In this document: positions 1 through 64,000 of the stretch, one piece after another
How positions within the stretch are numbered: position 1 is the stretch's first letter
How the letters are laid out: the number at the start of each line of letters is the position of its first letter
NCBI RefSeq assembly: GCF_037975245.1
Contig: NC_092576.1
Location: forward strand, 23,293,111 to 23,357,110
Length of the DNA stretch: 64,000 nt
Direction of reading: 5' to 3'
Origin: Apostichopus japonicus
Lineage: Eukaryota > Echinodermata > Holothuroidea > Aspidochirotida > Stichopodidae
The notes under the pieces: generated by a model
Databases searched by the model: none
The model's input: the letters and a program-made list of their open reading frames with translations, nothing else
What the model was told of the DNA's origin: nothing
Translations under genes and position numbers: made by a program

Positions 1-3000
1 GATGAACCTGTCTACTTTAATGTGGTGCTAACCGGACATGCCAGTAGGCTCCATAACTAAAGTTAATCGATTTTGAAAAAAAATAAAAATTATAAATTTA
101 TCTGATCATTACACATTACGTATATACAGCGCGTTTAGAGATGTCCGTATCGGTTTTAAAACTTTAAGGTCACTTTTGGTCAAGAAATCATTTTTGTTAC
201 CGATAGTAGAGGTATACCACGTAAAAGAGGAACCTTTCTACTTTAATGTGGTGCTAACCGGACATCCTAGTAGGCTCCATAACTAAAGTTAATCGATTTT
301 GAAAAAAATTAAAAAATTACCATTTTTCTTATCATTACACATTACGTATATACAGCGCGTTTAGTGATGTCCGTATCGGGGTTAAAACTTTAAGGCCACT
401 TTTGGTCAAGAAATCATTTTTGTTACCGATAGTAGAGGTATACCACGTAAAAGAGGAACCTTTCTACTTTAATGTGGTGCTAACCGGACATCCTAGTAGG
501 CTCCATAACTAAAGTTAATCGATTTTGAAAAAAATTAAAAATGATAAATTGTTCTGATCATTACACATAACGTATATACAGCGCGTTTAGAGATGTCCGT
601 ATCGGGGTTAAAACTTCAAGGTCACTTTTGGTCAAGAAATCATTTTTGTTACCGATAGTAGAGGCATACCACGTGAAAGATGAACCTGTCTACTTTAATG
701 TGGTGCTAACCGGACATGCCAGTAGGCTCCATAACTAAAGTTAATCGATTTTGAAAAAAATAAAAAAATAAACATTTTTCTTATCATTACACATTACGTA
801 TATACAGCGCGTTTAGAGATGTCCGTATCGGTTTTAAAACTTTAAGGTCACTTTTGGTCAAGAAATCATTTTTGTTACCGATAGTAGAGGTATACCACGT
901 AAAAGAGGAACCTTTCTACTTTAATGTGGTGCTAACCGGACATCCTAGTAGGCTCCATAACTAAAGTTAATCGATTTTGAAAAAAATTAAAAATTAACCA
1001 TTTTTCTTATCATTACACATTACGTATATACAGCGCGTTTAGAGATGTCCGTATCGGTTTTAAAACTTTAAGGTCACTTTTGGTCAAGAAATCATTTTTG
1101 TTACCGATAGTAGAGGTATACCACGTAAAAGAGGAACCTTTCTACTTTAATGTGGTGCTAACCGGACATCCTAGTAGGCTCCATAACTAAAGTTAATCGA
1201 TTTTGAAAAAAATTAAAAAATTAACATTTTTCTTATCATTACACATTACGTATATACAGCGCGTTTAGAGATGTCCGTATCGGGGTTAAAACTTTAAGGT
1301 CACTTTTGGTCAAGAAATCATTTTTGTTACCGATAGTAGAGGTATACCACGTGAAAGATGAACCTGTCTACTTTAATGTGGTGCTAACCGGACATGCCAG
1401 TAGGCTCCATAACTAAAGTTAATCGATTTTGAAAAAAATAAAAATTATAAATTTATCTGATCATTACACATTACGTATATACAGCGCGTTTAGAGATGTC
1501 CGTATCGGTTTTAAAACTTTAAGGTCACTTTTGGTCAAGAAATCATTTTTGTTACCGATAGTAGAGGTATACCACGTAAAAGAGGAACCTTTCTACTTTA
1601 ATGTGGTGCTAACCGGACATCCTAGTAGGCTCCATAACTAAAGTTAATCGATTTTGAAAAAAATTAAAAAATTACCATTTTTCTTATCATTACACATTAC
1701 GTATATACAGCGCGTTTAGTGATGTCCGTATCGGGGTTAAAACTTTAAGGCCACTTTTGGTCAAGAAATCATTTTTGTTACCGATAGTAGAGGTATACCA
1801 CGTAAAAGAGGAACCTTTCTACTTTAATGTGGTGCTAACCGGACATCCTAGTAGGCTCCATAACTAAAGTTAATCGATTTTGAAAAAAATTAAAAAATTA
1901 CCATTTTTCTTATCATTACACATTACGTATATACAGCGCGTTTAGAGATGTCCGTATCGGGGTTAAAAGTTTAAGGTCACTTTTGGTCAAGAAATCATTT
2001 TTGTTACCGATAGTAGAGGTATACCACGTAAAAGAGGAACCTTTCTACTTTAATGTGGTGCTAACCGGACATCCTAGTAGGCTCCATAACTAAAGTTAAT
2101 CGATTTTGAAAAAAAATAAAAATCATAAATTTTTCTGATCATTACACATAACGTATATACAGCGCGTTTAGAGATGTCCGTATCGGGGTTAAAACTTCAA
2201 GGTCACTTTTGGTCAAGAAATCATTTTTGTTACCGATAGTAGAGGCATACCACGTGAAAGATGAACCTGTCTACTTTAATGTGGTGCTAACCGGACATCC
2301 TAGTAGGCTCCATAACTAAAGTTAATCGATTTTGAAAAAAAATTAAAAATTAACATTTTTCTTATCATTACACATTGCGTATATACAGCGCGTTTAGAGA
2401 TGTCCGTATCGGGGTTAAAACTTTAAGGTCACTTTTGGTCAAGAAATCATTTTTGTTACCGATAGTAGAGGTATACCACGTAAAAGATGAACCTTTCTAC
2501 TTTAATGTGGTGCTAACCGGACATCCTAGTAGGCTCCATAACTAAAGTTAATCGATTTTGAAAAAAATTAAAAATTTAACATTTTTCTTATCATTACACA
2601 TTACGTATATACAGCGCGTTTAGTGATGTCCGTATCGGGGTTAAAACTTTAAGGTCACTTTTGGTCAAGAAATCATTTTTGTTACCGATAGTAGAGGTAT
2701 ATCACGTAAAAGAGGAACCTTTCTACTTTAATGTGGTGCTAACCGGACATGCCAGTAGGCTCCATAACTAAAGTTAATCGATTTTGAAAAAAATTAAAAA
2801 ATTACCATTTTTCTTATCATTACACATTACGTATATACAGCGCGTTTAGAGATGTCCGTATCGGGGTTAAAAGTTTAAGGTCACTTTTGGTCAAGAAATC
2901 ATTTTTGTTACCGATAGTAGAGGTATACCACGTAAAAGAGGAACCTTTCTACTTTAATGTGGTGCTAACCGGACATCCTAGTAGGCTCCATAACTAAAGT

Positions 3001-5090
3001 TAATCGATTTTGAAAAAAATTAAAAAATTAACATTTTTCTTTTCATTACACGTTACGTATATACAGCGCGTTTAGAGATGTCCGTATCGGGGTTAAAACT
3101 TTAAGGTCACTTTTGGTCAAGAAATCATTTTTGTTACCGATAGTAGAGGTATACCACGTAAAAGAGGAACCTTTCTACTTTAATGTGGTGCTAACCGGAC
3201 ATCCTAGTAGGCTCCATAACTAAAGTTAATCGATTTTGAAAAAAAATAAAAATCATAAATTTTTCTTATCATTACACATTACGTATATACAGCGCGTTTA
3301 GAGATGTCCGTATCGGGGTTAAAACTTTAAGGTCACTTTTGGTCAAGAAATCATTTTTGTTACCGATAGTAGAGGTATACCACGTAAAAGAGGAACCTTT
3401 CTACTTTAATGTGGTGCTAACCGGACATCCTAGTAGGCTCCATAACTAAAGTTAATCGATTTTGAAAAAAATTAAAAAATTAACATTTTTCTTATCATTA
3501 CACATTACGTATATACAGCGCGTTTAGAGATGTCCGTATCGGGGTTAAAAGTTTAAGGTCACTTTTGGTCAAGAAATCATTTTTGTTACCGATAGTAGAG
3601 GTATACCACGTAAAAGAGGAACCTTTCTACTTTAATGTGGTGCTAACCGGACATCCTAGTAGGCTCCATAACTAAAGTTAATCGATTTTGAAAAAAAATA
3701 AAAATCATAAATTTTTCTGATCATTACACATAACGTATATACAGCGCGTTTAGAGATGTCCGTATCGGGGTTAAAACTTCAAGGTCACTTTTGGTCAAGA
3801 AATCATTTTTGTTACCGATAGTAGAGGCATACCACGTGAAAGATAAACCTGTCTACTTTAATGTGGTGCTAACCGGACATCCTAGTAGGCTCCATAACTA
3901 AAGTTAATCGATTTTGAAAAAAAATAAAAATCATAAATTTTTCTGATCATTACACATAACGTATATACAGCGCGTTTAGAGATGTCCGTATCGGGGTTAA
4001 AACTTCAAGGTCACTTTTGGTCAAGAAATCATTTTTGTTACCGATAGTAGAGGCATACCACGTGAAAGATGAACCTGTCTACTTTAATGTGGTGCTAACC
4101 GGACATGCCAGTAGGCTCCATAACTAAAGTTAATCGATTTTGAAAAAAATAAAAATTATAAATTTATCTGATCATTACACATTACGTATATACAGCGCGT
4201 TTAGAGATGTCCGTATCGGTTTTAAAACTTTAAGGTCACTTTTGGTCAAGAAATCATTTTTGTTACCGATAGTAGAGGTATACCACGTAAAAGAGGAACC
4301 TTTCTACTTTAATGTGGTGCTAACCGGACATCCTAGTAGGCTCCATAACTAAAGTTAATGGATTTTGAAGAAAGAAAAAAAATCATTTTTTGGATCATTA
4401 CACCTTAGATATACAGCGCGTTTAGAGATGTCCGTATCGGGGTTAAAACTTCAAGGCCACTTTTGGTCAAGAAATCATTTTTGTTACCGATAGTAGAGGT
4501 ATACCACGTGAAAGAGGAACATTTCTACTTTAATGTGGTGCTAACGGGACATGCCAGTAGGCTCCATAACTAAAGTTAATCGATTTTGAAAAAAAATAAA
4601 AATTAACCATTTTTCTGATCATTACACATTACGTATATACAGCGCGTTTAGAGATGTCCGGATCGGGGTTAAAACTTTAAAGCCATATTTGGTCAAGAAA
4701 TCATTTTTGTTACCGATGGTAGAGGTATACCACGTAAAAGAAGTACCGTTCTATTTTAATGTGGTGCTAACCGGACATCCTAGTAGGCTCCATAACTAAA
4801 GTTAATCGATTTTGAAGGGGAAAAAAATCATTTTTTTAGATCATTACACCTTAGATACTGCGCGTTTAGTGATGTCCGTATCGGGGTTAAAACTTTAAGG
4901 CCACTTTTGGTCAAGAAATCATTTTTGTTACCGATAGTAGAGGTATACCACGTGAAAGATGAACCTGTCTACTTTAATATGGTGCTAACCGGACATCCTT
5001 GTAGGCTCCATAACTAAAGTTAATCGATTTTGAAAAAAAAATCATTTTTCTGATCATTACACAATTACGTATATACAGCGCGTTTGGGGT
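1..5090. repeat. Satellite array, monomer about 226 bp, about 22 copies
   Basis: Head-to-tail monomers of 225-227 bp repeat from the first base, so the array continues to the left of the window. Each monomer holds a constant core (for example GTATATACAGCGCGTTTAG and GGTGCTAACCGGACATCCTAG) and a variable A/T-rich linker after CGATTTTG. Linker and core variants recur in order: the monomers beginning near 71 and 297 reappear near 1429 and 1655 (6 monomers later), and the 1429 type recurs at 4140 (12 monomers later). This suggests amplification in blocks. The last four monomers (from about 4370) carry more substitutions and indels, and the array stops inside a monomer at about 5090. A 70-codon open frame that recurs identically at 1429 and 4140 is a by-product of the repeat. 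Confidence 0.97.
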
Positions 5091-5349
5091 TTTATTTTCG
5101 CCAATCTAGCGTTTTTTCGTCAACTGTTGCTGGTAACACTGGTTATAACAAACACACACGACCGCAGTTGTAGTACTGTGTGTCATGTCTTACTGTCCTT
5201 TTTTTCTTAGTGGCTGCTGTTAGTGTCTGCTCTTAGTGGCTGCTACCTTCAATGAGGCTCGCTCTTATTGTTCGCCAACTTCAGCCAGATCCGTTGTTTT
5301 TCTGTTCCGTACATTTGGCTAGTGTACAATATTTATGAAATCAATCAAG
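5091..5349 (+). promoter_or_regulatory. Presumed CNOT11 promoter / 5' UTR interval
   Basis: This is the only unique DNA between the satellite edge and the CNOT11 start codon. I see no convincing TATA box. A TAG at 5320-5322 closes the CNOT11 frame upstream, so translation must start at ATG 5335 or ATG 5350 if this is the first coding exon. The transcription start cannot be placed from sequence. The function is inferred from position only. Confidence 0.4.
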
Positions 5350-8300
5350 ATGTCTCTTTCTGCGAAAGAATTGGTCTTCATTACAAAGTAAGCTTTGCGT
5401 GTTAGAGGCCTATCTATTTAACTCTCATGGTTTGTGAGCAATTAAACTGTTTACTGTTTGTATCCCGAATACGCGTACAATATTACTAAGATTGCTACAA
5501 CACCGGTCATATTGTACTGTGAGTGTTACTTAGCCAACTGTAGCTTAGGCCTATACCCGAGACCTGTTGCGCGAAAACAAAGAAGGTTTTAACTACAATC
5601 ACCGGATATCAGTAGAACATAAAAGTAAATGTCAGTGTAATTTGTAGAAACGTAATCTGATGTGGAAAAATGTATATGCGTAGTTAAGGGAGTCAATATC
5701 AGCACTTCGCTACATGAAACACACATGTATTGCTGATTTTGTATTCTTTAGCCTAGGCTCAGTTTGGATATGCACAGATTTATACGTGCAAGTAGGGGGC
5801 TAATGTAAGCACTTCTGTAGACAACACATCCGTGTATTGCTGATTCTGTATTAGCCTAGCTCAGTTTGGACGATCTCTGGGTCTGACAGTCAGGAGTTCA
5901 AACCAAGGCTTGGAACAAAGCCAAATGTAATTTTGTAAATGTTCTTGATTTTAGAGATCATATTTCAATCGGCAATTGAGCATCATTTGAAAGTCTGCAC
6001 AGAATAACTGTCCTCAATTTTAAACTTGGAAGTATTGTCAGTTCTACTAATGTATCTATTGAAGTTCAATATGTTAAATTATCTAATAAAATGAGTTTGT
6101 TGAGTGGTCGGCAATAATTTAGTATCCAACTGTTGTGTAACTGTTTTTGAAAGTACTAGAGCTGAATTTTGATTCTTTCAGATTACTACAAATGGGTCCT
6201 GTGTAAATAAGCTACCGTGCTATACATCTTTGGACTTGTATAGCAATTCGACCATTTTGTATAATACTTTGCATTAATTGTGATACTGGATAACTCATGC
6301 CGTGGCTGTTAGATTGTACTAAAATTTGCCTTACTTATGCCAATTTTAATGTCTAAATGCAATTGAAGTTTCGCTATCACTATTAAGTACAGAAATATGT
6401 TACTTAATATACAATATGACTATGGTAGGAGTTCCCACTCATCATCATTTCCATAGCGTCAGATCTCCAGACATTGTGCTAGGCCTAGCCTCTAGAGGTT
6501 ATTCGTAGGGCAGTCAATGGAATAACAGAAACTAACAATTATGCTAGGCCTAGCCTAGGCGATTTGCCGGGCAGTCAATGGAATAACAGAAACTTACATT
6601 ATGCTAGGCCTAGCCTAGGCTGTTCTCTGGGAAGTCAATGGAATAACAGAAGCTCACATTATGCTAGGCCTAGCCTAGGCTATTCCCTGGGCAGTCAATG
6701 GAATAACAGAAACATACAGATACATGCTATAAACCAAGCAAGCAGATCCGTAAAGTGAAACGCCTGCACTATTGATTGTGAAAAAATACATTAACTGATT
6801 CCTGCGGCAGCCGAATGAATGAGGACTAAAACTTGCACTAATCCCCCTCTCCCCTACCCTATCCTACCCTTTCCAAGTCTTGCCAAGTGAATTAGAAAGT
6901 GCAACATGTTATTTACCAGGAAGCAGCTTAAATAAGACCTACTGTACAGTACTGCCCTCCTTGTTCCTGCAACCAGAGGAATAGTAAAACTATTCCCTTA
7001 GTCCCTTGGCAGCTGGACAAAGATGAAAGATGTCACATGTTGAAAGTTGCATATGTTCTGTTTATCAAAAAGCACACTGTATTTTGTTAACTTGTTATTT
7101 GTCAACCTATGGATTATAAAAGCCAGTTGAGATATTCTCATCATTCCAATGTTTTGAATTGTTCATGTGGTTGATCTGATATTCCCCTACAAGTTTCCTA
7201 CAGTAGTCTTTTGTTGAAAAGTGCATTGTTGAAGTTCATTGAAAAACTGACTACGGCTGTTTTTATACTTTTTCAATGAATGTAAAGGGAATTATGATCA
7301 CTTTGAAACCTAATTGCTAGCAATTCATCAACAAGTGTGCAAACTGTGTTACTTTACACCTTCTAAGACCTGCACTCCTGTCTGGTTAATTGTACAGTAC
7401 TGTAGCAGCCTGGCATAATTTGCCATTCACCTGGGAGAATAGCCATGATTACTCGATTGATTTCTGAATATTTCATGTTAGAATTGGCCAGAAGTCTACC
7501 AATTGCCGATGTACTGTAGGCTTACAGTAGGCTAGTGCAGTACATTGTGTCTTGTTTTAATTTCTCAATGCCTTAGTGTAGTATAGTGGAATACTATAGA
7601 AGAGGTTGCAAAAAGACAAACACAAAACAGAACCACAATGCATTGCTGTATTTAGCCTCTTGGTTTGTGGGAAAACAGCTTTGACCCTATTTCAACTTTG
7701 ACCCTGGTAGCCTGGTGTGTATGTTTACATTTTACACAGTATGCAGTGCAGTTACAGTAGTTGTAGTTATTGTTAACAGTTTCTTTACTAAAATTCTTCT
7801 AAATGCAAAATATACAGCACAGTAGTTCTACAAATTGACATAATAAACTTGAATTAATAAGCACTAGACTCTGTACTTCTCTTGACTGTATATATAATAA
7901 ATTATATTCTAAAAACCTTTTTGACTCGTTTTCATTTCCAGCCTCCTTGCGGAGAATGCAATGAGTACTTCAACTTTTGAAAACCTGGCTGACGGTTTTC
8001 ATAAACATTTTCCAAGCAAGAATGACCACTTCAAAGTAGGCAATGCACTGGTGAGTACATTGTTTTTAGTCCTGTTGTGGAATAATGAACCCTACGGTAC
8101 CTCTCTATTCCACAGTCCACACATGTACAGTACAGGTATAGAATTAAATTCTGAATGTTACATTTTGCTAAAATGACATGCTACCATTTATAATAACAAT
8201 GATGCCGATGCCTTTGTTTGTCTACTGATGAGTTTGCAGCAACATCCAGGGACATTAAATCAGTAAATAGCCAGCAGAATGTTGATGCGTGGCCGATGTA

Positions 8301-11300
8301 ATATGACAGTGCTGACTGACCTGTTTGTGATCTGTTAATAGACTGTTCTACTTTAAACTGTACAGTACTAATCTTCAGTCTTTTTCTAGCCTAGTGCTTC
8401 TTACGTTATCCACCCAGGGCGACCCAAAAGGTCAGATCCAAACGACATGACAAACCTAATCTGATTCCCACAGACGCTAAACGCTTGAAACAACCCAACA
8501 GTCAAACCGCTCCAGCCCCCCCCTCCCTCCCCATACAGAACTGAATTTCGAGCTCTACATAAGTATATAGTTAATATGTCGCCCTACAGAGCCTCGACCC
8601 CAAACATAAATAGCCCCGAGAAAACGTTGCTAGACAAATGCCCATAATCCTCAATTTTGAAGCTCAGCCTAGCCTAGCCTATATTCATCCTTTTGGTAGG
8701 TTTTACTCTTGAGGAACCAGGATCTTTTACCTCAGCCAGAGCAGCGACTGGCAGCTTTATTCTTACTCTGGGAAGTCAACAAAGGAGAGACAATGGGGAA
8801 CAATCCATTTGCTCCAGTATTTGCACACGTACTGGTAAGGACGGTTTCTCAAATTATCACATATGGAAATGATTTAATTTCCATGTCCAGAGATATAAAT
8901 GTTGTCGTAATCATTCCTGGTACCTGCGTACTGTATATCATTACTAGGGAATACAATTAGCTGGATGATCATTTGACTTCCAGGAACTGCAGTTTAACTG
9001 GTGTTGTATACGTATGCAAGTACAGGAAAAAAATAAGAACTTGGATGTATGATTTTAGCTATACTGTATTATATGGTTTCAGACTGGATGGTTGTGTTTT
9101 CTGGTCACTGCTGGAAACTTCGGAAGAGTACACACTTATTAAGTAGAAAGACAGTGATTGTGTTTGTTCCCTTGGAGTTTGAATCCGTGAGCAAATTTTT
9201 AAATTTCAAAAACAAAATATTAATAAGTGATAAAGGCCTACAGGACTTTCACAGCTGATGTATGAGCCTACTGTAACCCACTCTTTCTAAACGAATTTGT
9301 GACCCATAAATAAGTAAATACTTTTTATTTCTCAGTTTATCAGAGTTACTCATTCTTATAATCTCAAGAGTTACATAAAACTACAGATATATTTTTACCC
9401 ATTTCCTCATCTCATTCTATCTTTTTATTGTTCAATTAAATCCTTCTCTCCCAAACTTCACAGCTCAGTGACAATGACAGAAACTCCATCGTCAACTTGA
9501 TATCTCCAATCGGCAAAGGGGAGAAGGCTTTCCTGTCCCAACTAGCATCTACAACCATCCCCCCCAGGGATATCCTAATGGTACGTACATTATAAGGTAC
9601 TAGAAATGTGAATGCAATAATTTTCTCCAGATTTCAGTATTTTTTCTGTTTTTCTTTCGTAGTTCTAAGTCACTAGTTTGCATTAATTCCCTACTCTCAA
9701 GCTAGCCATATTCTACACATAAGAAGATTCATTTGAGTTTACTTGTACAGTTGTCTGTGGTATTACTATAGTAAAACATATTTTCTATAAAGTAACACAA
9801 TTTTACTTGATACTTATAGTAAAGTATTTTTTAATTGAAGTATAGTTAAAGTGTGGAAGTATGGACTTCTTGTGTTGTTCATCCTGAACTGAGGAGTGGA
9901 TGTTATTATCATTGTTGCATCAATCAGTACATGAACAAACATACCAGTCATCGCACTCTTCTGTTAGGTAGTATATTTGAAGTGTGGAAGTATGGGCTTC
10001 TTGTGTTGTTCATCCTGAACTGAGAAGTGGATGTTATTATCATTGTTGCATCAATCAGTACATGAACAAACATACCAGTCATCACACTCTTCTGTAAGGT
10101 AGTATATTTGAAGTGTGGAAGTATGGACTTCTTGTGTTGTTCATCCTGAACTGAGAAGTGGATGTTATTATCATTGTTGCATCAATCAGTACATGAACAA
10201 ACATACCAGTCATCAAACTCTTCTATACGGTAGTATAGTTGAAGTGTGGAAGTATGGGCTTCTTGTGTTGTTTAAACAAGTTAAACCATTACACACCAGT
10301 GCCAAATTTGTACATAAAGTTACACATTACGATCATCATTTGTACGGTCTTCACTGCAGCAACTGAAGAAGACCCCCAGGCAGATAGTATCGACTGATCC
10401 AGGACCAAATGTTGGCGATTGGGGAGGACTGAAACTGTCTCTAGCAGAGAAGCATAATGAATTACCAGCAGAGGGTAAATCAGGCCTCTCCTGTATCATA
10501 ACAGACCCTGAAACAGATTCAAGGTAAGGCCATACCTAGAGCAATAATGATAATAATAACAATAGTAATATTCAGGAATATTATTGATATGTTAATTGGA
10601 TTGATAATTACCTAGATCAATACATGTGCATTGGTATCCTTGTAAAACCAGACCCTGAAACACAATGTTAATGAGGTGGAATGTCAGCCATTGTGCATTG
10701 GTATCTTTATAAAAGTGTATTTTAATATAGGCCTGACCTGTATAATGCCCAATACCCGCTACAAAGACCAGAAGTGAAGTAATTATTATTCCACTGGCCA
10801 GTGTCAAATGAACATATGACTACTTTAAATGATCTATTTTGTATCAAAATATGTCGAGAGAAAGAAAATTAATGGTGTAGAGCAGATCTTTATTACAAGT
10901 GTAAGATAGGACCAGACCTTGGATCAACCTAAAGGTAAGACCTTATTGACATATTGTCAAATGGAGAGAATAAAGTAACAAGGTATGCAATGATGTTATA
11001 TACGTAGCAATGAATAATATACTTTGAATGGGTGATTTTGCAGTGCTCTTGGTGAAGGTTAATTACTGTCATTAGTTACCGCTTTTTATTACTGTATTAT
11101 TTCTGAGTCTGAGTCAACTTTTGAGTTAAGTGTTAGGTGATATTGAGTGCAGCATTAACTGGAAACTTTCAAGCAGTTTGTTCTAGAATTTGTAAGATAG
11201 ACTGGTTGATGACATTTCGTCTTTGGACAGACGATATGTAATGTCGTTCATTTCCTCACTTAGCTATAATCCGAGCATAGCCACGACTGTGATGGAGAAT

Positions 11301-12585
11301 CTAATGTGTGGTAATCGGTCACCGATCAACAGTCACTTCAAGCCAGAGTTTATCAGAATAGCACCACCATTACACATCTGTGACGATGAGGTACGGTAAA
11401 ACACACACTCATATATAGCTGCAATGTGTGTTGAATATATATCTAGTGATAGCATGCTCAAGTGTATTATGGCTCAGTTTACACTCTCAACTGAACTATC
11501 TGTACACATTGTGAAATTATTTTCCCAAATTCTACATATTTTTGTTGAATTATTTCTGAAACATGGTATGGTGCACGTGATAAATGAGTGAAAGACTGTA
11601 CATCCTGACTGCACATTGGTCTAAGTAAGTAAGTAGGCATAAGGCTTACTAATAATAGCACCATATCTAATACTTGTTGTGGTGCAGTCCATGTAATAAA
11701 TTTATGAATAATAAGCATCAAAACTTCACATGGCCACAAGCATACAATATAATATGCAAGTCTTAGTTTAAATGACTTAGTGAAATAATGTTTCAACATT
11801 TTTGGCAGTAAAATATTAGACAGACTAATATTGGTTTAGGTCAGTTGTGTTTAACAAAACAACTATCAAATTATCCCCTTCGCATTCGTTTAGTTGGTAT
11901 GGTTACACCCCGGCGAGAGGGACCACTTTGTCGCATGGGATAATGGCATGGGAATCAACAACAGTGCTGGACTTCAAGAAGTAAAGAAACTGATGGCTAA
12001 AGCCTTTAAGGAACCTCTCTTACTAGCCAAGCAACAGCAGTTATTAAGTGAACTGGAGAAAGATCCAAAACTAGTCTACCATATTGGACTTACCCCAGCA
12101 AAAGTATGTATGAAAGTGTTCAGCAGTCTGGAACTGCATTATTAACTGCTGCAGATTACTACATGGTCTACGGGAAATTCATATATTGGTTACCGGATTG
12201 GAAACCAAGTAAAGGTCATTAGTTTCGATTCATTCAAGGACTGTGTGTAACATACAGTGCTCAGCTGTTTTGTAACAAGAAGAACTTGATGTAGGGAAAC
12301 TTTTATTATAACAAATTTTTTTATTCTACCGTACTGGACTGAACCCCAGCATGGGTATTTACAGGAATGTGCAGTCCTTCAAAATGGTGATAGCAGATGA
12401 CTAGCCTATTCCAATTTAGCAGAATCATATGAAACTAGTTTGGTCGCAGAGTAGAGTAGACAAGTGGAAACAAGGAAGGGGATTATCCATGAAATAAGAT
12501 TACTTCAGCAAAAGTGACCCTAGGTACAGTATTATGAAGCCTGTACACATGGACTCATTCAACACTGCGTTGTGGCTCTTTATAT

Positions 12586-12630
<45 letters not shown>

Positions 12631-15600
12631 TATTTTGATTCCTGCAGTTTCCTGGGCTGGTGGAGAATAATCCGATACCTGCAATAGAGATCCTACTGAG
12701 GTTGATGCAGTCCAACCAAATCACAGAATACTTCAGTGTACTTGTCAATATGGATATGTCGTTACATTCCATGGAGGTGGTGAACAGACTAACAACAGTA
12801 AGTCTGTTATTTATGAAAAAAACATTAAAATGTTTGTATTATATTCTTCAGTGTACTGACAGTTTGCTACCCAACATTGTGTGAAGTTAGACAGGGCGAA
12901 ATACATATAACTGAATCATTTTGTTGTTTCTACTTATTGTTCTGCAGCAGGTTGTAGGAAAATATTATAGCACGATTTTTAAATTTGTTGTACACAAATG
13001 TCGTTGTTGTAAGCCTATTATGAGCCTATCATATCTCTGTACACATAATATTAACATTAGGACACTAAATGTATCATGATCATGACACATGCACTAGCGA
13101 CCAGATGTGACATAATAATAGTGAAGTGCATTTCCCCCACTCAGGCAATACTAGTCCATCATTTACAATTAGGGATGGTAGTGTGAAGAGAATGTTTCAA
13201 TATTGTTTACTTGTTATTCAGTGTGCGAGTTTAACAAAGACATCTGCCTTGGAATAAGTCTGCACAATGAATAGCTATTATTAGAACCCTACTGCTGTAA
13301 GGCTGCCGTGTAAACTATTATTATAAACCTACTGTTGTAAGGCTGTAGTGTAAAACTATATTTAGAATTTCACTGCTATAAGGCTGCAGTGTAAAAAACT
13401 ACAAATATAGTCTGGCATTCTCTATGGCACCTTAAATGAACACGACATTAGAACACTACTGCTATAAGGTTGTGGTGTAAAACTATTATTAGAATGCTAC
13501 TGCTATAAGGCTGCAGTATAAAACACCACAAATATAGTCTGGCATTCTCTATGGCACCTTAAATGAACTCGACATTAGAACACTACTGCTATAAGGTGGT
13601 GGTGTAAAACTATTATTAGAATGCTACTGCTATAAGGCTGCGGTATGAAACACCACAAATATAGTCTGGCATTCTCTATGGCACCTTAAATGAACTCGAC
13701 ATTAGAACACTACTGCTATAAGGCTGTGGTGTAAAACTATTATTAGAATGCTACTGCTATAAGGCTGCGGTATAAAACACCACAAATATAGTCTGGCATT
13801 CTCTATGGCACCTTAAATGAACTAGACATTAGAACACTACTGCTATAAGGCTGTCATGTAAAACTATTATTAGAATGCTACTGCTATAAGGCTGCGGTAT
13901 AAAACACCACAAATATAGTCAGGCATTCTCTATGGCACCTTAAATGAACTAGACATTAGAACACTACTGCTATAAGGTTGTGGTGTAAAACTATTATTAT
14001 AATGCTACTGCAATAAGGCTGCGTTATAAATCACCACAAATATAGTCTGGCATACTCTATGGCACCTTAAATGAACTAGACATTAGAACACTACTGCTAT
14101 AAGGTTGTGGTGTAAAACTATTATTATAATGCTACTGCTATAAGGCTGCGGTATAAAACACCACAAATATAGTCTGGCATTCTCTATGGCACCTTAAATG
14201 AACTCGACATTAGAACACTACTGCTATAAGGTTGTGGTGTAAAACTATTATTAGAATGCTACTGCTATAAGGCTGCAGTATAAAACACCACAAATATAGT
14301 CTGGCATTCTCTATGGCACCTTAAATGAACTCGACATTAGAACACTACTGCTATAAGGTTGTGGTGTAAAACTATTATTAGAATGCTACTGCTATAAGGC
14401 TGCAGTGTAAAACTATGGTTAGAATGCTACTGCTATAAGGCTGCGGCATAAAACTCCACAAACATAGTCTGGCATTCTCTATGGCATCTTAATGAACTCG
14501 ACATTAGAACCCCACTGCTATAAGGCTGCAGTATAAAACTATTATTAGAATGCTATTGCTATAAGGCTGCAGTGTAAAACTATTATTAGAATGCTACTGC
14601 TATAAGGCTGCAGTGTAAAACTATGGTTAGAATGCTACTGCTATAAGGCTGCGGTATAAAACTCCACAAACATAGTCTGGCATTCTCTATGGCATCTTAA
14701 TGAACTCGACATTAGAACCCCACTGCTATAAGGCTGCAGTATAAAACTATTATTAGAATGCTATTGCTATAAGGCTGCTGTGTAAAACACCACAAATATA
14801 CTATTGTCTGGCCTTCTCTATGACACCTTAATGAACAAGACATAAGAAACCTACTGCTATAAGGCTACAGTATAAGACTATTATTAGGATGCTAGTGCTA
14901 TAAGGCTGTGATGTAAATCTATTATTAGCACCGTACTGCTATAACACTGTGTTGTAAAACTCCACAAATACAGTCTGGCATTCACTCTGGCACCTAAATT
15001 AACAAGACATTAGAACCCTACTGCAATAAGGCTGCAGTATAAACTATTATTAGAATGCTACTGCGATAAGGCTGTGATGTAAAACTATTATTAGAACCGT
15101 ACTGCTATAGGACTGTGTTGTAAAACTCCACAAATATAGTCTGGCATTCACTATGGCACCTAAATTAACAAGACATTGGAAACCTACTGCTATAAGGCTA
15201 CAGTATAAAACTATTATTAGAATGCTACTGCTATAAGGCTGCAGTATAAAACTATTATTAGAATGCTATTGCTATAAGGCTGCTATGTAAAACAAGACAT
15301 AAGAAACCTACTGCTATAAGGCTACAGTATAAGACTATTATTAGAATGCTATTTTTATTAGGCTGCTATGTAAAACTTCTCAAATATAGTCTGGCATTCT
15401 CTATGGCACCTTAATGAACAAGACATTTCAGGGCAATCTTCTGCACAGTGCAGTAACATTCAGCCACAACTGTAAAGAATCACACCTTGAAATTGGATTT
15501 AGAGTATTGACTTTCAGTTACATTGCTTCACTGAACATGTAATCTATTTAAGAAACTATACCATGCCTGTCATGTACTCTTGAAATACTACAGTTACATT

Positions 15601-18600
15601 GCTTCACTGAACATGTAATCTAATAAGAAACTATACCATGCCTGTCATGTACTCTTGAAATACTACAGTTACATTGATTGACTGAACATGTAATCTATTT
15701 AAGAAACTATACCATGCCTGTCATGTACTCTTGAAATACTACAGTTACATCGATTGACTGGAACATGTAATCTATTTAAGAAACTATACCATGCCTGTCA
15801 TGTACTCTTGAAATACTACAGTTACATTGATTGACTGGAACATGTAATCTATTTAAGAAACTATACCATGCCTGTCATGTACTCTTGAAATACTACAGTT
15901 ACATTGCTTCACTGAACATGTAATCTAATAAGAAACTATACCATGCCTGTCATGTACTCTTGAAATACTACAGTTACATTGATTGACTGAACATGTAATC
16001 TATTTAAGAAACTATACCATGCCTGTCATGTACTCTTGAAATACTACAGTTACATCGATTGACTGGAACATGTAATCTATTTAAGAAACTATACCATGCC
16101 TGTCATGTACTCTTGAAATACTACAGTTACATTGATTGACTGGAACATGTAATCTATTTAAGAAACTATACCATGCCTGTCATGTACTCTTGAAATACTA
16201 CAGTTACCTGTACATCGATTGACTGAACATGTAATCTATTTAAGAAACTATACCATGCCTGTCATGTACTCTTGAAATACTACAGTTACATTGATTGACT
16301 GAACATGTAATCTATTTAAGAAACTATACCATGCCTGTCATGTACTCTTGAAATACTACAGTTACATTGATTGACTGGAACATGTAATCTATTTAAGAAA
16401 CTATACCATGCCTGCCATGTACTCTTGAAATACTACAGTTACATTGATTGACTGGAACATGTAATCTATTTAAGAAACTATACCATGCCTGCCATGTACT
16501 CTTGAAATACTACAGTTACATCGATTGACTGGAACATGTAATCTATTTAAGAAACTATACCATGCCTGTCATGTACTCTTGAAATACTACAGTTACATTG
16601 ATTGACTGAACATGTAATCTATTTAAGAAACTATACCATGCCTGTCATGTACTCTTGAAATACTACAGTTACATTGATTGACTGAACATGTAATCTATTT
16701 AAGAAACTATACCATGCCTGTCATGTACTCTTGAAATACTACAGTTACATTGATTGACTGGAACATGTAATCTATTTAAGAAACTATACCATGCCTGTCA
16801 TGTACTCTTGAAATACTACAGTTACATTGATTGACTGAACATGTAATCTATTTAAGAAACTATACCATGCCTGTCATGTACTCTTGAAATACTACTTGAC
16901 AGTTATGATCACTGGTTCCTTCTGCAGGCTGTAGATCTACCTCAAGAATTTGTTCATCTGTATATTTCTAATTGTATCTCAACCTGTGAGGCTATGGAAG
17001 ACAAATCAATGCAGAACAGACATGTCAGATTGGTAAGTAACCATCAAAATCATGGCTTTGAGAAAGTTGCTGTGGAAAAAAAGCTATGTGACATTCATGT
17101 AGTGAGAAACAAAAGTTATTCCAAAACTGTTATATGAATACCCAGATTGCTTGAAATGTCCTCCTTACTCAAGATGTGACTCTTTGCAGACACAGTTCCT
17201 TATTTTTCCATAGTATTCCTCAATGGTTGCTCAATGTTGATCTGTGATGTCTCCGTGGCAATTGTTTCTGCAAGTTATTAAGTTTTCTGATTTGTAGATT
17301 GCTTTTTATAAGTGATTTATTTGATACTTTTTCTGTATAACTCTTTATTGTTATACAAGCAACTGAAAGGTGTAATTTCTCCAGGATATTATTTTGTGTT
17401 ACATTTAAAGAGGAATTCCTCTAAAGGTGATACTTTGTTGTTGCGACTTGCTTGAACAACTCTTGCATATAGTGTACAGTCATGGTAATAAGTGTGGTCA
17501 CTTAAACTACACCTTTCTTAAGGTTCTTTTGAGTGTAAGCCATCTTTTCTTTTACGACTGCATAGGTCTATTTTTCGGTTTCTTGCTATAGCAAAAGGAA
17601 CCTATGTAGTCAGGTTCGCGTGTGTGTCTGTTAGTGCATCTGTGACACTTGCTTGGGTACGCTCTATCTCAATAAGGGAAAGTTGGATCGAGGCCAAACT
17701 TGGACTATAGATCTGCTATATCATGAAGGTGTGCCATATTATTTTTGATGCCCACAAAGGTCACCAAAGGTCAGTTGTGGTCCAAAATACTATATTAAAA
17801 TAAAAATAAAAATATTAAAACTGCAATAACTCGCAGTGCCAATGTGTGACGAAGTTGATATTTTGGGGCAAGTTGTGAACAGGTAAGGGGAACATTAATA
17901 GGTCAATTAATGTTAAAAAACTAGTATTTTGTTGGGAGAAAATGGGCAAAGAAAAAATGTTTGAATTTTTATAGTTTTTGATGCTATATTCACGTCTCAC
18001 CGATCAAAAAAATGTCAATGGGTTGACCCCAGGTGACCTTTGTGTGTTAAGTTATATGAGGTCAAAGTTAATTTTCAGACATTTAATGCAATAACTCCCA
18101 ATTCCAATGTGTGACACAGTTGATATTTTGGGACAAGTTGCAAATGGTAAAGGGGAATATTTTCAAACTTAACGGTCATGTGATCCGAGGTCACCAAAGG
18201 TCAATTAATGATAAAAAATAGTATTTTTTTTGGGGGGGTGGCAAATATAAAATGTTTGAACTGTTACAGTTTTGATTAGTCTCTAGTTAGGTCTCACCGA
18301 TCAATAATGTCAATTGGTTGACCCCAGGGTGACCTTTGTGTGTGAAGTTATGTATATAAGTTCAAAGTTAATTTTTAGACATATAATGCAATTAATTCCC
18401 AATGCCAAGGTGTGACATGGTAGATATTTTTGGACAAGTTGTGAATGGGGTGGTGGAACATTTTCAAACTTAACGGTTATGTGATTTGAGGTCACCAATG
18501 TTATCATATCTGTTGACCCGCTTGTAAGTGACCTTATATTTCTTACATTTTCGACGCCATATTCAGGTCTCAAAAGTGCCTTCAGATCAAAAATCCGATC

Positions 18601-19747
18601 ACAGTTTGTGATCACAAAAGTGTTGGCTATAGTGTTGGCTACTTTATGGGCACATATAGGACCACAATTACTTGGACTATTTGAGCCCATTATGTGTATT
18701 GTCATAAACCCCTACGCAAGGAACCACAGTGCCCTCGGGCTCTTGTTTTTTAAAGAAATGATCTGCTGGTTGATTAAAAAGTTTGATCAAATAGTACATT
18801 TCTTTGTTCAACAATTCAGCAGGATCTTAATCAGACCAATATAATTCTCTGTCAGCAAATCTGTTCTCCTTGGACTAACTGCAAATATGGCTGCTTGGTT
18901 TTTTCAAGAAGATATCATTGCGACATTCCTGTGATCCTTACATCATGACACACACATGATTCTGTGACAGAGTTTTGATTTCAGCAAGAATGAAATAACT
19001 GTCTATGGATTTTATTCATATTTCTGTTTGTCCATTAGGTCTGTGTCTTCTTGCAGTCTCTTATCAGAAACAAGATTATCAATGTAAAGGTATGTAGTAC
19101 TTCTTGAATAATTAAACACTTACAATAATAATTAAACTTAAAGTGGTGAAAGTGTCTGGTCTTTCTAGTACTTGTAACTTTTCGTGCCTGTGAACGTTGC
19201 CCACAAATCTTGCGGTTAATTGACAAGTTCATTTCTTATGTTTTGCCTTGGTGTTAAACCTTGCCTACAACCATGCAGGTCTTCAGTTAATTTGGGGTTA
19301 TTTTTGATACTATAAGATACAAAACAATCTTGTTAGTTAGCTTGATTGGTTATGAAATGTCCAGAGACAACTAAAAACGAAATTCACCCGCATTTTCAAG
19401 TTTAGATTTGCTTCATCTAAGAGATTGACAGCAAATAAAGATTGAAATTTCTGAATAAGACAATTTTCAAAATCAGGTGGTGAGCGTACAAGATTGGAGG
19501 TTTTGTTTAGTACCTTATTTGGTCATTGATCAATATCTGTCATCTTAACTCCAATCTTGCTGTAGTTTTACTGACTATTTAGTGAATTCTGCCATTGTTT
19601 CAGGATCTATTTATCGAGATGCAAGCATTTTGTATCGAGTTCAGTCACATCAGGGAAGCAGCAGGATTGTTCAGACTCTTGAAAAATATGGACAGCGAAC
19701 AGCAACAACAGCCTCAGCCAAGCACCAGAAACACCAGTAACACTTAA
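5350..19747 (+). CDS. CNOT11: CCR4-NOT transcription complex subunit 11, 11 exons, 449 aa
   Basis: Exons: 5350-5387, 7942-8050, 8700-8834, 9464-9580, 10360-10523, 11264-11390, 11894-12103, 12648-12797, 16928-17032, 19039-19089, 19604-19747 (TAA). Every junction is GT-AG and the phases agree, giving 449 residues; human CNOT11 is about 510, with a longer N-terminus. Conserved stretches include MSLSAKEL at the start, [10 protein letters not shown] (56-65), HFKPEFIR before [22 protein letters not shown] (end of exon 7), [20 protein letters not shown] (exon 8) and the C-terminal [19 protein letters not shown]. The last third corresponds to the family's C-terminal domain (DUF2363). In animals CNOT11 binds CNOT10 and the N-terminus of CNOT1 in the cytoplasmic CCR4-NOT deadenylase, which acts in mRNA decay. 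ATG 5350 is chosen because it matches the family start and has A at -3. An in-frame ATG at 5335 would add five residues. The C-terminal tail is Gln-rich (QQQQPQ). Confidence 0.96.
5853..5912 (+). repeat. Degenerate tRNA-like sequence (SINE head or tRNA pseudogene) in CNOT11 intron 1
   Basis: A box A-like TAGCTCAGTTTGGA (5857-5870) lies about 22 bases before a box B-like GGAGTTCAAACC (5893-5904), as in pol III tRNA-derived promoters. The presumed T-arm stem does not pair well, so an intact tRNA is unlikely. The preceding segment, including CTCAGTTTGGA, occurs once more near 5730-5770, a local duplication of about 107 bp. Confidence 0.4.
6480..6725. repeat. 60-bp tandem repeat, about 4 copies, CNOT11 intron 1
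   Basis: The unit holds ATGCTAGGCCTAGCCTAGGC followed by CAGTCAATGGAATAACAGAA. Copies start near 6481, 6541, 6601 and 6661. The inner TAGGCCTAGCCTAGGC string is itself nearly palindromic. The rest of intron 1 (5388-7941) shows no other gene. Confidence 0.9.
9845..10275. repeat. About 131-bp tandem repeat, just over 3 copies, CNOT11 intron 4
   Basis: GAAGTGTGGAAGTATGG recurs near 9849, 9978, 10109 and 10240 with nearly identical intervening sequence (TCATCCTGAACTGAG, CAATCAGTACATGAACAAAC). An open frame across it is a by-product of the repeat. Confidence 0.92.
12590..12634. repeat. (TA)n microsatellite just upstream of CNOT11 exon 8
   Basis: A run of TA dinucleotides ends about 14 bases before the exon 8 acceptor, occupying the place where the branch point and polypyrimidine tract would lie. 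TTTTGATTCCTGCAG remains as the acceptor. Confidence 0.95.
13265..15425. repeat. Composite minisatellite, about 128-bp unit with 41-bp subunits, CNOT11 intron 8
   Basis: The small unit CTACTGCTATAAGGCTG...GTGTAAAACTATTATTAGAAT (about 41 bp) is nested in a larger unit of about 128 bp that adds CACAAATATAGTCTGGCATT and CTCTATGGCACCTTAAATGA. The central part (13490-14340) is very regular. Toward 14400-15400 the subunit number per large unit varies and copies diverge. More than 40 copies of the ACTGCTATAAGG core are present. Confidence 0.95.
15525..16898. repeat. 76-77-bp minisatellite, about 18 copies, CNOT11 intron 8
   Basis: The unit contains CATGTAATCTATTTAAGAAA, CTATACCATGCCTGTCATGT and ACTCTTGAAATACTACAG. 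Copies are almost identical, differing mainly at CTTCAC/GATTGAC, TGAACATG/TGGAACATG and a few point changes. The array ends about 30 bp before the exon 9 acceptor (AG at 16926-16927). With the neighbouring composite array it makes up most of the 4130-nt intron 8. Confidence 0.97.
17560..18765. repeat. Dispersed-type repeat with three 265-300-bp internal units, CNOT11 intron 9
   Basis: Three diverged units begin with GCAATAACTC or similar (near 17824, 18089, 18388). They share CCAATGTGTGAC, TTGATATTTTGGG, GAGGTCACCAA and GGTTGACCCCAGG. They are framed on the left by GTTTCTTGCTATAGCAAAAG and on the right by GGAACCACAGTGCCCTCGGG. The structure looks like an interspersed repeat with an internal tandem array. 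No coding capacity was recognised. Confidence 0.6.
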
Positions 19748-20930
19748 TAGAACTCTCGCCATATGCAGCCAGTGAACAGGAACTACAGCTCCCAGTACGG
19801 CATCACAGAAATACATGCACATTGTTGATGACCAATGAAAAGATAATTATTTGAAACTTATCTAGAAGGTTATCACATTTGCCAGATGATGTGAACACAG
19901 CAGGTTGGTACACTGTCAACATATAGTGTTAAAACTTTCATTTGTGTGATATCTGAAATATCCACTCTTCAACTAGAGATGTAAGATCTTGATGAATCTG
20001 CTTAAAACTTAAAATTTCATAAAGCAGCCAGTTAGTTCAGCCCAATCTTAAATTACATCAAATATAGGCAATCGAAAGGCGATTCATGGTATCGTTGGAA
20101 TTCTCATAGATTATTCCCAAATAAGTAATATAAGATAAGCCAGGTGTTACCTATTAGCCAGTTGGCCGGCCCATGGGTCAAATCCAGCCCTCATACAGTT
20201 CATCAGATTTCATGTGTCCTACAATAATAAATTTGCCCAACCTTTGGTACTATGCTGGTATGCAGGCTCTTAAACCCTTACTTATACTTTAGTCTTGAGA
20301 GCACCTACTGATCTGTCCTACATTTTGCTCAAATCTAGGTGTAAAGTGGGACATGGTGTACTCTGACCCTTTTCTTAGCTCCAACCTTTGTTTTCTATTG
20401 GCAAACATAGATTTATACAAGTATAAACCCTGATATATATAGAATGCACTTGGAGCAGTGTGCCTAATGGTAAACCTGACTACAGCATTCAACAACAACA
20501 CATTGCAACCTTCTAGCATGTACAACAGTTGTTTAAAACTTGCAGTATTCACAGCTGTGTGGGAAACTGTTGCATTAAGTCCATCGCACAGTATAAGAAG
20601 CTAGTCCGGTAGCCCCCATGTTACCACCTTTTCTCAGGGGTAATTTCAGTCAAGCAGAATAAGTTGACTTAGAGAGATTGCACCTCTCAAACTGTTTTGT
20701 GCACAGCATCTCTTTAGTTACCGTTGAGTTTTCCACTCAGTAATGATATACAGTATGTTAACATGAGAACTTGCAAGTAGTTCCAATTCAAATTTCAGTA
20801 TATCTCCCCTTATTAAGGTTTGGTTAAAGTTACAGGCTTGTGGTTATACAGCACAGCTTAGACAGTGTGCATTAAGGTATTAGTCCAGTTAGGCAATCAG
20901 AAGGAAATAGATAGGAGCATGGACGGAAAA
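19748..20930 (+). other. CNOT11 3' UTR / downstream flank
   Basis: This is unique AT-rich sequence after the CNOT11 stop. The first candidate polyadenylation hexamer I see is AATAAA at 20226-20231, so a 3' UTR of about 0.5 kb is possible. No other gene was recognised. Confidence 0.4.
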
Positions 20931-20939
20931 GCAAAATGA

Positions 20940-21700
20940 TCTATATCTCAACTATAGTTCATTTCCTACAAGCAAAGTAATATTTAGCTATAATACTATG
21001 AATCCCTAGAAGTTTCCTAAAGAGGTTCATATCACATGAACTGAGGATTTAGCTATAATACTATTACTCTTTGGAAGTGTACTGAAGATGTTAACTGTCA
21101 CATGATCTGAGGATTTAGCTTTTATAATATTAATCCTTAGAAGTGTTCTGAAGATGTTAAATGTCACATGAAGTGAGGATTTAGCTATCATACATTTAAT
21201 CCCTAGAAGTGTTGTAAAGATGTTAATGTCACATTATCTGAGGAATTAGCTATAATACTTTTAATCCTTAGAAGTGTTCAAAAGATGTTAATGTCACATT
21301 TTCTGAAGATTTAAATATCATACTTTTAATCCTGAAAGGTGTTCTGAAGATGTTCAATGTCACATGAACTGAGGATTTAGCTATAATACTTTTAATCCCT
21401 AGAAGTGTTCTAAAGATGTTAATGTCACATTTTCTGAGGATTTAGCTATCATACTTTTAATCCTTGGAAGTGTTCTGAAGATATTAAAGTCACATGAACT
21501 GAGGATTTAACTATATATAGTACTATTAATCCTTAGACGTGTTCTGAAGATGTTAAATGTCACACATGAACTGAGTATTTAACTTTCATACTTTTAATCC
21601 CTAGAAGTGTTCTGAAGATTTTAAATTCACATGAACTGAGGAATAAGCTATATTACTAATTCCTAGAAGTGTTCTGAAGATGTTCATGTCACATTTATTA
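20940..21700. repeat. Degenerate tandem repeat, unit about 65-75 bp, about 11 copies
   Basis: Copies share TTAATCC(C/T)TAGAAGTGTTCTGAAGATGTT, then TGTCACATGAACTGAGGATT and TAGCTATAATACT. Spacing varies and substitutions are common, so this array is older than the CNOT11 intron arrays. Confidence 0.9.
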
Positions 21701-22767
21701 AGGATCCTCTTTTGCCTTCTCAAATGTATGTTTGAAATAGAAAAGACTAAAAGTTAATTATCACAACTGCAATGTATTGGACAAAGTACGCCATGACAAT
21801 TCGGTAGAAAACCACCTGAAAAAAAAACAAAGAAACAGCAGTTTTAACTAAGTTCAAAATTTACTCAATGTTGAGTTTAATTGTTTTTTTCTTCGTTACT
21901 TTGTAAATATAACTTGAAATTAACATGAAAATATGTCTCCTCTCTGTTATCTCTGTAGTTGATCTTTAGAATAGATATAATTTGATAGATAGGGAAGGGA
22001 GGGGTCTTGGGAGAAGGTGGTGGGGGGCAAAATGGTGTCTTCTGAGTAAAAGAAACACATTGCCTGCAGAATTCGACTGAAACAGATGCCATGCAACTAG
22101 ACTTCTGTTAGTTTTTGATGATTGTCTAGAATCTTGGTCGCACAACTTGGCTTCCTACACTGCACGACTAACAAGCACATAATCAAATGTATTCCAGCTC
22201 AAATACAATCCTACTTCACTGTGATTAACCTGGGAGCACTCGCACCGGCACACTTTTGCTGAAAAAAATTCGTGGTATTTTTGTCTCCCACACATTTTTG
22301 AAGACTATGTAACAACTGGCATCTTTTTTTTATCTTTCATCTGAGTATACAATTATTGCATTCCATTGCAAACATAAATCGCATTGATTTGTTAAGAAAA
22401 CCAAGTTTGTACCAAATTTGCATCTAGTACAAATTTGCATCTGGCAACACTGTCCTGTTATTGCTGATGACCACCAGGGTACCACGGCCAGGTAAGGCTT
22501 CACTAGTCATCCGATCTGATGACATTGTTAACCAAACTAGCTTGAAGTTGAAGAATTGCAGAATAAAAGTGGTTTGTCAATAATTGTATATGGCAAAATA
22601 ATTACTTGTGCAATGTGCATGACAAAACTTGATTTTATCAAAGATATTTGACCTCTCTAAATAATTATCCCAGTATACATTAGTGTATGTAGCAGTTGTT
22701 AGGCTAGCCTAACATAGGCCTAAACGTTACTGGCAAGCATGCATTCAATAACTTACAGCATGGGGGT

Positions 22768-23012
22768 CACTGGCGTAGCTAGGTGGTGGCCAAAGCCACT
22801 CCCAATTTAAAGACAAAAAATAATTCATCCAAAATAAAGGATTTAGTTTAGATGCAACCTGCAAGACCTGGGAAGTGCCAATTCCGGCGATCTAGAGGTA
22901 CCCTTTCACAAATGTCTACGTTCCGCGCAAACTGATGGTGGCGCCCTACTTAGATAGTAACAAACTCAGGATTCGACCACCTCAACCAAAAATCCTGGCT
23001 ACGCCATTACTG
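22768..23012. mobile_element. MITE-like element with GGCGTAGC inverted ends
   Basis: The left end CACTGGCGTAGCTAGG (from about 22768) is matched in inverted form at the right by CCTGGCTACGCCATTACTG (to about 23012). The interior of about 245 bp is non-coding. I cannot see a clear target duplication, so the exact ends and superfamily stay open. The CAG/CAC-GGCG ends resemble hAT-type non-autonomous elements. Confidence 0.5.
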
Positions 23013-26000
23013 GGTAATAACCCCCCTCCCCCCACAACCTCCGCTTCCTAAAGTCGTACGTGAGTGGGTAAGGGGGGGGGCTTCTCATGTTTTTTTTCCA
23101 ATATAAATGCTCTGAGATGTACTTGATCTGCGGGCAAGAGCGGATCCTTGATTTTATGAAAGGGGGGCCATATAAATCATCTTGTGATCTCCGTGATGGG
23201 GAGAGGTGGTTTCCGAGTCCCCTTCCCCATTTGAGAATTTTGAATAATTAACTTCCCGCTTCCTGTTCGTGTTTGGTAGAGATGGTTTAGGGAGAATCCC
23301 TGATCTGAGAGAATTTTCTGGTAATTTGCGTGGTTTTTAGTTTTTACCCACATCACGGTACTACTATACAAACAAATCTCTAAGAAAACAGGCCTATATA
23401 AAGTGCGCATAAAAAGTTAGGGCTCAAATGTGATATGAGGTGTATCTGGAGCTCTAAAATCATGCCCCAAAATTTTGGTTTTGATAAAACAAAATCTACA
23501 GAAACTAAGTTCAACGTTAGACAACATTGAGGATTTACATTAGTGTGAAGGATTGGACGACTCTGGCGTACTGTAGGTCTAGGATATCACCTTAGCCTAG
23601 CCTAGGCCTTCTACTAAGTACTGATCCCTAAATCAATGTACTTTCTAGCTAACTGCATAAAACTCCCCCTCCCCCCCCAACCCTAAAAAAAAAAAAATTG
23701 AAGGGAGGAACATTTCCCCAGTCATTTACAATCCTAGTGTGAACCCTGGCTGCATTAGGGTATAGTAGACCACATCATGTTTTTAAAAATAGATGCCGAC
23801 TGGGTTAAAATTCATTCTATGACAGGAGGCACGGGGTCTCCTGGGGATTGAGGTTCTGCCCTAGATTGTTTAGCTAGGCTAGCCAGGGTGCATTTAGTTA
23901 GTCCACAAAAAAAAAAGGTTTCGGCATGGAGTTGATTTTTGTTGGTGTGTCGATGTGCAAGCAACGCCTTGCCGGTGTAGAAATATGCCATGCTAGCCTA
24001 AATAATGTTTCCAATAAGCTGGGCATGACGTTACTGAGGTGTATAATAGCTAGGGCCTTGGTGTAACATATGGCGCAAGGCATACATGGAATGCACCCTG
24101 CATCAGGCTATGTATATCTGTGTGAGCAAGAGCCTTAAAACTACATGGATTGTAGCTTAATTGCAGTTAATATATAAGACTCATGAGAATAGTCGACCAT
24201 GAGGAGATGTGTGGGTGTGGGTAAGCTATGATAGGATGGGTTATGAGCTGGGACTGTGATCCAATTTTATTTAACATTTATTTATTTTGTTTCAGTTTCT
24301 TGTTCACTATTTTTCTTTTTCTTGTTACAATAAATAAGAGGTAAACTGAAGTCAAATGTGATGTACTTAAAGTGATACAAACCCATTGTTTGTTTTATTA
24401 ACTTGTATTTCATAGAGAAACAGAGTCACATAGTTTCACGTACATTGTCCTATTGGCATTACCCTGAACATCATTTCTGACTTAGGGTCCAAATTTTGTC
24501 TGAATTTGTCTATGCTTATCGTTGGAGGCTCTCTTAAAGGAAGGCTTCCCTAACCACATTTGTTTTCAAAAATTAGGTTACATATGCAAACTGGCTGAGT
24601 TTTCCACCACCCTCCCCACACCCCATCCTTAAATTAAACATATGTGACAAAGTTTGGGAGTATCACTTTTATCTTTAGGAAAATGTATTCCTCATGTAAT
24701 TTCCTTTCATTTGATACCCATTATGCCTTACTTTCATAAACTTCAGTTTTTATTTTTAACCCCTCCCAGCCCCACCCACCCACGTTGCCCACCCGAGCCA
24801 ATAGTGGGTGTAGATTAATATTTTCGGTAAAGGGTCAGCTCTACAGCATAGTTACATGTAGATTAATATTCCTTGTTTTTTTCCTTTCATTTGACAGTCA
24901 TATCTAATATCTACATTATTCATATATTACATGAAAACCCATTTTTGAACTTACCCTGGGTTCCCCTAATTCATGGGGAATATGAGAGCATCTAGGGTTC
25001 CCCCTCTCAGAATTGTGAAATATGGATTCCTGGTATCATTTCCTTTCATTTGATACCCACCATGCCATACTTTAAATAATCGAAGACTTACCCCTCCCAC
25101 CCAAAGGGGTTGGGGCTGTGTGAACATTTGAGAGTGAGCCCTTTCAGATTTTCATCAGGGCACCCTGGGCTATCTTTTAGATACAACATATAAAATAGCA
25201 CAAGGAATGAAAAAAATGTTCCGGTACTCCCTAGTTAGATTGGTTACATTTATGCACAGACTGACCGCCAGTTGGGGGGAATGTCAAACATGATTTGGAA
25301 TGTCAAACATGATTTGATATTACTAAACACTGGCTTTTCATATTTCCGAGCTGTGTTTACACTGAGACATATCCCATCATAAGTGTATGTTATCAGCTTG
25401 ATTATGTTAGATTTAGCTAATTTGAAAACCCATCACCATTACAGGAAATAGACATGGTAATAAATGAAAGGAAACACACGAAGTACACGTTTCCTAGATG
25501 ATAATGATGACTATGACAATGATGATGTCATATTAAGTCTTGCTTGCTTGTTGCTTGTTGGGTTTCTGTCTCCTTTAAGAAAATAGCCAAGTAAAAATAA
25601 AGTAAATAAAGAGAAAATAAACATCGTATGGGGGCACAGTAATATCTATTGAAAACAAAATATTATTTTTTTTTTTACAATTTTACAGTACAAAAACTTT
25701 TATTAAAATTTACTTGTTCTAAAGCCAAAGAACTAAGGTAGCAAAAATTGGGATTTTTACATTTCTTGTGTTCGAAACAAAATATTCTCACAGCTCAAGG
25801 GTCATATCATATACGTCTATGGAGAGTAAGAAAGGAAAACAAGGTCATAAAATATAAAGAGTGAGATTTTAATGTTTGATCTGCCATTGCATTTTGCCAA
25901 TGTTACGCAAAGTGATTGGTCATCTACCACACATTGCATATGCCTGACTGCCTGCTTGTGGTATTACAGAAATCGGTCGTCATTTCTATAAAAAAAAAAC

Positions 26001-26940
26001 GGGAGAGGAAGGGGAAAACCAATCAGAGCACTACGATGTGTGAAACGGTAGGGGAGGGGGGGGGGAGTGAGGCGGGACAGGAAACGAGATTTGAAAGGAA
26101 TGAAAATAACAATTATACAGCACTTGGCCTCGCACATGTCGTCATTCCTACCAAATGCTGAAATAATTAATCATATAAAAATGTCAACGCGTTATTTGAT
26201 AGAACATATGTTGTTTAAAGGGAAGTGTGTTCAAGTAATTAAAATTTACATCTTCAGCCTCATAAAAACGTAGTTTGGAAGCAGGAGGCATTCACTCTTA
26301 TATCACAACGAATTGTTTGTTCTTTAACATGCACAAAATTTGACGGAAAAATATGATGTCTCCTTTGTATGTTCAGGAAATAATTCCGTTGCCTTTGCTG
26401 TGTCTCACGACCTCGCCGATTTTATTCACACACACACACACGACGCCGCCTCCCTAAGCATTATAGAGTCCGTTGAATATTCATTATGTTTATATTACAG
26501 GTAGGTCTAGTGCTAAATATTCATTTTGGAATGAATATTTACTAATTCTATTTCTAATATTCATAACTTCCAATGGCTTGGCTATAACACAGAGAATTAC
26601 AGCTTAATTGCTAGGCTTCCATAGATTACAGCAGCCAGCTCTGTGATCATTCTCACCTCTTAATACCACTGTATATTGTCCTCTTGTATGCTTGAAAAGC
26701 ACTTTGTACTGACAGCATGAACTATTCCTGACTAGTACTATATCTGATAGAAATATGTACTTACTATTCATATTGATCGTACTATGTCGATACGAAAGGT
26801 TTCAAACATGACATGAAAAGTACAGTAAAAGCAAAGCTTGTCCCCTGCTGGATCTTACCATTAAAGACTACAGTACGTTTTTACATTACTAAATATTTAT
26901 AGTTTAAACTGAATATTCAAAAACAAATACTTGATAACAT
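23013..26940. other. Gene-poor interval
   Basis: No exon was recognised. It holds poly-C and poly-A runs (for example 23660-23695). There are three loosely spaced copies of TTCCTTTCATTTGA (about 24703, 24885, 25037) that suggest an old repeat of about 165 bp. It also has a short (AC)n near 26426 and several AT-rich blocks. The open frames here are short and mostly cross low-complexity sequence. Confidence 0.6.
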
Positions 26941-27029
26941 CGACTGTTACTAGGAGAATTACAGCTTTCTAGGTTACACTAGTGTACAAACGAATAGTAC
27001 TGAATATCCATGCACGTTCAAACGTTGGT

Positions 27030-29847
27030 TTAGTTACACCTGTTGGTATCGCAACAGCTGAAGCAACTACGAAAGCCTGCAATAGCCTCGGTACAATAAT
27101 CCTCACAATACTGAGCGCATCCCAACCCTCGGAAGAGTAAGTCGCCATTGGTTGAGTTGTGAGTAGTCTGGACCTGCAAAGAGAGAGAAGAGAAAGGAAA
27201 ACCAAATAACATATTAATTAAGATGCAAAGCAAACAATAGTCAAAATGATATCTACCAACAATACGATATTTAACAAAATTAGAACCTAAATGAATACAT
27301 ACTGAAATATAAAAAAATAACAAAAATAGGAATGCTTATTCTGTCTAGACTTGTTTATATATCTGCATAATTATGTTAACCATGTAAAACCAACAAATGT
27401 ACGAACTACTCTTTTCAAAATGAACGTTCTGATAACGTCGGCCTCTCCACACCTCTCTCTCTCTCTCTCTCTTTTCTTGATTGCTCAATAGTATCCCGAG
27501 GGCTAGACGTAAAGGTTTAGTGATAATAATTACTTTTTAATTCTGGTCAGGTGTGAGATTGCAAATGGGATGTGTGGCCTGAGGATTTGGTTCAATATTA
27601 TTGCCTCGACGTACAATTTAAAATGGGATACGGTCACACCTCCACACTCTCTCTTTTGCGCACGTCACCGCGACCGGCTTTCTTACCAAGCATACTCCAT
27701 AACATGATTCCGTCTTGTTTTGTTCCACGTAGTCTTTATCACATACGTTAGTAATCGGTTCGACAGCACCATCTGCTATTAAGCATTCGTATTCCTTATT
27801 ACACTCCTTTAAGGTTCTTGAAGGGTTTTTGTAATATTGCCCACGTAGGTTTCTTGGCGGTACGACCAGCAGGTGCACTGTCAATTTCAAGATTAGAAAG
27901 GAAAAAACAAAAAGTGAAAAAGTTGTTATATCAACTGTTATGAATACGACGGTTTAAGAGAGTAATATTTTATGCATTTGAGTGAATGCAGATGTAAAAA
28001 GCATGTACGAGGATTGTGGTGGAGGGGGTGGTTGTATAGCGATGTGGGGATTATCTGGGAGTTTATACCGATTAAGCAGGTGACAGGGTTGAGGATCAGG
28101 GTGTGGTTGTATAAGCAACATTCAAACGGTTATACCACCCATACTTTTATGAAGGATATATACCATTCACACATTATAAAGGCTATTTACCACTCAGAAC
28201 GTTTTGTAGGCTATAAACCACCCAGAACGTTTTGCAGGATATGTAACACCCAGACCCTTACGTAGGCTATAAACCACTCAGATCGTTTTGTAGGCTATAT
28301 ACCATCCAGACCATTGTGTAGGCTATATACCACCCAAACCATTGTCTAGGTTATATACCACCCATACCATTGTGTAGGTTATATACCACCCAGACCATTG
28401 TGTAGGTTATATACCGCCCAAACCATTGTGTAGGCTATATACCACCAATAACGTTATGTAGGCTATTTACCACTCAGATCGTTTTGTAGGATATGTAACA
28501 CCCAGACCCTTACGTAGGCTATATACCACCCAGACCATTGTGTAGGCTATATACCACCCAGACCATTGTGTAGGCTATATACCACTTAGATCGTTTTGTA
28601 GGCTATATACCACCCAGACCATTGTCTAGGTTATATACCACCCAGACCATTGTGTAGGATATACCACCCAGATCATTGTGTAGGCTATATACCACCAGAC
28701 CATTATGTAGGTTATATACCACCCAAACCATTGTGTAGGCTATATACCACCAAGAACGTTATGTAGGCTACATACCATCCAGACCATTGTGTAGGCTATA
28801 TACCACTCAGATCGTATTGTAGGCTATATATCACCCAGACCATTGTGTAGGCTATATTCCATCCAGCCCCGTCAGTAGGGTATATACCACCCAGAATGTT
28901 ATGTAGGCTATCTACCACGCAGATCGTTTTGTAGGCTATATACCACTCAGAACGTTATGTAGGCTATATAACATCAAGAACGTTATGTAGGCTATTTACC
29001 ACTCAGATCGTTTTTATAGGCTATATACCACTCAGACCGTTTTATAGGATATATAGCCTAGCACTTAGACCGTTTTGTATGCTTAATACCACTCAACGTT
29101 TTGTATGCTGTATATACCACCCAGAACGTTATGTAAGCTATATACCACCCATACCGTTTTGTATGCTATATACCACTCAGATCGTTTTGTATGCTATATA
29201 TACCACCCAGAGCGTTTTGTAGGATATATACGAAGTAGATCGTTTTGTAGGCTATATACCACTCAGACCGTTTTGTAGGCTATATACCAAGTAGATCGTT
29301 GTGTAGGCTATATACCACTCAGAACGTTATGTAGGCTATATACCGAATAGATCGTTTTGTAGGCTATATACCACTCAACGTTTTGTAGGCTATGTACGTA
29401 CCACCCAGAACGTTATGTAGACTATATACGTACCACCCAGAACGTTATGTAGGCTATATACCACTCAGATCGTTCTGTAGGCTATATACCACATCTAGGC
29501 CAATTAGGTATAGCTATTAACACCCATGTCGTTATGTACGTAGCATCTTTGCCTTTTAAGAAGTCTATATAGCACCCCGGATGCACATAACACAAGTCCG
29601 TTATGTTTATATCGTTATAAACAAACGGACTTGTGTTACACCAGGACGTTATGGTCAGTATAGAACCCTGAAGTTTTCTAAAATAGAGGCCTTTCCACGT
29701 CATTATACATATACAGTACCATCCACCGCACTCAGGCCGTTATGTGTATATAAGCCTGTTGAACCCATGTCGTTATTGAAACCTAGTCGATGAAAACTCA
29801 CGGTAAACCACAAAGAGGATGATGATGGCACCGATGGCGTTCTTCAT
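27030..29847 (-). CDS. Small secreted cysteine-rich protein, Ly6/uPAR (three-finger) type, 3 exons, 126 aa
   Basis: Exons on the minus strand: 29847-29802, 27877-27687, 27173-27030 (TAA). Donors are GTGAGT and GTAAGA, and both acceptors are CAG. Phases 1 and 0 match, giving 126 residues. Residues 1 to about 24 form a hydrophobic signal peptide (MKNAIGAIIILFVVY...). The mature part has 12 cysteines (41, 47, 61, 74, 78, 98, 102, 106, 116, 119, 120, 125) and ends CFSCCDTNRCN, the CC-x4-CN ending of the Ly6/three-finger fold. There are two N-glycosylation sequons, NKT (69) and NST (85). No hydrophobic tail follows the last Cys, so a GPI anchor is not predicted and the protein is probably secreted. 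The exon plan (signal exon plus two domain exons) also fits the family. The ligand or function cannot be told. Exon 1 rests on signal-peptide character and splice phase. Confidence 0.8.
27451..27474. repeat. (CT)n microsatellite in intron 2 of the Ly6-like gene
   Basis: A short CT dinucleotide run. The remainder of this 513-nt intron shows nothing else. Confidence 0.9.
28120..29510. repeat. 28-bp minisatellite, nearly 50 copies, intron 1 of the Ly6-like gene
   Basis: The unit is GTAGGCTATATACCACCCAG followed by an 8-9-base variable end, either ACCATTGT or (A/T)CGTT(A/T)TGT. Two or three end-types alternate in runs, and units range from about 26 to 33 bp. The array fills most of the 1924-nt intron between the signal-peptide exon and exon 2. 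Its edges (28120-28240 and 29400-29780) are more diverged. Confidence 0.95.
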
Positions 29848-30062
29848 GGTAAGTTTTAAGAGATCACGTGACAGATGAAACTATAGGAAGAACAGGAAAC
29901 GAACTACTTTATTGAGGTGAATATGAATTAACTGCATACAAAACAAACTGCAGTTTAAAACACATGGAAAACGTAAAACAATATCAAAATATAAACATAT
30001 ATATATATACATATAAAAACACATATAAACTAAGGAAGCAACATGTTAGGTACTACTTCAGT

Positions 30063-30410
30063 CAAGGGCGTAGGAACCGGGGGGCTGGGGGCGCCAGCCC
30101 CCCCCCCCAGTGAAAAATGTGGAGGGGCGGAAGTATCATTCCGCCCCCCCGGTTCGCAAGTCAGAAAACCCCTTTTTCATTTCCAAATGAGAAAAAAAAA
30201 AATCTCATTTGGAGCACCAAATTGCATCTAAGGCCAGGTGAAAATACAAAATTAAGTTTACAAAATGGAGTGGGTGTTAAAGTGTGCTATATTGCACCAA
30301 ATTGCATCTGAGGCCACCTGGAAATGCAAAAAAATTCCAACCCCTCCCCCAGGCTGGCCATCAGTCTTCAGCCCCCCCCCCCCACTCAAAAGTACCTTCC
30401 TACGCCACTG
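30063..30410. mobile_element. hAT-like MITE, 348 bp, with 8-bp target duplication
   Basis: ACTTCAGT directly precedes (30055-30062) and follows (30411-30418) the element. The ends are inverted repeats: CAAGGGCGTAGGAA on the left and TTCCTACGCCACTG on the right (CAGTGGCGTAGGAA when reversed). An 8-bp TSD and CAG-GGCG ends are typical of hAT elements. The interior has G- and C-runs and a duplicated CACCAAATTGCATCTAAGGC-type motif, with no transposase. Open frames across it are not genes. Confidence 0.85.
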
Positions 30411-30418
30411 ACTTCAGT

Positions 30419-31850
30419 CTTGAAACGTCTCACTCACTGACATATTCACCACGTTTCGGGACATTGTTTTGCTAATCAAGTCAGATATTGATTAAGGGGT
30501 GGGGAAAATTACTGAATATTCATATAAGCGACTCGATGAAATAAAGTCCATTGTTGTTGTTGATCTTAGTCAAAGACCACGAATGATAGTAAACATGCCT
30601 TGGTTTATCGGGAATGTCCCGAATTTACGATTCCGTGTACTGACGTAGCTTTAATAATCGGTGCCTATTTGCATAGTAAACAAGACCGTTCCGATGCCAA
30701 TGTTACTCTAATAGTCGTTGTTTGAACTGTAAGATAACAGGCAGGTAAGCTACAGCAATCATTGTATATAATATCCCTAGTATGCCTAATACAGGTAATA
30801 TGGTTTCCTCTCTGGTTTCCATGTAAAACGGTTCAACAGGAAGTTCCTGGTTTCGGCATGGGTACTGCAGTGTGCGAAGCACTTCGTGTCGTGTAACTAT
30901 GTATCAACCTATACAAGATAGTAACCATACGGTGAACACTATACCGTATATGTAACATAGTTTCGCATACGAGACTGTTTTCTCACCAATATACTGTACG
31001 GTAGGACTTGCGCGAAGTTATTGTTTTAATATACATTTAGTGGAAGGCAATTGGGGTGGGGTTGGGGTACACTAATCTAATGGGGCAGGCTATGAGGTTG
31101 CCTTAACACTTCCCCGACAAAAATGGATACACTGTGCATTTTATTCAACCAAATGTCACTTCTTAACTTTTGTTTTCGATTAGTTTCTGAACAACAGGGA
31201 ACATTTTAAAAACCAAATTTGTAAAGAGCTGCTTTTACTTATGTATCAAAAAAAGGGCATTTTCAAGTTTAAAGGGTTACTAAAAAACCTTGGAGGTTAC
31301 GCGTACCCCCTTTCAACCCCACACCATACGCCTATGCTGCCCTTTGTGTGAAGGCACCTCGTCATGATTATGTTTTTTTTTTGTACACAACCATATTGTT
31401 TGACTTTTTTTTTTTTTTGCTTACATTTTTTTACCTAGTGTTCGGTTTTGTCTCTAAAGCATTCGTAGAAAAAATAAATACCCCCGGCGTTTGGCTCTAA
31501 TGCACAACGATGTAAAACTTGAATAGGAAAAGGTATTTGGCCAAGTAAGGCATTTCAATTCAAATCTAACTTTATGGCTGATGAATTCGTAAAGAAGTAA
31601 CGATGAGTATGCAAACGTGTGGTCTTGTTTAAAGGTCACCCGTGACGTCACCGTGATACAGCAAAGCAAAGGAAAACCAACGAAGCAGACGATTAGCAAA
31701 GACAAACAAAGTACTTTTTTTTTTTTTTTGGGGGGGGGGAGTGGTATACAGTTCAATATGCAACACCAGGTTACTGCTGTACAGTATATATTCAATAGTA
31801 ATTGCTATTTTAGAACAAGTATGTATAACGTAATTCAAAAGGTGTCAGAA
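30419..31850. other. Intergenic interval without recognised features
   Basis: Mostly AT-rich non-coding DNA with T-runs (31370-31430, 31710-31740). I found no exon with conserved protein similarity on either strand. Confidence 0.6.
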
Positions 31851-31853
31851 CTG

Positions 31854-32445
31854 GGGATATGGCCATGCAAGGACACTAATGTCCCAATCCACATGAGAAA
31901 AGGGGATATGGCCATGCGAGGACACTAATGTCCCAATTCACATGAGAAAAAGGGATATGGCCATGCGAGGACACTAATGTCCCAATCCACATGAGAAAAG
32001 GGGATATGGCCATGCGAGGACACTAATGTACCAAACCACATGAGAAAAGGGAATATGGCCATGCGAGGACACTAACGTCCCAATCCACATGAGAAAAGGG
32101 GATATGGCCATGCGAGGACACTAATGTACCAATCCACATGAGAAAAGGGGATATGGCCATGCGAGGACACTAATGTACCAATCCACATGAGAAAAGGGGA
32201 TATGGCCATGCGAGGACACTAATGTACCATTCCACATGAGAAAAGAGGATATGGCCATGCGAGGACACTAATGTACCAAACCACATGAGAAAAGGGGATA
32301 TGGCCATGCGAGGACACTAATGTACCAATCCACATGAGAAAAGGGGATATGGCCATGCGAGGACACTAATGTACCAATCCACATGAGAAAAGGGGATATG
32401 GCCAAGCAAGGACACTTATGTACCAAATCCACATGAGAAAAGGAA
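31854..32445. repeat. 49-bp minisatellite, about 12 copies
   Basis: The unit comprises GGATATGGCCATGCGAGGAC, ACTAATGTACCAATCC and ACATGAGAAAAGG. Copies differ at only a few sites (GTCCC/GTACC, ATCC/AACC). Open frames on both strands across it are by-products of the repeat. Confidence 0.97.
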
Positions 32446-33213
32446 CCATGCACAGGTGCATGTGTGTTTGAGGTATTTATATCAGTCTCGTTCCTCCCCT
32501 CCCACTCCCCCCCCCCCTGTATACCCCACCCTTGTCCATAATTACATGTATGCAGAGCTACAGTATATATAGCACAGTTAATGATGAGTCTTAAAGAAGC
32601 GATTTGTGTTCAATACGGAATTATTTTTCGTCCGATAAATCAAATTACAGTACAGCAGTGATTTAGAGGGCACTACACTTCAAATTTCATATCAAATAAA
32701 TCAAACTAAATGAACGGTAAACCGAAGAGAGTTATTCAGTAGCGTATAGAGAGTTTATGACCCATAGAGCCCTACATGTTTCTTAAGATTCTACTATACA
32801 TACAGTGCATGTCAGAGCTTTTACATACTGTTTTTTTATTTTTTTTTATTTAAAGCACTGGTATACATTATATGATATAAAGTTTTTGATCACTATCAAC
32901 TTTGAGAGCGCTCATTACCGAAGCAGATGCTGTATATATACTGCAGTAATGCATGGTAATTTTACGAGTCAATTGCAATTCCGAGTTTCACGCACGTAGC
33001 TATGACTGCGATCACAAAGTAACTTCTTATAACTGATTGTTTAATGAGATTCAATAATCACTCAAAGTCATTTAGACATGATGAACGTTAATGAAACGAA
33101 ACTGAAATCTCTAAGTGCGTTTGAGGACTGAAAGAGAGGAATTTGGATTTCTCTTTCAGATGGGTCATCATAAAGCAATCAAATTCGTAAAGGTGCCAAT
33201 TTATATTAGCCTA

Positions 33214-33254
<41 letters not shown>

Positions 33255-34869
33255 GGATAATTATTATTATATTTATTAAAATTATTATTATTATTAACAT
33301 TTTTTTCTATTATTTTAATTTCTATTATTATTTTTATTATTATTATATTTAATATGTCTCCCCCCCCCTCCCCCCAAACACTGTATTTATTTATTTTGTT
33401 TTATTATTCATTATTTATATATTTTTTGGGTATTTATTTGTATTTATTATTCATTACATTCCCTTACTTGTTTCGAGCAACAAAAAAAAGGATCCTGCCA
33501 CTACCAGATTTCACTATAATTATGAATAACAACAATGAATATTAATAGACATTTTGGCTGTCCTTTTTGGCATGTGTGTGACTTGGGTGGCAAGAGGGTA
33601 TAGGAGCAATGTGACTAGCGGGGACGAGGTTGTCGGCTCTGACGGGTATAAAACAAGAAGCATACATAGCGAGGGAGGGAGGGGGAGGGGGTATGACGTG
33701 TGAGACTGCTGAGTCGAAAGGGATGTGGTAGTCTAAATAATGTTTCCCATGCAGCACTGACTCCCCCCTCCTTTTTCACACCTCGACGGATGGCTTACAC
33801 AGGCTGCTATAGTGCGGCCAAATTATCGTATAGTTCTGGATACTAGATTATATGCAGACTGCATATATGCAAGCTGATCAACTGTGACTAACTAATCGCT
33901 GACTAACTACAGCTTGACTTCCCGATACTGAGATAGAATCAACAAGGAAACCGTATATGTCAGCCAATGATACTAAATAATATGTATATGGATAATATGC
34001 GTTATATCATGAAGAGTAGAACGGCACACAAATATATATGGAGATAACATATGTGTGGTGTATTTGCACGTTAAACGTACGAGTACTACATATACTGTAC
34101 ACAATAACATTGTGTCTATATGCAAGGCGCAACTATCTCAAGAGTCAAGTGGGATGAAAGTTCATGCAATACAATGCCGTTAAGAGTCTTTCCTAGAACA
34201 AGTTGAGAACTCTTGTTAGAACGGTTCTATAGTTAGGTTCTCGATACTGGTCCATATTGCTGTTGCGGCAAGTAAGGGGGAGGGGGTAGGGGGTGGGAGG
34301 GGGTACTTGGGAGTTTAATATTAAAGACGTTTGAATTTGAACGGAAGAACCTATGTACCATGGGACACAACTTGCTTCCGCTCAAGTATACCTGTGTGTG
34401 TGTGGGGGGGGGCGGGGTGGGGGGGTGTGAGAGCACAATATGAGAGAAACGAATTGAATAAGTGTTCCACTATTAAGGTATTGTAGTTGAGACCTGTAAT
34501 TTCATCCTATACAATCCACTACCCTCGAAATTGGCATGTGTTGAAAATACAGACACCATTCGCCCATCAAAATAATTTCGTTTTAGTAACATTTATTCTG
34601 GGCTTAGTTAAGTTTTGTGGGGTTGCTTGTCTCGTAACTAGCTGCCTTAATGACATGTTAATGATGCCTTCTCTACTCCGCTTCCTTTTCTTTCTTTTTT
34701 TCTCCCTCCCTGTTAAAAAGGGGTTACGAGGTTTGTATATTGTTAATACCATAGTTGATTTGTATTCAAATTACCGGCCTGCATTAAGTAGTCTTCAATC
34801 TATCTATTATTCATTCGAGACGTTGCTTCAGTCAATATGACCCAGGTACAGTAGCCTTACTTTAGGTGT
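32446..34869. other. Intergenic interval with low-complexity DNA
   Basis: It contains the ATT microsatellite described separately, C-runs (32497-32518, 33359-33375), purine-rich G-runs (33670-33690, 34270-34310) and a TG/G-rich run near 34390-34430. No coding exon was recognised. Confidence 0.6.
33213..33350. repeat. (ATT)n microsatellite, interrupted
   Basis: ATT trinucleotides run over about 140 bp with a few interruptions. Confidence 0.95.
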
Positions 34870-35980
34870 GTGCCACTAATCACGCCCTGTTATAATATAC
34901 AATAGGTTGCAATTAAAGAAAACCGTAAATATTATAGCTTATTCCACTGCGTAGGAACAGCGCCTACAAAACTATATATATATTAAAACGGGAAACTCCA
35001 CCTATTTCTTATTACCAGCCGTATAGTGTGCGCTGTATCAGGTTACATATGAATACCTCAACCAGGAACTACTGCTCGCACGGTATGATATACAGTATAG
35101 TAATTTATGGGTTGAAGCAAAGTTAATATGATTTTGATTTGAACATGGTTACATATAAAGAACAAAGACTCAATTAAACGCCATGAAAGCCAGTTAGAAG
35201 TAATCAAAGTGAGAAACACTTACTTATGAAAAGTAACTTAATGAGAGTGTTTTTGTTGTCTTACCTTTCTTTGCTGTTCCTTTCAGTTCAGTGATTGTAC
35301 AATCCCGTAGCTTAATGCAGTCTTTTACACTATGTATCTATAGGCTACAGTATCGTTCTGTGCGGTGAATCGAAAGCCAACCAATTGCCCCCCTATCAAC
35401 TGTGAACTCAATAGGAAACGATGAACAGGATACTGGAGGACAATACCTCATGTTTATTCATAATTCAGTCAGGCGTAACGTTGCTATTGAGCTTCGAGTG
35501 CAGTGCGTCAGGTGCAGTGCGTCACAATATAGGGTATATAGTACGTATTACCAGCACTGACGTAAATAACTCATTGGAGTTGAACGGGTACAGACTGCGG
35601 TCATAAGATCTTTGTAACCGTTGTATAGTATTATTTTTGTTGTTAAAAAAGAATACAAATAACATAGCGCTAGCTTATACAGAACAAAATATTAGTAAGC
35701 TAATTAGTAAGTAAGTAAACGTCGAAAACGATCGTAATACGTTCTTAACACGATGTAAATACAATGTAGCTTAAGACTTGTTTATCCTGTGTTCTGCCAT
35801 TCTTGCATTAATTGCATCAAGATTGAAATTCGAACTTGTTGATATACTAAACATGGACGGCGGAGCCCATTTTGATGTGGTTGGGGTATGTGGGGCTTGG
35901 AGTGGAGGTAGCGGGGCGGATATGACATGGTATCTCTTCTTTTACTCTACAAAATAGAGAACCAACGACATTAGGATATC

Positions 35981-37050
35981 ATAACGGAACATAGCGCTCA
36001 CGGCACTCCGAGAGGGTCCTTAACTGTGTAGCGCAAGAGCCATTTTGTGTGTGTTTTGACCTGTATCTTCATGTGTATTTAGTCAATCATTTTGGACCAT
36101 CCACATTTTGAAAGCTTAAACTGTTAGCTTTCTGGTGGTGTATGCCTTAATCCATATATATTTTGGTAACCTTACGCCAATTTTTAATTAAAAAAGTGAT
36201 TTTAGGACATTTTCAATGAGAGTACACTTGAAAACCCTAGTTTTTCCGCACTGTGTGGGCTATTTTTGCCCCGTAACTTTTGTTTGCTAAGTCCTAAAAT
36301 CCCAGTTCAAACGGTGAATTAACTATGAATATTCATCACGTTTTCTACCGATTCTTAACTAAATTGACCAATGAGAACCTTACGCCAAATTGCAAACTAA
36401 AAAGAAATCAGGGATATTCCTTCTGTTTCCCTTTGTTCTCAATCGACATGACGTCACAATACTGTACTCAGCACACGTTGGTGAATGTGCATTCAAGAAG
36501 TGTTGTCGTTTGATTGTGATATCTTGAGTTATTGTTAGATTTAACTCAAAATGCTTCTCAGTAACTTTCAGAAGACTTTATTCATTCAATTAATCGTAAT
36601 TTCGGTTGAAAATAATACCTCCAAAGTGACATTTTCTGTATCCTTTTGAACCTGTTTCTGACCACGCGATGAAACGACTAAGTTGGAGCGTACCAAACCA
36701 CAGTTTGTGGGGTATGTAGTTGTTCTAAAGACTATAGTTCTGTACTGTTTAGCACGCAATATAGCCTTGCAGTGTAATGTCTATACTAGCTGCGTATAAA
36801 ACAGTATTAGTGATACTGTAGCCTATAGACTTATTCAAGTACAAGTCGTAGTGGGGTTCGGCCTAGTATCACATTGGTATTAACCCCCTAATGTATAATG
36901 GAGCAGTCCCTGACGCTCTCCGCCGTCGCGTGATTGTCCACAGAGCAGCAGGGAAAAGTAGGTCAGCAGAAAAACCGCAAAGAGGTGCTTGCTGCAAAGG
37001 CAAATCTTAGTTTTCGCTGTGAGCGTTTTGGTCTAAAACTTTCCGTTATG
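35981..37050. mobile_element. About 1.07-kb insertion with inverted ends, only in copy A
   Basis: The left end ATAACGGAACATAG...CGCTCAC and the right end GTGAGCG...TTTCCGTTAT are inverted repeats interrupted by a short unpaired stretch. Copy B reads straight across (CAGGGTATCTGGGGGATTCT near 57420), matching the two flanks in copy A. No clear target duplication is visible and no transposase frame was recognised, so this is a non-autonomous DNA transposon by inference. Confidence 0.6.
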
Positions 37051-37379
37051 CTGGGGGGGGGGGGGGGGATGCTATTTAATTGTGGTGAAAGGGGAGGAAG
37101 AATAAACAAATCCGATGTCAAGCTAGGGCGTCATATCAAGCCGCCTTGGGTTTTTTCTGGGTTCTGTTATTTTTTACTGTTAGGTGTCAGTTTCCACATA
37201 TGGGGACTGAAGTTGGGTATTTCGTCTGCCGATGTACGATGAAGCCATGATTGTCATACACGTAAGGACTGCTCAAAGGTTTGGATACGGATTTTAGTTA
37301 ATTTTTTCGCTATTGTTTTATTCAAGGACAATTTTTTAACCATATAAAAAGTTGGGACGGCCCAATCCCGACCCCCTGC

Positions 37380-37548
37380 CCCTTATATTGTAGCTTATGT
37401 CTTTTACTTTTTTTGCCTTATTGGTTCTATATATTTAATATTTTGGTTTCTGTTACTATTTGTTTTTAGGTTTTACATTTGTAAAGCTCTGAGTGCAGCT
37501 TTGCTGATTATGTGCTATATAAATATTACTTTATTATTACTTTATTTA
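37380..37548 (+). mobile_element. SINE/LINE-like 3' tail, only in copy A
   Basis: GTAAAGCTCTGAGTGCAGC, then TATGTGCTATATAAATATTA, then ATT/ACTTT repeats resembles the widespread retroposon 3' end (GTAAAGCGC...GCTATATAAAT plus a simple-repeat tail). Copy B has unrelated sequence at this point. The 5' limit is uncertain. Confidence 0.5.
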
Positions 37549-38109
37549 TGTGACATTCTCTTTTCTAGTGCATATTGGAGTTCCCGGAATGGAACTCTTC
37601 CCTCATTAGGCAGTTTACAGCTATTTGTATGGGCGGTCATTTGGCTAAACAATACAACGATGAAACGAGACAAACAGACAAGAAAAAAAGATGAAAAGGA
37701 ACAATAATAATAATAATGTATTGCATAACAGATAGATTGAGAGGATAAAGAGATGAAACGTTCTAAAAATAAAAAGAACAAATAAACAGACCAAAATGAA
37801 GAAAATAAACATGATCATACAGCTAACAATAGGAAAAAGATACACCAAAAGAAAACTGACTAAACAACCAAATTAAACTACACCAAGCCATCGACCAGCG
37901 ACATGTCTGCGCGAACTTAATGAAAGTACGCCCCTGCAATTAAAAGTTGTCCCCAAAAATCAAACCAACCATTGGGACAGAATCAAAATGAACATTGGGA
38001 CAGAATCAAAACGAACAGCGGGCAAATATGAACAGCCGGCAAAAACAACACAAACAGAGGGCGATGTACTAAGCAGGCCTCTTAGATATTTTTAGGAATG
38101 CCCTCAGCG

Positions 38110-38634
38110 TATGGCGGGCCATCAGTCTCAAATCATGGGAGATCGACTCATACCGATTTAAATCGACATATACCAGTTTCCTTCGACTTATACCAGTTTC
38201 CAGCAGCTGAAATTGACTTCTACCGATTTAAATCGACATATACCAGTTTCATTCTACATATCATCGATTTAAATCGACATATACCAGTTTCATTCTACAT
38301 ATCATCGATTTATTTTACTTATCATCGATTTAAATCGATGATATGTAAAATAAATCGATGATATGTCGAAGTAAACTGGTATATGTCGATTTAAATCGAT
38401 GATATGTAGAATGAAACTGGTATATGTCAATTTAAATCGACATATACCAGTTTCATTCTACATATCATCGATTTATTTTACTTATCATCGATTTAAATCG
38501 ATGATATGTAAAATAAATCTATGATATGTCCATTTAAATCGACATCTACCAGTTTAAATCGATGATATGTCGAATTAAATCGGTAGAAGTCAATTTCCGT
38601 GGACTTATACCAGTTTCTAGCCATATCAGCCATA
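38110..38634. mobile_element. 525-bp palindrome-rich insertion, only in copy A, TSD TCAGCG
   Basis: TCAGCG is found at 38104-38109 and 38635-38640. Copy B has a single, uninterrupted TCAGCG at the same point (near 58515-58520). The ends TATGGC and GCCATA are inverted. The interior alternates forward and inverted copies of ATCGATTTAAATCGAT, CGACATATACCAGTTT and CATTCTACATATCATCGATT, so large parts can fold into long hairpins. No protein is encoded. Confidence 0.75.
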
Positions 38635-40369
38635 TCAGCGCAACGCATCGGTGCAGCTCGAACCGGATGTTGCTGAATAGAAATGTTGTGTCTTAGCGTC
38701 ATATCATCAGGACCATATGAACTTGTTCACGGTGACAAGGTCTGTCTATGATAATCAGTATGGCAGTGTCCCTCGTCTGCCTGAGTCTGCCCCGGTGTAT
38801 ACATTCTCTTGTGGGCACAATGAAAACACGACGATTAGCCCACACAGTTCACTGACATTTTGAAGCACGGTGCAGCGTGGTTGGACAGAAGTGCCGTGCA
38901 TACAAGATATCGTAACTACTGTACATTTCGTGATATAACACGGTCAATGAAAACCAAAACAGTGGCATCTGTCCTTTTAGTTCATAGGCGTTCATTCGTT
39001 CCTTGTAATTATGCTAAATCCTCGTTTTAATGGTGGCGCTTAGCCTTTTGCTCTGAGCACTCGTTCGTTTCACGTGTAAGCGTTCGTTTTGATTTCGTGC
39101 GAATGTTCTTACAATACATCTTCGTTCTTATGGTGGCGATTGATCTTTTGTTCTGACAAGGGGATAAATTTGACTTCCCTGTGCTACTTGTTTTATTTTG
39201 TATTTAAATATATATTTTTTCAATTTTCTTTCATTTTTATTTGTTTCATCGTTGTAATGTTCTGCCCAAAAAGCCGCCCATACTGGTTTGAGGATTTGTA
39301 GCTTTCCGAAATTGACTGACTTGGTTGTAATCTATACGAATAAAAAGGTGCAATCCTGCATTCGTATTGGGCTTGCCCTGTCATACGTTGACTGTAGGTA
39401 TCACGCATTCCTCATTAAAGATAATAGGGAAATAATTACCCTTGACAAATGACGTATTATCATCCATGTTTTAATTCATAAACAAACAAACAAATATATC
39501 AACAAATTAAATCGTAATAATAAAATTGAATGGCACTAACCCAAATCGATAAAAATTGAGAAACACCTACATGGCCTCGGGTGTAAATCCCCAAATGCAG
39601 TGTCTGCTTTTTCAGGAAACATTTAGATTTCTTAAAACAAGTGCTATTTTTTATATTATTGGAAATTAGTTTCTAACCACAATGCATTGACGTTACGGTG
39701 ATGACTCCATTCTTAAGATATCAAGCTCACAGGGCATTAGAGTCCACAGATTGTTGTACATAAATGATCAGGTAATTACATTGCATTATTACATTAACAC
39801 ATGAGTGATGTGATAGCTTTACTGACTTTTGAACTGTAACATCTAACACGATTTTACACGATAGCGTTATTGTACTAGGTAAGAAATTTGTCAAATGTTC
39901 CCTTTAATTCTCTTAATTTAACATGTCGGTCTTTGGTGACCACAAACATTTCCACTTCTTACCCATCATGTGATGCATCAGCAAACAGGAGTACAAAGTA
40001 TGATATTGGTGAAAGCTTCCCTTCAAGAGATGTCGTGTTAACAATGTTTCTTTTTTTTTTAAATTAGACCTCTGGTGGCCTCAAAATAACCTCTCACCTC
40101 CACAAAAAAGCAAACCTCTTCTTCTGCGCAATATAATACATCCACATGCAAAGTATGAGACGTCTGATTCTCTTTTTGAGATACTGGTTACAAGGTTCTC
40201 AAATTGTGACCTCAAATGACCTTTGGCATTCACAGCAAGGCTTCTCAAACACACTCATGCCATCCACGCGCAGGCACAAATACAAAATCATGATTACATA
40301 GGTTATGATTATCATCGAAATCAACAAAAACGAAAGATACATTATGTTAATCCTAGTCCCAACATGAAG

Positions 40370-43300
40370 TCAAAATTTCTCTCCATGTAAGCAATATTGA
40401 GGATTGGATTTCCATCCGTTTGACTCTCTCAACACATCAACGACTGCTTGCATTTTCTCGTTATCGTTGTCCTCCTCTGTCCATTCTCTGAACATATATT
40501 TGTAAGCAATGATAGTGATTGCAGAAGCGTCTTGTCGGTGGTTTGCTCTACTTGATCCTTTCGGTGCGATACACTCCTTTTCTAAAGCGCACTGTAACCA
40601 CGGTTGCATTAGCTTCGTTTGAATGGTGGTGCTATTTATAATTAGCTGATTTCCTGCTTGTATATGTGGAGCAGAGTTGTTACAATTATGATATTCTTCT
40701 CTGTCTACGCCAAGTTTGGTAAACATTGCTGGTACAGTCAGTCTATAACGAGCACCTTTTCTTGGATCAAAGTAAGCAATGTACGACATGTAACCATGGT
40801 GACGTTGAATTCCCGGAAGAAGTACTTTAAGCGATTTTTTGAATCGTATGGAAGCATCTCCGTAATAAATTGCGCCAAATTCATTTAAAGAGAGCTGTAG
40901 AAAACAAAAAGAATATCAAAAATGCCAAAAAGGTTTCTAAGGATATTTTTAAGTCCCTTGCACGACCCATTGCGAGGACAGCAATGGCGCCATCATGAGC
41001 AGCGACACACCACAGTCAATTTAATGTACCGAATCTATTAACCGAGACATATAGTCCTAATTGGTCTTTACTGAATTTTCCATCCAGCATCATGGTCATT
41101 TATCCTTGGTTCTTGAAGAGCATAAGTATCCTACTGTTGGTCTACGGGAGAGATTGAAGGTGGTTTAAAGCGTAATGTTAAACTCCTGTGTGAATCGGAG
41201 AGATTCTGCAGCGAGAGCTGGCAGACGGGTTGATGGGTAATTTCATCTCGTTTGGCTCAAATTTAAGCTCAAGGTGATCATGTAAAAACCAATGTGTTGA
41301 GATAAATTGAAAAGGTCGCGGTAACTTGCTACATTGACATTCTTAAGTTCATTCAATTAATCTCATTTTAAGTTATTTTAATTTAATGTGGATACATTTT
41401 TCCAACTAGCAATTTTTTTAAATGGGTAGCAAGAAATTATTGCATAGAACTACTAGACATGACAAGTTATGACAATAGAGTAAGACTTGTTGAATGAACG
41501 AAAACTTTAAAGTCTACCACACACGCTCTTCTTCAGTTTTCATTAACCAACTGGATTTAGTATTATTAACTTCTCTGGTGACTAGTTGATACAACACAGA
41601 AATGTCTATGCAGCAAGTTACCTCGGCTTTTTCGAGTTATAAGAACTGAGCAATAAAGTTACAACAACAAGGCTTTTTGAGTTTTATAATATATATTTTA
41701 TTCCTTCCAAATATATTGACAGAAAAAAAGTCAACATTTCTAAAACAAAACAGTAATGTGCACCTTGTGACACAATAACGTAAAGGTGCTTAAACTTGTT
41801 TATATATTCTTATGAAATATTTACCCCATATTTACACAAGCAGTTGTTGAACTGTATCCCAGTACTAGTTTCACACTGGACACTACAGACATTAAAATGA
41901 TTAGGGCAGCCAGTGGTTGCAATGACCTTAAGAACAAGACACTAATTACAGTGTTATAAATACATTAAAGTTAGTTGCTTCCTCAGAGTTTTTACTCTTA
42001 AAACTAGCTTAGACTGTCATTTAGAAACAAGAGACTTATGAGATTCTTGTAGAAACAATCCCTAAGCATAACGGCTGTAAAGCAGACGTAATAGTAGTGT
42101 TTGACAATAGTTGACATAATTCTTGTGCACTTTGTAGCAATGCTGTTCTGGGCTGACTTTTACCTGTACATTCTGTACAGATATAGGCTATTTAGCTCAA
42201 GAAATTAAAGTTGTTCTTTGATAGATATGGAAGCATGAATAACTAACACAGCATCCAGATGTGGTGATGAACATGTGGGTTGCTCAGTTTCATTACATCT
42301 AAGATAACATGTTGTATAAAACATTTAACTTGTGCCCTTTATTGGTTGTATTCATCATAACTAACTACTATAGACAACAAGCTAGAGTGAGATGAACACT
42401 TATTTAGAACAAACTGGCCATTTGGAAAAATTAACAATATATGTACGCCTACACATATGATGATATATTAACCAGGGCTTCTTCTGCAGTTTTTTTTTAG
42501 TATTTCACTAATGTCCAACTTTGTCGTCTGTGAATGAGTACAACTCTCCCATGGTATCAATGTGGTTGACACAAATCAAACAGTAAATACGCAATTCTAA
42601 GGAAGAGCAAATGCACAGGGAAAAGTAACTTGAAAATTAAACATATTAGTCATTATAACATATTGTGTCTCAGTATAAATTATTACAAATATCTGTGTTG
42701 ATTTTAGTTATTATTTGATGTTCAAACTATTGGCAGAGACTATTACTTAGTGGAATGCCTGTCAATTTTCTTCCTTTCATCTCTTTTTTCTAAAACATAA
42801 AAATACAAACTAACACAAAATAAGTAAACTTATGGCAATATGCTTTTGAATGAGTCTTTCTTTCTATGTCAGGTTGAATAATACTTTTTGTACAAACTCC
42901 AAGGTTTTTTGTTTATCATTATGGTATTCCAAATTGAGGCGGTAATGAAGTGCAAAGTAAAAAGCGATAGCCTGATATAGAAAACTTCTTATGTTGTTAA
43001 TCACGATGTTTGCATCTATAATGATGGGAATTTGTGAAGGGTCTTCTCCAAAGACAAGAATCCTCTGGCTCTCATCCATCTCAATTTGAGTTTCTGACAT
43101 GTCCTGGCAAGAGAAAGTACAATTTGTTAGTAGTTTTGATGCATGTATAGAAACACACATACATGCGCACACACATACATGCACATGGAAACTGCAGCAA
43201 TGGAGGAAGACCCCTCTTTGCAGGGTTACTGTTTATTTTCTTGTTTTTGTAGTATTTAGGAAATCTAGTATTGGTTACCTTTGGGACAAGTAGGTGTGTA

Positions 43301-46300
43301 ACGGCTATGCAAAAAGGGGTTTATGCACGTCACCCTTGCCTTTGATAATACACACATTTTTTTTAAATATATGTACACACGTTTTCACAATGAAACGTTG
43401 AACTTTACACATGACGCAACCAGTGGCAACCTTTCAGGCTTCTAGTTGGACTCCTAGATGACCCCCTTGAATGAACCACTGGCGTTGACAGGAGGCATAG
43501 GAGCACATGATGACCAAAAATTAAAATCAGCATTATCCGAATAAAGCGCACAGTAATGTTTGGATATTATTCAAACTCCAAGCTAGGCCTAATAGTTTAT
43601 AGTGTAGCTACATGTCTCTAGTTTCTTGTAACCTGTGTCATAAGCCACTACGGTAACTTCCTACCAGCAGAACATCAAACTAACGATGTCGAAACCTGAC
43701 CACCTTGAAGTTTCCTCCATTCTTTTTCTCTACATATTGCATATAAGTGATTACATGTTTATCGCCGAACACTGATCAGGACCTGTGCTCTGTGATGCTT
43801 AGATGCTATTCAAGAAAAAAGCTGGTCCTAAATGAACTGCAAAGAACTATTAGTTAACCAGAGAAACTTTGGAAGCAGTATTGTTTCCAGGATTTTAAGA
43901 GTTGTGTCCGCGGGATGAAACGTCTTAAAAATTGTTTGCGTCCTAACAGAAATAAAAAATTTCGGCCCACAGTCCTCCATGGAAACATGCTCTTTAAAAT
44001 ACCTCTACAGGAACGCACAATACTTAATTATAAATGAGCCTTGAGAAACATTGGCTTGTGTACAACGGATGCCTATACTGATAGGTCTATAAAGTATAGA
44101 ATAAAAATACCGAACTTACAGAAAAATATTTATAAAAAAATACTTAGTAGAAAATATTACGTAGTGATATCAATGGCACAAGAGCACGCCCTTAAAGGCC
44201 TAGTACTTGCTTACAACGTTTATGAGCCCATGTCGTAAGTTAACCATTAACAGTTACCCCATGCAATTATATTCTTATGTTTTATTCAAAGTTGAACAAA
44301 CTTTCCCTTTTTCCCGAACCACTATAAACAAGTCGGCCCAACCTCAGCTAGTTTCGACCCCGGTCCTATTGCAGTATGTAAATATCTTTTTACGGAATTT
44401 CGATTAAAAAAACTCAAGCTCCAATGGCTACTTGTGACGACTGTATACTGCTTTACACAATTTACACTTTGACACTGAGTGATTATATCTACGAATTGTG
44501 CAAAAAGATACATATTTGTTATCCCTGGTTTAATGTTGCAGGTGAAACTATACATGTCTCTTAACTTTTTATCGGAGGTAGGAGTCGTTATAACTGCACG
44601 CCATTGTTCTATTAGAGATGCGAAGCCGTCTACCATAAAACTGTCTAGGCATACTAAACTATTATGATTTTGAATTCTTATTCATGAACTCATACTATTA
44701 TTTCTGGCTTCATCATCTATTGATAACAATGTGTTAACATTGCTGTGTCACATTTTGTGTTGTGTTTAATTTTTTTCTACCTGGTAAGTTATATAACATG
44801 TTTTAACAAAATAAAATACGAACCCACAGTTCCAGTTTACTGTTAATCAATGAATCCTTTGTAGAGATGTGTCTGTTGTATAAAGCTTTTCAAGATTGAT
44901 TGCTCAAGACAGCAAACAATAACAACACCACTGGAGAGAACGAAGTGGTAACAAAAGGGTATTTAATGTAGATCCACCCCTACAGTATACTCACAAAGAA
45001 GTGTTTAATATACCCGTTTATATTACTTGAGTCCATTTTTATGCACTCTGACTTCAGACCAATTCAAAGTTGGTATCCCATCTCGCTTGGAAGCGTTCTT
45101 ATTTTTGCCAAACATTTGGATTTTAGCCACAAATACTATAAATATCTTCTTATTTAGAGCAAATTCCAAGAGAAGCCAAGATTGGTTGCTGCTATACGTC
45201 ATATGGTAGATTCTTCTGGCACAAAAATAATGTGGCTTTGCAATTTATATAGAGACCGTGTGTAGGCCTATACGGTAATTTTCACAATAAATACATTTCA
45301 ATTAGATCCTTTCATTGTTCAAAGCTGTTTCAAAATGATGGCTACGAAGATAAACTGGTGATCGTAAGATATCATTTTGTGGAAGCTTCCAAGCAACTGC
45401 GATTTTTGACAATGTATGATTAATGGTTCTTTGCAAGTCCATTGAACAACACCAACAATGAAATTTAGTAACAGTGTGAGAAATAAGATTTGGAATCATT
45501 ACTAATCATCATTGCAACTTGAATATATCCAATATAGCTAAAATCTAGCTAAATTTGTTATTATATTAATATAGGGCATATCACCTACATCACTTACCAG
45601 GAAAATCACGGGCCATCGTTCAAGTAGCTCTTTGACTGGCGGTGTGTCATTACTAACTCCTCCTTCTGTAAGCGCATGTAAGACACAAATGGGAATGGAT
45701 TGTCTTTATTTTCTTGTTCTTTTTTGACATTTCTGTAATAAGACGGGTTCTAGTTGTGTTGTCTTCACCAATAAGAAGCTCCGGCCTCCGGGAGGAAGTT
45801 AAGCTCGATCCTCTTCATTCTTTACCTTTTGGTGTTGATGTCTCACTGCCAGTGGTCAATTTTTTTCTTGAATTGAATTTGATGCCTTTTCTCTCAGACA
45901 TTGATTCTTTGCCAGAATTGCTTTGCAACATCCATACACTCCAATTGTGTTGGATATGCTTTAAATTGCCGCATTTTATTAGATATTGCATCCAAAACAC
46001 GGCTTTTTATTTCCTTGCCCAAGGTAAGTTGATCTTTAGAAGTGTTGTAGTTTACATTACCTAACTCAAACATTAACTGTAACTCCAGTCTTAGCTCTGG
46101 AAGATGAAGTACCTCTGGACATGAATTCTGTCTCATTTGTTTCATTTGCAAAGACTTCATATCATCAGAGGAGCTGAAGGTCATTGTATCCTGTGAGCTT
46201 TCATCTTACGAATCACCGTAAGAAAAGCTACTGCAGCTTGCAATGCTTAATTGAAGAGGAAAAGGTGCTGGAATGGGTACTGCTTTGAGAACTTATTTAA

Positions 46301-49300
46301 CTGTTGCAGAACTCTGGACCAAATTCACCATATCTCTCCCAAAATCTGAATCTGTATACTGTAGAGAAAACTCATAGGTAATGTTTACTTTATTTTAATT
46401 ATTTGTTTTAAACTTTCAACTGAATTTGGGCGGTCCTGAAGGCAGAGCTTCCTGATGTCCGAGTCAGAAATTATCAACCTTAATTTCAAATCATACTGTC
46501 TCTCGTTTTGGTATCTATATGGAATGCAACACAAAGAAATCAAATAAAAGCGGTACTAAGTCTCACTGTTTTTTTTTTCATTGCCACATAGTGCTTTAAG
46601 ACGACTACATTACTTCCATGATTTGAACAGCATGCCAATGGATAGTAATCATCCAGGTCTCTAGACTCTCTTTGATGGATCAGTTTAAATATACCTGTCT
46701 CCTTTACAATGTATGCCCCAGATACTTTGCAATTCTACTTTCAAAATACTCTACCACAAAAAATATCCTTGTTAACTGTTTTTAGTTGAATCTTTGCAAA
46801 CTATGCTAAGCCATCAGAATCAGAAATAAGAACAAACATGTTTTTGGAACACTTTGTTCTATCCACTAAGACTGGGATTGTCGATAAATCAAGGACATTG
46901 GGGATAACACTCTTCGTAGCTTCTGAGAGTAATGCAATAGTTATACTTGTCAAATTCTCCACAACAACAGGTAAGCAAAAGAAATGTGGGGAAGCCAAAG
47001 GATATGTATCCATCTTTTCATACCTATTGGCTAAAGTAACTAGTATATTCTTGAAGTTATTAACACTTCGAATGATTCTCTTGAAGAAATTGTGTAACGC
47101 TTCGAACCTTACTGTGGAGACTTGAACTAAAGGTCCAAATAACCTTACTTGTTCTGGGTAATTTTCAGCAAAATGGTGCTTTGATTTCAGTCTAGCCTCA
47201 GGAAATGCCATCTTGAGTATCTGTTTGTGTTCATTTATTTTAGCCTGAAGAGAATCAATCATTCCTTCAGTAAAATTAGAGCTGTGAGCCATTTCAAAAA
47301 TATATTTGAGTAATAATATCACAGCAAGTACTGGGTCTTGCTCTGGTACATATAGTCTACCACAAATAGTTGGAGCAACCGGAGCAAGGTCCAGTTTTCA
47401 AACTGGTTACATCCAATACTACCTTTTGCCTTGTAATTTTTCAATTATTTATGGTCTATTTTATAACTGCTAGGCCTAACGCTAGCCAACATTGAGGTCC
47501 CATCACACGAAGTTGTGATAGTCATAATGTTAGATTATAAACTGTTCTAAAGTTAGTTTAACGTAAGGAAAGTTACGAAATTATGTTAACGAGGCAAACC
47601 TACATATAAGATACGGGACCAGAGCCACAAACCAAAGTATCAGTACTTGACGTAGCTTAACTTACTAATCATTTCCCTTTTGATTTAAACTCCATCCCTT
47701 ACTTTTATATTGCCGGCCAGCTCCGAGCTCTCTTCTGATCTGCTCTCACTCAATTCTCAGTACTGCATGTAGAGTATAGTAGGATGGATCAGTGTAGGCT
47801 ACTTATCGCGCAGCTGTTGTTCGTCGCGTGCGTCGTTCTCGAACATTCGGACTTTGCAAATAGCGTAATTACATGTTTCTGATAGTTTCAATAATTTTAT
47901 CGTCAGATGCAACACTTCGTAAACAAAAGTTGTAATAGAAATATATAACAGCTATCAATGTTGACTTATTCCGATTTTGCAAGGTTAACTACTCATTTAA
48001 AGTGGATGAAACTTGGCGGGAAATTTAACTGAACTACACGTTATGTCAGTTGATACAACACACGCAAAGAAGGTTTTGTTAAGCTAACTAGAGCAAAACT
48101 CAAACAGTGTCAGTAATGTTAACGGGTTATGATTTTTGTGTTATGGTAACCTACAACGGTTTTGCTGTGATAAATTTTCCAGCGAGCAAGGTTTTTCAGT
48201 GTAGGTGCGTACATTTTAATGTGCCATGATGTAATCATGTACCGTAATTATTAAACGTCAGTGGATAAAGTTCATCTACCGATACTTTGGCGGCCAATTT
48301 AGTTGAACGATATTTGAAGATCACAGCCGGACGCGACCCCAAGAACAGTGTGTTTAACATTTTCGTTCTAACATGCTTTCTAGTCAAGGGAAAAGTGTAC
48401 ACAAGAAACATTCTTTTGTCCAAAAATAGCTGAAAGAAACATCTTATTCCTATTTGTATATATACAAAACAAAACATTCATTTTGAGTTACTTTGCCCCC
48501 CCCCCCTTCCTTCCCCCTTTTCATATTGCCTTTCTTTTGAAATTGCCATGGTGTCAGACACCTTCAAACTTCAACAATATTATTATAAAATACCAATACG
48601 CCTAAATGCAAATAACGAACAGCGTAGTGAAGTATTCAGTCGATCACGTAACACTAGCAGCTTTGTAGGTGTAGTGTTGTCAGTTTTAGATTTGCTCAAA
48701 TCATTAAGCTTAGCATATGTAGAAACACTGAAATGTTATTATCTAAACAGAGTCATATCACGTTTAATTGTTTTGGAGCATTGTTTGCCATACAAAATAA
48801 CTGTCGAGTCATTATTAATGATGATTTTATGTTAATTTGCTCCTCCGGTAGTTTCCAGTATGTAAGTAACTCAGTAACTGGCTCTAAATCATTCCATGAA
48901 AATGAACCGTAACTCACATTGATGATAACTGGCTTCCACGCATACGACTGCAAATTTTTGACATGTTGTGGGTAATTGTTAAATGGAAAGCGTCGAAGTT
49001 TGACATCACATAGCTTTCTGACCTGTGTAAACCACAAAATACGAGAAACAGTAAGAATACAGAACAATTTGGGAAAGTAATGGACAATGATATCAAAGTT
49101 CACCATGATGGTCTAATGCACGTGAATTAGTTCCATGTTACAACTGCTACGAAAGTACTTCTGGTATTATACAGCTCAAATGTGTGAGTCAATACTGAGC
49201 AAGATGAATTTCACTCATCGCATCCATCCATCTATGGCACCCAGCTCAAAGAGAGGACAGTCCTAGATTCCCTCATCCCTTTCTTGTCCCTAAATGGAAT

Positions 49301-51334
49301 GAAATGTATAGATATACTTAATTGCTATTGCTCATCACGGTGAAAGAATAAGATGTCGATGTCAAGTCGACCTACGAACGTAAAAACTGCTACATAATTC
49401 CTTGCTGTAAATTTCCTGAACGATAAATCACATATGATATTGGTCAGGGTTTAGAATTGTTGCAAGCAAGAACAGTGTATTACCCGGTGTAGTGTAATAT
49501 TATGGACTGAACCGAAAGTGTAGAATGATCAGCTTATGCTTTAATATATACGCAGCTTAATTTGAGAGACTTCTGACAGCATATCGATTTTAATGGTTTG
49601 TTATTATGTTTAAGTATAGCAATTCTTGCTACTTTAACGCAATAAACTCAGTACATATTTTATTAGCTAGCAAGTGGTTTTCTGCATGACGAAAGTCGTC
49701 GTCCCGGATGCAAACGTAAGTCCAAATCTGTTAAAGATGCTTTTCAATTGTCTTGATCAAGATTGACTTGATGTCGATATTGTTAGGTCAATTAACCATG
49801 AATAATTCATAAATACATCGTAACATAGTTATATTTATTGCTTCCATGTATTTCAAGCTATGCCGAGGCGATCACTTTATACACAGTTTTCTAATTTGCC
49901 ACTGAAATATGTATGAAAGGGACATGACTGGAAGGTAGGTTATCCTAAAATCATGTGAAAATCTTATCCTACTAAAATGAATTATTCATATGCCATTATA
50001 ATTAATAATTTACATAAACATACCTACTTACTTATGACTTCCGTACTTTAGACAAATCATAAAAATTACATATTCATACTTTTCGTTTCATAGTGTTTGA
50101 CAAGCCCAGATCGTAGACTATTATTCTCTTTCCAGGCATATATTTTTGAGCTGTTCCGATGTAACCCATCGCTTCTTTGTAGTGATTGTCAGAGAATGCT
50201 GTGATGAGGACTAGTCTGTCGTACATTTCGTCTACTGTAAGAACCGACACATCTAAATCAATGTGTACACCGCCAACGTGTGGTGCTATCGTAGTATTAG
50301 GCTGAATCTCCGAGTCATTTCTTCCACGTGTGGGTATATTTATAGCGATCGATTCGGCATATCTGTTAAAATCTTAATGGATAGAAATACAATGCAAGTA
50401 AGTCAGACAACATTCAAATGCATGCTAATCTTAATAGATCACTGTAGACATTAGTGTTTATGTGATAGACATTGATAAAACTACTGTTATCATTACACTC
50501 CTAAACTTCTTATTTTCTTGGGAATGGTGCTTTAAATACTGATCGATTAATAAAATAGATCAGAACACATAATATTACGTCGGAATGGCGATATTGGAAG
50601 AACGAGGGCAGTGACCCCTGGAGATTGGGGAGCCGTGCAAAATTGTCACCAGTTGTTATAAGAGGTAGATTGGAGTGAATATTGACAGGTAAGAGGGATC
50701 TATTAAATACAAAATTACGTTTGCTGCGATACACCATAAAAGCCTATTGCTATTAGAGTTATACTCTACTAGTAAATGTCAGAAAATAGCATTTAAACAC
50801 CGAGACGTCACTTCATTGCTCACGGTAGACATAATTTGTTTTATTTTATGATGTAAATCGTTCGCAATAACTGCTAGAAGTCAAAATTGCAAGACTAATG
50901 TTTAGTTTCAGAAATTACCTTTTAAACAACCAGATTCAGGCTCAATAATAATACGGCTGGATCACTAACTCTAGAACACAAATTAGTGTGTTAAATTTTC
51001 CAAGAAAAAAAAGTTAACGGCATCTGTGATTTCAGACTACATGTTTAACATGCATTAGCAACGCTAGTATCATAAATATATTCATTATGGAAATATATCT
51101 ATCAAGAAGCAAGTTGTCTCAAAATCTAATACACCCTTATAGTCTGAATTGATAAAGGTTTCATATTATATGCCACAATTGTCATTGAATGTTGATATTA
51201 TTTACTAATACATTGATGATCTTACCATTTGATTGCACAGATGAAGTTGAATATTGCGTAACGTTGAATCCTACAAAGATTAAAAGCATGATACTGGCGA
51301 TGAAACTTCGTTTTAAAACTGCAGTGCTGTCCAT
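40370..51334 (-). CDS. DUF1647 / glycosyltransferase-like type II membrane protein (gene A), 4 exons, 343 aa
   Basis: Exons on the minus strand: 51334-51226, 50372-50080, 49022-48918, 40894-40370 (TGA). All junctions are GT-AG with matching phases (1, 0, 0). Residues 10-25 (SFIASIMLLIFVGFNV) form an N-terminal signal anchor after a basic KR, typical of Golgi type II enzymes. Following motifs: VLITAFSDNHYKEAMGYIG, KRIIVYDLGL, LCDVKLRRFPF, YAWKPVIIN, FGAIYYGDASIRF, WLQCALEKECIAPKGS and NHRQDASAI. From memory this order fits proteins carrying DUF1647, thought to be glycosyltransferase-like; no enzyme activity is known to me. Several N-glycosylation sequons (NVT 24, NDS, NTT, NST) support a luminal location. 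ATG 51334 has A at -3 and G at +4. Intron 3 is 8 kb and contains same-strand transposon-related gene remains. A paralogue lies at 61877-62401. Confidence 0.8.
42864..43103 (-). pseudogene. Last exon of a 'SAMD3-like' transposon-related protein
   Basis: After a TTGCCAG acceptor (AG at 43105-43104) an open exon of 79 codons ends in TGA. Its end, IAFYFALHYRLNLEYHNDKQ then KTLEFVQKVL, matches the C-terminus of multi-copy animal proteins that databases often name 'sterile alpha motif domain-containing protein 3-like' (pattern FGLxYALNLxYPxxxxxTFExxQK). It enters in phase 0, as the exon at 45598-45665 leaves, but I could not find the middle exons. It lies inside intron 3 of gene A, on the same strand. 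Whether it is still expressed is unknown. Confidence 0.55.
43106..45597 (-). other. Unassigned interval within gene A intron 3
   Basis: The missing middle of the SAMD3-like protein would be expected here. Open stretches such as the minus-strand frames at 44636-44322 and 45499-45302 show no family motif I recognise. Nothing is called. Confidence 0.5.
45598..46190 (-). pseudogene. N-terminal half of a 'SAMD3-like' transposon-related protein, frameshifted
   Basis: From acceptor CTCACAG (46191), a frame runs through LPELRLELQLMFE and KSRVLDAISNKM to RQFKAYPTQLECMDVAKQFW, then stops at 45894. This is the usual start of SAMD3-like proteins (KxYPTxxE...VAKxL). A second, shifted frame continues to a GTAAAG donor after 45826. 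It joins in phase to exon 45665-45598, which encodes TPPVKELLERWPVIFL, another family hallmark (xPxVxExxERWPALF), followed by GTAAGT. The frame shift and missing GYxSWxxxxKxKxxN segment between the two suggest a decayed copy. An unusual splice is the alternative. Confidence 0.55.
46801..47397 (-). pseudogene. KHHF/RFEAKHxFFK-type transposon-related protein fragment
   Basis: An open frame of about 198 codons is bounded by a stop at 47398-47400 and the TAG at its end. It contains CGRLYVPEQDPVL, then INEHKQILKMAFPEARLKSK, HHFAENYPEQVRLFGPL, then STVRFEALHNFFKRI and NNFKNILVTLANRYEKM. Multi-copy proteins with (L/K)PKHHFxxHYPxxIxxFGPL and MRFEAKHxFFK, often with N-terminal zinc fingers, are common in fish and invertebrate genomes and are regarded as transposon-related. 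No start codon or zinc-finger exon was found, so it is called a fragment. It lies about 0.6 kb upstream of, and on the same strand as, the SAMD3-like pieces. Confidence 0.6.
47401..48917 (-). other. Rest of gene A intron 3
   Basis: No recognised exon. It contains a C-run at 48497-48509 and otherwise ordinary AT-rich sequence. Confidence 0.5.
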
Positions 51335-54300
51335 TCTGACCTTTATTGATAAAATAGCGAAAACATAAATAGTTATTTATTTATTTAAGTTGTTTTGCTT
51401 GTTTCGTAACTAGGTGCTTTAATAACAAGTTACTGATGTGTGTAATTTCCCCTCTTAATTTCGATCGGAAGACATTTGGCTCTAAAGCGAGCCAAAATGA
51501 TGGAAATTTGCAATATATGAGTGAATACTTATTTTGAATTGTTCGCTCGGAGTTTAGAGCAAATGGCTTGTCCATTAAGGTCCTTGTTACAATATCATGT
51601 GATTAATTAACATACAGAATGTAAATGCCCGGAGGTACAGTACAGCAGTATAGCACGTACAATATCATATATACGTCGTATATACACGCCGCGACATTCC
51701 TCAATAACAATCGAGTGGTTCTAGTCTCAATTTAATCCGGATTTTCGAATTAATACAGTCTAAGTCAGCTCATCATCAGTTGAATTTTGATTGTTGAAGA
51801 TGCCAGCAAACTTTTTGGTGCAAACGTGTTTGGAAGTGGAAGAAATTCCACATATTTTGCCGTTCTTAGAAGCTAGGCCCTAGCTTTAAAGTTTTTTTTA
51901 GCCTAACGTTCCCCAGGTCTTACGTGTAATGCTGAAGTAAAAGTTTTGAACTGTCGAGTCACATAAATGCCAGCATATCCGTAGCTCATGCTAATGACGT
52001 TAAAATATTGCAGTGGCTAGGCTACTGTACATATGCTACCATTTAAGAAACGATATCACTGCCAGATCTATTGATAAGGCTGAGGCCTAGCCTATATTTT
52101 TGCAGTGCAAAGAAATTATTTGATTTTCGTTTTGTTTTTTATCCAGGCCGAGCCTGGCTTTAGCCTAATCTAACTTACGCTATAGGCTAGGCTAAGAAGG
52201 TATAAGAAATTAGTTAGGTACAACAGGTTTAGCCTTCATGTGGCAATGATTGTTAGCTATGAGTTCCAGACAGATGTAATTAAGTGAGAACTTATCGTCA
52301 CATGTTTGTAAATAATGCCCTTTTTCTCTCTACAGGATCTTTAACAAAACTTGCACTGCAATGATTGCATTTGGACACTAGCCTCTACAGTTGGCTATAC
52401 TAAATGAAGGCCAAATCAATGTTTTTGTTTTAAAAAAGCCCTAAACTCAACCTAGTCAAGTCAAGAGCAGTTGTTTTTCACTGCTACATAAAATAATTAT
52501 AAGCTGAAGTACTGTGCTTAGGTGGTAAGATTGATCTTGATGATTAATGCTGTTTTATGATATGTTTGCTGAAGATATTGAAACTGAGTTTCACCAGATT
52601 ATAACAAAACAACACTATACTCAGTATCATATAAGCTAGTTCATTTGAACTGATTGCTGCGAGATGGGATTAAACTCGGCTTGTTTTTTGATACAGATAT
52701 GCACTTATATGATACATATATGCACAGTCTGTATCAGTATACATCCCTTCAAAATTGGTTCCAAAATGTAAAAAGCGTATCCACTGGGAGAAATTGGTGA
52801 CTTTGTGTGCCTCCAACTTCCAAAAGTTTAGGCAGAACGCTGTCTCTGATTACAGATTCAAAAACTTGGTGCATATCTCTGAGTACCAAATTTCAGCTCT
52901 GTACTCCCTTATAAGAAAATATGAGTCTCTGAAAAGCAAATATCACTTGAACAGTATTTAATTGCGACTCCCAAGTGATATATGTGGTATACTCATTTCA
53001 AATGAATGTCGAATAGGCGTCTTAAATGTTCGTTGTGTCTGTCATTACCACGAGGACGATTCTGATTAATCCTTAGTAAAATCTTAGTGGGGGACAGTAT
53101 GGGACCCACTGTATCTGAACATTAGTTGACTCGGCATGGGAACAAGCCCTTAATTATTCAAATCATATCAGTGTCATTTGGGTGTTGTTTTTGAATAACT
53201 GTTTAAAAGCATAAATAGGAAGGTGGAAGGTTTTACTTGGGTGATTGAATTGAACTCTAGCCTGATCACTTGTGTAAAGAGAAATGACACAATGTAGGTT
53301 TTATTCATATAAGTCTGGGGTAGGACTTTCTATTCTATCTTCTCTTCAATCATGCTTTGTCATGAATATCGTGTTCAAATGTTATCAGTTATGCAAAGTT
53401 TCATGAAACATTTCGGATTTCTCCTGTTCTGTAAGTGTAATAGACACAGGGTGTGTGATGGTCTCTTAACGTCATGTAACTTTGACTCTGATTAAGGATT
53501 TTTACAAATATCATTTCTTTTGAATATATAGAGTCTCATTTGTTTTCGCTTTGTTAAACTAGAATATAGTACGTTTGTGTAGTATATTGTGCTGTTTTTT
53601 CTTCCTAAGTTTTGTAACGTAGTTAAACTGTTTTCTTCGTATATGTGATGGACCATTTGCAACCCTGCAGGTAAATTTTGTTTATTCCTGTCTGATAATC
53701 TCACTGGAAATCAAACACCACCCAATGCTTGGCAAAAATGGTGCAAATCTCAGAATTTTTTTCTGACGACTCAATGAGGGTCATTGTATAATTTTACTTG
53801 TGCGGGTGGATTTTAATGGGAAGGGGGGGGGGGGTAAAATTGAGCTCGAAAAATGTTTTTTTTTAAATGGGATTTCGGTTGTGTGAAGGAAGAAGCTTCA
53901 CAACAGCAGCAGAAGATGGGATCCATGGTCACACACGTGTCTGTTTATAGTCTTTATTTGTCTTCTGTTTCTGCAAGACTTTCGAATTATATGTGTGCCT
54001 AAAATAAGGGTGGAGAAGACTTGACAATTGTCCTCGTTTCTTTTTTGTAGTTGTATGTACACTTAAGGGCAGTACATGGAATAAAATACTAGGATTTAAC
54101 TCTTTATTATAGGAGTGAATATACAAAATAATCACTCTTTAAAAAGAGTGAAACTGCAATCTTAACAAGAGTGTACATTCTGCTAGAAGTGAAAATGTTC
54201 ACTCTAAACTTGGAGTAGTTTTCACTCTCGTTAGAGCTGTCCCTTAACCCCATCCAGGTAAGAGTAAAATTAGAGTGTTTTTTCACACCACGGGATATAG

Positions 54301-54959
54301 AGAGTACAGTAACTTGAAGCAGCTTTTTGCCTTTGTCGTCGTTTTCCCAAACTTTTGAGATATCCATCGAGTATTTTACATGTATTCATCACAAAACAGC
54401 AAAGTAAGATATTAACCAAGTTGTTCCCCTGTCAAGAGCATTAATTGGCGAGTAATGAAGGACGTCTGCAGATAATGAGTACTCGAATGCAGTTCCCAAA
54501 ATCCACTAGTTTGATTTCAACCAATCAATGAATAGCTAACATTCTTATTTATGAGCCGTTGCTTAAAATAAGATTCATTCATATCAATCCGCCAAAGTCG
54601 CGTCGGTATCACAGCCATACACAATACACACAAATAAAGCATGGTGTTTTAGAAAGGAGTTCCATAACAACTCCCTGGTTTTAGTACATAATGGTGTACT
54701 AGGTTGCTTACGACAACGCTAAGTGAAAATTATTTACCTCATTATTCCATGACGTTCATAGAATTTAAGGAGTAATATTATGTTCGGGATGTTCGGAGAA
54801 AAATAACGTTCAAGTTTGTAAATATTTCGGCTTTCATTCCACCTTTTAAATTTAATTTGAAAAAATAAGCTAGTTGTGTATGTCGTTATGACATCGTGGG
54901 GTCCATGAGGTTGAGAAAATCATAAAAAAAGGACGCATAAACCTGTTTTAACTTTAGTA
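51335..54959. other. Interval between gene A and duplication copy B
   Basis: 51335-51800 would hold the gene A promoter, but no clear core motif was seen. 51880-52200 has several GCCTAGCC-type motifs. A plus-strand frame of 68 codons at 52755-52961 starts with an ATG but has no recognisable similarity. G- and T-runs lie near 53822 and 53860. A cluster of CACTCT motifs lies at 54100-54290. Confidence 0.5.
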
Positions 54960-55527
54960 GTATGACAATGTTCACGGCCTGGTAACATATTATTATCGGA
55001 TGCGATTAAAGGACACCGTTAAAGTTATAGCATATTTTATGTAGGAACAGCGCCTACAAAACTATACTAAAAAACTAAACTAAAAAATGTCAACCCATTT
55101 TTTGTTATCAGCCGTATAAAATGTGTGCTATATCAGGCTACGCAGGAATACCTCAACCACTCTACACACGATATGATATATAGTAAATTATGGGTTGAAG
55201 CAAAGTTAATATGATTTTGATTTGTACATAATTACATATAAAGAACAACGACTCAATTAAACGCCATGAAAGCCAGTTAGTAAGAATTATGAATATGATA
55301 TTAATGTTTATGTTGTATTACCTCTCTTTGCTGTTCCCCTTAGTTCAGTGAGTGAGTGCACAATCCAGTAGCTTAAAGCAGTCTTAACACAACGTATCTA
55401 TATGCTGTATACAGTACCAAATGTTTGCGTCACAGTAATAAGCAATATAGTATAGGTATATAGTACATATTTTCATCATATAAATAACTCATTGGGGTAG
55501 AACGGGTACAAACTGCGGTGATAAGGT

Positions 55528-57053
55528 TGTCACAATGCTAGTCCCTATTGTATTGCCCTATGTATCACTTGAGTGACTCTGAATGGCAAAACTTGACTTG
55601 AAGGTAGTAGCTTTATCCCTTTGTGTCCTGCATATTTGTTTTGTTTGTGTCTTGTCTTGTGTTATGTAAAGTTTGGGCAGTATATGGTATGCATTCATAT
55701 CAGAGTTGGAAAATATTCCTCACTTGACTCCCAGGGTATAAAAGGTACAGTTGTACAAGACTGGCTGTGTCCTCTGTGGGCGTGGTGGGTTGGTTATTTT
55801 TGCTGTTGTGGTAAGACCCTGTGAGGGCACTAAGTTGTATTCAGGCTTGTTGAGATGCTTGAAGCTTAGCCTGCGAGGCCAACATATTATACTCAAAAAA
55901 CAATATACTATTTGTCACCACTGAGTTAATTTGACCAGTTACCGGTTCTGTGTGGATGTATCGTGGCGCCAGTCTATACCTGGAGAGCGGGAGCAAGTCA
56001 AAGCCCAGTGAAGTAAGTCACATTATTTATATTTGTTAAAAACATGTGGGGACATGTGAACAGTGACATTTTGTTTATTGAAGTGTCACTGTTAATGTAG
56101 GGGTTCGTATCCCGACCTAGGTAACTTTGGCTCTAGCCTTGGGGATATGTCATTAATACTTAGTAATATGTGTTACAAGATAATGCAATCAGGGATCACT
56201 TTAGAGAGGAGAATTGTGTCTTGGGATATGGCATGATATTTCAGATACAGAGATTATGTTCTAGAATAATCCTGGTCATTTGAAGCTGCCCTAGGGGTAG
56301 AGATAGTATGTATATAGTAAGTGTTGTATTGGAGCAGTTAGTGGGGGCATTATAGAACTGGGAGCCTTATGATTATTTAGGACTTGGTGGTGGGTTTATG
56401 TTATTATTTATGTTAGTATGTGTTATGTGTTTTCAATATCCAAAAGGGAAATTCACATCTGCAGGAAGATTCACTGTGGTAAGGGTTCGTATTATAAATT
56501 CCCTCGTGATAATTCCAGAGCATGCATAGACATAATACTAGGTAACGTGTTTTGTACCCTGCAGTTCTCGACCATCATCGGCGGAGAAAGGGAGACAAGG
56601 GGCGCTGGCCTAAAAAGGGCGTGGCCCAAAAGACGAGTTTGTGAAACAGTGACAGCGACCTGAAGCTCACCGAACTTTTGGATTGAAATTCTCAACTTTA
56701 AGTATCAGAAGACGTGAGAAGAGATCAAGTTTCTTGATTTCTAGACTTTCCTATGTTATAATTCAATCATTCCCTTTTGTGATTTAGGTGAAGGGTGTGA
56801 TATATGTGACGGGTGTGATTAACGTGGAGGGGTGTTTCAGTCGGTAATTGTATCAATATTTTTTTCTGTTCTATACACCCACATGTCCGATTTCATATGA
56901 AGGGGTGTTTCAGTCGGTGATTGTATCAATATATTTTTAGGTTCTATACACCCACATGTCCGAGTTCTTTATGGAGTCAAGTACCTAGCTGTTATCCTCG
57001 CCTTATTTAACAAAGTTAGCACTATTCCCTTATTGGTCAGGGGAACAGTGACA
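55528..57053 (+). mobile_element. Apparent solo LTR, 1526 bp, TSD AAGGT
   Basis: The element starts TGTCAC and ends GTGACA, the TG...CA inverted ends of an LTR. AAGGT stands on both sides (55523-55527 and 57054-57058). Copy A has the unfilled site (ATAAGATCTTTGTAACC near 35613). No internal coding region and no second copy of the terminal sequence were found inside, so a solo LTR left by recombination fits best. It contains a TATA box on the plus strand and an internal duplication of about 72 bp (56826-56965, TGTTTCAGTCGGT...CACCCACATGTCCGA). The superfamily is not determined. Confidence 0.82.
55737..55744 (+). promoter_or_regulatory. TATA box inside the solo LTR
   Basis: TATAAAAG lies about 210 bp into the element. 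It is a plausible LTR promoter and suggests plus-strand orientation. Confidence 0.55.
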
Positions 57054-58668
57054 AAGGTCTTGTTACCATTGTATATTGGTATCATTGTTGTTTTAACAAA
57101 TTTAATAACAAAGTTCTAGCTGATACAGAACAAAATGTTAGTAAGCTAGTAAGAAAGTTAGTAAGTAAGTTAACTTCGAAAACGATAGGTATACGTTCTT
57201 AACACAGCATAAACGAAATGAATCTTTGTGTCCTGCCATTCTTGCAATAATTGCATCAAGATTGTCATTAGAACTTGTTGATATACTAAACATGGACGGC
57301 GGAGCTCATTTTGATGTGGTTGGGGTAGGTAGGGTGAGGAAGGGGGGTGGAGGTAGCGGGAGGGGCGGATATGGCCAAGGTATCTCTTCTTTACTCTACA
57401 AAATAGAGCACCAACGATATCAGGGTATCTGGGGGATTCTATTTAATTGTGGTTAAGGAGGAAAGAATAAACAAATCCTATGTCAAGCTAGGGCGTCAAA
57501 GCAAGCCACCTTCCTGAGTTCTATGTTGGGTTTTGTTCTGTTTACTATTAGGTGTCAGTTTCCATGTACGGGGACTGAAGTTGGGTTTTTCGTTTACAGA
57601 GCTACCGATGTACGAGGAAGCTATGATTGTCATATAAATTTAGGACTGTTCACAGTTTTGGATGGAATTTAGTTATTTTTTCGCTATTGTCTTGGTTTTA
57701 TTCAAGGACAATATTTTAACCGTATAAAAAAATGGGACGACCCAATCCTGATCCCCTGCCCCCCCCCCCCGAGCACTGCCCCACGCCCACCCTTAGCAGT
57801 ATCCCGGCTCCGCCGTTCCAGATAGAACTTGTAATCACCACAAATACATAATTAACGTTTTCACATGAAATTACATCTTGCATAATTGCACAATCTAATT
57901 GTATTAAAATCAGACATCGTAGGTAAGTTTACTATTCTTGTGTAAATGACTTTTGCTTTTGTGGCGTTGACTTTATGTGACGTTCTCTTTTCTAGTGCAT
58001 ATTGGAGTTCCCCGAATGGAACTCTTCCCTCAGTAGGCAGTTTACAGCCATTTGTATGGGCGGTCATTTGGCTAAACAATAGAACGATGAAACAAGACAA
58101 ACAGACAAGAAAAAAGATGAGAAGGAACAATAATAAGAATGTATTGCATAACAGATAGACTGAGAGGATATAGAGATGAAACATTCTAAACATAAAAAGA
58201 ACAAATAAACAGACCAAAATGAAGAAAATAAACATGATCAATAGGAAAAGGTGCACCAAAACAAAACTGACTAAACAACCAAATTAAACTACACCAAGCC
58301 ATCGACCAACGACATGACTGCGCGAACTTAATGAAAGTTCGCCCCCACAATTAAAAGTTTTCCCCATAAATCAAACCAAACGTTGGGACAGAATCAAAAC
58401 GAACATTGGGACAGAATCAAAACGAACAGCGGGCAAATATGAACAGCCGGCAAAATCAACACAAACAGAGGGCGATATACTAAGCAGGCCTCTTAGATAT
58501 TTTTAGGAATGCCCTCAGCGCACCGCATCGGTGCAGCTCGAACCGGATGTTGCTGAATAGAAATGTTGTGTCTTAGCGTCATATCATCAGGACCATATGA
58601 ACTTGTTCACGGTGATAAGGTCTGTCTATGGTAATCAGTATGGCAGTGTGCCTCAGTCTACCCCGGTG

Positions 58669-59118
58669 GCGAATTTCTTTTTCCTGAACCTTTCGGGCAG
58701 TGTACGTTGAGTTTAGCCAATCAGAGCGAGGCTGTGTTGATGACGTACTACAGTAAGATGGCGGCGTGCTTACCAAATGTTGAAGTGGGGAAATCACATT
58801 CGATAAGTCAACATAATTGTTGTACTACAGCAGAAAGTATTAATGTATATAAGCCTTTTCAATTCATGATATAATACTTGGACGTAACTACTTGGACATG
58901 AGAAAAAGTGGCGGAAAAAATCCACACGGGGCCTCGAACTCGCGGTCTTTCGTTTCCCACCTTATGTTTTGAAGCGACGCATTTACCCGACTGACCATCT
59001 TTACTGAGTAGTACGTCATCAACACGAGCGAGGCTGTGTACGTCATCATCACAGCCTCGCTCTGATTGGCTAAACTCCACGTACACTGCCCGAAAGGTTC
59101 AGGAAAAGAAAATTCGCG
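58669..59118. mobile_element. 450-bp element with long inverted repeats, TSD CCCCGGTG
   Basis: CCCCGGTG occurs at 58661-58668 and 59119-59126. Copy A has it once (GCCCCGGTGTATAC near 38790), a clean empty site. About 80 bp at each end are inverted copies of each other, including CCTGAACCTTTCGGGCAGTG and TTTAGCCAATCAGAGCGAGG. An 8-bp TSD fits hAT-like elements, but the terminal bases do not settle the superfamily. The interior carries a tRNA-like segment on the minus strand. No protein is encoded. Confidence 0.85.
58927..59003 (-). repeat. tRNA-like segment inside the inverted-repeat element
   Basis: Read on the minus strand, box A-like TGGTCAGTCGGGTAAATGCG (58997-58978) precedes box B-like GAGTTCGAGGCC. 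The order and spacing are as in tRNA-derived SINEs, but the arms pair imperfectly. Its place between two DNA-transposon-style inverted repeats is unusual. Confidence 0.5.
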
Positions 59119-60741
59119 CCCCGGTGTATACATTCTCTTGTGGGCACAATGAAAACACGACGATTAGCCCACACAGTTCACTGACATTTTGAAGCACGGT
59201 GCAGCGTGGTAGGACAGAAGTGTCGTGCATACAAGATATCGTAACTACTGTACGTGATATAACACGGTCAATGAAAACCAAAACAGTGGCATCTGTCCTT
59301 TTAGTTCATAGGCGTTCATTCGTTTCGCGTGAACGATCGAATTGATCGTGCAATTGTCCTTGTAATTATGCTAAATCCTCGTTTTAATGGTGGCGCTCAA
59401 CCTTTTGCTCTGAGCACTCGTTCGTTTCACGTGTGAGCGTTCGTTTTGATTTCGTGCGAATGTTTTTACAATACATCTTCGTTCTTATGGTGGCGATTGA
59501 TCTTTTGTTCTGACAAGTGGATAAATTTGACTTCCCGGTGCTACTTGTTTTATTTTGTATTTATATATATATTTTTTCAATTTTCTTTCTTTTTTATTTG
59601 TTTCATCGTTGTAATGTTCTGCCCAAAAAGCCGCCCATACATTTACTGGTTTAAGGATTTGTAGCTTTCCGAAATTGACTGACTTGGTTGTAATCTATAC
59701 GGAAAAAAAAGGTGCAATCCTGCATTCGTATTGGGCTTGCCCTGCCATGCGTTGACTGTAGGTATCACGCATTCCTCATTAAAGTTAAGAGGGAAATAAT
59801 TACCCTTGCCAAATGACGTATTATCATCCATGTTTTAATTCATAAACAAACAAACAAATATATCAACAAATTAAATCGTAATAATAAAATTGAACCCACT
59901 AACCCAAATCGATAAAAATTGAGAAACACCTACATGGCCTCGGGTGTAAATCCCCAAATGCAGTGTCTGCTTTTTTTCAGGAAACATAAAGGAAACATTC
60001 AGATTTCTTAAAACTAGTGCTATTTTTTATATTATTGGAAATTAGTTTCTAACCACAATGCATTGACGTTACGGTGATGACTCCATTCTTAAGATATCAA
60101 GCTCACAGGGCATTAGAGTCCACAGATTGTTGTACATAGATGATCAGGTAATTACATTGCATTATTACATTAACACATGAGTGATGTGATAGCTTTACTG
60201 ACTTTTGAACTGTAACATCTAACACGATTTTACACGATAGCGTTATTGTACTAGGTAAGAAATTTGTCAAATGTTACCTTTAATTCTCTTAATTCAACAT
60301 GTCGGTCTCTGGTGACCACAAACATTTCCGCTTCTTACCCATAATGTGATGCATCAGCAAATAGGAGTACAAAGTATGATATTGGTAAAGCTTCCCTTCT
60401 AGAGATATCGTGTTAACAATGTTTCTTTTTTTAATTAGACTTCTGGTGGCCTCAAAATAACCTCTCACCTCCACAAAAAGCAAACGTCTTCTTCTGCACA
60501 ATATGATACATCCTCATGCAAAGTATGAGACGTCTGATGCCCTTCTTTAGATTGCAAGGTTCTCAAATTGTGATCACTGGTGACCTCAAATGACCTTTGG
60601 CCTTCTCAGCAAGGCTTCTGAAACACACTCATGCCATCCACGCGCATACACAAATACAAAATCACGATTACATTGGTTATGAATATCATCGAAATCAACA
60701 AAACTGAATAATACATTATATTCATCATAGTCCCTTACGTA

Positions 60742-61726
60742 TGTAAGGGTGTTTGCCACTGAAAATAAATGTTTTTCTTGATCAGAGAATTCTGGGTTTG
60801 GTGTGAAGACCAAACACAGAGCAAGACACATAAAAAATAGAAAACTCAACTGGATTGGATCAAAAGAAATTATAATTATGAATAACAAACAATATACAGT
60901 ACAGCTGATCTGAGCCCAGTCAAAGAATTAAATAAAACAACTTACAGTAGTGAGGTGCGCACCCAAAAGTAAAGTAAATACACTTAATTTATAAATCTGT
61001 TCTGGTGAGTTGGCGTGCTGGTGACTTCAGGTACAGGTCTTCCACGACATCAGATATTCCACGACATCAGTATAGAGTTGAACAGATAAGTGGTATAATG
61101 AATGTCTGATCCCAACAAAATAGTATCCTTTAATTAATAAGCAATAGAGTCCCAGGCTATCCTCCAGTAAAATAATGTGTATATCCTTTGTGGTAAAATA
61201 ATGTCAGTTATAACAAATGGTGTCCCGGAATATTCTTTATGGTAAAATAATATCCTCTAAGTAAATAATATTCTTTATAGTAAATAATGTCCCAGACTGT
61301 CAGTAGAATATCACTCCTTCCATAAAATCATAAGGACTACAGTAAATTGAACTTGTAACTTAAGGTTTAAAACAAACTATCCAGCATTAAAACTATATTT
61401 CTCCTCTTTTGCAACTGTCATGCTCCAATACTTATGGCCAACTGCCTAACTCCCTATACCCTCACAAAACTCCTTTGTTCCTATAATATATGTACACAGA
61501 CCCCATTTCCTGTGAGGGCTAATTGCCAGGAAGAACAAAGGTAGTTGCTTAGCAACCCAGAAGGAGAGATCTTAATCCCCCTCCTTTTACCACCACAAGC
61601 AACATACAAATACACACACTGTACAAATGATAGCCGCCTGTACAGTGAGCACTGTACATTGTACTTAATAAACAAGTAAAACTATGGAACAAAAGAAAAC
61701 TTTATGTAAGAGCTGACCATCTTACA
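60742..61726. mobile_element. Apparent solo LTR, 985 bp, TSD CGTA
   Basis: It begins TGTAAG and ends CTTACA. CGTA flanks both sides (60738-60741 and 61727-61730). It lies about 150 bp beyond the stop codon of gene B (minus strand). Copy A lacks it, together with about 145 bp of flanking DNA. No internal coding region was seen. An interior series of ATATTC/AAATAAT-rich repeats (61110-61300) is present. Orientation is not determined. The 4-bp duplication is weaker evidence than that of the other LTR. Confidence 0.65.
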
Positions 61727-61876
61727 CGTATTTTCAAATTTAAAAACTGTCACGACCGTTCACCCCGTTCATTCTACCATGAATAGCAATTTTCGTTTTT
61801 TTTTCAGACAAGACTATAACCTCATAAAAAATAATCATTATCACAGCTCGATTTCGGTTTTCTACACAACATGAAG

Positions 61877-62401
61877 TCACAATTTCTTTCCATGTAAGCA
61901 ATATTCAGGATTCCATTCAAATCCGTTTGACTCTCTCATCACATCAACGACTGCTTGCATTTTCTGGGTATCATTGTCCTCCTCTGTCCATTCTCCGAAC
62001 AGGTTTTTATAAACAAGGAGAGTGATTGCAGAAGCGTCTTGTCGGTGGTTTGCTCTACTTGATCCTTTCGGTGTGATACACTCCTTGTCTAAAGCGCACT
62101 GTAACCACGGTTGCATTAGCTTGGTTTGAATGGTGGTGCTATTTATAATTAGCTGTGTTCCTGGTTGTATATGTGGAGCAGAGTTGTTACAATTATGATA
62201 CTCTTCTCTGTCTATGCCAAGTTTGGTAAACATCGCTGGTACAGTCCGTTTATAATGATGAGATCTTGTTGGATCAAAGTGTAGAATATTCGTCATGTAA
62301 CCATGGTGACGTTGAATTCCCGGAAGAAGTACTTTCAGCGATTTTTTGAATCGTATGGAAGCATCTCCGTAATAAATTGCGCCAAATTCATTTAAAGAGA
62401 G
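61877..62401 (-). CDS. DUF1647 / glycosyltransferase-like protein (gene B), last exon, 174 codons
   Basis: It is the same length as the last exon of gene A, with the same acceptor (CTACAG, AG at 62403-62402) and stop position. The first 35 residues (LSLNEFGAIYYGDASIRF...) are identical to gene A. The middle (REEYHNCNNSAPHIQ, WLQCALDKECITPKGS, NHRQDASAI) is almost identical. A block just after the HHGY motif is strongly changed. The open frame without stops or indels suggests a functional paralogue. Upstream exons must lie beyond the right end of the window. A solo LTR sits in its 3' flank. Confidence 0.8.
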   Translation of the reverse strand, partial: LSLNEFGAIYYGDASIRFKKSLKVLLPGIQRHHGYMTNILHFDPTRSHHYKRTVPAMFTKLGIDREEYHNCNNSAPHIQPGTQLIINSTTIQTKLMQPWLQCALDKECITPKGSSRANHRQDASAITLLVYKNLFGEWTEEDNDTQKMQAVVDVMRESNGFEWNPEYCLHGKKL

Positions 62402-64000
62402 CTGTAGAAAACAAACAGAATATCAAAATTAGTCTCTTGCACGACCTATTGCGAGGACAGCAACAGCGCCATCAAGGGCAGCGACACACCACAGACAGTG
62501 TAATGTACCCAATCAATTAACCGAGACATATAGTCCTAATTGGTCTTTACTGAATGTTTCCATCCAGCATCATGATCTTTTATCCTTAGTTCTTGAAGAG
62601 CATAAGTATCCTACTGTTGGTCTACGGGAGAGATTGAAGGTGGTTTAAAGCGTTAGGCAAAATTAATGTGAATCAGAGAGATTCTGCAGCAAGAGCTGGC
62701 AGACGGGTTGATGGGTAATGTCATCTCGTTTGGCTCAAATTTAAGCTCAAAGTGATCATGTAAAACCCAATGTGTTGAGATAACTTGAAAAAGTCGAGGT
62801 AACTTGCTACATTGACATTCTTAAGTTCATTCAATCTCATTTCAAGTTAATTTAATTTGGATACATTTTTCCAACTAGTAACTTTTTTGAATGGGTAACT
62901 ACTAGACATGACAAGTTATGACAACAGAGTAAGATTGTTGAATGAACTAAATCTGTAAAGTCTACCACACACACTCTTCTTCAGGTTTCATTAAACAAAT
63001 GGTTTAGTATGATTAACAGTATATTCTGGCTACTAGTTGATACAACACATAAATGTCTATACAGCAAGTTACCTCGGCTTTTTAAAGTTAGGTGAACTGA
63101 GCAATGAAGTCACATGAGTTTTATAATATATATTTTATTCCTTCCAAATATATTGACAGAAAAAACTTAACATTCCTAAAACAAAACAGTAATGTGCACC
63201 TTGTGACACAATAACGTAAAGGTGCTTAAACTTGTTTATATTTTCTTATGAAATATTTACCCCATATTTTCACAAGCAGTTGTGTCAATTGTATAACTGT
63301 ATACCAGTACTAGTTTCACACTGGACACTACAGACATTAAAATGATTAAGACAGCCAGTGCTTGCAATAACCTTAAGAACAAGACACTTATCTTACAAAA
63401 CCATCATTTTTTTCTCTTATTACAGTGTTCTAAATTCATTAAAGTTAGTGGATTCCTCAGAGTTTCTACTCTTAAAACTATACTAGACTGTCATTTAGAA
63501 ACAAAAGACTTATGAGACTCTTGCAGAAACAAGCTCTAAGCATAACTGCTGTAAAGCAGACGTAACAGTAGTGTTTGACAATAGTTGACATATTACTTGT
63601 GCACTTTGTAACAATGCTGTTCTGGGCTGACTTTTACATGTATAGTCTACAGATGTGGGCTATTTAGCTCAAGAATTTTGAAGTTGTTCTTTGATAGATA
63701 TGGAAGCATGAATAACTAACACATCATCCAGATGTGGTGATGAACATGTGGTTTGCTCATTTTCATTACATCTAAGATAACATGTTGTATACAACATTTA
63801 ACTTGTGCCCTTTATTGATTGTGTTCATCATAACTAAATATTATAGACAACAAGCTACAGTGAGATAAACACTTATTTAGAACTAACTGACCATTTGGCA
63901 AAAATAACAATATATGTACGCCTATACATATGATAATATATTAACCAGATCTTCTTCTGCAGGGTTTTTAGTCTTTCACCAATGTCCAACTTTGTCGTCT
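62402..64000 (-). other. Start of the large last intron of gene B
   Basis: Non-coding DNA colinear with 40895-42540 of copy A, with small indels (for example about 28 extra bases near 63390). No exon was recognised. Whether it also contains the transposon-related remains cannot be seen, because the alignment stops about 320 bp short of the first of them. Confidence 0.6.

Follow-up and report, generated by a model that had tools for sequence, protein, structure and literature searches.

In the vertebrate tandem UGT and GCNT2 clusters, as far as the accessible portion of the source describes them, diversifying selection has acted on acceptor-pocket residues and hypervariable regions are present, and that same portion treats selection on the acceptor regions of duplicated glycosyltransferases as an established theme (PMC1885805). 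For enzymes of the GT-A fold, the available text of PMC7185993 describes HV regions that encode family-specific motifs for acceptor specificity, with HV2, the connection between β6 and β7 of the GT-A core, doing so in several GT-A families. For the DUF1647 family, the accessible text of PMC3534327 gives 14 genes in C. elegans, of 340–410 amino acids, and the corresponding part of PMC7614267 places C. elegans DUF1647 genes in clusters of putative glycosylation genes; a search of the open-access literature found no activity for DUF1647.

The window analysed here (the whole stretch of DNA, 64,000 nucleotides long) contains a tandem duplication, seen by self-blastn, in which ~37.5–42.5 kb is repeated in the same orientation at 58.0–64.0 kb. 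In each copy the minus strand carries the last exon of a DUF1647 gene (gene A in copy 1, gene B in copy 2), and each last exon contains a variable block. The features and the evidence for each are as follows.

37545..42529, no strand assigned: duplicated segment, copy 1, well-aligned part (self-comparison and alignment)
57972..64000, no strand assigned: duplicated segment, copy 2, reaching the window end (self-comparison and alignment)
51226..51334, minus strand: gene A exon 1, with Met start and hydrophobic segment, ending in phase 1 at a GTAAG donor (phase fits exon 2)
50080..50372, minus strand: gene A exon 2, start of the DUF1647 domain (acceptor site picked by phase with exon 1)
48918..49022, minus strand: gene A exon 3, end of the DUF1647 domain and WKP motif (splice phase, Pfam)
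40370..40894, minus strand: gene A exon 4 with stop codon (open frame, alignment)
40739..40786, minus strand: variable block of gene A, exon 4 residues 37–52, protein residues 206–221, SYIAYFDPRKGARYRL (pairwise alignment)
61877..62401, minus strand: gene B exon 4 with stop codon (alignment with gene A)
62246..62293, minus strand: variable block of gene B, exon 4 residues 37–52, TNILHFDPTRSHHYKR (pairwise alignment)

Gene A appears to be complete within the window, its four exons having matching phases and GT/AG ends and yielding an open protein of 343 amino acids. The acceptor of exon 2 was chosen for its phase: a second AG, 10 bases deeper in the exon, would not be in phase with exon 1. The hydrophobic segment of exon 1, judged by eye, is a probable type II signal anchor. 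The DxD-like Asp is residue 13 of exon 4, which also encodes the variable block, the HRxD-S motif and the C-terminal tail. Gene B is represented in the window by exon 4, a second set of exons 1–3 being absent from it, and these exons should lie beyond the window end. The two last exons are open and align in register, with no indel between A and B, and the frame is intact in both copies although the aligned segment that holds exon 4 and the intron has 18 gap events. Copy 2 carries ~1.1 kb extra at 60735–61866 that is missing from copy 1. This insertion and the many other indels between the copies, together with four outer segments of 75–81% identity, fit old paralogy, and there is no N in the window; an assembly artefact, in which alleles or collapsed repeats were misplaced in tandem, is thus a most improbable source of the pattern, and even if the copies were alleles the block would still be a real variant.

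Several other features lie in the window. The long last intron of gene A contains, at 46801–47397 on the minus strand, an open frame of 198 codons that by eye has a transposon-derived look and that has no Pfam match above the cut-off (best MIF4G, E=0.046). At 38224–38617, a palindrome-rich repeat of CGATTTAAATCG-like units, found in copy 1 only, separates two segments that are contiguous in copy 2 at about 58515. Large tandem-repeat arrays occupy 1–5085, 13275–15374, 15515–16895, 20982–21694, 28131–29492 and 31853–32443, with periods of 226, about 127, 77, 65, 28 and 49 bases. Searches for Rfam families and tRNAs gave no match.

Comparison of the two last exons showed that 31 of 174 residues differ. 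The residues that follow the splice site are identical, as the initial annotation had it, over a run of 36 rather than 35, and from the methionine onwards (M36 to L52) 11 of 17 residues differ, exactly as it had counted; the interval it gave, 40650–40790, contains the block but is wider than the block proper at 40739–40786. Its description of the later regions as mostly identical was too strong, since 20 of the 31 differences fall in the 122 residues after the block, with smaller clusters at exon residues 128–136 and 161–174, the latter in the C-terminal tail. The framework is unchanged between A and B both within and around the block (I39, FDP, Y50 and T53), as are the motifs D13 and HRxD-S, and the framework residues of the block, FDP included, are conserved at the DNA level too. 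Of the two smaller clusters, that at 128–136 forms the helix after the HRxD-S motif, and the C-terminal tail, which holds the other, is a possible counterpart of HV3 in GT-A enzymes; approximate, uncorrected tests gave an N-site excess over noncoding sequence with P = 0.03 for codons 128–145 and P = 0.006 for codons 157–177 (numbering offset from exon residues).

At the nucleotide level, A and B differ at 16 of the 48 positions of the block, which is the most diverged ungapped stretch across the 4.2 kb of aligned duplication (noncoding maximum 8/48), and 16 differences per 48 columns were reached in none of 5000 permutations of all differences over 4192 columns. A second cluster of 16 in 48 near 40160 in our first gapped alignment proved to be a misplaced indel and was gone on realignment, and a 15-of-48 window at 34979 lies within a 75%-identical, gapped, AT-rich flank. 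Noncoding columns differ between the copies at 210 of 3667 (5.7%), with 118/1555 (7.6%) in the upstream intron and 56/1563 (3.6%) in the 3' flank; these figures come from the best-aligned three of eight matching segments, the five omitted being the four of 75–81% identity and one short segment of 96%.

The differences in the block are concentrated at amino-acid-altering sites, in line with the initial annotation. NG86 counts ~14 N changes for the 35.4 N sites of the block and ~2 S changes for its 12.6 S sites, and the differences at codon positions 1/2/3 are distributed as 6/8/2, against 13/5/12 in the other 158 exon codons. Change at the N sites (14/~35) is above the noncoding rate (Fisher p = 4e-9); at the silent sites (2/~13) it is indistinguishable from that rate (p = 0.17). 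For noncoding rates of 5.7–7.6% the N-site excess has P between 3e-9 and 1e-7; with six of the eight segments included (>=150 columns), the noncoding rate becomes 354/4727 (7.5%) and P = 9e-8, and P rises to 0.04 only if the rate is set at 25%, that of the worst far flank. In a simulation with no constraint at the intron rate, 11 amino-acid changes in 16 codons arose with P = 0.00035, and when the 31 changed residues were permuted, 11 fell in 17 with P = 0.0005.

These rates bear on the idea that the block is a loop under relaxed constraint, tolerating nearly any residue and filled by neutral substitution. The region is indeed variable in length and sequence across the family, but the N-site divergence of the block, 0.40, is 5 to 7 times that of noncoding sequence, and relaxation, which cannot surpass the neutral rate, is disfavoured because of this; FDP and the other framework residues are moreover preserved, at the DNA level included, and we regard this origin as improbable. 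Even less credit can be given to a single complex mutation, such as a template switch or multi-nucleotide event, acting without selection. Four of the 11 changed codons carry 2–3 differences, as such an event might leave, but the differences are in frame with conserved codons in between, and the longest inverted matches, at 9 nt, are no longer than the 8–10 nt found for most of 200 random segments.

Gene conversion, in which the block would have been copied into A or B from an older third paralogue, located elsewhere in the array or genome, so that its divergence reflects the age of the donor, is harder to set aside. The edges of the block are abrupt, its 16 differences in 48 nt adjoining an exon stretch with 1 difference in 108 nt; copy 2 reaches the window end, so that the array may extend past 64000; and silent sites are so few that, at the pooled rate, two or fewer of 16 third positions would change with P = 0.06. 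An old neutral patch nonetheless predicts change at third positions, yet 2 of the 16 have changed (P = 0.009 given the rate for positions 1 and 2), and self-blastn, tblastn and a fuzzy search found no third copy in the 64-kb window. Because the synonymous test is weak (p = 0.03 to 0.10), exchange with a third paralogue stays in consideration as the main rival, possible at odds well short of even. Conversion is unnecessary as a cause of the 36 identical residues upstream, since silent and intron sites there give P = 0.17.

The initial annotation had proposed diversifying selection, for which the N-site excess over noncoding sequence speaks; the contrast of N over S within the block reaches only p = 0.10. 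In this single A/B pair, the block codons (40–55 in the offset numbering) have a pairwise dN of 0.56 and dS of 0.18 (the same Fisher p), codon positions 1 and 2 differ from position 3 with p = 0.03, and the N:S ratio of the block differs from that of the remaining exon with p = 0.24, the contrast inside the block being weak because silent sites are so few. Across the distant family, the positions at which A and B disagree are no more variable than those at which they agree (mean entropy 2.38 vs 2.38, p = 0.66; 24 vs 127 positions, with 23 of 174 excluded for having too few rows), which neither supports nor excludes selection and gives the claim no help.

Membership in the DUF1647 family was established by a Pfam match of gene A and by profile matches. 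Spliced gene A matches PF07801 (DUF1647) at residues 82–168 with E=1.4e-18 and 67.5 bits (gathering cut-off 25.7), and exon 2 alone scores 30.7 bits. The match ends one residue before the exon 3/4 junction and leaves the variable block outside the Pfam model, and exon 4 alone has no Pfam family above the cut-off; Pfam DUF1647 is probably the N-terminal half of the glycosyltransferase encoded by genes A and B.

When window sequences or profile A3 were first searched against viral, phage, plasmid and genome collections, no relative was found, and matches from an earlier pattern search were rejected as relatives, since they looked unrelated and remained without a tblastn hit. A degenerate pattern recovered 8 stretches from prokaryote genomes. 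Among 18 loci, the sole relative at E<=0.001 was L015, from a Euryarchaeota MAG record (E=3e-21), which is 27–30% identical to exon 4 of A and B and whose genome has a PF07801 match over the cut-off (1/1). This nearest prokaryotic homologue, at 3370–5295 on the minus strand of its record, is one half of a 641-amino-acid protein, the C-terminal half of which looks by eye like a GT2-type transferase. PF07801 matched at least 9 of 296 genomes of the same phylum at E<=0.001, at least 5 of them over the cut-off, compared with 0 of 14 controls; the counts are lower bounds because the genome of L015 itself went unmatched in that draw. With profile A3, matches were found in 4 of the 92 genomes searched in one family, in 6 of 395 from the same phylum (three in each case being genomes that supplied A3 proteins) and in 4 of 398 from a different phylum; single genomes gave no match (0 of 4). 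The phylum draws made from the L015 record (Euryarchaeota) and from a Bacteroidetes record have some genomes in common.

Among viral contigs, 456 relatives of the wider group were found, and 82 with L015 as query; 80 from each scan were kept. Environmental virus contigs (loci L040–L199) often carry DUF1647-like GT-A genes, and the best match in the viral library was a 601-amino-acid protein of Emiliania huxleyi virus 86. Alignment A5 includes the 32 of 80 viral loci from the wider-group scan that passed filters, and alignment A6 (58 rows) took 27 of 40 and 28 of 30 filtered viral loci, omitting the partial L143 and L173 and 13 more by hand against redundancy; motif and k-mer filters had removed further loci before both alignments. 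At E<=0.01, the 58 members of A6 gave matches to DUF1647 (7), Glyco_transf_8 (4), Glyco_transf_34 (1) and Mannosyl_trans3 (1). Five proteins tested against PHROGs, three of them viral, had no match at E<=0.01, NCBIfam gave no match above the cut-off, and a search of the PDB by sequence gave no meaningful match.

AlphaFold prediction of exon 4 with two sequences had a pLDDT of 35 and was unusable, and the block was therefore placed only through the distant homologue L015, whose domain model, built from A6 (58 sequences), has a pLDDT of 82.8 and a pTM of 0.84. Foldseek matched this model to 369 PDB chains at E<=0.001. Among the best 50 of the 369 are the GT-A enzymes UGGT (catalytic domain), WbbM, LgtC, GlyE, XXYLT1 and LARGE1, as well as GTA/GTB and BoGT6a, and these best 50 have 9–16% identity and TM scores by query length of 0.47–0.61. 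The predicted structure of L015 thus has the GT-A fold, and on its basis genes A and B probably share it.

In L015 the block aligns to residues 122–134, covering strand 122–130, which follows the DxD-like Asp100, and the first part of the link leading to strand 151–161; L015 has gaps opposite exon residues 34–38 and 46, that is, opposite six residues in or just before the block. By strand counting in the model, the block would correspond to β6 and the start of the β6–β7 connection (HV2). The connection in L015, 131–150, is 20 residues long, compared with the more than 28 residues given for HV2 in the available text of PMC7185993, and the number of residues from D13 to T53 ranges from 34 to 49 across the 58 rows of A6. 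The accessible parts of papers on blood-group transferases (PMC4692239) and Gb3 synthase (PMC5149393) were of no help in placing the block. The suggestion of a substrate-facing loop in the initial annotation is supported by this homology and fold, through which the block aligns to the acceptor region of GT-A enzymes, and we infer that in A and B it contacts the acceptor.

In A6, D13, H119, R120, D122 and S124 are present in all 58 rows. The DxD-like motif, beginning with Asp 13, lacks its second Asp: A and B have D-A-S there, and L015 has D-A-G. Two other widely shared residues are missing from A and B: the aromatic residue before T53 (W/Y/F in 55/58 rows), which lies inside the block and is replaced by Leu in A and Arg in B, and the Gln of HRxDQS (56/58 rows), both genes reading HRQDAS. 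Because of these two losses the activity of A and B is not certain, and the enzymes may have altered chemistry or be inactive; the intact frame and the strongly conserved DxD strand argue against decay.

The explanation we favour, with a probability of roughly 0.55, is diversifying selection on an acceptor-facing segment of duplicated, probably membrane-anchored glycosyltransferases of the GT-A fold. A tandem duplication would have yielded genes A and B, and selection after the duplication would then have altered the amino acids of the block, which would be the strand after the DxD-like metal/nucleotide-sugar motif together with the beginning of the loop behind it, a site of acceptor contact in such enzymes, while the framework and the motifs D13 and HRxD-S were retained. 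With the block altered and the framework kept, A and B therefore most likely modify different acceptors. That selection rather than exchange of a patch was the cause is what we infer from the rate, frame, position and fold, to which the selection account is the simplest fit, and selection and conversion from a third paralogue could both be true together. An unlikely extension is that A and B belong to a longer tandem array whose HV2 acceptor segments have been diversified or exchanged again and again, as small cassettes set in an unchanging catalytic frame, so that an animal would have a repertoire of glycosyltransferases with acceptor choice differing between individuals or species.

Through its prokaryotic and phage relatives, DUF1647, known from glycosylation gene clusters of nematodes, is linked here to the GT-A fold, and the analysis pinpoints a segment of 16 residues at which duplicate enzymes probably switch acceptor, opening the way to a direct swap experiment. 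Gene A resembles the C. elegans DUF1647 proteins, as given in the accessible text on them, in matching the same family, in its length of 343 amino acids and in being tandemly duplicated. With LgtC (GT8), LARGE1, XXYLT1, UGGT and GTA/GTB (GT6), the likeness lies in the fold of L015, the DxD-like Asp and the HV2 position, whereas the HRxDQS and WKP motifs belong to the DUF1647-like group. With the vertebrate UGT and GCNT2 clusters, as described in the available part of PMC1885805, the common ground is that glycosyltransferases duplicated in tandem show amino-acid-altering change in regions that bind the acceptor or, at this locus, probably do; in contrast to the UGTs, which have two Rossmann-fold domains and vary in their first exons, the change here is a patch of 16 codons in the last exon.
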